64,000 nt of DNA, taken from Lentilitoribacter sp. Alg239-R112 (GTDB lineage Bacteria > Pseudomonadota > Alphaproteobacteria > Rhizobiales > Rhizobiaceae). The translations under genes were made by a program, and so were the position numbers. The first letter of the stretch is position 1, and each line of letters opens with the position of its first letter. Of this stretch, positions 1-64,000 are shown in pieces. The notes under the pieces were generated by a model. That model searched no databases and was not told the DNA's origin. It worked only from the letters and a program-made list of their open reading frames with translations. The stretch is from NCBI RefSeq assembly GCF_900537175.1, contig NZ_LS999833.1, positions 2,584,261-2,648,260 on the forward strand, in the 5' to 3' direction.

Positions 1-684
1 ATTTTCACTCGGCACTTCACAATCGTTGAATAACAATTCGCAAGTATTTGATCCGCGCATTCCAAGTTTATCCAACTTTTGCGCAGTCGAGAATCCAGCC
101 ATGCCTTTTTCTATTATAAAGGCTGTAATCCCTTTCGGCCCTGCTTCTGGATCAGTCTTTGCGTAAACAACAAGAGTGCTCGCATCGGGACCATTCGTGA
201 TCCACATCTTGTTTCCATTTAAGATGAACTTATCATCCTGACGATCTGCTCTCAGCTTCATCGAAACAACATCTGAACCTGCACCTGGCTCTGACATAGC
301 AAGCGAACCAACATGTTCTCCGGATAGAAGCTTTGGCAAGTATTTTGCCTTTTGCTCCGTTGTTCCCCATCGCTGAATTTGATTTACGCAAAGATTGGAG
401 TGTGCACCGTAAGAAAGTCCAACTGATGCTGATGCACGGCTTATTTCTTCAATCGCAACACAATGGGCTAAATACCCCATATTAACGCCACCATCTTCCT
501 CGCTAACCGTTATGCCATGCAGTCCGAGCTCTCCCATTTTCTCCCAAAGATCCATTGGAAACTCATTGCTAGCATCAATTTCTGCTGCGCGGGGTGCAAT
601 TTCACTTTGAGCAAATTTAGACACCATATCGCGTAGCGCATCGATATCTTCTCCCAAATTAAAGTTCATCATAGATTCATACAT
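1..684 (-). CDS. ivd: Isovaleryl-CoA dehydrogenase, N-terminal part (gene cut by left window edge)
   Basis: The frame is open from ATG at 684 to base 1, giving about 228 of the roughly 390 residues expected. It reads as an acyl-CoA dehydrogenase: an N-terminal helical domain, then the middle-domain motif [17 protein letters not shown] and [18 protein letters not shown], which form the FAD/acyl-CoA pocket in this family. The closest match by eye is isovaleryl-CoA dehydrogenase, which oxidises isovaleryl-CoA to 3-methylcrotonyl-CoA in leucine breakdown and passes electrons to ETF. The catalytic glutamate lies in the missing part. The start overlaps the stop of the TetR gene by 8 nt, so the two are co-transcribed; an in-frame ATG at 672 is an alternative start. 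Another short-chain acyl-CoA dehydrogenase remains possible. Confidence 0.85.
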
Positions 685-1303
685 GGGCCAACTCCTCGTT
701 ATTTTCCGATGAAACCATTACGCCTTGCGATCTAAGAACCATCGCGGCATAAATATCTTCAATTCTATCTTGTGATAATCGCCCACCAGATCGATACCAG
801 GTATTAACACCGGTTAGCATCGATAGAATTGCCATCGCAGCTACATGTGGATCATCAACATTCAAGCTACCGTCCGCGGCACCTTCCTCAAGAATAGACT
901 TTAAAATCTGCTCATATTTGCGACGCAGAGATTCGATTGTTTTAAATCCTTCAGGCTCTAGCGAGCGCAACTCCATGTAGGAGACGAAAACTTCATCTGG
1001 TTTTTTTATGTGGTACCGGATGTGAAAACGAATAAACCGCTCAAGCGCTTTAGGCGCACTCTCACGACACATCTCAGCATCCCAAGCCTCTAAAAGCTTC
1101 TCCATATGCGTTTGCAAAAGATCGACTAGAATCTGCTGCTTATTTTCGAAATATTGATAAATAGCACTGGCCTGCACACCAACACTTTGCGCAATCTGGC
1201 GCATCGATACTGCTGCATATCCATTACGGGCAAACAGAACAAGGCAGTTCTTACGTATCTCAGCTGCTGTTATCTTACCATCGGAACCGACACTACGAGC
1301 CAC
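677..1303 (-). CDS. TetR-family transcriptional regulator of the ivd operon
   Basis: A 208-residue protein with an N-terminal TetR helix-turn-helix (about residues 12-58; [20 protein letters not shown] then [17 protein letters not shown]) and a helical C-terminal ligand domain of the normal TetR length. The start is GTG at 1303, preceded by AAAGGG at a 7-nt spacing. It sits directly upstream of and overlaps ivd, so it probably controls leucine/isovalerate catabolism, with an acyl-CoA as plausible ligand (inference from position). A palindrome GAACGTTC lies just upstream and is a candidate operator for autoregulation. Confidence 0.9.
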
Positions 1304-1324
1304 TAATAAACCCTTTAATTAAAT

Positions 1325-1332
1325 GAACGTTC
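1325..1332. promoter_or_regulatory. Candidate TetR operator GAACGTTC
   Basis: A perfect 8-bp palindrome in an AT-rich stretch 22 bp upstream of the GTG of the TetR gene. Position and symmetry fit an autoregulatory operator; the arms are short, so this is tentative. Confidence 0.35.
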
Positions 1333-1456
1333 GTTATATTAATAGCATGAAGTAATAGATGATTCAATTGCATCTTGAAAATTAAAAAATCAAATTTAAT
1401 TAAGCATCCGCAAAACAAACGGCTAACTAATCAACCACTCACCAGCTGGAGATGCA

Positions 1457-1567
1457 ATGATCATTCCGAAACATAATCTGAACTTAGATGCACAAGTAGA
1501 CCAATACACTTCCACCAAAAAGGCTTTCATCACAGAACTACTCAATCAACGTGCTATTGAAGAATAG
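1457..1567 (+). other. Possible 36-residue small ORF
   Basis: ATG at 1457 is preceded by GGAG at about 5 nt and reads 36 codons to TAG at 1565-1567, running head-on into the 3' end of the methyltransferase gene (14 nt overlap). The product is polar (starts MIIPKHNLNLD, ends ELLNQRAIEE) with no domain I recognise. It could be a real small protein, a gene remnant, or chance. Confidence 0.2.
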
Positions 1568-2270
1568 TATAATTCTTCAAATATTTAACAACAGAACTCC
1601 TATCAAACAGGCACTGCTCTTGAAAGGGCTGAGGCGGTACAAAGTCTGGAAAACGGTATATTGGATCATTTTCGAAATTCACCGGGCTTTCAAATAGACT
1701 TACATATCGATGTTCACCGGTAGAAATTGGTCTATTTACAAGTGGGGCGGTTGAATCGTGAGTTCCGACAAGTAAAAGTTTGATATCACTTTCACAAAAA
1801 TTCCTTAAAAAGGAGTAGATATCGTTAAAGCTCAAATGTATCAAACAATCTCGGACAATCATTAAATCAGCAGATGGCAAGTCGCCGGATGTTATATCTA
1901 GCGTTCTGAAAGAGATATTTTTGGATGCGTACTTTTTTTGATTATCTAAAATCAGTTCTCCAACAATATCCGCTCCAGTATAACTGATATCCGGATGATT
2001 TTGTATCACTTCACTCATCCAATTAAAATCTCCACACGGTGCATCTAGAACCGAAGAGATCTTATGTCTCAGAAAAAGGTTTGAAAGTTCTTTCTGTATA
2101 TTTTTTGTATATTCAAGCGTTGATCCAGTCCCACTGCGTGATTCAGCGCTACTCCATAAATTTTGTCTGTAGATTTGTGAAAACCGTTCTTGTGGCGTAG
2201 ATAATTTCAACATCTTCTTATATCGTCGCTTTTGCGGAAAAAATGTTTGACGAATAAATTTTCTTATCAT
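1554..2270 (-). CDS. Class I SAM-dependent methyltransferase
   Basis: A 238-residue protein. The SAM-binding core is clear: motif I SVLDAPCGDFNW (about residues 73-84), the acidic end of strand 2 in YTGADIV, and ADLMIVRDCLIHLSF at the motif IV position. The substrate cannot be told; the basic N-terminus (RKFIRQTFFPQKRRYKK) and the divergent glycosyltransferase neighbour suggest a sugar or surface-glycan substrate (inference). The start ATG at 2270 has no good ribosome-binding site. Codon use is visibly AT-rich compared with the flanking catabolic genes, which fits lateral acquisition of the pair. Confidence 0.8.
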   Translation of the reverse strand: MIRKFIRQTFFPQKRRYKKMLKLSTPQERFSQIYRQNLWSSAESRSGTGSTLEYTKNIQKELSNLFLRHKISSVLDAPCGDFNWMSEVIQNHPDISYTGADIVGELILDNQKKYASKNISFRTLDITSGDLPSADLMIVRDCLIHLSFNDIYSFLRNFCESDIKLLLVGTHDSTAPLVNRPISTGEHRYVSLFESPVNFENDPIYRFPDFVPPQPFQEQCLFDRSSVVKYLKNYTILQ

Positions 2271-2285
2271 TTTGCGATCAGTCAG

Positions 2286-2313
2286 TTGGGTTACATTACT
2301 GTTACTTTATAAT
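2286..2313 (+). promoter_or_regulatory. Candidate promoter for the glycosyltransferase gene with inverted repeat
   Basis: TTGGGT (2286-2291) is followed 16 nt later by TATAAT (2308-2313), a plausible sigma70 promoter pointing at the gene starting at 2386. The -10 box overlaps an inverted repeat CTTTATA (2305-2311) / TATAAAG (2321-2327) with a 9-nt spacer, a possible operator. Confidence 0.4.
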
Positions 2314-2385
2314 GCTTTAGTATAAAGCAGCGTCTCGCAAGTCAACAGACGGTGACACACTATCGAAAACTCTAAGGGGGACGGA

Positions 2386-3447
2386 ATGACTAAAAAAAGT
2401 ATTGTTTTTGCAATATTTACATTACAAGGTAATGGAGCAGAGCGGGTTGTTATAACATTAGCAACTGCAATGCTTATAAAAGGTCATGACGTACATATAA
2501 TCTGCTTCAAGGATCATATAGATTTCGACGTAGATTCAAGGATACCAATTCACATCTTCCCTTACCAAAAATTTAGAGTGTTGCCCAAATTTATGCGCAC
2601 ATTTTTTGCAAGTAGGGCATTCGACCAATTTGTTGGAGAGCAAATTGGTCGACCTCATTTGATTTTATCAAACCTAGAGCCCGTAGACGCGATATTATCA
2701 TCCAGCAAATTGAAAAACATCTTTTTCATCATTCATAACACTCTATCAAAGGAATATGCCGATAAACCAAGACAACTTCAACGAGCCTTGAACTTTTATC
2801 GGCAAAAATCTTGCATATCGGTTAGCAAAGGTGTGGGCACGGATTTAAAAAAGCTGCTGAAGAATGAAGTTACAAATCGGGTAATCTACAATCCTGTTGA
2901 TCCATTAACAATCAGTAATCTAGCCGATAATGAGAACGCGAAGATCGATCAACTCGGTGAGTATATAATCAATGTAGGAGGCTTTAAATCGGCAAAAAGA
3001 CATGATCGACTGCTGGAAGCTTTTTCGAAATCTTCAAGTAATGCAAAACTAGTTTTGTTGGGCAAAGGAAAATTACTCGAAGAAACTCAAGAGCTCGCAA
3101 AGAAATTGAAAATTTCAGATCGAGTTATCTTCATGGGCTTTCAGTCTAACGCATACCCCTTTATTAAAGCAGCAAAGGCGTTAGTTGTTTCATCAGATTT
3201 CGAAGGGCTAGGCATGACAATTCTGGAAGCACTCGCACTCGGTGTACCCGTGATCAGTACAGATTGCCCTTCGGGTCCGTCAGAAATATTACCGCAAAGA
3301 AACCTATCCCCGGTTAATGACGTGGATTTGTTAAGTAGGAATATAACCGATGTGTTGAAGAACGCTGATAAGTACCGAGCCGAGCTTAAAGAGGATTTTT
3401 TAGTTGAAAAATGTGTCGAAAAATACCTAGCACTGGCATCCGGGTAG
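2386..3447 (+). CDS. Glycosyltransferase family 4
   Basis: A 353-residue GT-B fold enzyme. The N-terminal half carries the acceptor-side motif GNGAERVVITLATAM; the C-terminal half has IYNPVDP, INVGGF, LVLLGKGK and the retaining GT4 nucleotide-sugar signature around SSDFEGLGMTILEALALGVP, with the E-x7-E glutamates. Such enzymes transfer a sugar from a nucleotide donor to a glycan or lipid acceptor at the cytoplasmic membrane. The start ATG follows AGGGGG. It is divergent from the methyltransferase; no other glycan genes are near, so the acceptor is unknown. Confidence 0.88.
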   Translation: MTKKSIVFAIFTLQGNGAERVVITLATAMLIKGHDVHIICFKDHIDFDVDSRIPIHIFPYQKFRVLPKFMRTFFASRAFDQFVGEQIGRPHLILSNLEPVDAILSSSKLKNIFFIIHNTLSKEYADKPRQLQRALNFYRQKSCISVSKGVGTDLKKLLKNEVTNRVIYNPVDPLTISNLADNENAKIDQLGEYIINVGGFKSAKRHDRLLEAFSKSSSNAKLVLLGKGKLLEETQELAKKLKISDRVIFMGFQSNAYPFIKAAKALVVSSDFEGLGMTILEALALGVPVISTDCPSGPSEILPQRNLSPVNDVDLLSRNITDVLKNADKYRAELKEDFLVEKCVEKYLALASG

Positions 3448-3448
3448 A

Positions 3449-4165
3449 TTATCTAAGCCTAGTTCCACTCCATAAGAAATTCGCTGCGTCAATAATACTG
3501 AAAACGGGGCGACCAGTCGACTGCCGAACAGCATCCGCATAGGGAGGGAGGTTGCCACATTCGAAAATGAGTGCACCAACGTCGGGAGCGCTTTCAACAA
3601 GCCTCAAGGATTGTTCAACGACCGCATTCTCAAGCGCATTAGGGTCAAATCTATTAGGTTGCAAGTGCTTGTCGCACAAAAATATATTGCGAAATATATC
3701 ATAGTTCTCAAGCCCCATGATCACGGCATCACTGTCTAATATGCCTGCTGCATTAAGTGCAGCCTTCCCAAGACTCCGTTTCGACGCTGTTAAAATTCCA
3801 ACCTTAGAGGATGTTCCAAGAGTTATCTTAATACCGCCAAAAAGTGAAAGACTGGACACCATCACGGGAACATTTACCGATTGCGCAATCTCATCTTGAG
3901 CTGTGATCAAAAATCCGCATGTTGAAACAATGATTCGGGCTCCTTCACGCTCCAGATCCTGAGCAGCACTGCAAAAATGCTTAATGACATCCGTTGGCAA
4001 TTTTCCATCACGAACAACATCTATACTTCCAACGCCCGAAACAACTTTAACTCGGGCAGGCGCATTGTAGCTCTCAATATTCCCGGCATCCCCGACGATC
4101 CGCGGGAAGGCTGTATCAAGCATCAAAATACCAATAAAACCTTCATTATCATTATTAAGGGTCAA
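3449..4165 (-). CDS. Aspartate/glutamate racemase-superfamily protein
   Basis: A 238-residue protein with two catalytic-type cysteines at the family positions: IVSTCGFL in the N-terminal half and LIFECGNLPPY near the C-terminus. Members racemise Asp, Glu or hydantoins by a two-cysteine, cofactor-free mechanism, or act as maleate isomerase or arylmalonate decarboxylase relatives. The start is TTG at 4165 with AGGA upstream; an ATG at 4123 is an alternative. It lies downstream of, and is probably co-transcribed with, the Lrp regulator, and is divergent from a DadA-like oxidase. Interconversion of amino-acid enantiomers before oxidation is a reasonable role (inference). Confidence 0.75.
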   Translation of the reverse strand: MTLNNDNEGFIGILMLDTAFPRIVGDAGNIESYNAPARVKVVSGVGSIDVVRDGKLPTDVIKHFCSAAQDLEREGARIIVSTCGFLITAQDEIAQSVNVPVMVSSLSLFGGIKITLGTSSKVGILTASKRSLGKAALNAAGILDSDAVIMGLENYDIFRNIFLCDKHLQPNRFDPNALENAVVEQSLRLVESAPDVGALIFECGNLPPYADAVRQSTGRPVFSIIDAANFLWSGTRLR

Positions 4166-4257
4166 ATTTCAGGTCCTGTTCAAATGGAATATTTTTAACG
4201 TACTAATTTACACCTGCGTGTAACTTGAGCATATGCCGCGAAGCCTCGCCGGAATGT

Positions 4258-4770
4258 TTAACTATGACCTTCTATCTCTAAAATTTGTTCAGTAATCCGC
4301 TGTACAGATTCATTATATCTACGATCAAACCGCCGTCCGAACACAACATATGTTTTTGTTTTAAGAACACCGCGCAGGGCACCAAGTTCATCGACAATAA
4401 CATCAAGGTCTTCAATGCGTGGTGCCTCAACACTTAAAAACAAATCAAAATCACCACTAATTGAAAGACATACCCGGATTTCAGAATATTGGCCTATGTG
4501 ATGTATAATTTGCTTTGTTTCCTGTTGCTTGATTTCCAGAAAAACCAAAGCCTGAATATTTTCTTCGCTTGGATTTTTACTAAGAACAACGGAATATCCG
4601 GTGATAACTCCGTCCTTCTCCATTCGCGCAATACGCTCATGAACCGTGGAGCGAGCAACACCAAGTCTTGTTGCGATGTTGGAGGTGGATTCACGCGCAT
4701 TACTTTGAAGTTCACGTATGATCCTACGGTCAAGCTCATCTTTAAGCCATTTTATCGGTCTTGTTGTCAT
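4258..4770 (-). CDS. Lrp/AsnC-family transcriptional regulator
   Basis: A 170-residue protein with the N-terminal Lrp helix-turn-helix (about residues 11-60; LDRRIIRELQSNAR, then RLGVARSTVHERIARMEKDG) and a C-terminal RAM ligand-binding domain (GDFDLFLSVEAPRIEDLDVI). Lrp proteins bind amino acids. It is divergent from the DadA-like oxidase and the following TRAP operon, which it likely controls according to amino-acid supply. Confidence 0.92.
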   Translation of the reverse strand: MTTRPIKWLKDELDRRIIRELQSNARESTSNIATRLGVARSTVHERIARMEKDGVITGYSVVLSKNPSEENIQALVFLEIKQQETKQIIHHIGQYSEIRVCLSISGDFDLFLSVEAPRIEDLDVIVDELGALRGVLKTKTYVVFGRRFDRRYNESVQRITEQILEIEGHS

Positions 4771-4918
4771 ATTGCCAAAAAAGATAGATTATCCGGCATA
4801 TTGTCAAGTTCTATCTGAACCTAACTCTCGCGATATTGAGAACACCAAGATTAGGAGATTACAAATTTTGAATTCGCCATGCCACTACAACCGATCCTAT
4901 TGCGTCAGATACGTTGTG

Positions 4919-4926
4919 CTAATTAG
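4919..4926. promoter_or_regulatory. Candidate Lrp-type operator centred on CTAATTAG
   Basis: A perfect palindrome CTAATTAG is flanked by TTGT on the left and ACAA on the right (one base asymmetric), about 30 bp before the oxidase start. AT-rich palindromes of this shape are typical Lrp sites, and it lies in the Lrp/oxidase divergent promoter region. Confidence 0.35.
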
Positions 4927-4955
4927 ACAATCTCTATCAGGGTGGTCAGTATAAA

Positions 4956-6209
4956 TTGACAGTTGAAAAGGTTGCAATCATTGGCTCGGGCATTGTCGGA
5001 ATTTGTGCGGCGATAGAACTGTCAAAGACCGGCCACGACGTTACACTTTTTGATAAATCCGAACCCGGGATGGAAACATCCCAGTGGAACGCTGGTGTCC
5101 TGGCGACTTCGTCACTATACCCGCTCAATAATCCGCAGATTTTCGGCAATATCCCACGCCTACTCATGGGCAAAACCCCCGGATTTCATTATAATTTGTC
5201 GTCATCTTTTCAGACACTGAACTGGGGTTTGAAATTCTTAAACAACGCTCGCCCCTCGCAGTTCGAACCGATAGTAGAAGCACTTCACAACATAATTTCT
5301 CTCTCGCGAAATGGCCATGATGAATATCTCAAAGAAATGGGAAAATCTGACTTACTGAAGCGCGATGGCTGGTTGATGCTTTATGAAAATGAATCAGCGT
5401 ATCGAGCCGGCTCAAACCGACGACATGTTTTTGACAAGTATGATGTCGAATATGAGGTTCTTTCACCTTCTGAATTATCGGAATTGGAGCCTGCTCTTAA
5501 GAAGACATTTTATCGCTCCGTACATATAAAAGATAGCGCGTCAGCGGACCCTCGTACCATTGTCAAAACCTACATTGAGCACGCAAAAAAACTCGGTGCC
5601 CACTTTAAAAAACACAAAGTTTTAGGCATTTCACCCAGTACAAATGCGAATGGCGTTCAAATACACGCTCACAGCGGTGAAACAACTCACTTTGATAAAG
5701 TAGTAGTTTCAGCGGGTGCTTGGTCAAATAAACTTCTTAAAGATTGCGGTATTCAACTGCCTATGATCGTCGAACGCGGATATATTCAAAGGTTTAAGCT
5801 GGATGAAAACAAGCAGATTAATCGCCCTATTTGCGATATCAGCGGTGGTCTCGTTCTATCGCCGCGTTCGGGTTCAGTTCAAATCTCAACGGGTACTGAT
5901 CTTACAACGCTCAACCAGAGGGCAAATAGAAAACCGATGACAGATGCAATTAATCGCGTAAGAAGTATATTAGATTTGGGGGAGCCAGATATGCCTACAC
6001 CGGCTGTGGGCAACAGACCTTCCCTACCTGATGGATTGCCTGTAATCGGAGCACTTAAAAATCTACCAAACGTCTGGCTAGCTTGTGGACATCAACATAT
6101 CGGATTTAATACATCCACTGGAACTGCAAAACTATTATCATCCCTCATAAACGATTCAGAAAGCCCTATAGACCCCACACCATTTTCTCCTGCAAGATTT
6201 CGCTTATAA
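4956..6209 (+). CDS. DadA-like FAD-dependent D-amino-acid dehydrogenase/oxidase
   Basis: A 417-residue flavoprotein. The N-terminal dinucleotide-binding motif VAIIGSGIVGICAAIELS and the later KVVVSAGAWSNKLL are the FAD-binding signatures of the DAO/DadA family; the C-terminal WLACGHQHIGFNTSTGTAKL is the second FAD/substrate-loop motif. The family deaminates D-amino acids, or oxidises sarcosine- or hydroxyproline-like imino acids, to keto acids and delivers electrons to the respiratory chain. The start is TTG at 4956 with GGTGG about 10 nt upstream; no earlier good start exists. It is followed by a TRAP operon that probably imports the substrate. The exact substrate is unknown. Confidence 0.85.
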   Translation: MTVEKVAIIGSGIVGICAAIELSKTGHDVTLFDKSEPGMETSQWNAGVLATSSLYPLNNPQIFGNIPRLLMGKTPGFHYNLSSSFQTLNWGLKFLNNARPSQFEPIVEALHNIISLSRNGHDEYLKEMGKSDLLKRDGWLMLYENESAYRAGSNRRHVFDKYDVEYEVLSPSELSELEPALKKTFYRSVHIKDSASADPRTIVKTYIEHAKKLGAHFKKHKVLGISPSTNANGVQIHAHSGETTHFDKVVVSAGAWSNKLLKDCGIQLPMIVERGYIQRFKLDENKQINRPICDISGGLVLSPRSGSVQISTGTDLTTLNQRANRKPMTDAINRVRSILDLGEPDMPTPAVGNRPSLPDGLPVIGALKNLPNVWLACGHQHIGFNTSTGTAKLLSSLINDSESPIDPTPFSPARFRL

Positions 6210-6397
6210 TTTGAAACTCAATATGTTTAGGTAGCTTGCAAGGATATTACGACCATGAATTATATTAAATCGACGAAATTAACCGGCATAATAGCGGATA
6301 TACTTCCATAACCGACATTATGAGGGGCTGTATTCGAATTCGCCGGATTTAACGATGTATAAAAATTACACAAATAAACTAGTGGAAGGAACTATAA

Positions 6398-7378
6398 ATG
6401 ACTAAAATCAAAACACTTATGTGCGGTGTCGCATTCATAGCGGGAGTGGCTGCAACTAATGCACACGCAGACGAAAAATGGGATATGGCACTGGCATATT
6501 CAGCAACCAATTTCCATTCTGAAATCGCCGCAGAATTTGCTGCAGAAGTAACAGAAAAGTCTGGCGGTAAGTTAAGCATTGTTACGCACCCGGGTGGTTC
6601 ACTTTTCGGCGGCTCTGAAATATTCGGCGCTGTTCGCAAAGGTCTTGCCCCCATCGGCGAACGCCTAATCTCAGCACTTGGCAATGACAACGCAATTTAT
6701 GAAGTTGATTCCGTGCCATTCCTGGCCACTGGATTTGAAGGTGCAAAGAAGCTTTATAAAGCATCAAAGCCCGCTCTTAAGGAGGCATTGGAAGAAGCCC
6801 GTCTTCACTTCCTTTATTCATGCCCATGGCCACCGCAAGGATTTTACACCATTAAAGAAGCTAACTCACTTGATGATGTTAAAGGCCTAAAATTCCGCGC
6901 CTACAATGCAACAACTTCAAAAATGGCGGAAGGCCTTGGCATGTTGCCGACAAAAATTGAAGCTGCGGAGTTGAGCCAAGCATTTGCTACTGGTGTCGCT
7001 CAATCTATGATTTCTTCTGGCTCAACTGGCTATGACCGTAAGCTTTGGGAACATGTCAGCCATTACTACGATGTAAAAGCATGGTTGCCCCGCAACATGG
7101 TGATCGTAAATGGCAAGGCATGGGCTGGTCTTGATGATGCTACAAAAGGCGTGATCGAAGCAGCAGCAGCAACAGCGGAAGAAAATTGCTGGGCGAAATC
7201 TGCAGAATTGGATCAATGGTATATTGAGCAATTTACAACAAATGGCATGACTGTTGGCAATCTCAATCCAGCCATGCAAGCTGAGTTTGAAAAAGTTGGT
7301 GCTGAATTGAAAGAGGCATGGCTAGAGCGCGCTGGTGACAAAGGTAAAGCTGTCATCGAAGCATTTAACAATATGTGA
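6398..7378 (+). CDS. dctP: TRAP transporter substrate-binding protein (DctP family)
   Basis: A 326-residue periplasmic protein with a Sec signal peptide (residues 1-24, cleavage after AHA). The DctP fold shows in GGSLFGGSEIF, GLKFRAYNATTSKM (the arginine that binds the substrate carboxylate) and NMVIVNGKAWAGLD. It feeds a small acid, probably the amino or keto acid handled by the upstream oxidase, to the DctQM permease. RBS GGAAGGA precedes ATG 6398. It is followed by a hairpin that separates it from dctQ. Confidence 0.92.
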   Translation: MTKIKTLMCGVAFIAGVAATNAHADEKWDMALAYSATNFHSEIAAEFAAEVTEKSGGKLSIVTHPGGSLFGGSEIFGAVRKGLAPIGERLISALGNDNAIYEVDSVPFLATGFEGAKKLYKASKPALKEALEEARLHFLYSCPWPPQGFYTIKEANSLDDVKGLKFRAYNATTSKMAEGLGMLPTKIEAAELSQAFATGVAQSMISSGSTGYDRKLWEHVSHYYDVKAWLPRNMVIVNGKAWAGLDDATKGVIEAAAATAEENCWAKSAELDQWYIEQFTTNGMTVGNLNPAMQAEFEKVGAELKEAWLERAGDKGKAVIEAFNNM

Positions 7379-7391
7379 TCAACACAATCTT

Positions 7392-7419
7392 AGAGGCGGG
7401 TGAAATATCATCCGCCTCT
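7392..7419 (+). terminator. Attenuator-type hairpin between dctP and dctQ
   Basis: AGAGGCGG (7392-7399) pairs perfectly with CCGCCTCT (7412-7419), followed by a T-rich run. It lies 14 bp after the dctP stop and before the dctQ ribosome-binding site, so it probably stabilises dctP mRNA or partly terminates, giving excess binding protein. Confidence 0.6.
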
Positions 7420-7438
7420 TTCTCTTGGGGAGGAGAAA

Positions 7439-7969
7439 ATGCTTCGTAAATTATCCGATTTTTTGGATCTGATATACAAGATTGAAGCTTGGGGGTCAGG
7501 ATTACTTCTGGTGCTGCTGTGCTCACTTGTTATTTATAGCATCCTGTCCCGCTTATTCGGCTTCTTCGCAGGCGGCGCGACAGATGTTGCCGGTTATGTG
7601 ATGGCCACAAGTAGTTTTATGGCTCTAGCCTACACATTCAGAACTCAAGGACACATTCGTGTTGCTCTCCTCATTCAAAATTTTATAGGTGAGACGAGGC
7701 GTAAAATAGAGATCCTGTGCCTATCAATCATGTCTTTGGTCTCTTTGTTCATTGCCTATTATATGGTCCGTCTAGCCTATGACAGCTACGATTTCGGTGA
7801 GCGGAGCGAAGGCGCCGACGCTATTTTACTTTGGATACCTCAAACACCTGTAGCAATTGGCGCGGGTCTTCTCGCACTCGCCGTTGTGCATACTTTGTGT
7901 CAGGCACTTTTTGACTATGACGAAGTTAATCCTGAAACAAACAAGCATGAGGGACCTAACGAGGTATGA
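7439..7969 (+). CDS. dctQ: TRAP transporter small permease (DctQ family)
   Basis: About 176 residues from ATG 7439, which follows a strong GGGGAGGAG; a GTG in the same frame at 7400 lies inside the upstream hairpin and is unlikely. Four membrane segments are visible (starting around LLLVLLCSLVIYSILSRLF, VMATSSFMALAYTF, ILCLSIMSLVSLFIAYYM and VAIGAGLLALAVVHTL). DctQ supports the large subunit. Its stop overlaps the dctM start (ATGA). Confidence 0.9.
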   Translation: MLRKLSDFLDLIYKIEAWGSGLLLVLLCSLVIYSILSRLFGFFAGGATDVAGYVMATSSFMALAYTFRTQGHIRVALLIQNFIGETRRKIEILCLSIMSLVSLFIAYYMVRLAYDSYDFGERSEGADAILLWIPQTPVAIGAGLLALAVVHTLCQALFDYDEVNPETNKHEGPNEV

Positions 7970-9267
7970 CCGAGACACTTTCAGTTATCATCTTCCTATC
8001 GACGTTATTCATCCTCCTTGGAATCGGCGTTTGGGTTGGAGCCGCACTTTTAACCACTGCAATAGTTGGGATGTTTCTTTTTACATCTGCTCCAATAGGC
8101 GATTCTATGGCGGTGACAATCTGGGGTGAACAATCTTCGTGGACGCTCACCGCTTTACCGCTTTTCATTTGGATGGGGGAAATATTATTTCGCACCAAAC
8201 TAAGCGAAACACTCTTTAAAGGTTTAGCACCCTTCTTACGCAAATTGCCTGGCGGATTATTACACGTAAACGTTGGTGCATCAGCTGTTTTTGCGGCGAT
8301 CTCTGGTTCATCAGCTGCAACGGTGGCAACGGTTGGCAAAATGTCGATCCCGGAACTACGCGCGCGCGACTATCCAGAAAAGATGATTATCGGAACATTA
8401 TCCGGAGCTGGTACTCTAGGACTTTTGATCCCACCTTCCATTTCTATGATCATTTTCGGTGTAACTGTAAATGAAAGCATATCAAAACTTTTCATGGCAG
8501 CGATGCTACCTGGTTTAGGTTTGGCGATCTTCTTCATGATCTACATTATGGGATGGTCGTTCCTTAATCGTGGAACATTTAAACCGAAAATTGACATCAT
8601 AGATACGGAAACACTTGCCAAACGCATTGGCGACTTATTGCCGGTTCTTATATTAATCGGTGGCGTTATCGGTTCGATATATTCAGGAATTGCGACAGCA
8701 ACCGAAGCTGCAGCGCTCGGTGTTGTTGGTGCCATTCTCCTATCGATGATTCAACGTAGTTTCACAATCGATGGACTTTTAGAAAGTATCATGGGCTCTG
8801 TTCGAACAACCGCCATGATCATGCTCATATTGATGGGCGCCGGTTTTTTATCCCTTGCAATGGGCTTTACAGGAATCCCCCGCGCACTAGCTGAGACTAT
8901 CGGCGCATGGGAATTATCTCCGCTTATGCTCATTCTTATCCTGACCATATTCTATATAATTCTCGGGTGTTTCTTGGATGGTCTATCGTCAATCGTTTTA
9001 ACGATGGCTGTCATCGAACCATTAGTTCGCGCTGCTGGTTTTGATATGCTTTGGTTCGGCGTATATTTGATGATCGTCGTTGAGATGGCACAAATCACAC
9101 CGCCTATTGGCTTCAACCTCTTTGTGCTTCAAGGAATGACGGGTAAAGATATGGCCTTCATATCCAAAGCATCATTCCCGATGTTTCTGGTCATGTGTGT
9201 CTTCATTGTTTTCCTTGTTTTGTTCCCGCAGATGGCAACCTGGTTGCCAGAAGTCTTGAGCAAATAG
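7966..9267 (+). CDS. dctM: TRAP transporter large permease (DctM family)
   Basis: A 433-residue, very hydrophobic protein with about 12 membrane segments, full length for DctM. The conserved elements GSSAATVATVGKMSIPEL and LGLLIPPSISMIIFG near the first half, and the repeated ITPPIGFNLFVLQGM near the C-terminus, are family hallmarks. It is the sodium-coupled translocation subunit. ATG overlaps the dctQ stop, indicating translational coupling. Confidence 0.95.
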   Translation: MTETLSVIIFLSTLFILLGIGVWVGAALLTTAIVGMFLFTSAPIGDSMAVTIWGEQSSWTLTALPLFIWMGEILFRTKLSETLFKGLAPFLRKLPGGLLHVNVGASAVFAAISGSSAATVATVGKMSIPELRARDYPEKMIIGTLSGAGTLGLLIPPSISMIIFGVTVNESISKLFMAAMLPGLGLAIFFMIYIMGWSFLNRGTFKPKIDIIDTETLAKRIGDLLPVLILIGGVIGSIYSGIATATEAAALGVVGAILLSMIQRSFTIDGLLESIMGSVRTTAMIMLILMGAGFLSLAMGFTGIPRALAETIGAWELSPLMLILILTIFYIILGCFLDGLSSIVLTMAVIEPLVRAAGFDMLWFGVYLMIVVEMAQITPPIGFNLFVLQGMTGKDMAFISKASFPMFLVMCVFIVFLVLFPQMATWLPEVLSK

Positions 9268-9284
9268 TCTTGAAAGGTCACTTT

Positions 9285-9710
9285 ATGAGTACAGAAAGAC
9301 GCCTATTAGCTATGATTGATATAGCCCACCGCAATAATGCGCTCTTACTGTGCAGGGAGGCAAAGTCACAATGCAATGAAGGGGATGAGCTGCATATTGC
9401 CTATGTTATGCCATACGGTTATTTCAGCTATATAGAGCCATTTGTGCCGGAAGAAAACATAAAAGCTGCAGCAAAGCGAGCACATGAAGAACTAAATAGC
9501 ATCATAAAAGATGCTGATATTGGCTCGGTCAAAGATCATGTGCTACGTGGTGGTGTAGGAGAACAAGCACTCCTTTTAGCGGAAAAAATTGACGCATCAT
9601 TGATGATTGTAAATGCCCATCGGCCAGACGTTGAAAAACATAGTTTAGGTTCATATGCCACGCAAATTATTCGCCATGCGCCATGTTCTGTTTTGGTTGT
9701 CAGAAACTAA
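9285..9710 (+). CDS. Universal stress protein (UspA family), TRAP-associated
   Basis: A 141-residue UspA-fold protein starting at ATG 9285 (AAAGG upstream, 17 bp after dctM). N-terminal LLAMIDIA and C-terminal SLGSYATQIIRHAPCSVLVVRN match the family; the ATP loop is recognisable but imperfect (NAHRP in place of a G-rich loop). UspA proteins encoded after TRAP operons, such as TeaD in Halomonas, modulate transporter activity; a similar role is inferred from position. Confidence 0.85.
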   Translation: MSTERRLLAMIDIAHRNNALLLCREAKSQCNEGDELHIAYVMPYGYFSYIEPFVPEENIKAAAKRAHEELNSIIKDADIGSVKDHVLRGGVGEQALLLAEKIDASLMIVNAHRPDVEKHSLGSYATQIIRHAPCSVLVVRN

Positions 9711-9825
9711 CATTTTGGTTCCGACTGCTGACGTGAGATTGTCCCATAATTCATTTCACAGATATTAGCCTGACCGATGTTCTATTTACTCATGTATCCA
9801 TGACTAAGTAACGTTTTTATTGATG

Positions 9826-9842
9826 AGTACAATTGACGTACT
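9826..9842. promoter_or_regulatory. Candidate operator AGTAC-N7-GTACT upstream of the BKACE gene
   Basis: AGTAC (9826-9830) and GTACT (9838-9842) form an inverted repeat overlapping a -35-like TTGACG (9833-9838), about 40 bp before the BKACE start. Spacing suits a LysR-type site, and a LysR gene lies two genes downstream. Weak evidence. Confidence 0.3.
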
Positions 9843-9878
9843 TTTTACTCAGTTGAATAGAGATGGAACTGCTGAGCA

Positions 9879-10751
9879 ATGTCAAAACCATGCATCATCT
9901 GCGTAGCAATCACAGGGTCACTTCCAACAAAGGCGAACAATCCTGTGGTCCCCATCTGTGTGGAAGAACAGATTGAGAGCACCCATGAAGCATTCGAAGC
10001 TGGTGCAACCATCGTTCATTGCCATGTTAGAAACGATGATCAAACACCCAGCTCCGATCCAGATAAATTCAGCAGACTTCTTGATGGACTACGAAAACAC
10101 ACACCGGAAATGATTGTTCAATTCTCAACCGGTGGGCGCTCTGGTTCAGGTACACAACGTGGGGCATGCCTATCATTACGCCCAGACATGGCCTCACTAT
10201 CAGTCGGATCATGCAACTTTCCAACACGCGTATATGAGAATTCACCAGATCTTGTGGACTGGCTCGCCAGCGAGATGCGAAGATATGAAATTACACCTGA
10301 GATTGAGGCGTTTGATCTCAGCCATATTCATCAAGCTATTGAGATGCACCGCGACGGTCGTTTACCAGCAAAATTATATCTGCAGTTCGTCATGGGTGTT
10401 AAGAATGCAACACCGGTTGATGAGGATATCTTCGCTTACTACGTTCAGACAATGAAACGTTTAGCACCAGAAGCGGAATGGTGCGCCGCAGGGATTGGTC
10501 GCGGGCAACTGATCGTAAATGAGTGGGCAGTTCGTGATGGAGGTCACACGCGAACTGGTCTTGAAGATAATGTTCGACTGAGTAAAGATCGGCTTGCCCC
10601 TTCAAATGCAGCGCTCGTTGAAAGGGTCGTAGAACTTTGTGAAAAACACGAACGCCCAGTTGCAACGACCAATGAAGCAAAAATGATGTTAGGTCTAAAA
10701 TTACAACAAGCAAAAACGAAATCTAATAGAGCCGTAAGAAAGAAGCGGTAA
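9879..10751 (+). CDS. Beta-keto acid cleavage enzyme (BKACE, DUF849); proposed 3-oxoadipate:acetyl-CoA cleavage
   Basis: A 290-residue TIM-barrel zinc enzyme. The metal histidines are H47 and H49 in VHCHVRND; STGGRSG and AAGIGRGQ are family motifs. BKACEs react a beta-keto acid with acetyl-CoA to give an acyl-CoA and acetoacetate. The founding member Kce (lysine fermentation) binds a substrate amino group with Glu14; here that position is Leu15 in AITGSLPTK, so the substrate probably lacks that amino group. With the other enzymes of this cluster the best candidate is 3-oxoadipate, giving succinyl-CoA and acetoacetate (inference); 3-oxoglutarate is an alternative. Confidence 0.88.
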   Translation: MSKPCIICVAITGSLPTKANNPVVPICVEEQIESTHEAFEAGATIVHCHVRNDDQTPSSDPDKFSRLLDGLRKHTPEMIVQFSTGGRSGSGTQRGACLSLRPDMASLSVGSCNFPTRVYENSPDLVDWLASEMRRYEITPEIEAFDLSHIHQAIEMHRDGRLPAKLYLQFVMGVKNATPVDEDIFAYYVQTMKRLAPEAEWCAAGIGRGQLIVNEWAVRDGGHTRTGLEDNVRLSKDRLAPSNAALVERVVELCEKHERPVATTNEAKMMLGLKLQQAKTKSNRAVRKKR

Positions 10752-10810
10752 CAAACGAAATAAATGGAACAATCCTGAGACGATAATAAGTTTGGAACAT
10801 CGGAGAGAAC

Positions 10811-11869
10811 ATGAAAAAAGTAATAGTCCTTGGGCTAGGCAAAGTTGGCACACTTGCGGCGGAGCTGCTGCATGGAGCCGAGTTCGACGTTACTGGAATT
10901 GATATTAATCCATCAAAAACCAAACTACCATTTACGACGAAGGTAATTGATCTCAGATCAGCCGATGATGTAGCGGTAGAGTTTGAGGAAAATGATGCAG
11001 TTCTTTCTTGTTTGCCATTCCATTTAAATGCGCGCCTAGCCAAGTTAGCTTATAAAGCTGGCATCCACTATTTTGATCTAACCGAGGATGTCCCAACAAC
11101 AAAATCTATCATCGAATTAGCCAGAACCTCTAAAGGCTTGATGGCACCACAATGTGGATTGGCGCCAGGTTTTATTGGCATTGCAGGAGCCAGTTTAATC
11201 GCAGAGCTAGACGAATGCCGCAGCTGTAAAATGCGTGTGGGTGCTCTACCCCAACACCCAACTGGCTTGATGGGATATTCATTCAATTGGTCGCCCGAAG
11301 GTGTGGTGAATGAATATCTCAATGATTGCGAAGTTCTTGAAGATGGAGAGATTAAATGGGTCTCCGCGATGGAATGGCTGGAGGATATCTATATCGACGG
11401 AATCAAATTGGAAGCCTTCACAACCTCTGGCGGCCTTGGCACTATGTGCGAAACCTATCTGGGATCAGTCGCCAATATTGACTATAAAACGATGCGTTAT
11501 CCTGGGCATGCCGCACTTATGAATTTTTTCTTTCACGAACTCCTAATGCGTGAACGTCGCAAGGAAGCCGGTGAGATATTGGTGAACGCCAAACCGCCCG
11601 TTAACGAAGACGTGGTCTATGTTCATGTCTCGGCCGAAGGAACTATTGATGGCAGGTTGCAACGTAAAGAATTTGTACGTGCATATCGACCGATTGAAAT
11701 CGGAGGAAAAATGCGTACAGCAATTGCTTGGACAACCGCAGGTTCTGTTGTTGCTATCATGGAGATGGTGCGGGCCGGAACCTTACCTAACAGCGGTTTT
11801 TTAAAGCAGGAAGATATCCCTCTCGTCGATTTCCTGGCCACAAAAACGGGCGCTTTTTATGCTGAATAG
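10811..11869 (+). CDS. Lysine 6-dehydrogenase-like (saccharopine dehydrogenase family) oxidoreductase
   Basis: A 352-residue protein with an N-terminal Rossmann motif VLGLGKVGTLAA (residues 5-16) and the saccharopine/lysine-dehydrogenase C-terminal domain. CGLAPGFIGIAGASL, LEAFTTSGGLGTM and YKTMRYPGHA resemble bacterial L-lysine 6-dehydrogenase by eye. That enzyme oxidatively deaminates lysine at C6 with NAD(P) to allysine, which cyclises to piperideine-6-carboxylate. The ALDH7 encoded five genes on is the natural next step. RBS GGAGAG precedes ATG 10811. A 3,5-diaminohexanoate dehydrogenase is a less likely alternative, because no 5,6-aminomutase is present. Confidence 0.8.
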   Translation: MKKVIVLGLGKVGTLAAELLHGAEFDVTGIDINPSKTKLPFTTKVIDLRSADDVAVEFEENDAVLSCLPFHLNARLAKLAYKAGIHYFDLTEDVPTTKSIIELARTSKGLMAPQCGLAPGFIGIAGASLIAELDECRSCKMRVGALPQHPTGLMGYSFNWSPEGVVNEYLNDCEVLEDGEIKWVSAMEWLEDIYIDGIKLEAFTTSGGLGTMCETYLGSVANIDYKTMRYPGHAALMNFFFHELLMRERRKEAGEILVNAKPPVNEDVVYVHVSAEGTIDGRLQRKEFVRAYRPIEIGGKMRTAIAWTTAGSVVAIMEMVRAGTLPNSGFLKQEDIPLVDFLATKTGAFYAE

Positions 11870-11911
11870 GCTGCGTGCGATTATCTGGTCTGGCGCTAGA
11901 CCTCAACAAAA

Positions 11912-12823
11912 TTAAAGCACACGTTCACCAACGGAATTTTTCATCCAGTCACACAATAGATCAACGTCTTCATTCCGTCGATTGCTAGGCGTCACCATGT
12001 AGTAGCTGTTTTTGGTTGTAACCGTAGGTTCGCCTAATTGAACCAGAAGCCCTGCACCTAGTTCTCGCTCGATAAGATAGGTCGGCACTAACGCAGCGCC
12101 AAGCGAAGCAACTGCGCCGGCAATAATCATCGAGAATTGGTCAAAATATTTGCCCGACAAAATAATGTTATCTTCAATGCCATTCTGTTGAAAAAACTGT
12201 TGCCACACGACAGGTCGTGTTTCCATGTGAAGTAACGGAACATCTGCCAATTTGTTGAGATCACAAATTTTATACTGTTTCTTAAACTCTGGCGAGGAGA
12301 CCGCAATCATAGTTTCTGTACACAACTCTCTCATATCAGTATCTGGCCAATCATCGGTCCCAAAGTGGATAGCCAGATCAAAATGTTCGCGATCCAAGTC
12401 AAACGGCTTGATCCGTGTCGAAAGATTGAGCTCAATATGGGGATGTTGTGCGGAAAATTCAGGCAATCTGGGGATAAGCCAACGACTTGCAAATCCTGGC
12501 AAAACAGCCATGCTAATGGCCGTCCCTTGACGCCCTGCCGAGACAGCACGCATGATGGTTTGGTGTATATTTTCAAGATCAACTGCCAGTTCTTCTGCAA
12601 GTGTACGACCTGCTTTGGTCAATAGAACTCGTCTACCAGAACGTCTAAAAAGCGCGGTCCCCACATTATCTTCAAGCTCTTTAACTTGCCGGCTAATAGC
12701 GCTCTGCGTGAGGTGAAGTTCCTCGGCAGCAAGTGTGAAACTTTGATGCCGCGCAGCACACTCGAAACTACGCAATACAGAATGTGATGGCAGATATCTG
12801 CGCTGGATATTTTGTTTGTGCAT
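11912..12823 (-). CDS. LysR-family (GcvA-like) transcriptional regulator
   Basis: From ATG 12823 this gives 303 residues, the usual LysR length; the frame continues upstream but adds a non-homologous 98-residue stretch, so 12823 is preferred. The N-terminal wHTH (LRSFECAARHQSFTLAAEEL, then TQSAISRQVKELE) is followed by a GcvA-type effector domain. It is divergent from the KamA-like gene and inserted between the two halves of the pathway cluster, so it most likely activates them, with lysine or a pathway intermediate as effector (inference). Confidence 0.9.
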   Translation of the reverse strand: MHKQNIQRRYLPSHSVLRSFECAARHQSFTLAAEELHLTQSAISRQVKELEDNVGTALFRRSGRRVLLTKAGRTLAEELAVDLENIHQTIMRAVSAGRQGTAISMAVLPGFASRWLIPRLPEFSAQHPHIELNLSTRIKPFDLDREHFDLAIHFGTDDWPDTDMRELCTETMIAVSSPEFKKQYKICDLNKLADVPLLHMETRPVVWQQFFQQNGIEDNIILSGKYFDQFSMIIAGAVASLGAALVPTYLIERELGAGLLVQLGEPTVTTKNSYYMVTPSNRRNEDVDLLCDWMKNSVGERVL

Positions 12824-13065
12824 AATATTACCTATGAATCCAGCTCCATAAATTAGCCAGTGAGATGAAAAACATACATGAATAATCGATGACAGCAAAG
12901 CCAGTATTTTTGCATAAGCATGAAAACAACTCATCAATCGGTGACGAACAAGCGTTTGTTTATTGCCGAATACTAACATTACATTGCCTGCAAATTCACG
13001 ACTGGCGAGGCAGAACATCACCGCGATGTTCCCGTTAAATGATGCAGACCATCTGGAGGTGCTCA

Positions 13066-14499
13066 ATGGCAATGGAAAAATACATCCCATCGGATAAGGA
13101 AAACACATTTTTGGCAACGGTGCAAAATGGGAGGTATGATCGCCAGATTATCAATGGGCTTAAAAAGTTCATTGAGGGGTCTGCTCCACAAGATATGAAA
13201 GATTTTTATTCCAAGGAGGAGCTTGATGCAATTGTTGCACTAGATGGTTCTGATCGTGATCTACAAAAACGCATGCCAATCAAGATCACACGGCATTATT
13301 TCCAGCAAGCTGTGCGATCAAAGTCACTACAGACGCTGGTTAAAGCCAGCCCAAAAGAAACATATGACCTTGATGGTGCAGAGGACCCGGGCAAACAAAT
13401 GTCTTATAGCCCAATAGAAGGCATGATCCACAAATATGAACTTGCCTTGCTCTATGTGGCTGCAACATGTTCTGCCCATTGTCGTTTTTGTTATCGTGAA
13501 GAACTGATCGCGAAAAAAGACGTTGAACGTCCAGACGGTACGATCGCGCCCAAAGGTTTGGCACAAATCAAGGACGTCGTTGATTACATTTTAGAACATA
13601 ACCGCATTGTTTCAGAAAACGGTGGCACACATCCAGAAACAGGGCGTGAAAAACTTCGGGAAGTTCTAATGTCCGGCGGCGACCCTATGGTTTTAGGTAA
13701 CAAAAACATTGCCCAATGGCTTTGCGCATTGGCGCAGGCAGGTGTTGAAAATATCCGCATCGGCACCAAGGAACTAGCCTTTTTTCCCGAACGTTTTGAT
13801 GAGCATTTCTTCGCCATGTTGGATGCATTTCATAAAGCTTATCCACAAATCAGCCTCCGCATGATGGTGCATTTCAACCACCCAGACGAATTTCTGCAAA
13901 AAAATCCTGACGGAACTTATATCGACAATCCAAATGGTGGACTGGAATGGATTCATGAAACACTATCAGCGGTAAAACAGCTTCGAAGTCGCTCATGGAT
14001 CAACGTCGACAATCAATCCCCGATCATTGCTGACATAAATGACAATGCTGATGCTTTACGCATTTTGCAACGAGAGCTGAAACGCAACGGCATTGAAAAT
14101 CACTACTTTTTCTGTGGGCGAGATATTGTCGGTCACAAAGCATTTAATGTACCAATTGAAACCGCATGGAAAATTTTAAATGAATCCCAACGTGGACTTT
14201 CTGGCGTTGAAGCTCATGCTCGCTTATCGATTACACACTACAAAGGTAAAACAGAAGTTGCGGCCATCACAGATACGCCCGTCCCTGGTGTAAAGGGAGG
14301 AGAAAACGGCGTTGTCGTCTTCAAACTTTTACGTGGTGCAGCAGATGCATCCAATCGCGCGAAGGTAACCATCGTTGGCCGAAATCCTGATGCAATCTGG
14401 TTCAATGGATATGATGATCGCGTCGTCGTGGACGAGGCTGAGTTATTCTCCATGTACGGCATCAAACCTATTAGCACTCAACTCGAAGCCGCCGAATAG
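13066..14499 (+). CDS. KamA-family radical SAM amino acid 2,3-aminomutase; proposed 2-aminoadipate 2,3-aminomutase
   Basis: 477 residues from ATG 13066 (GGAGG at 13055-13059). The radical SAM cysteines are C135, C139 and C142 in TCSAHCRFCYRE; the PLP-binding lysine is probably K395 in HYKGKTEVAA. Lysine 2,3-aminomutase binds the substrate side-chain amine with two aspartates (D293, D330 in Clostridium subterminale). Aligning on the F-x-x-P and SG landmarks, these become R352 and S388 (or I389). Glutamate 2,3-aminomutase likewise replaces them (Lys and Asn). An arginine there suggests a distal carboxylate, as in 2-aminoadipate or glutamate. ALDH7 and LysDH next door favour 2-aminoadipate. The protein is about 60 residues longer than typical KamA. 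Confidence 0.85.
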   Translation: MAMEKYIPSDKENTFLATVQNGRYDRQIINGLKKFIEGSAPQDMKDFYSKEELDAIVALDGSDRDLQKRMPIKITRHYFQQAVRSKSLQTLVKASPKETYDLDGAEDPGKQMSYSPIEGMIHKYELALLYVAATCSAHCRFCYREELIAKKDVERPDGTIAPKGLAQIKDVVDYILEHNRIVSENGGTHPETGREKLREVLMSGGDPMVLGNKNIAQWLCALAQAGVENIRIGTKELAFFPERFDEHFFAMLDAFHKAYPQISLRMMVHFNHPDEFLQKNPDGTYIDNPNGGLEWIHETLSAVKQLRSRSWINVDNQSPIIADINDNADALRILQRELKRNGIENHYFFCGRDIVGHKAFNVPIETAWKILNESQRGLSGVEAHARLSITHYKGKTEVAAITDTPVPGVKGGENGVVVFKLLRGAADASNRAKVTIVGRNPDAIWFNGYDDRVVVDEAELFSMYGIKPISTQLEAAE

Positions 14500-14561
14500 A
14501 GGGCAAATAAAATCATAATACATGACTAAATTTACCACTCGTAATTATCAAAGGAGCCGAA

Positions 14562-14906
14562 ATGACCTATGTCGTCACCGATAATTGCATCAACTGCAAA
14601 CATACTGATTGTGTATCTGTTTGCCCTGTCGATTGCTTCTATGAAGGTCCGAATTTCTTAGCGATTCATCCCGATGAGTGTATTGATTGCGATGCTTGTG
14701 TCGAAGCCTGTCCTATTGATGCCATCTATAATGAAGACGACTTGCCGGAAGAGAAAAAACACTTTCTGGACATCAACGAGCAACTCGCATCGATTTGGCC
14801 GCAAATTACGGATCAAAAAGAACCGATGGCTGATGCAGAAAAATGGAATAATGTCGAAGGCAAACTCGAGCATCTTATCAAGAGCGCGGCAGACGAGAAA
14901 TGTTGA
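14562..14906 (+). CDS. FdxA-type ferredoxin, probable reductant of the aminomutase
   Basis: A 114-residue ferredoxin with two cluster motifs: [14 protein letters not shown] (seven-iron FdxA pattern, extended spacing) and [12 protein letters not shown] (4Fe-4S), then an acidic C-terminal tail. Radical SAM enzymes need a one-electron donor to reduce their 4Fe-4S cluster, and a dedicated ferredoxin directly after the aminomutase gene fits that need. RBS AAAGGAG precedes the ATG. The stop overlaps the aminotransferase start by 7 nt. Confidence 0.93.
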
Positions 14907-16216
14907 AAACCATGTCACCTAGCGAACAAATCTACGAAAGAGCAAAACGCGTAATGCCAGGCGGTTGCTCTCGTAACACAATATTGCGTAAGCCACATCC
15001 TGTTTACGTCAAACATGCCAAAGGTTGCATTGTGACGGACATAGAAGGCAAGGAGCGCATTGATTTCGCCAATAATGTTGCATCTTTGATTCACGGCCAT
15101 GCACATCCGGCAATCATAAATGCTGTCGGTGAGCAGCTACAAAGGGGCACCGCTTACACAGTTGGCACCGAGATTGAAGTTTCCTACGCAGAACAAATGG
15201 TAAAGCGTTGCGCTAGTTTTGAGAAAATTCGCTTTGTAAACTCCGGTACCGAAGCTGTTATGAGTTGCATAAAAGCAGCACGCGCTTATACCAACAAACC
15301 AAAAATTGCGAAGGTCGAAGGCTCTTATCATGGTCTTTATGACTATGCCGAAGTAAGCCAGACGGCCAAACCAAATAATTGGGGTGACATTGAACACCCC
15401 GCACGCGTTCCCGTCTCGCAGGGTACACCTCAAGGTGCACTGGATGATGTCGTCATCATTCCATTTAACGACACAGTACACGCCATCAAAATTCTCGACG
15501 AACATAAAGACTCCATTGCTGCAGTTCTTCTCGATCTTCTACCACATCGCATTGGTGTTATACCTGCCGATCCGAGTTTCGTGAAGGCTTTGCGCAATTG
15601 GGCTACAGAGAACCAAGCGCTTCTAATATTTGATGAAGTCATCACATTTCGGACTAATTATGACGGAGCGCAGGGGTCTTATGATGTAAAGCCTGATCTG
15701 ACAGCAATGGGAAAGATGATAGGTGGTGGCTTTCCAGTCGGTGCCTTGTCTGGCCGCGCAGACATCATGGACGTTATGAACCCATTGAACGGCCCTGCAC
15801 GTTTTCCACATTATGGCACATTTAGTGCCAACCCTATCACCATGACGGCAGGCAAAACAGCAATGGAATGGTTCAACCAACAGGCGGTGATACGATTAAA
15901 TAAACTCTCCGATCTTGCACGATCTGCGATTGAGGAAAGCATAAAAATCTCGGGTGTTTCCGCATGTGTAACAGGCGCTGGCTCTATGTTTAGAATCCAT
16001 TTTAAGGAGCTGGCTCCGACAAACTATCGTTCAGCTTTCATAAATTCGGATGAGCAACGATATCTGGCAACATTCCTAGATCATGTATTTGATGAGGGAT
16101 TGTTGATGATTGAAACGGGTTCCGGGCTGCTATCTACTGCTATGACCTCTGCTGAAATTGATCAGATGGCAGATATAATGCTCAGTGGGTTTCGAAAGGT
16201 AAAAGCTCTTCAATAA
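14900..16216 (+). CDS. Class III PLP aminotransferase of the beta-amino acid transaminase type; proposed 3-aminoadipate transaminase
   Basis: A 438-residue fold-type I enzyme of the glutamate-1-semialdehyde-aminomutase group. The PLP lysine is K272 in [13 protein letters not shown], with D245 in IFDEVITFR and the phosphate motif NSGTEAV (114-120). Length and motifs ([10 protein letters not shown] at the N-terminus, [12 protein letters not shown]) resemble beta-phenylalanine/beta-amino acid aminotransferases of Variovorax and Mesorhizobium. In this cluster it would move the 3-amino group of 3-aminoadipate to a keto-acid acceptor, giving 3-oxoadipate (inference). ATG 14900 overlaps the ferredoxin stop; ATG 14912 is an alternative start. 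Confidence 0.85.
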
Positions 16217-16337
16217 ACGTAACAGGACTGAGCAGGTAGTAAAACATTCTCATTCCGATTTTTCATCGAACTATGACCAAATTTCGTTATACTCACAAGG
16301 CGTGTTGTGCGAAGTTAATGGTAAATCAAAGAAAGCA

Positions 16338-17846
16338 ATGAACATGTCTTTTAGCGAAATTCTTACTGCCAACGGCTTTACAAGCGATGAACTAAGCGGC
16401 GGCACACTTACCGTTACAACACCTGTAGATGGCTCTGTAATTGCCAGTGTTAAATCTCACAACATCACGGAAGCCCGGACTGTTATTGCCAAAGCCGCTG
16501 AAGCGTTTAAAGAATGGCGAAAAGTGCCAGGGCCACGCCGTGGTGAGTTGGTGCGTCTGCTCGGCGAAGAACTTCGTGCGGAGAAAGAAAATCTCGGCCG
16601 CCTTGTTACGCTCGAATGTGGCAAAATCTATCAAGAAGGTCTTGGTGAAGTTCAAGAGATGATAGATATTTGTGATTTTGCTGTTGGCCTATCACGTCAG
16701 CTATACGGCTTAACGATTGCGTCCGAACGCCCGGGTCATTCCATGCGCGAAACATGGCACCCATTGGGAGTTTGCGGCATCATCACAGCATTTAATTTCC
16801 CTTGCGCACCTTGGTGCTGGAATGCTGCCCTTGCTCTTGTTTGCGGCGATCCCGTCATTGCCAAACCATCTGAAAAAACACCGCTTGTTCAACTTGCCGT
16901 TCAAAAGATATGTGACCGCGCCCTAGCCAAGTTTGGTTCTGATGCCCCAGAAGGGCTGATACAAACTCTGATCGGAGAACGCGAAATTGGCGAATTGCTA
17001 ACCGCCTCTCAAGATGTTGCAATAGTTTCCGCCACAGGTTCTGTACCAATGGGTAAAGCCGTTGCTTCTGACATGTCCAAACGCCTTGGAAAAACCATTC
17101 TAGAATTAGGTGGCAACAATGCAATGATCGTTGCGTCCTCTGCTGATCTTGAAATGGCACTCCGCGCGATTGTCTTCTCCGCGGTTGGCACAACGGGACA
17201 ACGCTGCACCTCGCTCCGCCGCTTGATTGTACACGAAGATATCTATGATGATTTATTACCGCGTTTGATTAAATCCTACCAAACTTTGCCCATCGGCGAC
17301 CCTCTTGACGATGAAACTTTAGTTGGTCCAATTATCGACACGAATGCTATGAAAGCTATGGATGCTGCGCTTGAGAGCGCAAAGACCGAGGGCGGTGTAG
17401 TTCATGGCGGCGGACAAGTATTGTCCGAAACCTATCCAAATGCAGCTTATGTTGCTCCTGCGATTGTCGAAATGCCAGCACAATCTGATATCATGCATCG
17501 CGAGACGTTTGCTCCTATTTTGTATGCAGTAAAGTATTCCGACCTTGACCAAGCCATTGATTTACAAAATGCAGTCCCGCAAGGCCTATCATCGTGTATA
17601 TTTTCAACAGATGTTCGCGAAACTGAACTCTTTTTGTCAGCAGTCGGGTCTGACTGCGGCATTGCAAATGTAAATATTGGCCCTTCCGGCGCTGAAATTG
17701 GCGGCGCTTTTGGCGGCGAAAAAGAAACCGGTGGTGGTCGCGAAAGTGGTTCGGATGCGTGGAAAGCCTATATGCGCCGACAAACCAATACCATCAATTA
17801 CTCACGTGAGCTACCGCTTGCACAAGGCATAAAGTTCGATATTTAA
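16338..17846 (+). CDS. ALDH7-family 2-aminoadipate semialdehyde (piperideine-6-carboxylate) dehydrogenase
   Basis: About 502 residues from ATG 16338 (ATG 16344 equally possible; a GTG at 16302 is upstream). Catalytic C290 lies in GTTGQRCTSLRRL, the general base E256 in LELGGNN, and N153 in FNFP. The C-terminus SGAEIGGAFGGEKETGGGRE and YSRELPLAQGIKF are diagnostic of antiquitin/ALDH7A1 and bacterial AmaB/Pcd, which oxidise allysine to 2-aminoadipate with NAD(P). This is the direct follow-up to lysine 6-dehydrogenase and supplies the proposed aminomutase substrate. It lies 121 bp after the aminotransferase and is probably in the same operon. Confidence 0.92.
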   Translation: MNMSFSEILTANGFTSDELSGGTLTVTTPVDGSVIASVKSHNITEARTVIAKAAEAFKEWRKVPGPRRGELVRLLGEELRAEKENLGRLVTLECGKIYQEGLGEVQEMIDICDFAVGLSRQLYGLTIASERPGHSMRETWHPLGVCGIITAFNFPCAPWCWNAALALVCGDPVIAKPSEKTPLVQLAVQKICDRALAKFGSDAPEGLIQTLIGEREIGELLTASQDVAIVSATGSVPMGKAVASDMSKRLGKTILELGGNNAMIVASSADLEMALRAIVFSAVGTTGQRCTSLRRLIVHEDIYDDLLPRLIKSYQTLPIGDPLDDETLVGPIIDTNAMKAMDAALESAKTEGGVVHGGGQVLSETYPNAAYVAPAIVEMPAQSDIMHRETFAPILYAVKYSDLDQAIDLQNAVPQGLSSCIFSTDVRETELFLSAVGSDCGIANVNIGPSGAEIGGAFGGEKETGGGRESGSDAWKAYMRRQTNTINYSRELPLAQGIKFDI

Positions 17847-17878
17847 ACCCTCACAGGGATTTGTATCAGTCCTGCAAA

Positions 17879-18757
17879 TCAATCACCGATAGGTTTGGGA
17901 CCAGTATCTTTATAAAGTGGAGCGAGCGACGTGCGGATTCTGCGCAGATTTTCCTTTACCTGCTCAGGCCGCTTACGTGCAGCCCCTGCTGCGAGCACAT
18001 CAACAATGGCCAAGTAAGCAAGCCGTGAGGAGGTTGGCGCATAAATATCCTGATCCTCGGGAATATCGACTTGAATTGAAATATCCGTAATTGCCGACAG
18101 TTCAGATCCTTTCTTCGTCAAACTGATTGTACTAGCACCATATTGGCGCGCAATTGTCACACTATCCAATAACTCAGCAGGTTGCCCGCTAGATGAAATT
18201 GCAACAAGCACATCACCGTCACTATAAGTTGAGGCAACCATGCGCTGCAAAAACCCATCCGAGTGGGACTCAGCCGGGATGCCCAATCTGAAGAAACGGT
18301 TGGCCCCTTCCCTTGCAACATTTGCAGATCCACCGCCGACACCCAAAAACCCGATACGATGTGCATTAGCTAAAACTTCTGCTGCTTCTTCAATCTGCTG
18401 ACCATCCAGTTGTGAACCTGTTAACTTCAACGTATCTATCAAATTGCCAAACACCTGCGAGACAAGTTGCCCCGATATTGACATGTCCCCGCTCCGGTTA
18501 TCGAGATACTGCATGCCAACCGCAACACTTTGCGCCATTCGAATTTGAAAATCACGAAAACCTTCACACCCTATCGATGTACAAAATCTATTTACGGTTG
18601 CCACAGACACGTTTGCCGCTTTAGCTATCTCATTCTGCGATAAAAATGAAATCTGATCCAAATTGGTGAGAACAAATTCTGCTACAAGTTGTTCGCGTTT
18701 TGGCAGAGACCCTAATAAAGAGCGCATATTGGAGATGATATCGATGACTTTAGGCAT
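17879..18757 (-). CDS. RpiR-family (MurR/RpiR) transcriptional regulator with SIS domain
   Basis: 292 residues from ATG 18757, which follows GGTGGA; a TTG at 18772 would add five residues. N-terminal RpiR helix-turn-helix (SQNEIAKAANVSVATVNRFC) and a C-terminal SIS sugar-isomerase-fold sensor domain (RIGFLGVGGGSANVAREG, VAISSSGQPAELLDSV). It follows ridA by 15 bp and the pair is divergent from the dipeptide ABC operon, which it likely regulates. The ligand is probably an amino acid or peptide derivative rather than a sugar phosphate (inference). Confidence 0.9.
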   Translation of the reverse strand: MPKVIDIISNMRSLLGSLPKREQLVAEFVLTNLDQISFLSQNEIAKAANVSVATVNRFCTSIGCEGFRDFQIRMAQSVAVGMQYLDNRSGDMSISGQLVSQVFGNLIDTLKLTGSQLDGQQIEEAAEVLANAHRIGFLGVGGGSANVAREGANRFFRLGIPAESHSDGFLQRMVASTYSDGDVLVAISSSGQPAELLDSVTIARQYGASTISLTKKGSELSAITDISIQVDIPEDQDIYAPTSSRLAYLAIVDVLAAGAARKRPEQVKENLRRIRTSLAPLYKDTGPKPIGD

Positions 18758-18772
18758 TAGGTCCACCTGCAA

Positions 18773-19171
18773 TTATTCTGGTTTATACGCAATTACATCC
18801 ATTTCCACCTTAGCGTCCACCATTATTGCACTTTGAACCGTCGACCGGGCTGGTGGATCAGCCGTAAAATACTTCGCAAAGACTGAATTGAAGCTTGTGA
18901 AATCACGTGGATCATCAAGCCATACATTTACCTTCACAACATGTTCAAGACCGCAATCGGCTAATTCAAGCACAGCCATAATATTTTGCATCACCGCTTC
19001 GGTTTGCGCAATAATTCCGCCCGAAACAACTTCGCCGTCCACGGTAGGTACTTGTCCAGAAACATAGATGTAATCACCAGCACGCACAGCCTTGGCAAAT
19101 GGACGCGGCGTTCCACCAGCTGCAGCATCAGCTCCATCCAGTCGAGTGATTCCCTTTGGGGTATTAGTCAT
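18773..19171 (-). CDS. ridA: RidA-family (YjgF) reactive intermediate deaminase
   Basis: A 132-residue RidA/YjgF protein, normal length, with GDYIYVSGQVPTVDGEV, the GxxAQTEAVMQNI helix and DPPARSTVQSAIM carrying the conserved arginine. RidA hydrolyses reactive enamines/imines released by PLP and flavin amino-acid enzymes. RBS AAGGAG precedes ATG 19171. Its pairing with a peptide/D-amino-acid locus containing a PLP enzyme fits a detoxifying or catabolic role. Confidence 0.93.
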   Translation of the reverse strand: MTNTPKGITRLDGADAAAGGTPRPFAKAVRAGDYIYVSGQVPTVDGEVVSGGIIAQTEAVMQNIMAVLELADCGLEHVVKVNVWLDDPRDFTSFNSVFAKYFTADPPARSTVQSAIMVDAKVEMDVIAYKPE

Positions 19172-19316
19172 GCGAACTCCTTTTGTAAGTTAATTACAGT
19201 ACTTGTAGCTTAATCGGATCAAAATGACAATAATAGTTGACTCAAAGCTGATTTTTTGTAAGTTTCTTTCATAATACAATAATAATGATCAATAAAATGA
19301 CAGTGGAGGAGCTAAA

Positions 19317-20858
19317 ATGACTATGAAGAACTGGATGAAATCTATGCTGGCGGCAGGAGCCTTAATGGCACTGACGGTTGGAGCGAACGCCGACGGCATT
19401 CTCAGATATGCAACTGTGGGCGAGCCGCCTAGTCTGGATCAACAGGTTATCACTTCTGATTTAGCAACAACAATTGCACACCACATTTTTGAAGGTCTTT
19501 ATACCTTCAATGGTTCCAACGCGCCGGTACCACTTCTAGCTTCAGGAGAAACCGTTTCTGATGATGGTAAGACAATTGTTATTTCACTTCGAGAAGGAGT
19601 TAAGTTTCACAATGGTCAGGATATGACCTCAGCAGATGTTCTTGCATCGCTACAGCGTTGGGGTGAGTTTGGTTCTCGCGGTAGTCTAATCTTTGATCAT
19701 GTTGAAAATGTTGCCGCAACTGGTGACCATGAAATCACACTTAAACTTAAAGAACCATTCGGCCCTTGGAAAAACCTGATGGCCTTCATCAATGGCGGCC
19801 CGGCAATATATCCTGCTAGCATCATAACGGGCGCTACAAAGGAGCCGATCAAACCTGAAAATTATATCGGAACAGGTCCTTACACTTTTAATGCCTGGAA
19901 CGCGAACCGTTACATTGAGCTAAAACGTTTTGATGATTACGCGTCCCCATCGGGTAAAGCTGATGGTTATGGCGGCACTCGTATCGCCGAATTCGACACA
20001 TTGCGTTTTATTCCGGTCCCGGATGTCGGAACCCGTGTTGCTGGTGTTCGTGCAGGTGACTATGATTATGCTGAAAGTATCCCCGGTGATCTTTTCGCAG
20101 ACTTAGATGCTGATCCTGGTGTTAAAACCATGTTAAATGGTGGACCGATCTTCGGTCTTGTTTTCATGAACTCCAGCGATGGGCCTTTGAAGGAAAACTT
20201 TGCACTCCGTCGCGCCATTCAAACAGCGCTTGATAAAACACCGGCACTACAAGTAGCTATCGGTCCTGAAGGCTTATGGCGTGCAAATGGATCCTTCGCA
20301 CCAGAAGGTAATGTTTGGTATACAGATTCAGGAGCAGAACATTTTAGCAAAGGAAATGCAGATGCTGCCCGCACAATGGCTGCGGATGCTGGATATGACG
20401 GAGAGCCGATTAAATTCATGGTTTCGACCAACTATCCATTCCACTACGACAGTGCGATCATCTACACAAAGCAGTTAGCTCAAGCCGGATTTAATGTCGA
20501 TCTTCAGGTTTATGACTGGGCGACATTAATTGAAAAGCGTGCACAGCCTGACCAATGGGATATGTTCTTTACTCATCATGGTTTTGTTCCTGATCCGATT
20601 TTGATTTCGGTCATGAATGACAATTATCCTGGTTGGTGGGCAACTCCCGAGAAGCAAGCTCTGAAAGATCGGTTTACAGCCTCTTCTGACCCTGCTGAAC
20701 GTCAAAAAATCTGGTCAGAAATCCAGGCGCTCATCTATGATCAAGTTCCAACGATGAAGACTGGCGATGTTTATACCTACAACATTGCTTCGCCTAATCT
20801 AAAAGGCCTTGGCGAACAGACATTGATCTGGCCTAACTTTTGGAATGTCTCTAAGTAG
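19317..20858 (+). CDS. Peptide ABC transporter substrate-binding protein (DppA/OppA family)
   Basis: A 513-residue periplasmic family 5 solute-binding protein. Signal peptide residues 1-25 (cleavage after ANA). Family landmarks include LASGETVSDDGKTIVISLREGVKFHNG and NYIGTGPYTF. RBS GGAGG precedes ATG 19317. It heads a five-gene transporter operon and is followed by a hairpin. The ligand is likely a dipeptide or modified peptide. Confidence 0.93.
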   Translation: MTMKNWMKSMLAAGALMALTVGANADGILRYATVGEPPSLDQQVITSDLATTIAHHIFEGLYTFNGSNAPVPLLASGETVSDDGKTIVISLREGVKFHNGQDMTSADVLASLQRWGEFGSRGSLIFDHVENVAATGDHEITLKLKEPFGPWKNLMAFINGGPAIYPASIITGATKEPIKPENYIGTGPYTFNAWNANRYIELKRFDDYASPSGKADGYGGTRIAEFDTLRFIPVPDVGTRVAGVRAGDYDYAESIPGDLFADLDADPGVKTMLNGGPIFGLVFMNSSDGPLKENFALRRAIQTALDKTPALQVAIGPEGLWRANGSFAPEGNVWYTDSGAEHFSKGNADAARTMAADAGYDGEPIKFMVSTNYPFHYDSAIIYTKQLAQAGFNVDLQVYDWATLIEKRAQPDQWDMFFTHHGFVPDPILISVMNDNYPGWWATPEKQALKDRFTASSDPAERQKIWSEIQALIYDQVPTMKTGDVYTYNIASPNLKGLGEQTLIWPNFWNVSK

Positions 20859-20869
20859 CTTTTCTCCCA

Positions 20870-20898
20870 GCTCCCGCTTTTTGTTACGTGGCGGGAGC
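20870..20898 (+). terminator. Attenuator-type hairpin after the peptide-binding-protein gene
   Basis: GCTCCCGC (20870-20877) pairs with GCGGGAGC (20891-20898), followed by ATCCCTTTTT. It sits 12 bp after the binding-protein stop and before the permease, consistent with differential expression. Confidence 0.65.
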
Positions 20899-20930
20899 AT
20901 CCCTTTTTGCTACCGAACATTGAGGATAAT

Positions 20931-21878
20931 ATGCTCATTTACACAATGAAGCGCCTATTAACGCTCATTCCGACGCTCCTTGCAGCTTCGGTGCTTGTAT
21001 TCCTTTTTGTTCACCTGATCCCCGGTGATCCGGCAGCCATACTTCTTGGTGACAGTGCCACACCGGAAGAAATAGCCCAACTGTCATCGGAGATGGGCTT
21101 TGATCGTCCTTTGTGGGTTCAGTATTTTTATTGGCTCGGCAATATACTCCGAGGTGATTTTGGAACCTCGATTTTCTTTGGCGAACCTGTTTTATCTGTA
21201 ATCGGAAGCGGTGCGGAAACATCCATTTTACTCGCGACCATGACAATGGTTTGGATCATCTTAATTGGCCTTCCGATAGGTGTTCTATCAGCCACAAAGC
21301 ATGGAACCTGGATTGACCAGATTACATCCAGCGGCGCAATGCTTGCTGCATCCATGCCGACCTTCTGGTTGGGTCTGTACCTTATAATGATTTTCTCAGT
21401 TACACTTGGCTGGTTCCCAAGCTCAGGTTTTCCATCACTATCTGACGACGGAGGAATTGCCAATCTGCGATATCTTCTTCTTCCAAGCCTAACACTGGCA
21501 GCACCCAATGCAGCACTTATTGTGCGTCTCGTACGAGCATCTATGCTTGATGTTGCCCGAGAAGATCATGTACGCACAGCACGGGCCAAAGGGCTTCATC
21601 CAGCCCGTGTTGCTATGAAGCACGTATTTCGCAATGCATTGATCGCTGTTGCTGCGGCATTTGGTTTTACATTCGCTGCACTTATATCAGAAGCCGTAGT
21701 CACAGAAACGGTCTTCTCATTACCTGGCATAGGCCGTTTGGTCGTGCAGTCAATTTTACGTCGAGACTATCCGGTTATTCAAGGAGTTATCCTTGTGATT
21801 GTCGTTCTTTATATGGTCATCAATTTACTGGTCGATCTTGCCTATGCACGCCTAGACCCAAGGGTATCTCTAAAATGA
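20931..21878 (+). CDS. Peptide ABC transporter permease (DppB family)
   Basis: From ATG 20931 (GAGG upstream) 315 residues with about six membrane segments, an N-terminal MKRLLTLIPTLLAASVLVFL segment and the EAA loop HVRTARAKGLHPARV that contacts the ATPases. Its stop overlaps the next permease start (ATGA). Confidence 0.93.
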   Translation: MLIYTMKRLLTLIPTLLAASVLVFLFVHLIPGDPAAILLGDSATPEEIAQLSSEMGFDRPLWVQYFYWLGNILRGDFGTSIFFGEPVLSVIGSGAETSILLATMTMVWIILIGLPIGVLSATKHGTWIDQITSSGAMLAASMPTFWLGLYLIMIFSVTLGWFPSSGFPSLSDDGGIANLRYLLLPSLTLAAPNAALIVRLVRASMLDVAREDHVRTARAKGLHPARVAMKHVFRNALIAVAAAFGFTFAALISEAVVTETVFSLPGIGRLVVQSILRRDYPVIQGVILVIVVLYMVINLLVDLAYARLDPRVSLK

Positions 21879-22726
21879 ATGCTATCAACTTCTTTCGCAA
21901 TGCTTTTAGAGGCCGCAAACTGGCGACTGTGGGATCTATCTGGCTTTGTCTCGTGGTTATATCAGCTATCGCCGCTCCGTTAATTGCTCCTTACGACCCT
22001 TTGGAGATTGATCCGGTCGCTCGTTTGTTAGAGCCTGGCTGGCTCAACCTATTTGGAACTGATCACTTTGGACGAGATACATTCTCCCGCGCAATTTATG
22101 GTGCACGTATGACCGTGTTGATTGGCGTAGGAAGCGTCATTGTCGCCTTAACTTTTGGTGGGTTGATCGGCATGATGTCCGCTTATTTTACTCGGCTTGG
22201 GCACGTTTTGATGCGAGGCGTCGATGTGCTAATGGCATTTCCTGCATTATTGATGGCGCTTGTTCTGATAACATTACTGGAGCGCAGTGTATTTAATACA
22301 ATTCTTGTCATTGGCATCGTCTACGCAACAACAACAGCTCGCATCCTTTATGGCATGACCTTAAAACTAAAGGGTGAGGTCTTCGTTGATGCTGCGATTT
22401 GCTCAGGTGCTGGACATCGATCTATTTTGTTTAAGCATATTTTGCCAAACCTGATTTCACCGCTACTGGTGCAGGCCAGCTTTATCTTTGCTTTCGCACA
22501 GCTTCAGGCCGCCGCACTCGATTTCCTTGGACTAGGGCTACCACCTGAAGTTCCAAGTTGGGGTAACATGTTATCTGAAGAACGTATCTATGTAACACGT
22601 GCCCCTTGGTTACTGATCTATCCTGGGCTCCTGATCGTAATATCGGTGTTTTCAATGAACCTTGTTGGGGACGCATTACGCGATAGCATTGACCCCCGCT
22701 TCAAAGACGATATCGCAGGGGTTTAA
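21875..22726 (+). CDS. Peptide ABC transporter permease (DppC family)
   Basis: 283 residues, about six membrane segments, with the DppC-type periplasmic segment FGTDHFGRDTFSRAIYGARM and EAA loop AAICSGAGHRSILFKHILPN. Full length. It starts inside the stop of the preceding permease and ends 2 bp before the ATPase gene. Confidence 0.94.
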   Translation: MNAINFFRNAFRGRKLATVGSIWLCLVVISAIAAPLIAPYDPLEIDPVARLLEPGWLNLFGTDHFGRDTFSRAIYGARMTVLIGVGSVIVALTFGGLIGMMSAYFTRLGHVLMRGVDVLMAFPALLMALVLITLLERSVFNTILVIGIVYATTTARILYGMTLKLKGEVFVDAAICSGAGHRSILFKHILPNLISPLLVQASFIFAFAQLQAAALDFLGLGLPPEVPSWGNMLSEERIYVTRAPWLLIYPGLLIVISVFSMNLVGDALRDSIDPRFKDDIAGV

Positions 22727-22728
22727 CC

Positions 22729-23703
22729 ATGACATTATTAGAAGTTAAAAATCTAGAAATTGTGGTTAACACCGGAGGCAAAACACTGCCTGTCGTGCAA
22801 GGGGTTTCCTTTCAAGTAAATGAAAAGGAAACCCTCGGGATTGTGGGTGAGAGCGGCTGCGGCAAGAGCCTTACTTCTCTCGCTATCATGGGATTACTAG
22901 GTGGAACGACTGTCCAGATTACAGGTGGCGAAATTCATTTCGACGGAATGAATTTGTTAGAACTCTCCGCAAAGGAACGTCGTACAATCATGGGCAATCG
23001 TATGGCTATGATTTTTCAAGAACCCATGACAAGCCTAAATCCTGTTTATCGTATCGGTGATCAGATCATAGAGAACCTGACACAACACCAAAAGCTTTCA
23101 AAAAAAGCCGCACGTGATCGCGCGATTGAGTTACTTGAATTGGTGCGCATCCCTGATCCATCGGAAAGGATTAGTAGTTTCCCTCACCAAATGTCAGGTG
23201 GCCAGCGTCAACGCGTGATGATCGCAATGGCGTTATCTTGCGACCCAAAACTGCTAATCGCGGACGAACCCACGACAGCTCTGGATGTAACCGTACAAAA
23301 AGAAGTTCTCGATTTGATGGCGGATCTTCAAAACCGTATGGGTACAGCCGTTGTTCTTATCAGTCATGATCTCGGGGTTATTGCTCAGACTTGCGACAAA
23401 GTTGCCGTGATGTATCGCGGAAAAGTGGTAGAGGCCGCGCCAACAACAAGCCTCTTTCAAGAGTTAGCTCATCCTTATACCCGCGGACTATTGAATTCAA
23501 TTCCTGTGGTTGATCATGATGTCGAATGGGTCGAAGCTATTCCTGGACGGGTGCCAACACTGGATGAAACCCTAACCGGATGCGCTTTTCATCCACGTTG
23601 CGCAATGGCAGATGAACTCTGCCTCTCAGAACAACCGCAAGCAACGCAGTACAAAGAGGATCACAACGTTCGATGTCATTTTGCAGGAAGAGAAACATCA
23701 TGA
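22729..23703 (+). CDS. Peptide ABC transporter ATPase (DppD family)
   Basis: 324 residues. Walker A GESGCGKS, signature MSGGQRQRVMIAMAL, Walker B LLIADEPTTALD and a C-terminal oligopeptide-transporter domain with CAFHPRCAMADELC, a cysteine cluster that binds Fe-S or metal in this family. Its stop overlaps the next ATPase start (ATGA). Confidence 0.95.
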   Translation: MTLLEVKNLEIVVNTGGKTLPVVQGVSFQVNEKETLGIVGESGCGKSLTSLAIMGLLGGTTVQITGGEIHFDGMNLLELSAKERRTIMGNRMAMIFQEPMTSLNPVYRIGDQIIENLTQHQKLSKKAARDRAIELLELVRIPDPSERISSFPHQMSGGQRQRVMIAMALSCDPKLLIADEPTTALDVTVQKEVLDLMADLQNRMGTAVVLISHDLGVIAQTCDKVAVMYRGKVVEAAPTTSLFQELAHPYTRGLLNSIPVVDHDVEWVEAIPGRVPTLDETLTGCAFHPRCAMADELCLSEQPQATQYKEDHNVRCHFAGRETS

Positions 23704-24512
23704 CCAATCCACTGTTACGCGTCGTGAATCTCAAAACCCATTTCCGTACTAAGAGCGCAGGTCTTTTTGGTGAGAAAAAGGCGATTAAAGCCGTTGATGG
23801 TGTATCTTTTGAAATTGCACCTGGAGAGGTTTTAAGCCTCGTTGGAGAATCTGGTTGCGGGAAATCAACAGTCGGTCGCACACTAACCCATTTGGAAAAA
23901 GCCACATCAGGACAAGCTCTGTTTGAAGGACAAGACTTTCTTTCTCTCTCTCCGGCCAAATTCCGTCCGCTTCGTCGTGAAATTCAGATGATCTTTCAAG
24001 ATCCATTTGCCTCGCTCAACCCACGCCTCAAAATTGAACAGACTTTAGCTGAACCTCTATTCATTCACGAGATTTGTCAAACATGGGATGAGGCTCGTCA
24101 ACTCATTGCGGAAATGCTTGAAATAGTTGGCATGGACCGAAAAGTTATGACGCGTCACCCACATGAATTTTCCGGTGGCCAGCGACAACGTATCGGAATT
24201 GCCCGCGTCATGATCTTAAAACCAAAACTGGTGATCGCAGACGAAGCGGTATCAGCTTTAGATGTTTCTATTCAAGCGCAAGTTTTAAACCTGATCAAAA
24301 AGTTACAACACGACAGTGGCGTGTCGATGCTGTTCATCAGCCACGATCTTGGCGTGGTCCGGCATATTAGTGACCGGGTTGCAGTCATGCTTGAGGGTAA
24401 AATTGTCGAAATAGGTGACAAGCAACAAATATTCGAAGCACCACAGCATGAATATACGCGCAAATTATTGCGTTCAATTCCCCGAATTTCAGTCAAAAAA
24501 GAGGTTGCCTAA
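23700..24512 (+). CDS. Peptide ABC transporter ATPase (DppF family)
   Basis: 270 residues from ATG 23700. Walker A GESGCGKST, signature FSGGQRQRIGIARV, Walker B LVIADEAVSALD (alanine in place of the usual proline-threonine of DEPT, common in DppF). It is shorter than DppF by the C-terminal cysteine region. The TAA stop overlaps the M81 gene start by one base. Confidence 0.93.
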   Translation: MTNPLLRVVNLKTHFRTKSAGLFGEKKAIKAVDGVSFEIAPGEVLSLVGESGCGKSTVGRTLTHLEKATSGQALFEGQDFLSLSPAKFRPLRREIQMIFQDPFASLNPRLKIEQTLAEPLFIHEICQTWDEARQLIAEMLEIVGMDRKVMTRHPHEFSGGQRQRIGIARVMILKPKLVIADEAVSALDVSIQAQVLNLIKKLQHDSGVSMLFISHDLGVVRHISDRVAVMLEGKIVEIGDKQQIFEAPQHEYTRKLLRSIPRISVKKEVA

Positions 24513-25981
24513 TGCTAACTCCCAAGCGCGTATTTGTCGGTTCAATCGCAACTGAAACAAATACATTCTCACCTCTGCGCACAGATCTGAAAGACTTTGA
24601 GGAAAGTTTTTATGCACCGCCCGGCCAGCATCCTGACACCCCTACATTATGTAGCGCGGTCTATCCAGCGGCCCGCGCACGTGCAGCAGAATTCAATTGG
24701 CAAATCGTCGAAGGCACAGCCTCATGGGCGGAACCAGGTGGAATTGTAAATCAGAACACTTGGGAGTTTCTACGTGATCAACTCCTAACTGAACTGAAAG
24801 CAGCCATGCCTGTTGATATCGTTTTATTGGGACTTCATGGCGCAATGGTCTCACAAAACTGCCTTGACTGCGAAGGTGAACTTTTAACCGCCATTCGAGA
24901 AATTGTTGGTGCGAATACGATTATTGGCACAACATTTGATCCGCATAGCCATCTTTCAAAACGTCGCACAGACAACGCTAACTTGATCAGCGTATTTAAA
25001 GAATTTCCTCATACAGATTTTGTCGAAGTTGCCGAAGAGTTGGTAGAACTCGTACACGATACTTCGCTTGGCAAAATTACACCAGTCATCAGCACGTTTG
25101 ATTGCAAAATGATTGAGGTTCTTCCAACCAGCCGAGAACCTATGCGCAGTTTTGTAGATAAGATTAAATCACGCGAAGGCCATGATTCTATATTATCTAT
25201 TTCTGTCATTCACGGGTTTATGGCAGGAGATGTACCAGACCTTGGTTCAAAAATAATCGTTATTACAGATAACGACAAATCTGCTGGCGATAAATTAGCC
25301 AAAGAACTTGGTAACGAGCTGTTTGCAATGCGCGGCAAAACACGACCAGAATTTTTGACATCGAAAACTGTCTTTGATCGAGCTGTAGCATGCAGTGCTG
25401 CCCCAGTTGTTGTGGCTGATGTTTGGGATAATCCAGGTGGCGGTGTACCTGGCGATTCAACAATTTTGCTAGCAGAGATGATACGCCGCAAAGTTAAAAA
25501 CGCGGCGTTAGCTACCATCTGGGATCCCATAGCCGTACGCACCTGTTTTTCGGCCGGAGAAGATGCACAATTCAGATTACGCTTTGGAGCAAAGATGTCA
25601 GAACATGGAGGCGATCCTCTTGATGCGGATGTCATTGTCAAACGAACTATGCGCAACGCTGTTCAAAGCTTTGGACAAAGTATTGTTCCATTGGGTGATG
25701 CTGTATGGATCGAAGTTGAAGGTATTGATGTCATTTTAAACTCAGTGCGCAGTCAGGTGTTCAATCCAGATGTTTTTTCCAATTTTGGAATTGATCCAAA
25801 ACGTAAGAAACTGTTGGTCGTCAAATCGACGAACCACTTTCAGGATGCGTTTTCGCGCATATCTGATAACATACTCTATGCTGCAGTTGACGGACCATAC
25901 CCAAATAACCCAGAAACAAACAACTATCAAAACCTAACCCGAGAAATTTGGCCCCGAGTAGAGGCGCCCCATGGCACTTGA
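24512..25981 (+). CDS. M81-family metallopeptidase (MlrC-like)
   Basis: A 489-residue protein with the MlrC N-terminal domain: IATETNTFSPLRTDL, a metal-site LHGAMVS and the FDPHSHLS histidines, then the C-terminal domain starting ADVWDNPGGGVPGDST. MlrC hydrolyses the linear product in microcystin degradation; relatives are common next to peptide ABC transporters and probably cleave unusual or D-residue peptides. It is translationally coupled to the transporter ATPase (TAATG) and overlaps the next gene by 11 nt, so imported peptide is likely its substrate. Confidence 0.9.
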   Translation: MLTPKRVFVGSIATETNTFSPLRTDLKDFEESFYAPPGQHPDTPTLCSAVYPAARARAAEFNWQIVEGTASWAEPGGIVNQNTWEFLRDQLLTELKAAMPVDIVLLGLHGAMVSQNCLDCEGELLTAIREIVGANTIIGTTFDPHSHLSKRRTDNANLISVFKEFPHTDFVEVAEELVELVHDTSLGKITPVISTFDCKMIEVLPTSREPMRSFVDKIKSREGHDSILSISVIHGFMAGDVPDLGSKIIVITDNDKSAGDKLAKELGNELFAMRGKTRPEFLTSKTVFDRAVACSAAPVVVADVWDNPGGGVPGDSTILLAEMIRRKVKNAALATIWDPIAVRTCFSAGEDAQFRLRFGAKMSEHGGDPLDADVIVKRTMRNAVQSFGQSIVPLGDAVWIEVEGIDVILNSVRSQVFNPDVFSNFGIDPKRKKLLVVKSTNHFQDAFSRISDNILYAAVDGPYPNNPETNNYQNLTREIWPRVEAPHGT

Positions 25982-27047
25982 TATAGACACAATCGACACG
26001 CCTGCATTTGTTGTAAATGAAACAACAGCGCTTGCGAACATACAAAAGTTCCAAGCTCATTGTGACACAGTTGGCCTTAGCTTGCGCCCTCACATCAAGA
26101 CTCATAAGTCGATCCGGTTTGCAAATATTCAGATCGCAGCGGGAGCAATCGGAATTACATGCCAGAAGATTAGCGAGGCCGAGGCAATGCTGTCAGAGGA
26201 TGTAGATAATGAGATAGACGATATTCTCATCACATATAACATCCTTGGCTCTGCCAAACTAAAACGACTTCGCACACTATCGGATCGTCTTGCAACACTT
26301 ACAGTCGTTGCCGACAATGCGACTGTTGTGGAAGAACTTTCAGCCACATTTAACGGAGCGCCGCGTAAACTCCGTGTTTTGGTTGAATGTGATACGGGTG
26401 CTGGGCGTTGTGGTGTTCAAGCACCAGGCGCAGCAACAGCCTTGGCCAAAACAATTGCTAATTCACCAGGACTAGAATTCGCAGGTCTCATGACCTATCC
26501 AGCTGTTAACGGGGCGGACGGCGCAGCGAAATTTTTATGCGAAGCGAAGATTATGCTAGAGGAACAAGGCATCCCCTGCCCGACAGTTTCTTCAGGAGGC
26601 TCACCCGACATGTGGGACGCGTCAACAGACGGGGTTCTAACAGAATACCGAATTGGAACATACATATATAATGATCGCTCATTGGTTAGATCAGGCACCT
26701 GCACATGGGATGATTGTGCCGGGCATGTGCTAGCAACTGTTGTTAGCACCCCTACACCAGAGCGAGCAATTATTGATGCAGGATCAAAAGTTTTAACCTC
26801 AGATTTGTTAGGATTTTCGGACTACGGCCACATCATAGACCATCCAGAAATCCGCATCACAAGTTTGAGCGAAGAGCACGGCATTTTAGACGTTGATCCG
26901 AAAAAACCGTTGGTAATAGGGCAGCGGCTCAGAATTGTTCCAAATCACGTGTGTGTGGTTTCAAACATGTTTGATGAAATCTGGCTCGAGACTGAGAATA
27001 ATAGTCTTATACCTTTGCCAATCAATGCGCGTGGCAAAGTGATCTAA
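25971..27047 (+). CDS. D-threonine aldolase/D-serine dehydratase-like PLP enzyme
   Basis: A 358-residue fold-type III (alanine-racemase-like) enzyme. PLP lysine in RPHIKTHKS near the N-terminus; VECDTGAGRCGV and SSGGSPDMW are phosphate/substrate motifs; the C-terminal NHVCVVSNMFDE supplies the His-x-Cys metal site typical of D-threonine aldolase and DSD1. It cleaves or dehydrates D-beta-hydroxy-amino acids. As the last gene of the peptide operon it probably acts on the amino acid released by the M81 peptidase. Confidence 0.87.
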   Translation: MALDIDTIDTPAFVVNETTALANIQKFQAHCDTVGLSLRPHIKTHKSIRFANIQIAAGAIGITCQKISEAEAMLSEDVDNEIDDILITYNILGSAKLKRLRTLSDRLATLTVVADNATVVEELSATFNGAPRKLRVLVECDTGAGRCGVQAPGAATALAKTIANSPGLEFAGLMTYPAVNGADGAAKFLCEAKIMLEEQGIPCPTVSSGGSPDMWDASTDGVLTEYRIGTYIYNDRSLVRSGTCTWDDCAGHVLATVVSTPTPERAIIDAGSKVLTSDLLGFSDYGHIIDHPEIRITSLSEEHGILDVDPKKPLVIGQRLRIVPNHVCVVSNMFDEIWLETENNSLIPLPINARGKVI

Positions 27048-27087
27048 CATCCATGCTCTGTGTTTGAGCGTGAAAAATCAAACTACC

Positions 27088-29145
27088 TTAGCGCAGAATG
27101 GCGGCTATATTTCCACCATCCACAGTCGAAACATTTCCTGTGGTTTTTCGTGCAAGCGCTTGAGATAAAAATACTTCCGCCACATCTCGAGCGGTTACTT
27201 CCTGCTTGAGCAGGTTCCCACTCATATAATCGTCAATACTCATATTACGCGCTGACGAACGGCTTGCAATCATATCATCATCCAGCAGACCTGATCTAAT
27301 TCGGTCAGCATTGACAGCATTTGCCCGGACACCAATGGACCCATATTCCAAAGCATATTGACGCGATAAAAACAGCGTTGCAGCTTTTGGTAAACCATAG
27401 GCGCCAAAATTCGCACCCGGGTTTATAGCTTGCTTTGAGGTGTTATATAACAAACAACCGCCTGTACTTTGAGCCTTAAAAACATCAATGGCAGCTTGGG
27501 AAATATTCTGGTGGCTGAAGAAGTTCAATTCAAAACTTTTACGTAGAATTTCATCATCCAGTTCGCCAATCGCGCCTTCCCAAGCAGCACCCGCATTAGA
27601 TATGATGATATCCAGTCCACCGTATTTTGTAACTGCTGCGTCAAATGATTGTTTAATACTGGCCCGGTCTGTAACATTGCAAGCTACCCCTAAGTGGCCT
27701 GCACCCAGCGAGGCTGCAATTGTTTCTGCCGCATCTAAATTGAGATCAGAAACAACAACTTGTGCACCTTGTTCTGCAAATACCTGACAAGTGGCTGCGC
27801 CAATGGCCCCAGCCCCACCAGTCACCATAACGACCTGGCCATCTAAAGCTCGCTTTTTTGCTGACGCCAGTTTCGCCTGTTCCAAAGACCAATATTCAAG
27901 CTTGAAAAGTTCAGGCATATCGACGGGTTTAAATTCACCATGAGCCTCAGCAGAGGAAATTGTTTCAACAAATGTTTCACCAACATCTGCCGCAATCTTG
28001 GCCTCTTTGTAAGTCTGTCCAATGCCTATCATACCAATACCAGGAATGAAGGCCAATCTTGGCATCGGGTCAAGCATGGTACGCGTAACATCATCCTGCG
28101 CATCATTTTTGCTAAAATATTCAGTGTAATCAGCAATAAATGATTTAACTGCTGTTTGAACAGCTGTTTTGAATGCATCAAGATGATCTGCTTCAGGTGC
28201 AGGAAAAATTATCGGTTTGTGTTTTATTCGAATGGATAGATCTGGTGTAGGCATACCTCTCGTCGCAAATTTGTCGAGATCAGCAGCATTAGTAAAATTC
28301 AGAATTTTATCGTCGGCACGGTGATCACAGACAAACCTTTTGTAATCTCCATCATCTAAAGCATGAGCAACGGCACCTCGAACAATGGGAAGTACATCCT
28401 CTAGATTTGCTATATTCTCCGGTAAAGCAGCCTTGGGAAATGATGAAAACTTTCTGTTTTGTTCGACATAATTTTCAGCCTTGGTCACGGCATCAATCAT
28501 GAGATCATAAGCACTTTTTGCGTCTTCAGCGAACGTAAAGATGCCATGTTTATCCAAAATCAAACCATCCACGTCTGGGTTACTTTCATAAACTTCCGCT
28601 GCTTTCTTAGCCAAATCAAAACCCGGCATAATGTACGGAACAAACCCAAATCTTTCGCCAAAGACTTCTCTGGCCAGCTCTTTGGAATTATCTTGGTCTA
28701 TAATAGCAAGAACACCAGTTGAGTGGGTATGATCTACAAATTTATGTGGAATAAACGCATGTAACAGCGTTTCGACAGAAGGATTAGGGGAACTCGAGTT
28801 AATAAGATTTGAACGCTGCAATTCAACCATTGTTTCATCGGATAATGCCGCAAAATTACGCGTACTTAGAAGTGGCTTAAGTTTAACTGCAGGCAAGCCG
28901 GCTGGCTCAATAACACCCATATCCCAACCGCTTCCTTTGACACAAAGGACATCCCATGCCTGACCGGTTATGTCCGTTGCAGTTGTTTTGACAGATGTAT
29001 TGCCACCTCCATGCAGGACCAGCTGCGGTACAAGCCCCAGCAATCTCGTTGTATAAACTCGCAGTGCTAAGTCTTCATTGATACCCTCTTTAGCCAGGTC
29101 ATCAACAAGTGTTTGAGCTTCACTATCTATCCAATTATTCTGCAT
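27088..29145 (-). CDS. Bifunctional class II aldolase/short-chain dehydrogenase (RhaD-like fusion)
   Basis: A 685-residue fusion. Residues about 1-410 are a class II aldolase (HGGGNTSVKT; zinc histidines in FVDHTHSTGVLAI); from about 430 a short-chain dehydrogenase follows (VTGGAGAIGAATCQVF; catalytic YGLPK in FGAYGLPKAATLFLSRQ). Length and order match rhizobial rhamnulose-1-phosphate aldolase/lactaldehyde dehydrogenase fusions. No rhamnose genes are present; the locus encodes MtnK and MtnA instead. It may therefore cleave 5-methylthioribulose-1-phosphate or 5-deoxyribulose-1-phosphate to DHAP and an aldehyde (DHAP shunt) and process the aldehyde (inference). Confidence 0.85.
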   Translation of the reverse strand: MQNNWIDSEAQTLVDDLAKEGINEDLALRVYTTRLLGLVPQLVLHGGGNTSVKTTATDITGQAWDVLCVKGSGWDMGVIEPAGLPAVKLKPLLSTRNFAALSDETMVELQRSNLINSSSPNPSVETLLHAFIPHKFVDHTHSTGVLAIIDQDNSKELAREVFGERFGFVPYIMPGFDLAKKAAEVYESNPDVDGLILDKHGIFTFAEDAKSAYDLMIDAVTKAENYVEQNRKFSSFPKAALPENIANLEDVLPIVRGAVAHALDDGDYKRFVCDHRADDKILNFTNAADLDKFATRGMPTPDLSIRIKHKPIIFPAPEADHLDAFKTAVQTAVKSFIADYTEYFSKNDAQDDVTRTMLDPMPRLAFIPGIGMIGIGQTYKEAKIAADVGETFVETISSAEAHGEFKPVDMPELFKLEYWSLEQAKLASAKKRALDGQVVMVTGGAGAIGAATCQVFAEQGAQVVVSDLNLDAAETIAASLGAGHLGVACNVTDRASIKQSFDAAVTKYGGLDIIISNAGAAWEGAIGELDDEILRKSFELNFFSHQNISQAAIDVFKAQSTGGCLLYNTSKQAINPGANFGAYGLPKAATLFLSRQYALEYGSIGVRANAVNADRIRSGLLDDDMIASRSSARNMSIDDYMSGNLLKQEVTARDVAEVFLSQALARKTTGNVSTVDGGNIAAILR

Positions 29146-29236
29146 ATCGTTCTTCCACTATATCAATTATTTCGCACCAAATTTTGGCAATTTATCTGTC
29201 GTAAAACATTCATTCTATGTAAGCTGAAACATCCAA

Positions 29237-30250
29237 TTAAACTCTTTCCAGTAGCATCCTTGCAGTATCATCGCATGTTGCAAGATGCGTTGCGTATCCG
29301 CCTCTTATTGCCGCCAATATTGGCTCAACACGTGTTTGACCTGATCCCACCAACAACCCCATTTCTTTGCCCTTCATCTGATCCAGGGTTATTCCAATCA
29401 TGCGATCTTCAACGCTGGTGGGCATATGGTTGCCGTCCTCATCAATAAGACGTCCACAAATAACACCGGTCGCGCCTTGTTTCTTTTGATGTTCCAGTTG
29501 CTGCAAATTCATGAGACCTGTTTTCAAAATATGACTGTCTTCACTACAAGTTCCACATGCAAATATTGTTTTATTACAGTTCATAACCGCTGACATTTGC
29601 TCCATGATGACAGGCTCAGCCATAAGCCTCTGTGCGAGTTCTTTATCAGACAATAAGAGTGGAACGTGTAAGTTAACGCAGTGAGCACCAAACTGCCGCG
29701 CAAGTACCGCTGAACATATCTCTGCTGAGAACCCTTTAGCTGCAGGCCGTGAACCAACTAGCTGGACAACTTCGAGGTCTTCAACGGTTTGGCGTGATGC
29801 AGCCTCCGATACCCTGAAAATGGTTTCACCCCAAGCGACACCAAGACGGTCGCCTTTTTCGAGAAGATGAAGCAGCCAATCGGCAGCCATTTTTGCAACA
29901 CGCTCCTCAGTTGCCTCGCCCGATGATGGTGCAATACTAACTTCTTTTAGTCCAAATGTGTTGGCAACTTTTCGTGCCAGTTCGTGTTCTGTGAAAATAC
30001 TTGGATCAAGTGAGATACGAATATACCCACGCTTACGTGCCTCCGACAAATAATTGACGACGGATGCGCGCGAGATACCCAGTTTTTTTGCAATCTCATT
30101 TTGATTAAGACCTTCATGATAATAACACCACGTCGCATCAAGTATTGCTCTTTCTTGACGGTCTAGCCGGATATCATCTGTCGAGCGCGTTTTACTTTCT
30201 GGCAATTCGGAACCTCGATTATCTAATATGCTGTTCGATCTATCTTGCAC
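29237..30250 (-). CDS. SorC/DeoR-type sugar-binding transcriptional regulator
   Basis: 337 residues. N-terminal helix-turn-helix ([23 protein letters not shown], as two parts around residues 47-70) and a C-terminal SorC sugar-phosphate-sensing domain ([23 protein letters not shown]). The start GTG at 30250 overlaps the end of mtnA by 28 nt with no clear RBS, implying coupled translation. It most likely represses the divergent transporter operon and its own operon, relieved by a sugar phosphate such as the MtnK or MtnA product. Confidence 0.88.
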
Positions 30251-31335
30251 AATTCGGGAAACATAGCAGCCAAACCGTCTGAAGATGCTGCGCTGATCCC
30301 TCTTTCCGTAATTAACCCCGTAACAAGATGGTTTGGCGTGACATCGAAAGCCGGATTTCCACCTGATGTACCGATCGGCGATACTTGAACAACACCAATA
30401 TCACCTTCTGCCAGAAGGCCTTGTATATGTGTTACTTCTTGTTCGTCGCGTTCTTCAATCGGTATATCTGCAACTCCATCTGAAATTGTCCAATCGATTG
30501 TAGGCGAAGGTAAAGTTACGTAAAAAGGAACTTTATTATCCTTGGCTGACAATGCTTTGAGATATGTGCCGATTTTATTGCAAACATCTCCACGGCTCGT
30601 TGTCCTATCAGTGCCAACAATCACCATATCCACCAAACCATGCTGCATGAGATGCCCACCAGCATTGTCAACTATATATGTATGTGGAACACCGTGGCTA
30701 CCAAGTTCCCATGATGTTAGAGCACCTTGATTACGAGGCCGGGTCTCATCTACCCATACATGAATGGGAATCCCTGCATCATGGGCGTGAAACATTGGAC
30801 TTGTTGCTGTACCCCAATCAACGGTTGCAAGCCAACCTGCATTACAGTGGGTGAGAATATTAACAGGCTCGCCTGGCTTCTTCTTGGCAGCTATCTCACG
30901 GATTATAGCTAGTCCGTTCCGGCCAATTTGCGCGTTAATCTCTACATCCTCATCCGCGATAGCATGAGCTAATTGTAATGCAGCCGCGGCACGTTCTTCT
31001 TCCGGTAATGGCAGCATCGCCGCCTTGCAACGGTCCAGTGCCCAACGCAAGTTAACAGCGGTTGGGCGCGTTTTATGAAAGTAGGACCACGCAGTTTCGA
31101 TATGACTATTTGATGAGTTTAGCTTCATGGCACATGCCATTGCATAGGCGGCTGTCGCACCAATCAGAGGCGCTCCACGAACACGCATTTCAACGATGGC
31201 AGTTGCAAACTCCTCTATAGTTTGAAGGGTATCTATTCTAAATTCATGCGGCAGCCAGCGCTGGTCAATGATCTCCAGAACATCTTTTTCGGCATTCCAC
31301 CAAAGCGATCGATAATGCTTGCCGTCTACTTTCAT
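30223..31335 (-). CDS. mtnA: S-methyl-5-thioribose-1-phosphate isomerase (MtnA)
   Basis: 370 residues, normal length. Catalytic C164 ([11 protein letters not shown]) and D243 ([20 protein letters not shown]) are both present, as is the RVRGAP substrate motif (51-56). MtnA converts the aldose 1-phosphate made by MtnK to the ketose 1-phosphate; it also accepts 5-deoxyribose-1-phosphate in the bifunctional salvage described for other bacteria. ATG 31335 overlaps the mtnK stop (4 nt). Confidence 0.95.
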
Positions 31336-32594
31336 ATGTAATCTCCTTCGTTGAACCGCTTTGCCATAGAAGTGAGCGAGGCAACGTCTTTGATAGTCTC
31401 AAAATTTAAAATGAGTTCGACACCCATTGCGATATTTCGTGCTTCGAGTGATGCTCTTAGGGACGTATCTTCTATCATCTCAAAGTCTGCATTATGAGCC
31501 AGAGATAAAACCCGCCTGTGCATCTCAATGCCACAAAATGAAACGGCATCTCGCATGATGTGATCAAGCACATCGTTACATGCAGCTTCCGACGAATGCC
31601 CTTGATCCTCGAAGAGAGATTTAGGATAGAGCATTCCGGTTCGTTCTGTTTTCCATAGATGTTTGAACTCGGCATTAAAATGCTCAAATATTTCCGTAAT
31701 TGTCGTCAGAATCCAAGTTTGATATTCTGCTAAATCTGCCTCATCGCGATGACCGGGCTGACTAAAATAAGCCATCAGAAAATTGGCTGTCAGCATACCA
31801 ATATCAAAACCCATTGGGCCATATTGAACAAACTCAGGATCAATAACACGGCTATCATCATCTGTTGACATAATAGATCCGGAGTGAAGGTCGCCATGCA
31901 GCATCGTTTCCGTATTGGACGCAAACTTCATCAACATTGCCTGAACACGCGATTTGAGTGCAATATTGTCACGAAGTTTTTTAATAAACCCATCCAGTTC
32001 CGGCGTATTTTGGTTCATCTCTGCATCAAAATATGGGTCAGTAAAAACCAAAGCTTCTGTAATGGCGGGGATTTTTACGTTCCCTGCGAAAACACCCACA
32101 TCAGCTTTCTTATCAATGCTCTTCATCGAAAGTTCCGAGCCGCGAAATGCTGTTTGAGCGCAAAATCTACCCATTGTTTCCGATAGGTTCGCAACTCTTT
32201 GACCAGCAATCAACTTTCCTCTTAAAATAATATGCGGCTGAAGGAATTCCATAACAATTAGTGCTTGTTCGCGATTGAAGTAAAAAATCTCTGGTACGGA
32301 CCCAGGTGCACGTTCTTCCTGTCGCAACAAAGCCTCATGCTCATAATAGGCGCGGTACAGTGGCAGTGGCCAACTGTCCCCCACCAGTCGAACATAGGGA
32401 AGTGCCTGTTTAACAATAACAGTACCGCCAGAACCTTCGACTATAAATACAAGATTGAGATTGCCATCACCAACTTCTTTGACGTGCCAATTTTCTACAT
32501 CAGCCCCTATCCGAGTGACGATCTCCTCGAGAACTCCAAGTCTTGATGGAATAGTGTCAACCGATAGCTCTTCATAATTTTTTGCCATATCCAT
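31332..32594 (-). CDS. mtnK: S-methyl-5-thioribose kinase (MtnK)
   Basis: 420 residues. Aminoglycoside-phosphotransferase-like kinase with catalytic loop [12 protein letters not shown] and metal motif [17 protein letters not shown], and the N-terminal DGNLNLVF nucleotide loop, all as in MtnK. It phosphorylates methylthioribose (or 5-deoxyribose) at O1. RBS GGAGG precedes the ATG pair at 32594/32588. First gene of the mtnK-mtnA-sorC-aldolase operon and divergent from an ABC transporter that likely imports its substrate. No MtnP or MTA nucleosidase is in the window. Confidence 0.93.
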
Positions 32595-32627
32595 CTTACC
32601 TCCATATCTCTAGAGACATTAAATATA

Positions 32628-32650
32628 GTCAATTGTCAAGACTATTGACA
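32628..32650. promoter_or_regulatory. Divergent operator TGTCAA-N5-TTGACA with extra GTCAAT half-site
   Basis: TGTCAA (32634-32639) and TTGACA (32645-32650) form a perfect inverted repeat in the mtnK/transporter divergent region; a further GTCAAT lies at 32628-32633. Each arm reads as a -35 box, one per direction, so a bound repressor would block both promoters. The SorC-type regulator encoded nearby is the obvious binder. Confidence 0.55.
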
Positions 32651-32712
32651 TAAGAAGAAATTCACGTCACGATAGATGAACAAACTCCAACCTGGAGTGT
32701 TTGGGAGAGATA

Positions 32713-34212
32713 ATGTCGTCAGCAGTTTTATCAGTGGAAGGTGCGCGCAAGAGCTTCGGAATGAATGAAGTTCTTAAAGGCATTGATCTATCGTTAACGA
32801 CCGGGACGGTCACTGTATTAATGGGTGCAAACGGCGCTGGTAAATCTACTTTGGTAAAAATAATATGTGGCATTCATTCTTTCGATGCCGGATCAATGAA
32901 GCTTGATGGTGTTGACTATGTGCCAGCAGGGGCGGCAGATGCGCTTCTTAAAGGTGTTATTGCCGTTCATCAAAACATTGATGATGGTGTGGTGCCGGAT
33001 CTTGATGTTGCGACAAACTTGATGCTTGATCAATTGACAAAATCCGGTGCAAGTACATTCGTGCGAGACCGTGAGTTACGCAAACAAGCTGCAAAAATTG
33101 CACAGTCAATGGACCTGACAATGGATGTCCGCACTCGGGTAAGCGATTTAAATGTTGCGGACAGGCAGATGATCGCTATTGCGCGGGCCATGGCGAGATC
33201 ACCAAAAGTTCTAATTCTGGATGAGCCAACCTCGTCTCTTTCTGCATCGGAAGCAAAGCGTCTATTTACACTTATCGATCGTCTACGTGATCAAGGTGTA
33301 GCTATTTTATATATCTCGCACCGCATGTCGGATATAAGGCGCATAGCCGACCGCATTGTTTCCATGCGTGATGGACAAGTTTCGGGCATATTTGAAAGTG
33401 ACAACCTTGATTATGAGGGAGCTGTCACAGCAATGCTCGGCCACAAAATGACGGAAGTAGATATCACTCCAAATGTGGTCGATGCACCGATTTTGGAACT
33501 TAAGAACATCTCTCTCAAACCAAACTGGCCAGCATTTAATATGACCGCGAACAAGGGCGAGGTGATTGCCGTAACTGGCTTGCTTGGCAGTGGTAAAAGT
33601 CAACTGGCAGATATTATTTTTGGCTTGAAGAAACCGGCCGGTGGCACAATGCAACTTGACGGCAAAGCTTATGAGCCGACTAGTGCATCTGCAGCCATTG
33701 GCGCAGGTGTTTTCATGTCACCAAAAGACCGCGGCAATAATGGCGTCGTCAGAGCTTTTAATATTGCAGATAATATGAGCCTGCCATTTTTGCGGGCTTT
33801 TAGTAAACTTTCCCTCATTCGAAATCGTCAACAACGTAATGCCACGACGGATATGATCAATCAGATCGGCATTGTTTGTCAGTCTGACGAAGACCTGATC
33901 GGAACACTTTCTGGCGGCAACCAACAAAAAGTCATGATCGGGCGCTGGTTACTCAAACCCTGTCAGGTTTTATTATTAGATGAACCCTTTCAGGGCGTTG
34001 ACATAGGCGCAAGACGAGACATTGGACAACATATTCGCGACACAGCAAGTGATCGGACAACCATTGTTTTTGTAGCCGAAATAGACGAGGCAATTGAAAT
34101 TGCTGACAGAATAGTCGTGTTAAACGAAGGTTCTCTGGTTGGCGAACATAATAATCAAAACTTAAACCTGGGTGCATTGATTGCGCAAATTACAGGCGAA
34201 AAAGCGGCATGA
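32713..34212 (+). CDS. Ribose-type sugar ABC transporter ATPase (RbsA family)
   Basis: 499 residues from ATG 32713 (GGGAGAG upstream). Two tandem ABC domains: first with Walker A GANGAGKS (38-45) and Walker B VLILDEPTSSL, second with GLLGSGKS, signature LSGGNQQKVMIGRWL and LLLDEPFQGVD. The first signature is degenerate (DLNVADRQMIAIARA), usual for RbsA. It energises import of a pentose-like sugar; the locus suggests methylthioribose or deoxyribose. Confidence 0.94.
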   Translation: MSSAVLSVEGARKSFGMNEVLKGIDLSLTTGTVTVLMGANGAGKSTLVKIICGIHSFDAGSMKLDGVDYVPAGAADALLKGVIAVHQNIDDGVVPDLDVATNLMLDQLTKSGASTFVRDRELRKQAAKIAQSMDLTMDVRTRVSDLNVADRQMIAIARAMARSPKVLILDEPTSSLSASEAKRLFTLIDRLRDQGVAILYISHRMSDIRRIADRIVSMRDGQVSGIFESDNLDYEGAVTAMLGHKMTEVDITPNVVDAPILELKNISLKPNWPAFNMTANKGEVIAVTGLLGSGKSQLADIIFGLKKPAGGTMQLDGKAYEPTSASAAIGAGVFMSPKDRGNNGVVRAFNIADNMSLPFLRAFSKLSLIRNRQQRNATTDMINQIGIVCQSDEDLIGTLSGGNQQKVMIGRWLLKPCQVLLLDEPFQGVDIGARRDIGQHIRDTASDRTTIVFVAEIDEAIEIADRIVVLNEGSLVGEHNNQNLNLGALIAQITGEKAA

Positions 34213-34223
34213 GGAACAACTAA

Positions 34224-35240
34224 ATGCGCAATGAAAGATTGCAAAAAATTGCCATAAGATATGGCTTCATTGTTTTATTGATAGGGCTTTCAGTGTATTT
34301 CAGTGTAGCCGCATCAGGGTTTTTCAGTGCGCGTTCTGCTGTTTTTGTTTTCCAATCAGTCGCCATTACTGGCATTCTTGCTTTGGGTGTGACTTGCACT
34401 CTTGTTGTAGACGGGTTTGATTTATCCATCGGCTCTGTGGCCACATCAGCATTGATGCTGTCGGCCTACACAATGGTCATTCTTGAACAACCAGCATATG
34501 TTGCTGTAATCCTTTGTCTTGCGATGGGCGCTTTGGTGGGTTTGATCAACGGCTTGCTAATAGTGAAGATGAAAGTACCTGATCTGCTGGCTACTTTGGG
34601 GATGATGTTCCTACTCATTGGTTTGCAGCGAATTCCAACACAAGGCAATTCAATTGCAACCGGAATGAACCTTGGTGATGGTAATGTTGCAGAAGGTACA
34701 TTTTCGCAAGCGTTTCTTTGGTTAGGTAGACACCGTTTTGATTTCTTCTTGGAACGTTTGGTTCCTGTTCCTGTTGTTATCTTCATATTGGTCGCAATCG
34801 GGATATGGATCTTTCTAGAATTCACGCGTCATGGACGCTTGATGTATGCGATTGGGTCCAACCAACGTGCAGCAGAGCTTGTCGGTGCAAATGTAGAGCA
34901 CTACAAAATTGCTGCCTATATGATCTCCGGCGTCACAGCCTCTATTGGCGGAATATTATTGGCGGCGCGCCTTGGTCGTGGTGACATAGCATCGGGCAAT
35001 AATCTACTACTTGATAGTGTTGCTGCTGGCCTCATCGGTTTTGCTGTTCTAGGTGCGGCCAGGCCAAATGCTTTTGGAACTGCAATCGGTGCATTATTTG
35101 TCGGAATTCTTCTTCAAGGAATGACCATGATGAATGCGCCTTATTACACACAGGACTTTGTTAAAGGCGCAGTTCTTGTTTGCGCACTTGTTTTCACATT
35201 TTACCTATCGTCACGACATATGGCGGGACGAAAAATCTAA
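34224..35240 (+). CDS. Ribose-type sugar ABC transporter permease (RbsC family)
   Basis: 338 residues with 8-10 membrane segments and the RbsC-type motif VDGFDLSIGSVATSALM after the second segment, GRLMYAIGSNQRAAELVG as the cytoplasmic coupling loop and RLGRGDIASGNNLLLDSVAAG. Starts 11 bp after the ATPase gene. Confidence 0.94.
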   Translation: MRNERLQKIAIRYGFIVLLIGLSVYFSVAASGFFSARSAVFVFQSVAITGILALGVTCTLVVDGFDLSIGSVATSALMLSAYTMVILEQPAYVAVILCLAMGALVGLINGLLIVKMKVPDLLATLGMMFLLIGLQRIPTQGNSIATGMNLGDGNVAEGTFSQAFLWLGRHRFDFFLERLVPVPVVIFILVAIGIWIFLEFTRHGRLMYAIGSNQRAAELVGANVEHYKIAAYMISGVTASIGGILLAARLGRGDIASGNNLLLDSVAAGLIGFAVLGAARPNAFGTAIGALFVGILLQGMTMMNAPYYTQDFVKGAVLVCALVFTFYLSSRHMAGRKI

Positions 35241-35274
35241 ATGAAACTCAGATAAACCCATGGGAGGATTTACA

Positions 35275-36318
35275 ATGCTGAGAAGACAATTCATGAAACT
35301 GGTTGGTGCAGGTGCATCAATACTTGCGCTTAGTGGTCCAGCTTTTGCAGCTGATATGCCAGCTCCATTCGACAAGCCGGGCGACGTGAAAATTGCTCTG
35401 GTGCGCTATCTGTCAACGGGTGATTTTTTCCAATCTTATCTGTCAGGTGTAGAAAATCAGGCAGCAGCGCTTGGGGTTGATTTACGTGTTTTCGATAGCC
35501 GTCAAGATGCTGCGCTTCAAGCCGATATGGTTGATCAAGCAATTGCGCTTGGGGTTAACGGCATCATCATCCAACATGGTCTCACCGAGTCCATGAAAGA
35601 GGCTGCGCAACGTGCTGTTGACGCCGACATTAAAGTCGTTGCTTTTGATGTGAATGTTGAAAATGAAGCTATTCCACAGATTGAACAGTCAGACTACCAA
35701 CTTGGAAAACTCGCACTCGATCAGGCAGTAAAGGATAATGGCAACGATTTTACAGCTGGCTATGTTTATGTTGCTGGGATTGCACCACTTGATCGCCGCG
35801 ATGTTGCTTGGCAGGACATTAAGAAGGCTAACCCTGACATCACAGAAGCAGCAATGTTTGGAACTTTGGATAATCCAATTGCAAACTCTGTAGCAAACCA
35901 GGCGCGTTCTGTTTTGCAAGCGAACCCAAACATAAACGTCGTGTTTGCGCCTTATGATGAATTTGCAAAAGGTGTGAAGATTGCAGTTGATGAAGCTGGC
36001 TTAACCGATGATATCGATATTTATTCTGCCGATGTTTCAACAGCTGATATTTCTGCGATGCGGGAACCGGGTTCAGCTTGGGTTGCAACTGTTGCAACAA
36101 ACCCGTCTGTGGTTGGTGAAGTGAGCGTACGAACACTTGCATTAATGCTTTCCGGTAATAACCCAGGTGCATCCGTTGTCGTGCCGCCAACACTCATTAC
36201 ACAAAGTTTCCTTAATGAAAACGATATCAAAAACATGGATGATTTGGGCAAGAAAATGCCTCAATTCCAACATGCAGATGTATCGACAGCCGATTGGCTT
36301 CCACTACCAAAACGCTGA
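35275..36318 (+). CDS. Ribose-type ABC transporter substrate-binding protein with Tat-like signal
   Basis: 347 residues from ATG 35275 (GGGAGGA upstream). The N-terminus MLRRQFMKLVGAGASILAL has an RRxFMK twin-arginine-like motif, cleaved after AFA, so export may be Tat-dependent. The rest is a periplasmic-binding type 1 fold (SRQDAALQADMVDQAIALGV, DVNVENEAIPQIEQSDY). It delivers sugar to the permease. A hairpin follows its stop. Confidence 0.92.
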   Translation: MLRRQFMKLVGAGASILALSGPAFAADMPAPFDKPGDVKIALVRYLSTGDFFQSYLSGVENQAAALGVDLRVFDSRQDAALQADMVDQAIALGVNGIIIQHGLTESMKEAAQRAVDADIKVVAFDVNVENEAIPQIEQSDYQLGKLALDQAVKDNGNDFTAGYVYVAGIAPLDRRDVAWQDIKKANPDITEAAMFGTLDNPIANSVANQARSVLQANPNINVVFAPYDEFAKGVKIAVDEAGLTDDIDIYSADVSTADISAMREPGSAWVATVATNPSVVGEVSVRTLALMLSGNNPGASVVVPPTLITQSFLNENDIKNMDDLGKKMPQFQHADVSTADWLPLPKR

Positions 36319-36345
36319 GTGGAAACCAGAAATAAATATGAAAAT

Positions 36346-36368
36346 CCTAAGGCCATATTGGCCTTAGG
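36346..36368 (+). terminator. Hairpin after the sugar-binding-protein gene
   Basis: CCTAAGGCC (36346-36354) pairs perfectly with GGCCTTAGG (36360-36368), loop ATATT, 28 bp after the binding-protein stop. There is no good T-run, so mRNA stabilisation or partial termination before the mutarotase gene is more likely than full termination. Confidence 0.6.
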
Positions 36369-36393
36369 GTACAGTCACCTTCGGAAATAAAAC

Positions 36394-36834
36394 ATGCTGA
36401 TAAACATCGATAAACGTATATCACCACAACTGCTATTCATATTAGCGCAGATGGGCCATGGAGATGAAATAGCTGTTGTTGATGCTAACTTTCCAGCAGT
36501 TTCAACTGCTGCCCATTGCATTACCAAAGAGCCGATAGACATGATGGGTGTTGATGCGCCCAAATGCATCGAACTCATCACCAAACTTATGCCGCTTGAT
36601 ACATTCACAGAGTTTGGAATATTGCGGATGGAAATTGATGGTGCGCCAAACGAGTTGGGCGACGTACATAAAGATGTTGTAACAGTATTGGATCATGTCT
36701 CTGGCGATGCGGGACAGGGATCAATTGAACGACAAATTTTCTACAAGAGATCAAAGGCTGCATTTGCTGTTGTACAAGTTAGTGAAATTCGGCCTTTTGG
36801 ATGCTTTTTATTACGCAAAGGCGTGATTTTTTAA
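36394..36834 (+). CDS. RbsD/FucU-family sugar mutarotase
   Basis: 146 residues, normal FucU length, with the N-terminal LAQMGHGDEIAVVDANFP containing the catalytic histidine and family aspartate. It interconverts anomers of a free sugar, here presumably the form taken by MtnK or another enzyme of the locus. The ribosome-binding site is weak (CGGA), consistent with low expression after the hairpin. Confidence 0.9.
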   Translation: MLINIDKRISPQLLFILAQMGHGDEIAVVDANFPAVSTAAHCITKEPIDMMGVDAPKCIELITKLMPLDTFTEFGILRMEIDGAPNELGDVHKDVVTVLDHVSGDAGQGSIERQIFYKRSKAAFAVVQVSEIRPFGCFLLRKGVIF

Positions 36835-36911
36835 TTTTAGCAGGACTCAAATTTAGAGATAAATGGATGGTGATCAGCAGTTAGTTACTCTGGTCGTAAG
36901 AGGATTACGCA

Positions 36912-37838
36912 ATGCAGAACAGCAAAAGCACTGAAGAAATTGCCTTTGGTATACGTCGCCGTGTATTTGAGCACTCCATACATAATAATGGCGGTTATCT
37001 TTCACAAGCGTGTTCGGCGGCAGAACAACTCGCTTGGCTCTACAATGAAGAACTTAATTTGGGTGAACCGACATTACCGATGATCCCAAAACCATTCGGC
37101 GGCGTACCGTCTGCTGAGAACACGGGCTATCATACTGGTGCTGGCTACAACGGACCATTTGAACCTGACTTGGATCGATTGTTCATAGCCCCTGCACATT
37201 ATGCACTTGTAGCTTATGCCACATTAATTGAAACAGGTCGCATGGCGCCTGAAGGCCTTGATATGTTTAATAAAGATGGCTCCTCCGTTGAAATGATCGG
37301 AGCTGAACATTCACCGGGCATGGAAGTGCATAATGGAACGCTCGGTATCGGCCTATCCACCGCAGCAGGTCTAGCCTGGGGTCGTAAGAAGCGTGGTGAG
37401 AAGGGGAAAGTATGGGTTTACATGTCCGACGGCGAGGTACAAGAAGGGCAAACATGGGAAGCCATTCAGGCTTGTGCGCATCATAAGATTGATAATGTCA
37501 AAGCCATCATGGACGTCAACCGTCAGCAATGCGATGGCGCCATGGGTTCGGTCATGGAAGTGGGAGATATTGGCCGAAAGATGGAAGAATTCGGCGCAAA
37601 AGTTGTTTGGGTCGATGCACATAATCTTGATGAAATCCGAGACGCTGCCAAAACACCACATCGTGGCAAACCTCTTATCATCTTGGCAAATTCAAGCCCC
37701 TTTAGAGGAATGCCAAGCCTTCAGCTCCGCTTCCCCAGATTACATTATGTACGCTTCAAATCAGAACAAGAGCGAGCTGAGATGAACAGAGATATAGCCA
37801 AATCATTGGGCATTGATCCAATCGATTACAAACATTAG
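36912..37838 (+). CDS. Transketolase-like N-terminal (ThDP-binding) subunit
   Basis: 308 residues matching the pyrophosphate half of transketolase: HSPGMEVHNGTLGIGLSTAA and the ThDP/metal motif MSDGEVQEGQTWEA ending in VDVN-type asparagine (IMDVNRQQCDG). Split transketolases encode this half separately. RBS AGAGGA precedes ATG 36912. The C-terminal tail LQLRFPRLHYVRFKSEQE is extended. It works with the next gene. Confidence 0.9.
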   Translation: MQNSKSTEEIAFGIRRRVFEHSIHNNGGYLSQACSAAEQLAWLYNEELNLGEPTLPMIPKPFGGVPSAENTGYHTGAGYNGPFEPDLDRLFIAPAHYALVAYATLIETGRMAPEGLDMFNKDGSSVEMIGAEHSPGMEVHNGTLGIGLSTAAGLAWGRKKRGEKGKVWVYMSDGEVQEGQTWEAIQACAHHKIDNVKAIMDVNRQQCDGAMGSVMEVGDIGRKMEEFGAKVVWVDAHNLDEIRDAAKTPHRGKPLIILANSSPFRGMPSLQLRFPRLHYVRFKSEQERAEMNRDIAKSLGIDPIDYKH

Positions 37839-37850
37839 GGGAGAAAGATT

Positions 37851-38855
37851 ATGGTAGAAATGGTTGCTCGCCCTTATGAAGGCGCGTTTGAAAAATATGC
37901 ATTGGCTAACCCAGACGTTTTGTGCCTCTCCGCAGACCTGACATCATCATGTGAGATTGATAAATTCCGCGACAAACACCCCGAACGGTTTCTCTCACTC
38001 GGGATGGCTGAACAAAACATGCTTAGCTTTGCTGGCGGGCTTGGACTAGCTGGTTATCGCCCGTTTATACACACTTTTGGCGTTTTTCTGTATCGCCGCC
38101 CTTATGATCAACTTATGGCATCCATTGCATATCCACGTCGCAAAGTGCGTCTAATGGGTTTCCTTCCTGGTATCACAACACCCGGTGGCATGACCCATCA
38201 AGCCATTGAGGATATCTCGGTCATGCGGTCCATTCCCAACATGACAATTTTGGAAACTGGAGATGCAACGGAAGTCGAGAGTATTTGCGAAGCCGCAGAT
38301 AGTATTGATGGCCCTGTCTATTGCAGAGTGTTACGTGGCAATGTCCCGCGTTTATTTGATACACCTATAGAAGTTGGCAAGATGCGCGAATTATCAATGG
38401 GTGATGATATCCTCATTGTTACATCCGGTATAACAACAGAGGAAGCGCTCCGCGCAAGATCTGCGTTGGAGAGTGCGGGAGTTTCAGTTAGACATCTACA
38501 CCTTAATACAATCAAACCATTTGACGACCAAGCCATGCTAGATCATATCCATTCAGTAAAAGGTGGCGTAATCACACTTGAGAACCACGTCACTGAAGGA
38601 GGCATAGGTTCGCTTATTGCAGAGATAATTGCAGATAATGGTGTGGGCAAAAAGCTTGTACGCCTTGGCCTTAAAGACACGTACGCTCACGGAGGATCAC
38701 GGCCTTACTTGATGAACTATTACGGTCTTGATGCCATTGCCCTCGTAAAAGGTGTCGAAAAACTAACAGGTGAACAACTAGGTATATCAGAGCAAGATTT
38801 GGCAACCACACGTATTGAGGCTGTCCATTCAACCGTTAAGGCGGAGGGTCTGTGA
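37851..38855 (+). CDS. Transketolase-like C-terminal (Pyr) subunit
   Basis: 334 residues matching the pyrimidine-binding half: SLGMAEQNMLSFAGGLGL carries the catalytic glutamate, and MTHQAIEDISVMRSIPNM the phosphate-region histidine, followed by the C-terminal transketolase domain. Together with the preceding subunit it would cleave a ketose between C2 and C3. Its stop overlaps the RuBisCO-like gene (TGATG), so the three proteins are made together. Confidence 0.9.
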   Translation: MVEMVARPYEGAFEKYALANPDVLCLSADLTSSCEIDKFRDKHPERFLSLGMAEQNMLSFAGGLGLAGYRPFIHTFGVFLYRRPYDQLMASIAYPRRKVRLMGFLPGITTPGGMTHQAIEDISVMRSIPNMTILETGDATEVESICEAADSIDGPVYCRVLRGNVPRLFDTPIEVGKMRELSMGDDILIVTSGITTEEALRARSALESAGVSVRHLHLNTIKPFDDQAMLDHIHSVKGGVITLENHVTEGGIGSLIAEIIADNGVGKKLVRLGLKDTYAHGGSRPYLMNYYGLDAIALVKGVEKLTGEQLGISEQDLATTRIEAVHSTVKAEGL

Positions 38856-39979
38856 TGCAGCGCTTTGAAATTACGTACCGCCTTTTTGCGGGTTCGGATG
38901 ATGATGCACTCGAATTTGCAAATGCTATTGCGTTGGAAAACACCGTTGAAATCCCGCGCGATGTGGTGCCCAAAGGATATATAGAAGATGTGGTTCTTGG
39001 TCGCGTTCAAAAAATTGAACCAGAAACTGTGCAAACATGGCAAGCCACAATTGGGTATCATATTGATGCAGCGGGTGAAGAACTGCCGCAATTGCTCAAT
39101 GTAATTTTCGGAAACGCCTCGATCTTAAAAGGCGTTAAAGTCATCAAGATGTCTTTTAATGATGACGTCAGGTCACTTTTCCCCGGTGCTCGGTTTGGGT
39201 CAGAAGGTGTCAGGAACCTAACTGGGAAGTCATCAGGCGGATTTATCTGCCCGGTCATTAAACCTCAAGGCTCAAGCATCGAAGAACTAGCTGAACTTTG
39301 TTATCAAACAGCCCTCGCTGGTGCGGATATTGTTAAAGAGGACCATGGCCTTTCTAATCAAACCAATGCTCCATTTAAAGAACGAGTTCCAAAGTGTGCA
39401 GAAGCAGTTGCCAAAGCAAATGCGATAAGAAAAGCAAATGGTGACGATAGCCAGGCAATCTATCTACCCAACATTGGCGGACATGGTGATCAAGTCGAAG
39501 AACTTGCCTTTTTTGCAAAGGCTCACGGAGCAACTGGTTTATTACTCATTCCCGGGTTGTTCGGTTTTGATGCCATGCAACGCCTCGCAAGAAATGAGAA
39601 TTTTGGACTACCAGTTATGGCACATCCTTCTTTCACAGGCCCCTATGTTTTATCAGAAAATACTGGTTACTCGCATGGATGTTTCTTTGGTGATCTTATG
39701 CGCCTTTCAGGCGCCGACATCAGCGTATTTCCAAACTATGGCGGGCGTTTTGGTTTCAGCAAAAACGAGTGTATGGAAATAGTAGATGCTTGTAATGCGG
39801 ACACTGGAATTGGCAACAAAATTCTACCAAGTCCCGGCGGTGGTATGAGCCTTGAACGACTACCGGAAATGCATGATATCTATGGAGATGATTGTGTTTA
39901 TCTTGTCGGAGGCTCGCTGTTACGCTTCCGAGATAAAATCAAAGTCGCAATCGAACAAATGAGAACAGCACTTGCATAA
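38855..39979 (+). CDS. RuBisCO-like protein (form IV)
   Basis: 374 residues from ATG 38855 (GGAGGG upstream). RuBisCO large-subunit fold: K136 in PVIKPQG (RuBisCO K175), K161 and D163 in DIVKEDHG (K201 and D203), with H164 in place of E204, and the phosphate-site YLVGGSLL. Loop 6 lacks the normal GKLEGE and reads NYGGRFGFS, so CO2 fixation is very unlikely. Size fits the RLP group that in Rhodospirillum rubrum isomerises 5-methylthioribulose-1-phosphate to 1-methylthioxylulose-5-phosphate, agreeing with MtnK/MtnA in the same locus. The apionate-pathway RLP decarboxylases are an alternative. Confidence 0.88.
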   Translation: MQRFEITYRLFAGSDDDALEFANAIALENTVEIPRDVVPKGYIEDVVLGRVQKIEPETVQTWQATIGYHIDAAGEELPQLLNVIFGNASILKGVKVIKMSFNDDVRSLFPGARFGSEGVRNLTGKSSGGFICPVIKPQGSSIEELAELCYQTALAGADIVKEDHGLSNQTNAPFKERVPKCAEAVAKANAIRKANGDDSQAIYLPNIGGHGDQVEELAFFAKAHGATGLLLIPGLFGFDAMQRLARNENFGLPVMAHPSFTGPYVLSENTGYSHGCFFGDLMRLSGADISVFPNYGGRFGFSKNECMEIVDACNADTGIGNKILPSPGGGMSLERLPEMHDIYGDDCVYLVGGSLLRFRDKIKVAIEQMRTALA

Positions 39980-40044
39980 GATTGGTTAGGCTCTTACATA
40001 ACCGCAGTCACATTGATTTTGTAAACTACGGGGACATATGTAAG

Positions 40045-41910
40045 ATGACGGACACTCAAACTAAAGAAACTTTTTCATTTCAAACAGAAGTTGGCCAACT
40101 TCTTGATATTGTTGCGGGCTCTCTTTATTCGAACCGAGAAATATTCTTACGTGAGTTGGTTTCCAATGCATCTGACGCATGTGACAAACTTCGCTATGAA
40201 GCACTTACAAATTCAGAACTATCTGGTGGCGATCAAGAATTCAAAATTATCATAGCTGCTGATACGAAAGCTAAAACACTCTCTGTTTCTGACAATGGAA
40301 TTGGTTTAAACCATGATGATCTTTTAGAGACATTGGGAACAATTGCGCGATCAGGGACAAGCAATTTTCTCAATTCGCTTAAAAACGATCAAAAAGCAGA
40401 CGTCGGTTTGATTGGCCAGTTTGGTGTCGGTTTCTACTCTGCATTTATGGTTGCAGATCGTGTCGATGTCATCACACGCAAAGCAGGTGAAGAGCAAGCT
40501 TGGCTTTGGTCATCTGATGGCAAGGGTGAATTTACAATTGAACCCTCCACTCGAGACACAAACGGAACCGACGTTATCTTGCAACTTAAAAAAGATGCAA
40601 AAGAGTTTCTCGAAGATGCACGTGTTCGCCACATCATCAAAACCTATTCCGACCATATAAGCTTCCCTGTCCTACTCGGCGATGATGCATTAAATGAAGC
40701 CTCAGCTATTTGGACACGCCCCGCCAAAGACATTACTGAAGAACAACATACAGAGTTTTATCGCCATACTGCTCATGCCTTCGACCAGCCATGGATGACT
40801 ATTCACAATCGCGTTGAAGGTCTTTTGAGCTACACAAACCTTTTATATATCCCATCATCTCCTCCGTTTGATCTTTATGAACCTGAACGCAAGTCTCATG
40901 TCAAACTATTCGTAAATCGTGTTTTCATCACCGATGATACCAAGGGTCTGTTGCCAACTTACTTGCGTTTTTTACGTGGTGTTGTCGATTCAGAAGATTT
41001 ATCGCTCAACGTTTCAAGAGAAATGCTTCAAACCGATCCTAAACTTGCAAAGCTAAAAACTGGCCTTACAAAACGTGTAATTGGTGAGTTGAAAAAGAAA
41101 GCTAATAAAGCAGCGGACGAATATGCTGTTTTTTGGAACAATTTCGGAGCTGTCCTCAAGGAGGGGCTGGTTGAAGACCCAAGCCTAAGAGAAAAATTGC
41201 TCGAAGTTTGCCGTTTTAAGTCAACAAAAGGCGATGAACTTATTAGCCTCTCTGATTATGTCGAGCGGGTCAAAGATGGTCAGGATGCGATATTCTATAT
41301 TGCTGGTGATGACGCAACCAAAATTGCGAACTCACCACATCTTGAGGGTTTTAAAGCCAAAGGGATTGAAGTTTTGCTTCTTTCGGACTCCGTCGATGAG
41401 TTCTGGCTGCAGCACGTCACCGAATTTGACGGTAAGGTGTTTAAATCTGTTACCCGCGGTGCGGCTGATTTAGATAAATTCGATGCCGATGATAACAAAA
41501 ATGACAAGGATGCAGAGGCGCAAACCCCTGGTGTTGAAAAACTAATTGAAACAATTAAATCCGAACTCGGTGAACTCGTCAAAGATGTACGTCCATCCAA
41601 ACGTTTAACCGATAGTCCTGTTTGTTTGATTGCAGATGAAGGTGACATGGATGTAAACTTGGAACGTTTATTAAAGCAGCATGGGCAGTTACAGCAAGGA
41701 TCACTTCGTGTGCTTGAACTTAATCCAAACCATGCAATCGTAAAAAAACTATCAGATCGAGCGGGCAAAGATGATGCTTCATCTGATGATTTATTGAAAG
41801 ATGCGGCTCATCTCCTGCTTGATCAAGCTCGAATTGCGGATGGTGAAGTTCCGGCAGATCCCGTTGAATTCGGACGTCGCCTTTCATCAATCATGTCGAA
41901 TGCGCTTTAG
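40045..41910 (+). CDS. htpG: Chaperone HtpG (Hsp90)
   Basis: 621 residues from ATG 40045, in frame with an earlier start at 39982 that is not conserved. GHKL ATPase motifs: LRELVSNASDACDKLRY, LSVSDNGIGL, GQFGVGFYSAFMVAD. Middle and C-terminal Hsp90 domains are complete. A housekeeping chaperone placed between two catabolic clusters; it is probably transcribed from its own promoter in 39980-40044. Confidence 0.97.
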   Translation: MTDTQTKETFSFQTEVGQLLDIVAGSLYSNREIFLRELVSNASDACDKLRYEALTNSELSGGDQEFKIIIAADTKAKTLSVSDNGIGLNHDDLLETLGTIARSGTSNFLNSLKNDQKADVGLIGQFGVGFYSAFMVADRVDVITRKAGEEQAWLWSSDGKGEFTIEPSTRDTNGTDVILQLKKDAKEFLEDARVRHIIKTYSDHISFPVLLGDDALNEASAIWTRPAKDITEEQHTEFYRHTAHAFDQPWMTIHNRVEGLLSYTNLLYIPSSPPFDLYEPERKSHVKLFVNRVFITDDTKGLLPTYLRFLRGVVDSEDLSLNVSREMLQTDPKLAKLKTGLTKRVIGELKKKANKAADEYAVFWNNFGAVLKEGLVEDPSLREKLLEVCRFKSTKGDELISLSDYVERVKDGQDAIFYIAGDDATKIANSPHLEGFKAKGIEVLLLSDSVDEFWLQHVTEFDGKVFKSVTRGAADLDKFDADDNKNDKDAEAQTPGVEKLIETIKSELGELVKDVRPSKRLTDSPVCLIADEGDMDVNLERLLKQHGQLQQGSLRVLELNPNHAIVKKLSDRAGKDDASSDDLLKDAAHLLLDQARIADGEVPADPVEFGRRLSSIMSNAL

Positions 41911-41923
41911 CAACTTTGCTAAA

Positions 41924-42868
41924 TTACGCATTATAAACAAGGCGAAACCCTAGGTGGGAAGTCGAAGTATCGGCTGAGGTGTTATTGCGTGCGGGGATGC
42001 GGTAGCGATAACAATAGCTACGGTGGCACAGAAATGAGCCACCTTTGCTGAGCTTAAATCCCACCTTACCGGCATGGGCGGCAATTGCCGCCTTTTTGAG
42101 CGATCGCACTTTAAACACTTCGGATGTAAATTCCCACACATTGCCGATCATATTGTAAAGGCCATAACCATTGGGTTCAAACGAACGACAGGGTGCTGTG
42201 CCAATATAACCGTCCAGACCTAAATCACGTTGGGGGAATTGCCCCTGCCAAATGTTGCAGGGCTGAAAATCAACATCATTAGGCTCATCCTCGCCCCATG
42301 GAAAATTCACATCGCCCAGACCGCCACGTGCTGCATGTTCCCATTCTAATTCGGTTGGTAATCGCCCACCTGCCCAAGCGGCAAAAGCCGTAGCATCATT
42401 CCACGAGATGTGAACTACAGGATGATCATCCTGCAATTGATCCAAAGTGTTTGGCCCATATATATTGCGCCAGCTTGCACCCGGGATCACACGCCACCAA
42501 GGTGCGTCGGCAACAGCGCGACTGGGTGGCGTTCCTTTTGGCAACAAGCCTTGAAAAACGAGGGAATCTCCCAATTTTTCAGCCTCAGTGATGTACCCCG
42601 TTTCCGCTACAAAAGCCCTAAATCGAGCATTCGTGACAGATGTTGCATCCATTCGAAAGGCTTTGATTTTTCTATGACGGAGAGGCCCCTCACCGTCGTT
42701 TTGAAAATATGGCCGATTGGTTCCTAGAAGAGTTATGCCGCCAGGAATATCAACAATATCATTCGCACAATTTGCTTCGCCTTGCTGCGCTTTTTTTAAA
42801 GTCGAATGCCTTACATCAGCACTCGTATTTGACCCACTCTGTCGGCTTGGTATGCAGCAGGATTTCAT
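41924..42868 (-). CDS. Formylglycine-generating enzyme (sulfatase-maturing, SUMF1 family)
   Basis: 314 residues. The FGE core runs from PGGITLLGTN through EWEHAARGGL and NMIGNVWEFTSEVF to GGSFLCHRSYCYRYR, where C281 and C286 match the two copper-binding active-site cysteines of aerobic FGE. It oxidises the cysteine in C-x-P-x-R of sulfatases to formylglycine with O2. It lies 72 bp downstream of a sulfatase gene that has that motif, its obvious client. The N-terminal 40 residues (Cys-rich MKSCCIPSRQSG) are variable. Confidence 0.94.
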   Translation of the reverse strand: MKSCCIPSRQSGSNTSADVRHSTLKKAQQGEANCANDIVDIPGGITLLGTNRPYFQNDGEGPLRHRKIKAFRMDATSVTNARFRAFVAETGYITEAEKLGDSLVFQGLLPKGTPPSRAVADAPWWRVIPGASWRNIYGPNTLDQLQDDHPVVHISWNDATAFAAWAGGRLPTELEWEHAARGGLGDVNFPWGEDEPNDVDFQPCNIWQGQFPQRDLGLDGYIGTAPCRSFEPNGYGLYNMIGNVWEFTSEVFKVRSLKKAAIAAHAGKVGFKLSKGGSFLCHRSYCYRYRIPARNNTSADTSTSHLGFRLVYNA

Positions 42869-42940
42869 GGATTAAATAAGCTCCGTAGCGAAAAAATTCT
42901 TATCTACATAATGACAACAAGAACAGTTTTGGTGCAACAC

Positions 42941-44503
42941 CTATTTCTTTGTATGCCTTGGGTACTGCGGAGGCGTGACCGCAACATAGGGAAAGCGTCC
43001 GCGTTGCTTTGTGGCTGTCGTGCTCGGGTCATTCCCGCCGCGCACATAAACCTTGGACGGATCATAATCCGGACCAAAATCCCATGATGGGAAACGTCCA
43101 TGCTTCATCGCATTCTGCACGAAAATGCGTTTACGTTGCGACGCTCTTATACGTTCATCCAACTCATCCTCATCCCAGCGCTGCATCATTTGAGCAAACA
43201 TTGCTTCCAGATCATCCTGATAAGCTGGATCATCTGCCAAATTGGTCAACTCATACGGATCTTTATCAAGATCAAATAGCATCTTTGGATCTGTACGACT
43301 ATGGACAAGTTTAAGATTACCCTTAATCATAATAAACGCTGGGGCATAGAGACCCTCGCCATTGAACTCGATGAAAACCTTATCCTCATCGCTGCCGCTT
43401 TCAGGTAAATTTAACAGGCTGCGACCATCATAAGGTGCTGCGTAGTCATCAAATTTCCCCTCGCTTGCGATATCTGTAAATGTCGGAAGTAAGTCAACCA
43501 ACGATGCAAGCGCTTCCTCCTTGTGCCCAGCTTTCATTTTCGGACCTTGTGCGATCATAGGTACTCGAATTGATGCCTCATAGGGATTGAATTTATACCA
43601 CATCCCCCGTTCGCCCAGCATCTCGCCATGATCTGATGTAATGAAAATATATGTGTTGTCCAACTCACCAATGCTTTTTAATGTTTCCATCAATCCACCA
43701 ATCAGCTCGTCTAAATGTGTGACCATGGCGAAGTAACCGCGGCGCGCATTATAAAGTTGCTCAGGCGTGATATCAAACTCATCCTGCCTGATTGTCATGT
43801 AATAGCGTTGTGACCAAGGGTCTCGATCCTCATATGGAATATGAGTCACTTTCGGTTCGGGTATATCCACCCCCTCATACATATCCCAATATTTTTTGCC
43901 TGCAACAAATGGGTTGTGTGGCTGGGTGAATGAAACATGCAACATGAAAGGTCGATCATCAGTCGAGCGAGCATGGTTATACATTTCTTGCTTGGCTGCG
44001 CTGAACACTTCCTCGTCGAAATCTATTTGTAAATTCCGTTCGCAATGCCCCGCTTCGACAACACTCAAAAGGCTCATCACGGATGGAGCATAAGGCTCAT
44101 CCGTTTGATTCCAATCTGCAGTCCATGCGAAATCAGAGGGGTATATATCTGTTGTTACGCGTTCCTCAAATCCATGCAATTGATCAGGGCCAACAAAATG
44201 CATTTTGCCCGCAAGCGTGGTTTTGTATCCTAAACTTCTCAGGTAATGGGCAAACGTTGGTTCGGATGGCAAAAACTCAGCGCCATTATCAAACACACCA
44301 ACATCGGACGGCAGTCGACCTGTCATCATTGACGCACGAGATGGTCCACACACCGGATTATTGCAATAGCTATTGGTAAAGGTCGTGCCGTTCTCGGCAA
44401 TCCGATCAATATTTGGGGTAATGGCGTATGGTTTGCCATAAGAGGACAGACAAAGTGCGGTCATTTGATCGGCTTGAATCACAAGAATATTGGGGCGAGA
44501 CAT
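42941..44503 (-). CDS. Choline-sulfatase-like (BetC-type) type I sulfatase
   Basis: 520 residues. Formylglycine motif C52-G-P-S-R (NPVCGPSRASMMTGR), metal ligands in ILVIQADQM and the later FITSDHGEMLGERGMWYK. The stretch GKMHFVGPDQLHGFEERV, TTDIYPSDF and the C-terminal RKRIFVQNAMKHGRFPSWD follow choline-sulfatase (BetC). BetC releases choline and sulfate from choline-O-sulfate in the cytoplasm; no signal peptide is seen here, agreeing. No betA/betB neighbours exist in the window, so a related small sulfate ester is possible. Confidence 0.88.
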   Translation of the reverse strand: MSRPNILVIQADQMTALCLSSYGKPYAITPNIDRIAENGTTFTNSYCNNPVCGPSRASMMTGRLPSDVGVFDNGAEFLPSEPTFAHYLRSLGYKTTLAGKMHFVGPDQLHGFEERVTTDIYPSDFAWTADWNQTDEPYAPSVMSLLSVVEAGHCERNLQIDFDEEVFSAAKQEMYNHARSTDDRPFMLHVSFTQPHNPFVAGKKYWDMYEGVDIPEPKVTHIPYEDRDPWSQRYYMTIRQDEFDITPEQLYNARRGYFAMVTHLDELIGGLMETLKSIGELDNTYIFITSDHGEMLGERGMWYKFNPYEASIRVPMIAQGPKMKAGHKEEALASLVDLLPTFTDIASEGKFDDYAAPYDGRSLLNLPESGSDEDKVFIEFNGEGLYAPAFIMIKGNLKLVHSRTDPKMLFDLDKDPYELTNLADDPAYQDDLEAMFAQMMQRWDEDELDERIRASQRKRIFVQNAMKHGRFPSWDFGPDYDPSKVYVRGGNDPSTTATKQRGRFPYVAVTPPQYPRHTKK

Positions 44504-44527
44504 GGTATATTCCTAATTTTGATAGAT

Positions 44528-44558
44528 TGCCTAGGTCATCAAGGGGACGGCCTAGGCA
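44528..44558 (-). terminator. Hairpin between TAXI binding-protein and sulfatase genes
   Basis: TGCCTAGG (44528-44535) pairs with CCTAGGCA (44551-44558) in the short gap after the TAXI gene stop (44575) in the direction of transcription. It is positioned like the hairpins after the other binding-protein genes. No T-run follows. Confidence 0.5.
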
Positions 44559-44574
44559 GATGGATGTGTGAAGC

Positions 44575-45549
44575 TTAACCGCCAGTTCTTGTGACGAACT
44601 CTTCAATGCCTGGCACATTAATTTCACGATAGTACTTCAACGCGCCCGGGTGTAGTGGCGACCCAAAACCATTTAGAACTGTATCAGCAGACATCTTCCC
44701 AAATGCAGGATGTACACCCGCTAAAGCATCAAGATTTTCAAACACTGCTTTCGTCATTTCGTAAACGCGCTCTTCTGACACGTCAGCTGAAATCACCAGA
44801 CCATTAGCCAGACCAAATGTCGGCGTATCACTAGCCACATCCTCATAAGTACCACCGGGGATGGATAGACGGAAATATGGCGGGTAGTCAGCACGTAACG
44901 CATCAAAGAAAGCATCTTCAACCGGGATCAATTTAAGATCGCGTTGCGCGTTCAGTTTGATCACCGGAGCAAGTGGAAAAGAACCATTCCAAAGCGCAGC
45001 ATCAATGTTCCCATCGCTTAGCATATCTACCATGTCACCAAGTCGTACACGAAAAGGTTCAAAATCATCGCCTGCAACTTTACCCATCAAAACATTGGCA
45101 TCAAGCATTGATACGCCGCCCGGCTGTCCCATACCGATACGTTTACCCTTAAGATCTTCAATCGCATTTACAGGACCGCCATCAAGGGTGATAATGTGCA
45201 TTGCAACAGGTGCAATCGACATCCATGACATGATTTTTCCAGCTTCCGAACCTTCGTAGTTTCCTGTCGCTGTATAAGCCTCATATGCGGATAGGGATGT
45301 TGCCATTGATGCTTCCAGCTCGCCGCCCTGCATCAGTGCAATGTTGGCAACATAGCCTTTTGTTTCCTCTGCTGTTGCCTGAACACCATCAACATTTTTG
45401 TTGATGACATCAGCAATACCAGCAGACCAGGTATAGGCCGTACATGTCACCGGACATGAGCCGATGGACAAAAAGTCATCTGCCTGAGCCAACGGCGGTG
45501 CGGCAAGCATTGCTGCCATAAAGATTGTGCTCTTGAGATTAAGTTTCAT
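44575..45549 (-). CDS. TRAP transporter TAXI-family substrate-binding protein
   Basis: 324 residues with a signal peptide (1-23, cleavage after AQA) and the TAXI pattern: FLSIGSCPVTCTAYTWSAGI, LKGKRIGMGQPGGVSMLDA, AALWNGSFPLAPVIKL. It captures the substrate for the fused permease encoded just upstream. Context with the sulfatase suggests choline-O-sulfate or another small sulfated compound (inference). RBS GGGAG precedes ATG 45549. Confidence 0.92.
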   Translation of the reverse strand: MKLNLKSTIFMAAMLAAPPLAQADDFLSIGSCPVTCTAYTWSAGIADVINKNVDGVQATAEETKGYVANIALMQGGELEASMATSLSAYEAYTATGNYEGSEAGKIMSWMSIAPVAMHIITLDGGPVNAIEDLKGKRIGMGQPGGVSMLDANVLMGKVAGDDFEPFRVRLGDMVDMLSDGNIDAALWNGSFPLAPVIKLNAQRDLKLIPVEDAFFDALRADYPPYFRLSIPGGTYEDVASDTPTFGLANGLVISADVSEERVYEMTKAVFENLDALAGVHPAFGKMSADTVLNGFGSPLHPGALKYYREINVPGIEEFVTRTGG

Positions 45550-45602
45550 TAGAAGTCTCCCTTTTTGGTTAAATTGACTGAGTTCAACCCAGTTTCGGTT
45601 TC

Positions 45603-47498
45603 TTACTTTGCTAATGTGGTTGTTCGCCGCAAAGACCAGACGATAAGTACTGTTAGCAGCACGAAGGCTGTTAGATCGAAACGCCAGTCGGAATTCATGA
45701 ATAGAATGGCCGTACCCGCAAATAGGAGGCGCTCAATAATGTTCAGTCGGGCTGTGAAATGCCCGAGCATGGCCGCACTTGCGCATATGCCACCGACAAT
45801 GGCAGTCACAAATGACATTGATATTTGAACCCATGTTACATCCAGCCCAAGAATGGCAGGATCATAGACAAAGAAATACGGCACTGCGAATGCTGCCATC
45901 CCGAATTGACAAGCCAATATTGCGATTTTCAACGGATTGCCATTTGCTATAGATGCAGCAGCATATGCGGCCAGCGCAACAGGTGGCGTGATAGATGATA
46001 ACATCGCCGAATAGAGAACAAAGAGGTGGGCTGCAAGCAGGCTCACACCCAGATCTACTAAGGCAGGCGCGACGAGCGTAGCCACTAGAATATAAGCAGC
46101 CGCAGTAGGCAATCCCATGCCCAAAATGAGGCAGGTGAACATTGTTAGAACGAGTGCCAATGGGAGAGAGCCACCAGACAACATGACCACTAGAGTAGAA
46201 AACTTTAAGCCAATTCCCGTCAGCGTAATAATTCCGATAATCACACCCGCAACGGCACAGGCGAGTGCAACAGGTATCACTGCACTCGCAGCCGAAACAC
46301 ACGTCTCAACAATCTTGCGCGGTGATAAAGCAGTACTGCGATGAATATAACTGACCAGAAAGGATGCTGTAACAGCCCAGAATGATGATAGCATAATGGA
46401 GTAACCGCTAAGCAACATGCTCACAAACACAGGCAAAGGCATCAAAAGATACGAGCGCTTTAAAATCATAGGCCAATCGGTGACAGAATCCACATCACGC
46501 AATATTGGTATATTTCGCTTCACGGCCTCAAAGTGAACCATTGCCAACAGGACCGCATAAAAAATCACAGCAGGTAAAAAAGCAGCCTTAGCAATAGTGA
46601 GATATGATGTATTTGTGAACTCCGCCATGATGAACGCTGCCGCGCCCATAACTGGCGGCATTAACTGCCCACCTGTCGAGGCAACAGCTTCAATCGCGCC
46701 TGCCGCCTCTTTGCGGTATCCGCTCTTGCGCATCAAAGGAATAGATATCGGACCGGTAGTTAAAACATTGGCAACTGCCGTGCCTGAAATCATACCCATC
46801 AGACTGGAGCCGACAACGGCAGCTTTTGCAGGCCCGCCGCGCATCCGACCGGTTAAGGCCGTTGCAAAATCCATGAGCACTTGGCCTGCGCCCGTTTTCT
46901 CTAGTAATGCACCGAGAACGACAACACCTGTGACAAAGGTCGCACTAACACCCAGCGGGGTTCCAAAAATGCCACCTCCACCTAAATAAACCTGTGAAGC
47001 GACCCGCTTGAGCGAATACCCCCTGTGCGCAAGCGGGTCGGGCAGGTATGCGCCATATAGCCCATAAAGGAGAAACATACCTGCTAGGAGAACAATGGGC
47101 CAACCTATCGTGCGACGACAGGCATCAAAAAGCGCGATCACAAGCAATGAACCAAAAATGATTTCATATGATGTGATCGCACCGTAACGGTTGTTTATTG
47201 CCTCAAAATTAAATAATTGATGGCCGGCGGCGATTGCTGCACCCACCAATGCCAAAACGATCCATATCCGGTCAAGAATAACTACGGATCTTTTTGGTAT
47301 TTTGTCAGACGCTTCGTAGGTCATTCTGAAAACGGTCGCAAACACAAGTATCAACACAATAAGAAGATGTGCGCTTCGTTGTATGCCATCCGGAAAAACG
47401 CCAAAGAAGGCTGTATAGAGTGTCAACCCAACCAAGCAAATCGCTGAAATTGCGATGATCTTAGACAACAAATTGCCCATGAGTGTTTCATCATCCAT
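45603..47498 (-). CDS. TRAP transporter fused permease (4TM/12TM, TAXI-associated)
   Basis: About 631 residues from ATG 47498 (GAGGAG upstream); the longer frame to 47549 lies in the regulator gene. It combines DctQ- and DctM-like parts: VVGSSLMGMISGTAVANVLTTG, SIPLMRKSGYRKEAAGAIEAVASTGGQ-type motif near the middle, GMGLPTAAAYILVATL and SSITPPVALAAYAAASIANGN near the C-terminus. TAXI systems use such fused permeases. It overlaps the ROK regulator stop by 8 nt. Confidence 0.94.
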   Translation of the reverse strand: MDDETLMGNLLSKIIAISAICLVGLTLYTAFFGVFPDGIQRSAHLLIVLILVFATVFRMTYEASDKIPKRSVVILDRIWIVLALVGAAIAAGHQLFNFEAINNRYGAITSYEIIFGSLLVIALFDACRRTIGWPIVLLAGMFLLYGLYGAYLPDPLAHRGYSLKRVASQVYLGGGGIFGTPLGVSATFVTGVVVLGALLEKTGAGQVLMDFATALTGRMRGGPAKAAVVGSSLMGMISGTAVANVLTTGPISIPLMRKSGYRKEAAGAIEAVASTGGQLMPPVMGAAAFIMAEFTNTSYLTIAKAAFLPAVIFYAVLLAMVHFEAVKRNIPILRDVDSVTDWPMILKRSYLLMPLPVFVSMLLSGYSIMLSSFWAVTASFLVSYIHRSTALSPRKIVETCVSAASAVIPVALACAVAGVIIGIITLTGIGLKFSTLVVMLSGGSLPLALVLTMFTCLILGMGLPTAAAYILVATLVAPALVDLGVSLLAAHLFVLYSAMLSSITPPVALAAYAAASIANGNPLKIAILACQFGMAAFAVPYFFVYDPAILGLDVTWVQISMSFVTAIVGGICASAAMLGHFTARLNIIERLLFAGTAILFMNSDWRFDLTAFVLLTVLIVWSLRRTTTLAK

Positions 47499-48750
47499 GG
47501 GCGATCTCCTCAGATTGTTCGATGGTGCGTGCAAATCTGTCGTAATCAAATCGATCAGAATAACAAAATGAATGTAATGCTAACAATGCCGCTGATTCCA
47601 CGGACGAAATTGTACCTTTAGTCAATTGAAAAGATGTTTCCGGATCATGGTCAAACTGCTGAGCGAGCATTGCCATGACCCCATCGATATAACGATCATT
47701 TGCACCCAGATATCCACTAAGAATAATCATCTTGGGACCAAGCAATTTGGCGACGCTATCGAGCGCCGGAGCAAGTTTTTCGCCAGCCTCAGTTACCAGA
47801 TCTGAAACCTTGTCATTTTCAAGTGCTGCAAGCAGTGAATCTGCATAGAATGATAGTTTTGACGTATCAAACGCCTGATGATCCAGCTTACCCATCTTAG
47901 ATAAAAGTCCAAAACCTGTGGCAGAAAGGTTGAGACAATCGTGCCGACCACATACGCAGGTCAAGGGACGTTCTTCCGCTCGAAAATGGCCCAAAAGCCC
48001 AGATATTCCAGAATCACCGCGAACAAGCCTGCGCTCTGAAACCATACCAGCGCCGACAAATGTTGCTACGTGGATCAGAGCAAAATCTGCAATTTTGCGT
48101 GCTACACCAAATCGCATTTCAGCAATGGCTAACGCGTTAGCAATATTTTCGATTTGGACGGGCAGATTAATAATTTGTTGAATTTCGCGACAAAAGCGAC
48201 CACCATCATTTGCCCAACCAAAATATTCCGATGTTACAATCTCACCGGCATCTGGCAATGTTCTAGCGGACAGCGCCACCCCAACGCCGACAATTCGATC
48301 GACATCGATCTCAGAAGTTTCAATCAGTTCACGTAGTGCATTTGCATAAAACCGAGCGGCGTCTTCGACATTTTCGAATGATAGATTTTCTGATCTGCTA
48401 CTTGCAAAAAGTTCACCATCGGCATCACAAATTGAAACCTCAGAATGATAAGCGGAGACCGTGATACCCACTGCAAACAATCCACTTTTTACAATCCGCA
48501 AACCAATTTTTGGTCGACCAACATTTTTTTTCTTAGTTTTGGTTTTATCGACGATATCGAACTCTTCGACAATTCTGACTGCCAGCAATTCTCTAACAAT
48601 TCGGGTTGCTGCCATCTCTGAAAAACCGCACATACGGGCGAGTTCCGCCCTCGACACACCAGGATTTGCCTGTATCTGTGACAAGATCATGCCTCGGTGT
48701 GTTTTCCGCAGACTGGCAGGCGTAGAATTTGACTTTAAATTAATAACCAT
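47491..48750 (-). CDS. ROK-family transcriptional regulator
   Basis: 419 residues. N-terminal MarR-like helix-turn-helix (PGVSRAELARMCGFSEMAAT, then RIVRELL) and a ROK domain with the zinc motif CVCGRHDCLNL. ROK regulators normally sense sugars through the kinase-like domain; catalytic residues are not needed. It heads the TRAP-TAXI-sulfatase-FGE operon and probably regulates it. Confidence 0.92.
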   Translation of the reverse strand: MVINLKSNSTPASLRKTHRGMILSQIQANPGVSRAELARMCGFSEMAATRIVRELLAVRIVEEFDIVDKTKTKKKNVGRPKIGLRIVKSGLFAVGITVSAYHSEVSICDADGELFASSRSENLSFENVEDAARFYANALRELIETSEIDVDRIVGVGVALSARTLPDAGEIVTSEYFGWANDGGRFCREIQQIINLPVQIENIANALAIAEMRFGVARKIADFALIHVATFVGAGMVSERRLVRGDSGISGLLGHFRAEERPLTCVCGRHDCLNLSATGFGLLSKMGKLDHQAFDTSKLSFYADSLLAALENDKVSDLVTEAGEKLAPALDSVAKLLGPKMIILSGYLGANDRYIDGVMAMLAQQFDHDPETSFQLTKGTISSVESAALLALHSFCYSDRFDYDRFARTIEQSEEIAHG

Positions 48751-49012
48751 CTGTTAGTTATTAATTATTAAGGTGATTGAGTCAAGTGCATCTATCATCC
48801 AATTTGATAGACCATTCAATTAAAGGATTGTAGCGCACCGTAATTAGTTAATATTTATCAAATACTTAATGACAAGAAATCTGTTCCAACTGGAGATCAG
48901 AAGCATGCGCAACTCACCAACATATCAAACCATCAAAATGATGGGCTGGCGATATACATCACATAATCTTGGCACTAGGAAGCGATGAGATTCGAACTCA
49001 AATCGATTAAAA

Positions 49013-51400
49013 CTAACTCGCAAGTGGAGACAGATAGCGAGCGCCACGGCCTGGAAGTAAAGCTCGTGCAGCATGCATAATTGCGTTCGCATCTAACCCA
49101 TGTAGATGATAGATATCATCGACAGTACCCGCTTGCCCGAAATGTTCCACACCAAGTGATTTAGTGCGATGTCCAGTAACACCACCAAGCCAACTCAAAG
49201 CTGCCGGATGTCCATCGGTGATGGTCACTAGACCAGCATCTCTTGACACCCCCTCAAGAAGTATTTCCACATGTGACTGGGCAGTATCGTCGCCACGTTG
49301 CCTTGCCCGTTCGGCGGCCTGCCATCCAGCGTTCAGTCGATCAGCCGACGTGATAGCCAGTACAGCTACATCACGCATATCTTCGGCCAAAAGACCAGCA
49401 GCTTTAATCGTCTCTGGAGCGACTACACCAGTATATGCCAATATCACGGATGTTGACGCTGTTGGCTCACGTAGCCAATACCCACCAGCTACAATTTCTC
49501 TGGTCAGTTGATCAGTCATCTCTCGTTGAAGCTGCTCTTGTGGCAAAGTGGACAAACGCAAATAAATTGATCCACCTTTTTCATCCCGCAGCCAATTCTC
49601 TTCATCCTCAGACGCAGCCCCATCACGCTGCATATAGTCAAAACCCCAGCGCATGATAACGCTCAACTCATCGGCATAGGCTGGCTCGAAAGTTGCCAGA
49701 CCATCCTGCGCCATTCCGATAAGAGGTGTTGAAATAGATTGATGGGCTCCACCTTCATGACTAAGCGTCACCCCCGAAGGTGTAGCCGCAAGCATAAACC
49801 GGGCATCTTGATAGCAGGCATAATTGAGCGCATCGAGACCACGGCAAATGAAAGGATCATACACGGTACCCACGGGCAAAAGTCGTTCTCCAAAAAGAGA
49901 ATGGGAAAGACCCAAAGCACCGAGAAATGTAAAGAGATTGTTTTCAGCAATACCCAACTCAACATGGCGTCCGTCCATATGGCGCTTCCATTTCTGTGCA
50001 GATGGAATTGCATGATCTCGAAATACATCCGCCTGATCAGATTTAGCAAAGAGCCCTGTCTTGTTAATCCACGGCCCCAGGTTGGTCGAGACTGAAACAT
50101 CCGGTGATGTGGTCACGATCCGTGCAGCCAGTTCCGGCGCGCCAGACGCAATTGAGGAAAGAATTTGCCCAAAGGCTTCCTGTGTCGAAGCTCGTTGTTT
50201 GAAGCGAGGCGTAACAGCGACAGTCGTAGATATGTTCGCAGCAGCATAGCGGCGAGAACCTTCAGAACTGAACGACACATTATTCAAAAATGCCTGTATT
50301 TCAGCACCTTGAATATCAAGTCCAGCAAAAGGTTCCCATTCCTCACCCTCAGCAATTCCCATACCATCGCGCAGACCTTCAATCTGGGTGGTTGTCATGA
50401 TTCCCGCATGATTGTCCTTGTGGCCAGCTAACGGTAAGCCATGGCCTTTAACAGTATAGCAGATAAAACAAACCGGGCGATCATGATCAATCGCTTTCAT
50501 TGTCTTGGCGATAAGTTCAGCATCGTGACCTGCAAGGTTGCTCATCAACCGCGCCAACTCATCGTCATTGTGATCAGCAACCAATGCCAGCGTTTCGTTA
50601 TCACCAGAAAAGTCTGTTTCAAGATGCTCTCGCCAGGCCGCACCGCCCTTAAAGGTAAGTGCCGAGTAAAGACCATTTTCGCAACTGTCGATCCAAGTAC
50701 GCAGTTTTTTACCACCGGGTCGTTTAAATGCTTCTTGCATCAAAGTGCCATATTTTAGCTCAACAACGTCCCAGCCACATGCGACGAAAATATCACGAAA
50801 GCGTGCATTCAAACCTTCGGTTACGACCCCATCTAATGACTGCCGATTATAGTCGATGACCCACCAACAATTGCGCAAATCGTGCTTTGCACCTTCTAGA
50901 AGTGCCTCATAAATATTACCCTCGTCAAGTTCAGCATCACCAACCAACGCGATCATCCGTCCCTTTGGCTGATCCAACCACCCATGCGCGGAAATATAAT
51001 CCTGTGTCATGCTGGCAAAGGCCGTCATCGCTACGCCCATACCTACAGATCCAGTAGAGAAGTCGACGTCATCCTTATCCTTTGTCCGCGATGGATAGGG
51101 TTGCGCGCCCCCCAGTGCACGGAAATCCTGTAGCTGCTGACGCGTCTGATTACCAAGCAAGTACTGAATTGCATGGAAAACAGGGCTCGCGTGGGGTTTC
51201 ACCGCAACGCGATCTTCTGGTCGCAACACATCGAAATATAGTGCATTCAAAATAGCATTCATGGAGGCAGACGATGCCTGATGACCACCAACCTTTATCC
51301 GCCCTTTTGTTCGAACATTATTTGCGTTGTGAATCATCCATGACGACAACCAAAGTGTCTTCTTCTCCAGAGCACTACGGATATCAGGCGTAATATTCAT
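49013..51400 (-). CDS. AceE-type (homodimeric) 2-oxoacid dehydrogenase E1/transketolase family protein
   Basis: 795 residues. The N-terminal ThDP domain carries KVGGHQASSASMNAILNAL, the GDAELDEGN...VIDYN ThDP/metal motif and ICYTVKGHGLPLAGHKDNHA, as in AceE; the Pyr domain has ELGIAENNLFTFLGALGLS with the catalytic glutamate. It is shorter than E. coli AceE (887) and lacks the extended N-terminus that binds E2. No E2/E3 genes are nearby. A PLP gamma-lyase-like gene in the same operon recalls Pseudomonas putida mdeA-mdeB, where the E1-like MdeB handles 2-oxobutanoate. Role by analogy only. Confidence 0.85.
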   Translation of the reverse strand: MNITPDIRSALEKKTLWLSSWMIHNANNVRTKGRIKVGGHQASSASMNAILNALYFDVLRPEDRVAVKPHASPVFHAIQYLLGNQTRQQLQDFRALGGAQPYPSRTKDKDDVDFSTGSVGMGVAMTAFASMTQDYISAHGWLDQPKGRMIALVGDAELDEGNIYEALLEGAKHDLRNCWWVIDYNRQSLDGVVTEGLNARFRDIFVACGWDVVELKYGTLMQEAFKRPGGKKLRTWIDSCENGLYSALTFKGGAAWREHLETDFSGDNETLALVADHNDDELARLMSNLAGHDAELIAKTMKAIDHDRPVCFICYTVKGHGLPLAGHKDNHAGIMTTTQIEGLRDGMGIAEGEEWEPFAGLDIQGAEIQAFLNNVSFSSEGSRRYAAANISTTVAVTPRFKQRASTQEAFGQILSSIASGAPELAARIVTTSPDVSVSTNLGPWINKTGLFAKSDQADVFRDHAIPSAQKWKRHMDGRHVELGIAENNLFTFLGALGLSHSLFGERLLPVGTVYDPFICRGLDALNYACYQDARFMLAATPSGVTLSHEGGAHQSISTPLIGMAQDGLATFEPAYADELSVIMRWGFDYMQRDGAASEDEENWLRDEKGGSIYLRLSTLPQEQLQREMTDQLTREIVAGGYWLREPTASTSVILAYTGVVAPETIKAAGLLAEDMRDVAVLAITSADRLNAGWQAAERARQRGDDTAQSHVEILLEGVSRDAGLVTITDGHPAALSWLGGVTGHRTKSLGVEHFGQAGTVDDIYHLHGLDANAIMHAARALLPGRGARYLSPLAS

Positions 51401-51401
51401 C

Positions 51402-52484
51402 TCATATCGCCAAATCTACTTTTGCGTGCTCCAAAGCAGTGCCATCGGATGCAAATAGATGAGCGTTTTCACGCTGAACACGCAATCCAACCTGTTCACC
51501 TGAACGTACCCGAATATTGCCATGCATTCGAACCATCAATGGACCAAGACCGTCAACCTTTAGATAGATATTGGTATCCGAACCTAAATGCTCCACGACA
51601 TCCACAATGCCAACCAAATCTCCGATATCTACAACATCGACATGCTCTGGACGAATGCCAAGTTCCACAGCACCTTGTGTATTTGGCAAATGCGGCAATG
51701 TCAGGTCGGTACCGTCTGCAAGTGTTATGCCGGTTCCAGTTGCCGTACTGCTGACCGGAACGATGTTCATCGTTGGCGAGCCGATAAACTGCGCAACAAA
51801 CTTGTTCGCCGGTCGTTCATATAGATCAAGCGGACTTCCGATTTGCTGGATGTCACCGCCATTTAAGACAACAATGCGGTCCGCCAAAGTCAGCGCTTCA
51901 ACTTGGTCATGTGTCACATAGACCATTGTTGATTTCAGTTTTTGATGTAGTCGTGCAATTTCCAGACGCATCTCAACTCTCAACGCAGCATCTAGGTTTG
52001 AGAGCGGCTCATCAAACAAAAAGGCTCGCGGGTCACGAATAATGGCGCGGCCCATAGCAACACGCTGGCGTTGTCCGCCAGATAGTGCTTTCGGCAATCG
52101 CTTTGTCAACTCCGTCAGGCCTAATGTTGTCGCAGCTTTTTGAATACGAGAAGCGCGTTCCTCTATGGGGTCTTTACGAATCTCCATGGAAAAACCCATA
52201 TTCCGTGCAACGTCCATATGCGGATAGAGCGCGTAAGATTGAAACACCATTGCAATATCACGATCACGCGGGCGCACATCGTTCATCCGTTCACCATCAA
52301 TCAGGAAATCACCGCCTGTAATCGGTTCAAGCCCTGCAATCATGCGCAAAAGCGTAGATTTACCGCAACCTGACGGACCGACGAGGACGATAAATTCGCC
52401 ATCCTGGATCTCAAGGTTGATGTTGCGCAGAACTTCGACAGAGCCGTAACGTTTCGCAACGTCTTTGAGTTCAATATTTGCCAT
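51402..52484 (-). CDS. Sugar-type ABC transporter ATPase (UgpC/MsmK family)
   Basis: 360 residues. Walker A GPSGCGKST, signature LSGGQRQRVAMGRAI, Walker B FLFDEPLSNLDA, and the C-terminal MalK-like regulatory OB domain (ELGIRPEHVDV). RBS GGAGG precedes ATG 52484. Its stop lies one base before the E1 gene. Confidence 0.95.
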   Translation of the reverse strand: MANIELKDVAKRYGSVEVLRNINLEIQDGEFIVLVGPSGCGKSTLLRMIAGLEPITGGDFLIDGERMNDVRPRDRDIAMVFQSYALYPHMDVARNMGFSMEIRKDPIEERASRIQKAATTLGLTELTKRLPKALSGGQRQRVAMGRAIIRDPRAFLFDEPLSNLDAALRVEMRLEIARLHQKLKSTMVYVTHDQVEALTLADRIVVLNGGDIQQIGSPLDLYERPANKFVAQFIGSPTMNIVPVSSTATGTGITLADGTDLTLPHLPNTQGAVELGIRPEHVDVVDIGDLVGIVDVVEHLGSDTNIYLKVDGLGPLMVRMHGNIRVRSGEQVGLRVQRENAHLFASDGTALEHAKVDLAI

Positions 52485-52494
52485 ATCAGGCCTC

Positions 52495-53331
52495 CTATCC
52501 TTTTACTGCACCGGACGTTAAGCCCTGCACGAGGTAGCGTTGAATGAAAATGAAGAATAGACAACTTGGGATTAACGCCAGCACTCCAGCGGCCATCATC
52601 TGTCCCCAATCGACTGAGAACTTTGACACAAAAGTCAACAAGCCCACTGGAAAAGTCATCGCATCGTTTTTAGAAATCAGCATGAGAGCGAAAAGAAGCT
52701 CTGACCATGCTGCAGTAAAGACGAAACCCAATGTCGCGCCCAGACCTGGCAATGTCAGCGGAAAAATCACCTTACGTAAAGCTTGAAAACGAGTACAGCC
52801 ATCCATCATTGCTGCCTCCTCAAGATCCTTTGGAATCCCATCAAAGAAGGATTGCATTAAAAAGGTTGCGAAGGGAACGTTAAATGCTGTGTAGACAATA
52901 ATTAGCGAGGTAAGTGAATTAAGCAAACCGAGAGATGCTACAATCTTGTAGATCGGCGCAATAATCATCAACAACGGGAACATCTGTGTGATAAGCATGA
53001 CCGCAATGATGATCCGCTTGCCAGCAAAATCAAATCGGGAGAAAGCATAGCCTGCGCCTGCCGCAACCAAAGTTGTTACTGCCGCTGTGCCAAGTGACAC
53101 ATAGAGTGAGTTTCCAAAATAAGCCAGGAAATCTGTCTTAAATAAAACAGACTGAAAATTATCAAACGTCAGTGCAGAAGGCCAAATATGGGTACCTTCC
53201 GTGAAGATCATTTGGTCGGGCGTGATCGCTATCTTGAGCAGCCAATAAAGTGGAAATAATGCAAAGGTCAAGTATGCTAAAAGAGCGACGTACTTTCCTG
53301 TGGTCACCACGGGATTAGAAGCAGTTATCAT
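52495..53331 (-). CDS. Sugar-type ABC transporter permease (MalG family)
   Basis: 278 residues, six membrane segments, EAA loop EEAAMMDGCTRFQALRKVIF and C-terminal LVQGLTSGAVKG typical of MalG-type permeases. GAGGTG precedes ATG 53331. Confidence 0.95.
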   Translation of the reverse strand: MITASNPVVTTGKYVALLAYLTFALFPLYWLLKIAITPDQMIFTEGTHIWPSALTFDNFQSVLFKTDFLAYFGNSLYVSLGTAAVTTLVAAGAGYAFSRFDFAGKRIIIAVMLITQMFPLLMIIAPIYKIVASLGLLNSLTSLIIVYTAFNVPFATFLMQSFFDGIPKDLEEAAMMDGCTRFQALRKVIFPLTLPGLGATLGFVFTAAWSELLFALMLISKNDAMTFPVGLLTFVSKFSVDWGQMMAAGVLALIPSCLFFIFIQRYLVQGLTSGAVKG

Positions 53332-53340
53332 AATATCACC

Positions 53341-54291
53341 TCAGATCTTGACCAGCTTCTTACGAAGCCAAAGTAGAATGAAAGCATAAATCAGCAAGAT
53401 ACCCAGTAGTGCGACCGCGATCGCAGAGGCATATCCGAAATCAAGTTTACGGAAAGCAGTTGTAAAAATGTAAGAGCTGACGATTTGGGTGGAGTTTGCA
53501 GGCCCCCCGCCTGTCATCACGTAAATCAGATCCGCAAAATTTGCGATCCAGATGGTGCGCAACATAACAGTGATGGCAATCATTGGCGCAAGAAATGGCA
53601 ACGTGATCTTGGTAAATGTCTGCCAAACCGACGCGCCGTCGATCTCGGCAGCTTCATAAAGCTCGCTGGGGATCGACTGAAGTGCCGCCAGTAAAGTGAT
53701 CGCAAAAAACGGGATACCAAACCAGATATTGGCGACAATAGGTCCCCACATTGCTATGTCTGGATCACCCATGATGTTGTACGGCTCAGGCAGGATACCA
53801 AGGGCAGTCATCCAATGTGGCAACGGACCAATAACTGGGTTGAATAACCACGCCCAAGTTAATGCAGACAAAAACGTTGGTACAGCCCATGGTAGGAAGA
53901 CTAGAGCTTGAAATAGCTTTTTACCGTAGAACTTTGTGTTGAGCAGCATCGCTAACCCAAGACCCAACAGAAATTGGAAGGAAATTGACCAGAATGTCCA
54001 CCAGAAAGTATTTTCCAGTGCAATCCAGAATTTCCGGTCAGACCAGAGCGCTTGATAGTTCTCTAACCCCACCCAACCAGTATCAAACGGGTTAAGCAGC
54101 TCGATGGCCTGAAAAGAATAGGATATCCCGATAATCAACGGGATCAACATAACAATCCCAATCAGGAGTATAGCTGGCGACAGATAGATAAAGGGTTCTA
54201 CCATATACTGCCAGTACAGCGAGCGACCTGCCCGGCGTACGCCGGGCGAGGTCTTATTATGTGAACGAGTGATCACTGTTTCGCTTTCCAT
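53341..54291 (-). CDS. Sugar-type ABC transporter permease (MalF family)
   Basis: 316 residues, six membrane segments, EAA loop YEAAEIDGASVWQTFTKITL. The start ATG 54291 lies 19 nt inside the 3' end of the binding-protein gene, so translation is coupled and no hairpin separates them, unlike the other transporters here. Confidence 0.94.
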   Translation of the reverse strand: MESETVITRSHNKTSPGVRRAGRSLYWQYMVEPFIYLSPAILLIGIVMLIPLIIGISYSFQAIELLNPFDTGWVGLENYQALWSDRKFWIALENTFWWTFWSISFQFLLGLGLAMLLNTKFYGKKLFQALVFLPWAVPTFLSALTWAWLFNPVIGPLPHWMTALGILPEPYNIMGDPDIAMWGPIVANIWFGIPFFAITLLAALQSIPSELYEAAEIDGASVWQTFTKITLPFLAPMIAITVMLRTIWIANFADLIYVMTGGGPANSTQIVSSYIFTTAFRKLDFGYASAIAVALLGILLIYAFILLWLRKKLVKI

Positions 54292-55532
54292 TTAGCGTAT
54301 TCATCAGTCAAAAGCTCAGCCCATTCGTCAGCAACGTCTTGCGCTGTGCGCTGACCAAGAAGTGCTTCCTGACTGCTTTCAAGCAAAACGGTACTACCAA
54401 AGTAACCCCATTTTTCAAGATATGTAGGCATGACAGTTGGGACATACTGATCCCCATTCAACTCATCAAACCAGCCCTTAAACTGCTCGGTTTTGAAGTG
54501 CGGATCTTGATCGGCACCTTCATGAATTGGAATCACACCAACGCGTTTTGACCAAGTGGCATTTGCCTCCGGCTCAGACAGAGCTGCAACAAGGTTCCAG
54601 GCATCATCTTCATGTTCGGTCGTTTTGAAGATAGACCAACCAGCAAAACCGATCGTCGGGAATGCTTTACCAGACGGACCAACCGGCATCGGAATGACAG
54701 CAAAATCTTCTGCAGGCATACGCTCAGAAATAGCAATAAGAGCATCTGGGTCCTGATCTAGGAAAGCACATGTGCCAGAATAAAAACCAGCAACAATTTC
54801 ATTGAATCCCCAGTTAACACTGTCTTTCGGTGCATTACCACTTTGGTACATATCGATCATGAACTGAATGCCTTCGACTGAACCAGGCTCATTAATCCGG
54901 CTTTTACCGTCTTCAGTAAAGAATTCATTTGTACCATTCATGGTAGCGGCAAACATGATCCAGCCATTGGTACCACCAGGACCACCACGAAGACAGTAAC
55001 CTGATTTACCATCCAGCTTGGACACCGCGGTAGAAGCAGTCATAAACTCTTCCATTGTTGCTGGAGGATTTTCAATTCCAGCTTCCGCCAACAATTTCTT
55101 ATTGTAGAACATTGCACGTAGATAAAAGCCGTATGGAATCATATAAAGATCACCAGCTTGAGACCCCATAGCAACAGTTTTATCGGTTAGCGTAGAACCG
55201 TGCTTCCATCCAGATACGTGGTCAGCTAGGCTTGCCAATTGACCTGAACCAGCATAAAGCGCTTGCCATGTATCAGGCATTTCAACCACATCAGGCACAT
55301 CTCCGCCAGCAACCATTGTAGCTAACTTTTCAAATGCCTGCCCCCATGGAAGACTAACGATTTCGACGTTAACTCCAGGATTATCAGTTTCATATTTATC
55401 TACGATTCCCTGTAGTACTTTTGTTCGCTCAGGGCTTGTGATGACTTCCACTAACTTCAAGGTCGTGTCGGCATAGGCCGCACTTGCCATCAGCATCGTG
55501 GCGGCACAGAGGCCGGTAAGTAGACGTTTCAT
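54273..55532 (-). CDS. Sugar-type ABC transporter substrate-binding protein (family 1)
   Basis: 419 residues with a signal peptide (1-22, cleavage after AYA) and family 1 extracellular-binding motifs (VPDVVEMPDTWQALYAGSG, IPYGFYLRAMFYNKKLLAEA). Sugar or polyol ligands are usual, but the PLP lyase and E1 in the operon suggest an amino-acid-containing compound, perhaps a sugar conjugate (inference). Confidence 0.93.
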   Translation of the reverse strand: MKRLLTGLCAATMLMASAAYADTTLKLVEVITSPERTKVLQGIVDKYETDNPGVNVEIVSLPWGQAFEKLATMVAGGDVPDVVEMPDTWQALYAGSGQLASLADHVSGWKHGSTLTDKTVAMGSQAGDLYMIPYGFYLRAMFYNKKLLAEAGIENPPATMEEFMTASTAVSKLDGKSGYCLRGGPGGTNGWIMFAATMNGTNEFFTEDGKSRINEPGSVEGIQFMIDMYQSGNAPKDSVNWGFNEIVAGFYSGTCAFLDQDPDALIAISERMPAEDFAVIPMPVGPSGKAFPTIGFAGWSIFKTTEHEDDAWNLVAALSEPEANATWSKRVGVIPIHEGADQDPHFKTEQFKGWFDELNGDQYVPTVMPTYLEKWGYFGSTVLLESSQEALLGQRTAQDVADEWAELLTDEYAKWKAKQ

Positions 55533-55568
55533 GTTAATTCCTTCCTATAGTTGATGTTCAGCGTCTTA

Positions 55569-56720
55569 TTATGTGGCGCTTTGGCTTAGGGCGTTTACAA
55601 AATCTGCCCAAAGATCTTCTGGGTCTTCCAAACCAAGGCTCAGTCGAACCAAGTTTGGTGAGACACCAAATTTCTGCATTGAATTCTGCTCTCCAGCTTG
55701 CGCCAAGCCAACACGAGCCGGCAGCATAAGGCTCTCAAAGCCTCCCCAGCTAACCCCCAATCGAAAATGACTTAGCGCATCAGAAAACTTCGGAATATTA
55801 ACGCTATCGTCAAACTCGACCGACATTAGCCCTGAACGCCCGGTCAGGCCTGGAACAGCATTGGCCCCCGGACTATTTATTTTTCGGACTTGCGGGATTG
55901 CTGACAAGCGATCAACAAAAAGATTGGCCGTTGCCTGATGCTGCATCATTCGTATATTGAGCGTACGAAGGCCACGGGTTAACAAAAAGGCTTCAAATGG
56001 TGCAAGCTTTGCACCCAGAAGCGATAAAGTCAGGTCACGGATGCGTGCGATGTGGCTAAAGGAGGATACCACAACACCCGCAACCGTGTCCGAATGGCCT
56101 GAAATATACTTCGAGGCCGAGTGAATAACGATATCAATGCCCAGTGTTAACGGACGTTGAAACACAGGACTTGCCCAGGAATTATCGACCATGGTTACGG
56201 TGCCATGCCGTTTGGCATATTCAGACACCTTTTGCAGATTGATCGGCTGGAAAATAACTGAATTCGGGCTTTCCAGATAGGCCAGATCAACACCGCTCAA
56301 CAAGTCAGCATCATTTTCAAATGCTTCTGCGGAGTGATAGCTAATCTCTACACCGAATGGACGCAATATTCGTTCCATAAACCGAAACGTGTCTGGATAA
56401 ACATGCTCAACGCAAGCTATCTTAAAACCCGGCTTAACATAGGCCATCAATGTTGACGTAATCGCAGCAATGCCGGAGGCAAAACCAACAGCCGCCTCTC
56501 CACTTTCAGCCTTAGTCATGAGGTCTTCAAAAGCCGTTACTGTCGGATTTTGTACCCGCGTGTAAAGAGGTTTATCTGAGATACCAGCCATACGGTCTTC
56601 AAAAGCCTGATAACTATCAAAAGAAAAGAGCGAGCTTTGGACAATTGGCGGTGTCATAGCACCATCTTCATCATCAAATACGGTCGCCATTAGCGTCGCG
56701 AAATTCTGCTGGTCAGACAT
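55569..56720 (-). CDS. Cys/Met metabolism PLP enzyme (cystathionine/methionine gamma-lyase-like)
   Basis: 383 residues from ATG 56720, which overlaps the GntR stop by 8 nt; the longer frame to 56750 is not conserved-looking. PLP lysine K204 in IHSASKYISGHSD, D179 in MVDNSWASP, and the neighbouring-subunit phosphate site Y53/R55 in PLYTRVQNPT. The family catalyses beta- or gamma-elimination or replacement on S- or O-substituted amino acids. The cysteine of true methionine gamma-lyase (LYGCTF) is replaced by aspartate (VYPDTF), so substrate preference differs. It would release a 2-oxoacid for the E1-like enzyme. Confidence 0.88.
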   Translation of the reverse strand: MSDQQNFATLMATVFDDEDGAMTPPIVQSSLFSFDSYQAFEDRMAGISDKPLYTRVQNPTVTAFEDLMTKAESGEAAVGFASGIAAITSTLMAYVKPGFKIACVEHVYPDTFRFMERILRPFGVEISYHSAEAFENDADLLSGVDLAYLESPNSVIFQPINLQKVSEYAKRHGTVTMVDNSWASPVFQRPLTLGIDIVIHSASKYISGHSDTVAGVVVSSFSHIARIRDLTLSLLGAKLAPFEAFLLTRGLRTLNIRMMQHQATANLFVDRLSAIPQVRKINSPGANAVPGLTGRSGLMSVEFDDSVNIPKFSDALSHFRLGVSWGGFESLMLPARVGLAQAGEQNSMQKFGVSPNLVRLSLGLEDPEDLWADFVNALSQSAT

Positions 56721-57465
56721 TTTGCCCCTCCATAATTTCGCGAACATCATCTTCTACCATGTCCATGATCTTCGTCATGATTTCAGCTGCAGACTCTCCA
56801 TCTCTCTCGGTGATGGCGCGCGCGAGGTCAGGGTGAAGTGGAATAGTTTCCAGACCAAGATGCGGCTGACCAAAAGGTGTTTCATAAATGGCGTTAAACC
56901 CCTCTTGAATTTGCCTGATCAATTGTTCAAATAATGGATTTCCAGATGCTTCATGGATTGCCCTATGAAAACGATGATCGGCAGCTCGCCAATCTTCGCC
57001 AGCCTCATAAGCAGCCATTAATTCTGCAACTCTTGCAAGGATAACGCGCGATTGTTGCGTCGTAACGTTTCGAGCAGCAACCCGCACAGCTTCGATCTCA
57101 AGGGGGCGTCGAACAGCATGTGTTCTAAGAAGGCTCTCAGCCTCCAGTTTCAACGTAACAGGCAAATGAATATCTTTAGAAGACACCTCAGCAGCAAGCC
57201 GTGTTCCTGCCTTCTTGTTGCGTGTAACGATGCCCATATTTTGCCAAGCAATCAACGCTTCGCGAACCTTCGAGCGCCCGACATTGAGCTTCTTGGCAAT
57301 ATCAACTTCTGGAGGCAACCGATCGCCGATCCCAAGCTCCGCACGCTCAATCATGCGTGAAAGTGCCTCAAGCACATCCCGATTTTTATCTGAGCTTTCA
57401 AGATGCACAAGGGCATTTGTGGCAGCAGAATCTAGAGTTGTTTTTTTGCGGGTTAGTTCAGACAC
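56713..57465 (-). CDS. GntR-family (FadR subfamily) transcriptional regulator
   Basis: 250 residues from GTG 57465, chosen because GAGG (57476-57473) lies 7 nt before it; the TTG at 57471 is too close to that site. N-terminal wHTH (LGIGDRLPPEVDIAKKLNVG, then RSKVREALIAW) and a FadR/FCD C-terminal domain with metal-site histidines (ADHRFHRAIHEASGN). First gene of the lyase/ABC/E1 operon. Two tandem operator-like sequences lie upstream. Confidence 0.92.
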   Translation of the reverse strand: MSELTRKKTTLDSAATNALVHLESSDKNRDVLEALSRMIERAELGIGDRLPPEVDIAKKLNVGRSKVREALIAWQNMGIVTRNKKAGTRLAAEVSSKDIHLPVTLKLEAESLLRTHAVRRPLEIEAVRVAARNVTTQQSRVILARVAELMAAYEAGEDWRAADHRFHRAIHEASGNPLFEQLIRQIQEGFNAIYETPFGQPHLGLETIPLHPDLARAITERDGESAAEIMTKIMDMVEDDVREIMEGQNV

Positions 57466-57504
57466 TCTCAATCCTCAAAATCTGTAGTACTGAAACCTTA
57501 CACA

Positions 57505-57540
57505 TAATGTCACACAAAATCAACATAATGTATGACATTA
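57505..57540. promoter_or_regulatory. Tandem GntR operators TAATGT-N3-ACATTA
   Basis: TAATGTATGACATTA (57526-57540) is a perfect palindrome with the GT-N3-AC core of FadR-subfamily operators. A second copy, TAATGT-CAC-ACAAAA (57505-57519), matches in one arm and lies exactly 21 bp away, two helical turns. Both are within 80 bp of the GntR start, as expected for autoregulation. Confidence 0.6.
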
Positions 57541-57617
57541 AATTTACGCAATAATTTCATATGATTAAGAGAATTAGTGGTAAAATTCGAAATGAATTGA
57601 GAATCTACATAAAGGCA

Positions 57618-57655
57618 AAACTCCCCAAGGTGACATACGACACCATGGGGAGTTT
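57618..57655 (-). terminator. Rho-independent terminator of the RTX-like gene
   Basis: AAACTCCCCA (57618-57627) pairs perfectly with TGGGGAGTTT (57646-57655). In the minus direction the stem is followed by a T-rich run, about 50 bp after the stop of the RTX-like gene. Confidence 0.75.
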
Positions 57656-57707
57656 GTGACTTAAACTAAATGAATGTTACAGTAGCGACTGCAAACTAGA
57701 AGTTGGA

Positions 57708-60167
57708 CTATCCAACAAAGCAATCTTCGAGAATAACTTCCTTGTTCATTTCTTCATTAAGATTTACCAATTCATCTTGATTTTGAGTAGATTCAGCAAA
57801 CCAAACATCTTCACTAAGGATAGTCTCACCATTAACTTCAGCAGTAGACTGCATCAATTCACGGCCTTCATCATCAAGAACGATTTTCATATCAGTTGAG
57901 ATTGAAGATACACCAGCTTCTTTTGCTGTCTGCATTTCACCATCTTCAAGAACCGCATCACCATCATCTATCCAGAGGCCAAGGCCTTCAAGCTCAACGC
58001 CGGAAACCATACCGTCACCGTCTTTATCGAAAACTTTCAGCTTTTCATAACCGTTGGCATATTTACCACCTTCGTCTCCAAAAAGAGCAGAACCATCGAT
58101 TGAACCATTTTCGCCAACCTTCGAAAGATCAACCAAAATGCCGTCGCCTGAACCATCAACCCATTCAATTGTATCAAGTTCACCATCAGCATCTATATCG
58201 AACTGAACTGTGTTAACAACTTCATCATCAACATCTTTTTGATGAGAAGACGTTTCACCCGTTACTCCAATTTCACCGTCGCCGTTAAGATCAAGGACAA
58301 TTGGCGAGACGCTTGCTTTATGATCTTTAATTGTGACTTCCAGGCAATTATCTTTAACAAGACAATCTCCGACACTTTCAACTGATAATGTGAAAGTTTC
58401 GTTTCCTTCCACATCGCCGTTCGAGCCTTTATTTGTCTTAGCACCAACTTCAACTTCTTTGTTGGCTTGTATAGAGAAGGCTTCAGATGTCTTTTCACCA
58501 GCTTTAACAAGAACTTTTACCGTGTCACCACTGACAATCTCACCGTCAGAATCGTAGACCAGAAAGTCATGAACAAGATTATCTACACCAACAATATTGT
58601 CACGAGCGTTGCCATCACCGTCAGTATTTCCAGTTCTATAAATTTTGTCGTTGAGCCATACCTTTTCAACATTTTTCTGTTGAGTTTGGTTGGTCGTGTA
58701 ATAAATTACATCTTCACCTTTAATGGTTCCAGGATTGAAAGGCTGACCATTTTTTACGTTTGGACCATAATAGACATTAAAATCTTTGTAACCTGTGCCG
58801 TCAGTTTGCTGTGCCGTATCGGAACCAATTTTCACTGTCACCCATGTATCTTCAGTAACAACTTCATCCAGTTTAACGGTGTATTCTTTAGGTGCATTGG
58901 TAAGACCTTCCCAGATCATGCTGCTACCTTCAATCTCAGCGCAAACCTCCTCTGGTTCTGGCGAACAAACGTCTTCTATGGAATACCATTTACATTCACC
59001 TTTAAACCAAAAACCGCCAATGTCGGATATAGTATCCATGCCGCCATCTGGCTTGGTCACAGAAAAAGTTCCATCACCGTTATCAGTAAATATGTACTCG
59101 GAACGTGCACCATCATAATCGATCTGATTATAACCGGCATCACCACCATTGATCACATCATTGCCTTCAGACCCGTTGATGACATCAACACCTTCGCCCG
59201 CATTAATTGTATCATCACCATCCGTACCAGATAGATAATCGTCTCCGTCAGTTCCCTCAATCGGGCCGCCAGTGTTTCCACCGTCAGTGTCAGATAGGAC
59301 TTCTGAAAGTGGTTTCCACTCTTGAGAACCTTTAAACCAAAAACCATCAATATTTTTCAGTGTATCTATGCCACCATCGGGCTTAACCACTGTGACCGAA
59401 CCATCGTCATTTTTTGTAAATGTATAGTCAGAGGCTGCACCATCATAATCAACCTGATCATATTCAGCTCCGCCACCATCGATGTTATCGTTGCCTTTAG
59501 AGCCATTGATGACATCTACACCGCCGCCTGATGAGATATCATCATTAGCATCTGTTCCATCGATATAATCATCTTCTGGGCCGCCGATAATAATATTATT
59601 TCCAACTGCAACAACTGGAATGTCATCCGCAAATACAAGTTCAATCGCATCAAGATCACGAAACTCAACAGTTTCCACATCACGCAGTGTGTCAGATGTA
59701 CCGTCCGGCTTAACAACAGTAATGTCGCCTTCTACATTACGTGTAAGCGTATAATCGCTTGATCGGCCTAAATATTGTACACTATCGTCGCCAGCACCAG
59801 CTTCATATATGTCATTGCCCGTGTCTGCAATGAACCTATCATTTCCGTCAGTTCCGGTAAATGTTTCATCATCATTGTTTGTGGCCAGAACATCGCTTAA
59901 AGGCATCCAAACACCTGCGTCTACAAACCAAAAACCACCAATATTCGAGATGATATCAGTTCCGCCATTTGGCTTCTTTACTGTGACAGTACCATCATTA
60001 TTTTGGGTGAATGTATAATCGCTTGGGGAACCTGCATAATCTATTTGATTATAACCAGCATCACCGCCATCAATGCGGTCATTACCCGCTGAGCCAATGA
60101 ACACATCTTGAGCAGAAGTTCCATCCAGTGTGTCGTCAGAAGATGTGCCGTTTATTAAGTTTGTCAT
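57708..60167 (-). CDS. RTX-like calcium-binding secreted protein (type I secretion substrate)
   Basis: 819 residues, very acidic, no Sec signal. Residues 4-98, 99-178 (divergent), 196-293 and 303-401 are four modules: RTX-type nonapeptides (GSAGNDRIDGGD) followed by a strand-rich unit ending IGGFWF or DGFWFKG. Residues 410-615 resemble a Calx-beta-like repeat region. Residues 620-765 are the 'SPIVLDLNGDG' domain with three EF-hand-like loops (D626, D657, D714). RTX repeats normally sit near the C-terminus; here they lead. Six cysteines (392, 401, 409, 602, 608, 816) are unusual for this class. The divergent T1SS genes probably export it. Function (adhesin or matrix) unknown. Confidence 0.8.
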   Translation of the reverse strand: MTNLINGTSSDDTLDGTSAQDVFIGSAGNDRIDGGDAGYNQIDYAGSPSDYTFTQNNDGTVTVKKPNGGTDIISNIGGFWFVDAGVWMPLSDVLATNNDDETFTGTDGNDRFIADTGNDIYEAGAGDDSVQYLGRSSDYTLTRNVEGDITVVKPDGTSDTLRDVETVEFRDLDAIELVFADDIPVVAVGNNIIIGGPEDDYIDGTDANDDISSGGGVDVINGSKGNDNIDGGGAEYDQVDYDGAASDYTFTKNDDGSVTVVKPDGGIDTLKNIDGFWFKGSQEWKPLSEVLSDTDGGNTGGPIEGTDGDDYLSGTDGDDTINAGEGVDVINGSEGNDVINGGDAGYNQIDYDGARSEYIFTDNGDGTFSVTKPDGGMDTISDIGGFWFKGECKWYSIEDVCSPEPEEVCAEIEGSSMIWEGLTNAPKEYTVKLDEVVTEDTWVTVKIGSDTAQQTDGTGYKDFNVYYGPNVKNGQPFNPGTIKGEDVIYYTTNQTQQKNVEKVWLNDKIYRTGNTDGDGNARDNIVGVDNLVHDFLVYDSDGEIVSGDTVKVLVKAGEKTSEAFSIQANKEVEVGAKTNKGSNGDVEGNETFTLSVESVGDCLVKDNCLEVTIKDHKASVSPIVLDLNGDGEIGVTGETSSHQKDVDDEVVNTVQFDIDADGELDTIEWVDGSGDGILVDLSKVGENGSIDGSALFGDEGGKYANGYEKLKVFDKDGDGMVSGVELEGLGLWIDDGDAVLEDGEMQTAKEAGVSSISTDMKIVLDDEGRELMQSTAEVNGETILSEDVWFAESTQNQDELVNLNEEMNKEVILEDCFVG
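58965..60158 (-). repeat. Four tandem approximately 95-residue coding modules in the RTX-like gene
   Basis: Modules at 60158-59874, 59873-59634, 59582-59289 and 59261-58965 share the order RTX nonapeptides, SDYTFT-type strand, V(K/V)KPDGG, I-x-GFWF. Modules 1, 3 and 4 are close; module 2 is divergent and lacks the FWF end. Confidence 0.8.
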
Positions 60168-60572
60168 AGGAGCCTCAAATTGAATTTTGAATTTAAGGGT
60201 TTATTTCACAAAAAAACGAGCCTGTGTGTTTAAGCTGTTGTTAACTTTAACACATAAAAGTTGAATTAAATCCGAACGATAGCTCAAACATCACAAGCAC
60301 AACTAACTTTAGAAACAATCCACTTTACCAAAAACATTACACACATCGTTTGAATGGCTAACCTTTGAATTATCACCGGGATCAGTAACCCACTCATAAC
60401 TTTAATCTATTTTCAGACAATCACAGCTCACAGAGCTTCCGCGCGGGAACATTTGAAGTGACCGAAGAGCAGTAATCAACATTGTTTGCAATATTTAGCT
60501 CATGACATCTCGGTTACTCTTTTTTATACCTTTTGCGCTATAAACACCTGCATATGTTGTAGGAGTAGTGTT
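60168..60572. other. Divergent intergenic region between RTX-like gene and T1SS operon
   Basis: About 400 AT-rich bases with no gene. It contains an inverted repeat TGTGTTTAAG (60225-60234) / CTTTAACACA (60245-60254), nine of ten bases pairing, about 60 bp before the RTX-like start, and a weak promoter-like TTACTC ... TATAAA (about 60514-60543) before the secretion operon. Nothing else is evident. Confidence 0.5.
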
Positions 60573-62282
60573 GTGGCGTTGTCTCAGGTCTGTCGACCAC
60601 TGTTAGTTTTTTCAATATTTTCGAATCTTTTGATGTTGGCAGCCCCCCTACATATGTTGCAGATATACGATCGGGTTCTATCTTCAGGCAGTGCTGAGAC
60701 ACTCATCTATATCAGCCTCATTGCCGCAGTAGCGCTTACATTATTCGGTATATGCGAAATGATCCGTGCGCGCATAGCACAGCGCCTGTCAACCCAATTC
60801 ACAGTGAAGCATGCGGATGCACTATTTGCCGGAATGACGGGTGGTGCGGTGCCGGTTGAAAAATCAAACGAGATCATGAGAAGCTTCAACACAGTGCGAA
60901 CTTTTCTTGCAAGTCGCTCCTTAATCAGCCTTTATGACGTCCCCTTTTCGCCCTTCTTTTTGCTGCTCCTGTATCTTTTGAATTTTCAGGTCGGCCTATT
61001 AACAACCATCGGCGCAGGTGTATTGATAGCAGTCGCTTGGCTAAACAAGAAACTGACCAAAGACAGCCAAAAAAAAGCATCACAAACTGGCACCGAGGCA
61101 ATAGCGTTTGCCAGTGCAATTGCCAGTCGCTCTGAAGATATCCGCGCAATGGGGCTTCTGCCAGCACTTGTTGACCGTTGGGGTAATATGATGGGCGCCG
61201 CCATAAACGCTGAAGATGCATCAGTGAAACAAAGCTCCTTCTTTATGGCTTTGAGTAAATCGACACGCCAGATCCTACAAATCACGATAATGGCTTGGGG
61301 CGCATGGCTTGTTCTAAACGGCGACATGTCTGGCGGAATGATTTTCGCGGCATCAATGATTTCGGGCAAAGTGCTTCAACCCATTGAACAAATGATTGGC
61401 AGCTGGGATGGTATTAATCGTGCACAAAGTGCGTATACTGACCTTGAAAAAGTTCTGTACGGTCAAGAAAACAAAATCGAGAAAATTACTCAACCTGATC
61501 CTTCCGGTCACTTAACTATCAGTAACGTCTCTCTTACATTAGACGGTCAAGATAAAAGCCTTGATATTCTCAAAGACATAAATTTCAAAGTATCTCCAGG
61601 AGAATTACTGGCCATTATTGGTCCGTCTGGATCAGGGAAATCAACTCTGGCCCGCATTATTGCAGGTGCTGCATCACCATCAACAGGCGAGGTCATGTTA
61701 GATGGATGCGTTCAAAAGAACTGGCCAACGGAACAATGGGGGCGTTGGGTCGGTTATGTTGGACAGGAAATTTTGCTGTTTCCGGGAACTGTCGCTGAAA
61801 ACATTTCTCGCATGTCGAGCGATGAAAATGAAGCACAAATCATAAAAGCTGCACAGCTCGCCGGCGCGCACAATCTCATCAACTCATTCCCCGACGGATA
61901 CATGACCAAAATCGGCGGTGACGGAGTTCGATTATCAGGTGGACAAAAGCAACGGATTGCGCTCGCGCGAGCTCTTTACAGTTCTCCCAAGCTTCTGATT
62001 TTGGATGAGCCAAATGCTCACCTGGATCAAGAAGGCGAAAATATATTAATGAAATCATTAAATCGGCTTAAAAAGTCAGGTGTAGCGATCATCATCGTTA
62101 CGCAACGCAGAAGCATTCTTAAAACTGCAAACAGAATAATGATGATCAAAGAGGGTCGACAAGTTCCACTTAATGCCAATTCTGAACGGCCAAAACCAAA
62201 AACTACCGCAAATGCCGGCGAACCTGCTCCATATTCAAGTATCGCAAGACCTTACCCCTATAGAAGTCCGAAGAGTGCCTGA
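60573..62282 (+). CDS. Type I secretion system ABC transporter (PrtD/HlyB-like)
   Basis: 569 residues from GTG 60573 (AGGAG 7 nt upstream); the earlier frame start at 60486 adds a non-conserved stretch. A membrane domain opens with LMLAAPLHMLQIYDRVLSSG, the PrtD-type signature, with no C39 peptidase domain, then an ABC domain with Walker A GPSGSGKST (about 350), signature RLSGGQKQRIALARAL and LLILDEPNAHLD. It exports proteins with uncleaved C-terminal signals; the RTX-like neighbour is the likely cargo. Confidence 0.93.
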   Translation: MALSQVCRPLLVFSIFSNLLMLAAPLHMLQIYDRVLSSGSAETLIYISLIAAVALTLFGICEMIRARIAQRLSTQFTVKHADALFAGMTGGAVPVEKSNEIMRSFNTVRTFLASRSLISLYDVPFSPFFLLLLYLLNFQVGLLTTIGAGVLIAVAWLNKKLTKDSQKKASQTGTEAIAFASAIASRSEDIRAMGLLPALVDRWGNMMGAAINAEDASVKQSSFFMALSKSTRQILQITIMAWGAWLVLNGDMSGGMIFAASMISGKVLQPIEQMIGSWDGINRAQSAYTDLEKVLYGQENKIEKITQPDPSGHLTISNVSLTLDGQDKSLDILKDINFKVSPGELLAIIGPSGSGKSTLARIIAGAASPSTGEVMLDGCVQKNWPTEQWGRWVGYVGQEILLFPGTVAENISRMSSDENEAQIIKAAQLAGAHNLINSFPDGYMTKIGGDGVRLSGGQKQRIALARALYSSPKLLILDEPNAHLDQEGENILMKSLNRLKKSGVAIIIVTQRRSILKTANRIMMIKEGRQVPLNANSERPKPKTTANAGEPAPYSSIARPYPYRSPKSA

Positions 62283-62283
62283 T

Positions 62284-63717
62284 ATGAAAATCGTAAAGCA
62301 GCTCAGAGATCGGTTCACCGACTATCGAAGGAATGATAAATCATCATCCGAAAAGGCATTGCTTCAACCTCATGTAGGACATGAGTCCAAGAAACTAAAC
62401 TGGAAAGATAATGTTTCAGCGGAAACAGCATCAATTTCCAGAAGAGGCTACATCGCTGTTGGAGTTACACTTTTTATATTTGTTTTGTGGGGAAGCTTCT
62501 CATCAATATCCGGTGCAGTGATCGCAAATGGGAAAATCATAATTGCCGGACAAAATAAATTGCTCCAACATCCAACCGGTGGTGTTGTAAGGCAAATCAG
62601 TGCCAAGGATGGCGCCTTTTTAAACAAAGGCGATCTAGTCGCCATAATCGATCCATCCGAAGCCATCTCCCAGCTTGCTCAGCTCCGCGCACGTAAAGAC
62701 GTGTTAATTGCAACACAGAACAGAATTCGTTCTTCCCAAGTGGGCAGAATAGAAACGGCTAACCTTCGAGGTGAAACTTTCTATGGAAATCTGCGAGGCG
62801 GCATTTATACAGAAGATAAAACCTACAACGAAGGGATATATCTCGCACAAATTGCAGAACTTAATGCAAGTTCTAACCTGCTCAGCCGGGAATTGTCAGC
62901 CCTCAAAAATCAACTATCTGCCCTGGAAAGCGAATATATAAGTGTTGGAAATCAAGCGGAACGAAATGAGCAACAGCTCGCACTTTTAAGTAAACAACTC
63001 AAAAACCTCAACACATTGAGAAACAGCGGATCCATCGCAGAAAACCAGGTTTGGCAGATTGAATCGCAGCGATTGACGACATTAGCACGTCTTGATGAGC
63101 TAAAAGGCAGCTCCATTTCGCTTGTTAGTAGAATGGATGAAGTTGAGGATAGGATTGCTGTTCTAAAAGCAACCCGCAAACAAGACAATTCTAGAGAACT
63201 CACAGATGTGTTATCAGAACTTGGCAGTATTAAAGAGCGGATCGAAGCGGCTGAGCGGGCGGTCGAATACTCTGAAATAAGAGCACCAGTTTCCGGTACG
63301 CTAACGAACCTAACGGCCAATACAATCGGCGGCGTCATAAATTCATCCGATATAATCGCCGAGATTGTGCCTTCTGGATCACCAGTACAAGTCGAAGCAA
63401 GAATAATGCCCACGGACGTTGCATCGGTCTATATTGATCAAAATGCACGCGTGGTAATAACAGCATTTAATGCACGTCTTGTAGATCCTATCGATGGTAG
63501 GGTTAACTACATCTCAGCTGACTCTCAAATTGATCCCAGTACTGGTGAAACATATTTTACCGCACGCATTTCATTGCAACCTGATCAAGAGACTATCAGC
63601 CGTGTTCAAGCAGGTATGTACTCGCAAGTTTTCATAGAAACTGAAGCACGCAGCTTCTTCTCTTATGCACTACAACCTATCACAGACAGTTTTAGAAAAG
63701 CATTCCGAGAGAAGTAA
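62284..63717 (+). CDS. Type I secretion membrane-fusion protein (HlyD/PrtE family)
   Basis: 477 residues from ATG 62284, one base after the ABC gene. A cytoplasmic N-terminus, one membrane helix (about 56-78), a biotinyl-lipoyl-like half (GKIIIAGQNKLLQHPTGGVV), a long coiled coil (about 120-340) and the HlyD C-terminal motif SEIRAPVSGTLTNL. It links the ABC pump to an outer-membrane TolC, which is not encoded in the window. Confidence 0.93.
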   Translation: MKIVKQLRDRFTDYRRNDKSSSEKALLQPHVGHESKKLNWKDNVSAETASISRRGYIAVGVTLFIFVLWGSFSSISGAVIANGKIIIAGQNKLLQHPTGGVVRQISAKDGAFLNKGDLVAIIDPSEAISQLAQLRARKDVLIATQNRIRSSQVGRIETANLRGETFYGNLRGGIYTEDKTYNEGIYLAQIAELNASSNLLSRELSALKNQLSALESEYISVGNQAERNEQQLALLSKQLKNLNTLRNSGSIAENQVWQIESQRLTTLARLDELKGSSISLVSRMDEVEDRIAVLKATRKQDNSRELTDVLSELGSIKERIEAAERAVEYSEIRAPVSGTLTNLTANTIGGVINSSDIIAEIVPSGSPVQVEARIMPTDVASVYIDQNARVVITAFNARLVDPIDGRVNYISADSQIDPSTGETYFTARISLQPDQETISRVQAGMYSQVFIETEARSFFSYALQPITDSFRKAFREK

Positions 63718-63795
63718 CCTGTTACGCGAACCAACGGTTACCCCGACATATTGAACGAATTCAAGTGCCTGAACTTCATCTCATAAATTCGGTCT

Positions 63796-64000
63796 CTAAT
63801 GCAGTGTAGATATTTTTCCACACTCAAAGTAGCATTGAAATTTAGAGCCTGATTTCCAACAACCAGCCCAACCACGCCAAGCAGATGCATCTCGCATATC
63901 CGCTTTACATAATCGCGTCATGCAAGCCCACTCACCAGATTTACATCCGCGAGGCGCTCCATTGGTTATGACTTTCAAACTAGTTTGTAGATAACGATTA
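63796..64000 (-). CDS. Partial Cys-rich hypothetical protein (5' end beyond the right window edge)
   Basis: The minus frame is open from the right edge to a stop at 63796; a TTG at 63978 exists but the frame continues upstream (NRYLQTS before it), so this looks like the C-terminal end of a longer gene. At least 67 residues are visible with six cysteines in the last 50 (CKSGEWACM, RLC, GCW, QCYFEC), plus several Trp. No family recognised. Confidence 0.45.
   Translation of the reverse strand, partial: NRYLQTSLKVITNGAPRGCKSGEWACMTRLCKADMRDASAWRGWAGCWKSGSKFQCYFECGKISTLH

Follow-up and report, generated by a model that had tools for sequence, protein, structure and literature searches.

A candidate lysine catabolic pathway through 3-aminoadipate and 3-oxoadipate with a putative radical SAM 2-aminoadipate 2,3-aminomutase

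The window, a 64,000-nucleotide stretch of contig NZ_LS999833.1 from Lentilitoribacter sp. Alg239-R112, carries six genes that the initial annotation had combined into one lysine catabolic pathway. Open reading frame coordinates and family models confirmed that all six are present and open at the positions claimed, all on the + strand. The first encodes a BKACE protein (9879..10751; PF05853, NF053568) proposed to catalyze the last step, and the second a lysine 6-dehydrogenase-like protein (LysDH-like; 10811..11869; PF16653/PF03435) proposed to convert lysine to allysine/L-piperidine-6-carboxylate (P6C). These are followed by a KamA-like radical SAM/PLP protein (13066..14499, with the frame open from 13039) that is the proposed 2-aminoadipate 2,3-aminomutase, an FdxA-type ferredoxin (14562..14906; NF045490), a class-III aminotransferase (14900..16216; PF00202) that is the proposed 3-aminoadipate transaminase and whose gene overlaps that of the ferredoxin by 7 nt, and an ALDH7 protein or P6C dehydrogenase (P6CDH; 16338..17846, open from 16302; NF050084). 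A LysR-type (GcvA-like) regulator (11912..12799; PF03466/PF00126) is encoded on the - strand between the LysDH and KamA genes. A homologue of this regulator (E 1e-20) was found in 49 of the KamA loci, which are those of the best 80 of 397 relatives (all counts based on these 80 describe close relatives), and it probably controls the cluster. A DadA-like oxidase and a TRAP transporter are encoded upstream in the window. TRAP, DadA, UspA, RpiR and RidA were rejected as conserved parts of the cluster, as each occurs in 0 to 4 loci of the best 80 of 397.

The KamA-like protein of the window has 477 residues and no Pfam match at E 1e-3. It scored 108 bits against TIGR00238 (cut-off 199), 85 bits against the lysine 2,3-aminomutase (LAM) model TIGR03820 (cut-off 525.4) and 88 bits against the glutamate 2,3-aminomutase (GAM) model TIGR04368 (cut-off 650), and the arginine aminomutase cut-off was likewise far from reached. 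Membership in the KamA superfamily is indicated by the CxxxCxxC cluster motif and a LAM fold; the top PDB match of the structural model in Foldseek was LAM (2a5h; E 6.3e-15, TM-score 0.53-0.61). Judged from these profiles, the protein is a separate radical-SAM subfamily, one member of which is labeled hypothetical in a RefSeq record. A search of the window's genome for LAM or GAM elsewhere matched only the window's KamA gene. In an alignment of 77 subfamily sequences (the window plus 76 of the 80 relatives, four outside 440-520 aa having been dropped), C135-x3-C139-x2-C142, R352, S388 and K395 are unchanged. R352 aligns (hhalign) with the lysine-binding Asp of the LAM-like protein of locus L003, the counterpart of which in 2a5h we take to be D293, the residue that binds the side-chain amine of lysine. 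K395, a candidate PLP lysine, was aligned by hand with the lysine of GGGGK, as the hhalign alignment ends before it. In the 18 of 40 control KamA proteins read, the specificity position is Asp in 15, Leu in one and unreadable in two. Because an invariant Arg replaces the lysine-binding Asp, an acidic substrate is expected, and we infer that this substrate is 2-aminoadipate. In the AlphaFold model, residues 353-356, which adjoin R352, are weak, and the model therefore does not settle the geometry of the arginine. A lysine-specific aminomutase, which the initial annotation had named as an outcome that would count against its pathway, is disfavored, since R352 is invariant where most of the other KamA proteins read keep the Asp.

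The BKACE protein scored 473 bits against NF053568 (3-oxoadipate:acetyl-CoA acetyltransferase), above the equivalog cut-off of 350, and 255 bits against the Kce model, below the cut-off of 382. Seven relatives with 66-75% identity were fetched. Family models place two of these in pca operons (L147 and L148, the latter with the order pcaD-pcaC-pcaH-pcaG followed by BKACE) and sequence resemblance places three others likewise (L146, L151 and L152); a pca operon was not seen around L149 and L150. The family score and the protocatechuate operons support the predicted cleavage of 3-oxoadipate. The window's genome has no match to PcaH, and the BKACE is therefore probably not used for a protocatechuate pathway there. 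The same genome was searched for PcaIJ, and the one CoA-transferase A subunit found (L131; 40% identity to the PcaI of locus L051) lies with its B subunit away from the other pathway genes and may serve acetoacetate. Its best PcaF-like thiolase (L132; 62% identity) was also set aside, as it adjoins genes that resemble those of the phenylacetate pathway in sequence.

The ferredoxin scored 160 bits against the FdxA model NF045490 (cut-off 135), is no more than 6 kb from KamA in 26 loci of the best 80 of 397 relatives, and is the probable electron donor to the KamA-like protein. The transaminase has the class-III fold (PF00202), and R25 and K272, the probable PLP lysine, are invariant in 56 aligned rows (55 of the 57 locus transaminases plus the window). 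R25 belongs to a GGxSR motif that is also present in the aligned 6k8h and ForI, and the Arg of this motif presumably marks beta-transaminases. The fold, the PLP lysine and the GGxSR Arg thus agree with the earlier assignment as a beta-amino-acid transaminase, for which we infer 3-aminoadipate as the substrate.

The decisive evidence is the recurrence of the transaminase and a 3-oxoadipate-consuming module near KamA. Within 6 kb of KamA in the best 80 of 397 loci, the transaminase was found in 57, PcaI in 42, PcaJ in 39 (the PcaI and PcaJ models work at the family level and also take in acetoacetate CoA-transferases), PcaF in 23, P6CDH in 13 and LysDH in 9. A 3-oxoadipate module is present at this distance in 46 of these loci, as PcaI/PcaJ in 43, another CoA-transferase pair in 2 and BKACE in 1. 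The transaminase or a module lies within 1.3 kb of KamA in 61 of the best 80 loci, and none of 40 other KamA-type loci has any of the pathway genes within about 1.2 kb; these controls are the fetched matches L003-L043 minus the true orthologue L031, with the distant relative L002 also left out. No module was found within 6 kb in 34 of the best 80 loci, many of which are cut by contig ends. Among the 40 loci flanked by 6 kb or more on each side, a module is present in 21 and the transaminase in 31, and 9 have neither (Colwellia L101, L107, L108 and L109; L078, L083, L086, L091 and L122). In L051, KamA, ferredoxin, transaminase, LysDH and P6CDH share one locus with PcaIJF in the place of BKACE. 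Its PcaF, at 674 bits, exceeds the cut-off of 597 for the pcaF equivalog, and the thiolase of the planctomycete locus L119 is below it. Because KamA homologues cluster with PcaI, PcaJ and PcaF, the case for 3-oxoadipate as the end product has a basis besides BKACE. The proposal that BKACE replaces the usual CoA-transferase and thiolase is likewise upheld by homologous loci with PcaIJ, often with PcaF, instead, and from this gene content BKACE is a predicted non-homologous replacement of the PcaIJ(F) step. BKACE came to lie beside KamA twice on the KamA tree (the window and L070), where the label 'none' takes in loci cut by contig ends and inflates the number of changes. Named strains among the hosts of the loci belong to Zongyanglinia, Mesorhizobium, Hoeflea, Cucumibacter and Sneathiella.

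The ALDH7 protein scored 799 bits against the L-piperidine-6-carboxylate dehydrogenase equivalog NF050084 (cut-off 730), in agreement with its annotated role in converting allysine to 2-aminoadipate. The LysDH-like protein has saccharopine-dehydrogenase fold domains above cut-off (PF16653, Sacchrp_dh, and PF03435), scored 72 bits against 3abi from P. horikoshii and is proposed to oxidize lysine at C6. P6CDH above cut-off is present in 38 of 50 KamA genomes vs 29 of 142 genomes of the class (Fisher p 3.5e-12), a comparison in which the rows are not independent, the class sample includes the window's own genome, and the KamA genomes span several phyla and were hand-chosen from the 80, with 30 short or similar-looking MAG loci dropped. 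Among the 12 KamA genomes without it are those of Sneathiella chungangensis, of three Colwellia MAGs and of L070, a small MAG with the one further BKACE-KamA locus among the best 80 of 397. A LysDH relative (E 1e-40) is present in 23 of the 50 genomes; in 12 of these 23 it lies no more than 5 kb from P6CDH. At this threshold none was found in the genomes of L070 or of L046-L049, the latter being close relatives of the window's KamA. Consistent absence of both genes from homologous clusters had been named as evidence against the pathway; within 6 kb of KamA, 15 of the best 80 loci have either gene and 7 have both (L051, L061, L062, L073, L084, L093 and L123). The pairing of LysDH and ALDH7 with the cluster therefore holds in that they are found repeatedly next to KamA or at a different place in the genome, but their local linkage is confined to a minority of loci.

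Taken together, it is highly probable that the cluster encodes a catabolic pathway for lysine (2-aminoadipate) via 3-aminoadipate and 3-oxoadipate. LysDH would oxidize lysine at C6 to allysine/P6C, and ALDH7 would convert this to L-2-aminoadipate. The KamA-like enzyme, reduced by the neighboring ferredoxin, would shift the amino group from C2 to C3, and the class-III transaminase would convert the resulting 3-aminoadipate to 3-oxoadipate. BKACE would then transfer the acetyl unit to acetyl-CoA, yielding succinyl-CoA and acetoacetate; at this point many homologous loci would rely on 3-oxoadipate CoA-transferase (PcaIJ), frequently together with the thiolase PcaF. The BKACE and P6C dehydrogenase steps, the Pca steps and the linkage are backed by family models and gene context, and comparative genomics lends good support to the pathway as first assembled; the substrates of the aminomutase and transaminase and lysine as the physiological input are proposed. 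By carbon count no CO2 would be lost along the route, and lysine would therefore supply a C4 TCA intermediate.

It is possible, though rather unlikely, that this core is correct and that in many organisms 2-aminoadipate comes from pipecolate, D-lysine, the saccharopine route or an exogenous supply, with LysDH as one feeder, a reading that is compatible with the lysine pathway. The genomes without P6CDH above cut-off (12/50) or LysDH (27/50) and the upstream DadA-like oxidase and TRAP transporter are consistent with such sources; against them, LysDH and P6CDH both lie close to KamA in the seven loci above, as in the window, and in L062 the genes that follow encode an ABC transporter whose binding protein is of Lys/Arg/Orn type (sub-cut-off, 214 vs 256). 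Much less probable is the reverse order, in which KamA acts first to convert lysine to beta-lysine (3,6-diaminohexanoate), LysDH and ALDH oxidize C6 to give 3-aminoadipate, and the transaminase yields 3-oxoadipate. The genes and carbon count are equally compatible with this order and KamA belongs to the lysine 2,3-aminomutase superfamily, but the Asp kept in 15/18 other KamA proteins is an invariant Arg here, the ALDH exceeds the P6C equivalog cut-off, and among the 141 other genomes of the class P6CDH occurs in 28 and a close KamA relative was seen in none of these. The invariant Arg and the linkage to P6CDH thus make lysine the less likely aminomutase substrate. Formation of beta-glutamate (e.g., as an osmolyte or catabolic intermediate) and then 3-oxoglutarate is very improbable. 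The Arg would suit an acidic side chain and Lys is reported at this position in glutamate 2,3-aminomutase, but the TIGR04368 score is far below cut-off and none of the partners (PcaI/PcaJ, PcaF, 3-oxoadipate-type BKACE and P6C dehydrogenase) fits a C5 substrate.

The preferred lysine pathway, if correct, would lose none of the six carbons of lysine as CO2 and would feed succinyl-CoA, and lysine would therefore be partly glucogenic. A radical SAM subfamily that falls short of every NCBIfam aminomutase cut-off would gain a function, the new reaction being that of a 2-aminoadipate 2,3-aminomutase, and such an enzyme would take part in amino acid breakdown in organisms among which are what we take to be aerobic marine bacteria. 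3-Oxoadipate alone would join amino acid and aromatic catabolism, with lysine entering an aromatic-compound pathway through a radical amino shift. A description of the assembled route was not found in the open-access literature among the matches listed. It is likely that an undescribed carbon-conserving pathway with a new radical SAM aminomutase, which ties lysine to the beta-ketoadipate pathway, is present in many Alpha- and Gammaproteobacteria (a good number of them sampled in marine settings), Planctomycetota and Bacteroidota MAGs, one Acidimicrobiales MAG, and rhizobia (in one case on a conjugative plasmid), and that PcaIJ(F), a second type of CoA-transferase and BKACE have replaced one another as its terminal module.

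Lysine 2,3-aminomutase (KamA/AblA; 2a5h) is the best Foldseek match and shares the CxxxCxxC motif and the proposed C2 to C3 shift, with K395 as a candidate counterpart of its PLP lysine. The window protein differs in belonging to a separate subfamily, in its Pca/BKACE partners, and in having the invariant Arg and no Asp at the second site (hand alignment). Glutamate 2,3-aminomutase acts on a diacidic amino acid, and a basic residue is expected at its specificity position; both features are shared here, the first as proposed, but the partners, the proposed C6 substrate and the TIGR04368 score are different. Clostridial lysine fermentation (KamA-KamDE-Kdd-Kce-Kal) also unites a KamA-family enzyme and a BKACE-family cleavage enzyme in one pathway, although through other intermediates, and the BKACE of the window is of the 3-oxoadipate family, not Kce. 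The end steps are those of the beta-ketoadipate (protocatechuate) pathway, with PcaIJ-PcaF or BKACE/kce, and for Methylobacterium a published report describes BKACE in the role of PcaIJ/PcaF (PMC12379598). Here, 3-oxoadipate would derive from an amino acid and not an aromatic ring. Known lysine pathways proceed from LysDH or saccharopine through AASADH and 2-oxoadipate to glutaryl-CoA. The first half, from lysine to 2-aminoadipate, is the same, whereas the second half proposed here would bypass 2-oxoadipate, glutaryl-CoA and both decarboxylations.

The six open reading frames were recovered at the positions given by the initial annotation, all on the forward strand: BKACE (9879-10751), a lysine dehydrogenase-like gene (LysDH; 10811-11869), a KamA-like gene (13066-14499), a ferredoxin (14562-14906), a class-III aminotransferase (14900-16216), and an ALDH7 gene (16338-17846). 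It had been proposed that their products convert lysine via allysine, 2-aminoadipate, 3-aminoadipate, and 3-oxoadipate to succinyl-CoA and acetoacetate. The ferredoxin gene shares its last 7 nt with the aminotransferase gene, gaps of 59, 62, and 121 nt separate BKACE from LysDH, KamA from ferredoxin, and aminotransferase from ALDH, and a LysR gene in the opposite orientation lies between LysDH and KamA.

Directly upstream (4258-9710) are an Lrp/LysM-like regulator, a DadA-like amino acid oxidase, a TRAP transporter, and a UspA-like gene; DadA, DctP, and DctQ relatives were found together near KamA only in the homologous locus L081 (27-44% identity). Just before the window (L133; G000 C1:2569000-2584260), carboxylase subunits, an HMG-CoA-lyase-like protein, an acyl-CoA dehydrogenase, and a thiolase form what resembles a branched-chain amino acid degradation island, which would likewise yield acetoacetate. 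The genes after the cluster (19317-27047) presumably encode a peptide-type ABC transporter, an M81-like protein, and a D-threonine-aldolase-like protein. In locus L050, LysDH-LysR-KamA is preceded, from ~164 up to LysDH, by relatives of the binding protein, a permease, and the M81-like protein (80, 82, and 69% identity), which suggests a possible link between peptide uptake and the pathway. A reverse-strand 819-aa ORF (57708-60167) has an N-terminus resembling RTX-type calcium-binding repeats.

The window BKACE exceeds the 350-bit cut-off of the NCBIfam equivalog for 3-oxoadipate:acetyl-CoA acetyltransferase (473 bits) and stays under that of the lysine-fermentation enzyme Kce (255 bits, cut-off 382). 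The ALDH matches L-piperidine-6-carboxylate dehydrogenase (P6CDH) at 799 bits (cut-off 730), and the ferredoxin is FdxA (160 bits, cut-off 135). The top models for the class III aminotransferase are hemL, with scores under the hemL cut-offs, and in the PDB sequence search 6k8h and ForI ranked first with beta-transaminases lower in the list. The LysDH-like protein has saccharopine-dehydrogenase domains, no informative NCBIfam model, and a weak match (72 bits) to P. horikoshii 3abi, which we take to be a lysine dehydrogenase.

The KamA-like protein has no Pfam match and falls far under the aminomutase equivalog cut-offs (glutamate, 88 of 650 bits; arginine, 87 of 600; lysine, 85 of 525). Its sole PDB sequence match is the lysine 2,3-aminomutase (LAM) 2a5h, which also led the structure search (E 6.3e-15) with an AlphaFold2 model built from a 29-row alignment (mean pLDDT 83). 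All 77 subfamily sequences compared keep the cluster cysteines C135, C139, and C142 as well as K395, the probable PLP lysine. R352, also invariant (77/77 subfamily sequences), aligns by profile with an aspartate of LAM-like proteins that we take to be LAM D293, which binds the lysine side-chain amine; this position is Asp in 15 of 18 readable other KamA proteins from control loci. The model is poor at residues 353-356, so it gives at best a tentative geometry for R352. By hand alignment, S388-I389-T390-H391 occupies the region of the second active-site aspartate, D330 of 2a5h, presumably equivalent to D331 in B. subtilis and D339 in P. gingivalis. This aspartate matters for specificity, since LAM mutants at D331 or D339 gained alanine aminomutase activity according to PMC9850924. 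In genome G237, a distant KamA homologue (L045 8203-11175; ~547 aa, 39-44% identity) keeps R352 and S388 and adjoins another aminotransferase type and an ABC transporter; it may have another substrate and is perhaps a second uncharacterised aminomutase.

A scan of GTDB genome contigs found 397 KamA relatives, of which the closest 80 (65-86% identity) were used. Their record titles place them in Alpha- and Gammaproteobacteria, Planctomycetota, Bacteroidota, and Acidimicrobiales, plus a Chloroflexi MAG. ORF clustering determined that KamA is adjoined by the same transaminase, two small CoA-transferase subunits, and a thiolase. Within 6 kb of KamA in these closest 80 loci were the aminotransferase (57), PcaI (42), PcaJ (39), ferredoxin (26), PcaF (23), P6CDH (13), LysDH (9), a second CoA-transferase pair (2), and BKACE (1). 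A 3-oxoadipate module of any kind was present in 46/80, P6CDH or LysDH in 15/80, and both in 7/80; where both flanks extend 6 kb or more (40 loci), the aminotransferase was present in 31 and a module in 21. In a single locus the best PcaI match was more than 6 kb from KamA, with 404 kb of sequence covered at such distances. Every gene of the proposed set but BKACE, with PcaIJF instead, is united in L051 (LysR, KamA, ferredoxin, aminotransferase, PcaI, PcaJ, PcaF, LysDH, P6CDH), and most of this set is present in L059, L073, L093, and L123. The L051 thiolase exceeds the PcaF equivalog cut-off (674 vs 597), that of planctomycete L119 is under it, and the L051 CoA-transferase subunits are PcaI- and PcaJ-family proteins by family-level models that include acetoacetate CoA-transferases. 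In L062, KamA-ferredoxin-aminotransferase-P6CDH-LysDH is followed by an amino-acid ABC transporter; its binding protein resembles the lysine/arginine/ornithine subfamily most, at a score under cut-off.

In Mesorhizobium L058 and L065, other CoA-transferase subunits follow the transaminase (both PF01144 in L058). This pair (L058 3948-5581; L065 13186-14819) has no NCBIfam match at E 1e-30 and is a candidate for a further kind of 3-oxoadipate CoA-transferase. A conjugative plasmid from Mesorhizobium sp. 113-3-3 shows the same gene order, with a single CoA-transferase subunit in its annotation and a KamA protein that RefSeq labels hypothetical; there (L153; NZ_AP023244.1 323220-348641), KamA-FdxA-transaminase-CoA-transferase lies beside BREX-1 defence genes.

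Among 40 control loci of other KamA-type proteins, none had any partner gene within about 1.2 kb, whereas the transaminase or a 3-oxoadipate module was still present in 61/80 subfamily loci after trimming to 1.3 kb (Fisher p 1.2e-17). P6CDH exceeded its cut-off in 38/50 KamA genomes vs 29/142 genomes of the window's class (p 3.5e-12), the genomes being neither independent nor phylum-matched. LysDH relatives (E <= 1e-40) occur in 23/50 KamA genomes, with at least 67% identity in ten, and lie within 5 kb of P6CDH in 12 of the 23.

BKACE equivalog members were found in 8/50 KamA genomes, with one further partial match under cut-off. These are the genomes of L046, L047, L048, and L049, whose loci lack visible PcaIJ (L046 and L047 are truncated), of L051, L052, and L059, with PcaIJ next to KamA, and of L070, with BKACE after KamA-aminotransferase. 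In seven genomes the BKACE surroundings were inspected: protocatechuate 3,4-dioxygenase subunits adjoin it in L147 and L148 by family models and in L146, L151, and L152 by sequence resemblance, and were not found beside it in L149 and L150. L148 has the order pcaD-pcaC-pcaH-pcaG-BKACE-CoA-transferase, all four pca genes exceeding equivalog cut-offs. According to PMC12379598, a BKACE-type enzyme replaces PcaIJ/PcaF in Methylobacterium, and PMC6365646 describes the BKACE reaction (acetyl transfer to acetyl-CoA, giving acetoacetate) for another keto acid. A search of the window's genome for PcaH gave no match; that genome has one CoA-transferase A subunit, through which BKACE-derived acetoacetate could enter, and its best PcaF-like thiolase lies in a phenylacetate-like cluster. 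A KamA tree of 78 rows shows two independent origins of a BKACE neighbour, in the window and in L070, and requires at least 13 changes of the PcaIJ label on well-supported branches, an overestimate in that some loci are truncated by contig ends. From these changes and the BKACE/PcaIJ distribution, we read the pathway as a stable front with a swapped terminal module.

Several genomes run contrary to the proposed route. In nine fully flanked loci the 6 kb around KamA contain no transaminase and no module (Colwellia L101, L107, L108, and L109; L078, L083, L086, L091, and L122), and none of the three searched Colwellia genomes has a P6CDH over cut-off. Sneathiella chungangensis (L067) has PcaIJ-aminotransferase beside KamA yet no P6CDH over cut-off. 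The second BKACE case, the small MAG of L070 (2.1 Mb), has neither P6CDH over cut-off nor LysDH; the L046, L047, L048, and L049 genomes lack LysDH at E 1e-40, and that of L047 also lacks P6CDH over cut-off. Other enzymes may feed 2-aminoadipate in these genomes, gaps in the MAGs may hide the genes, or the pathway may start from another input. These partnerless loci and missing genes leave the odds for the lysine route unchanged, since the argument rests on the local linkage to 3-oxoadipate genes.

Every sequence-based test applied agrees with the proposed lysine pathway, which is also supported by comparative-genomic evidence unavailable when it was proposed; its aminomutase and transaminase steps are predicted. 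No description of the pathway was found in the open-access literature searched. Lysine, acetyl-CoA, and 2-oxoglutarate, with two NAD(P)-linked oxidations, would yield succinyl-CoA, acetoacetate, glutamate, and ammonia, and the carbon would balance without decarboxylation (C6 + C2 = C4 + C4). The 2-oxoadipate/glutaryl-CoA route loses two CO2, whereas the route proposed for the cluster would lose none.
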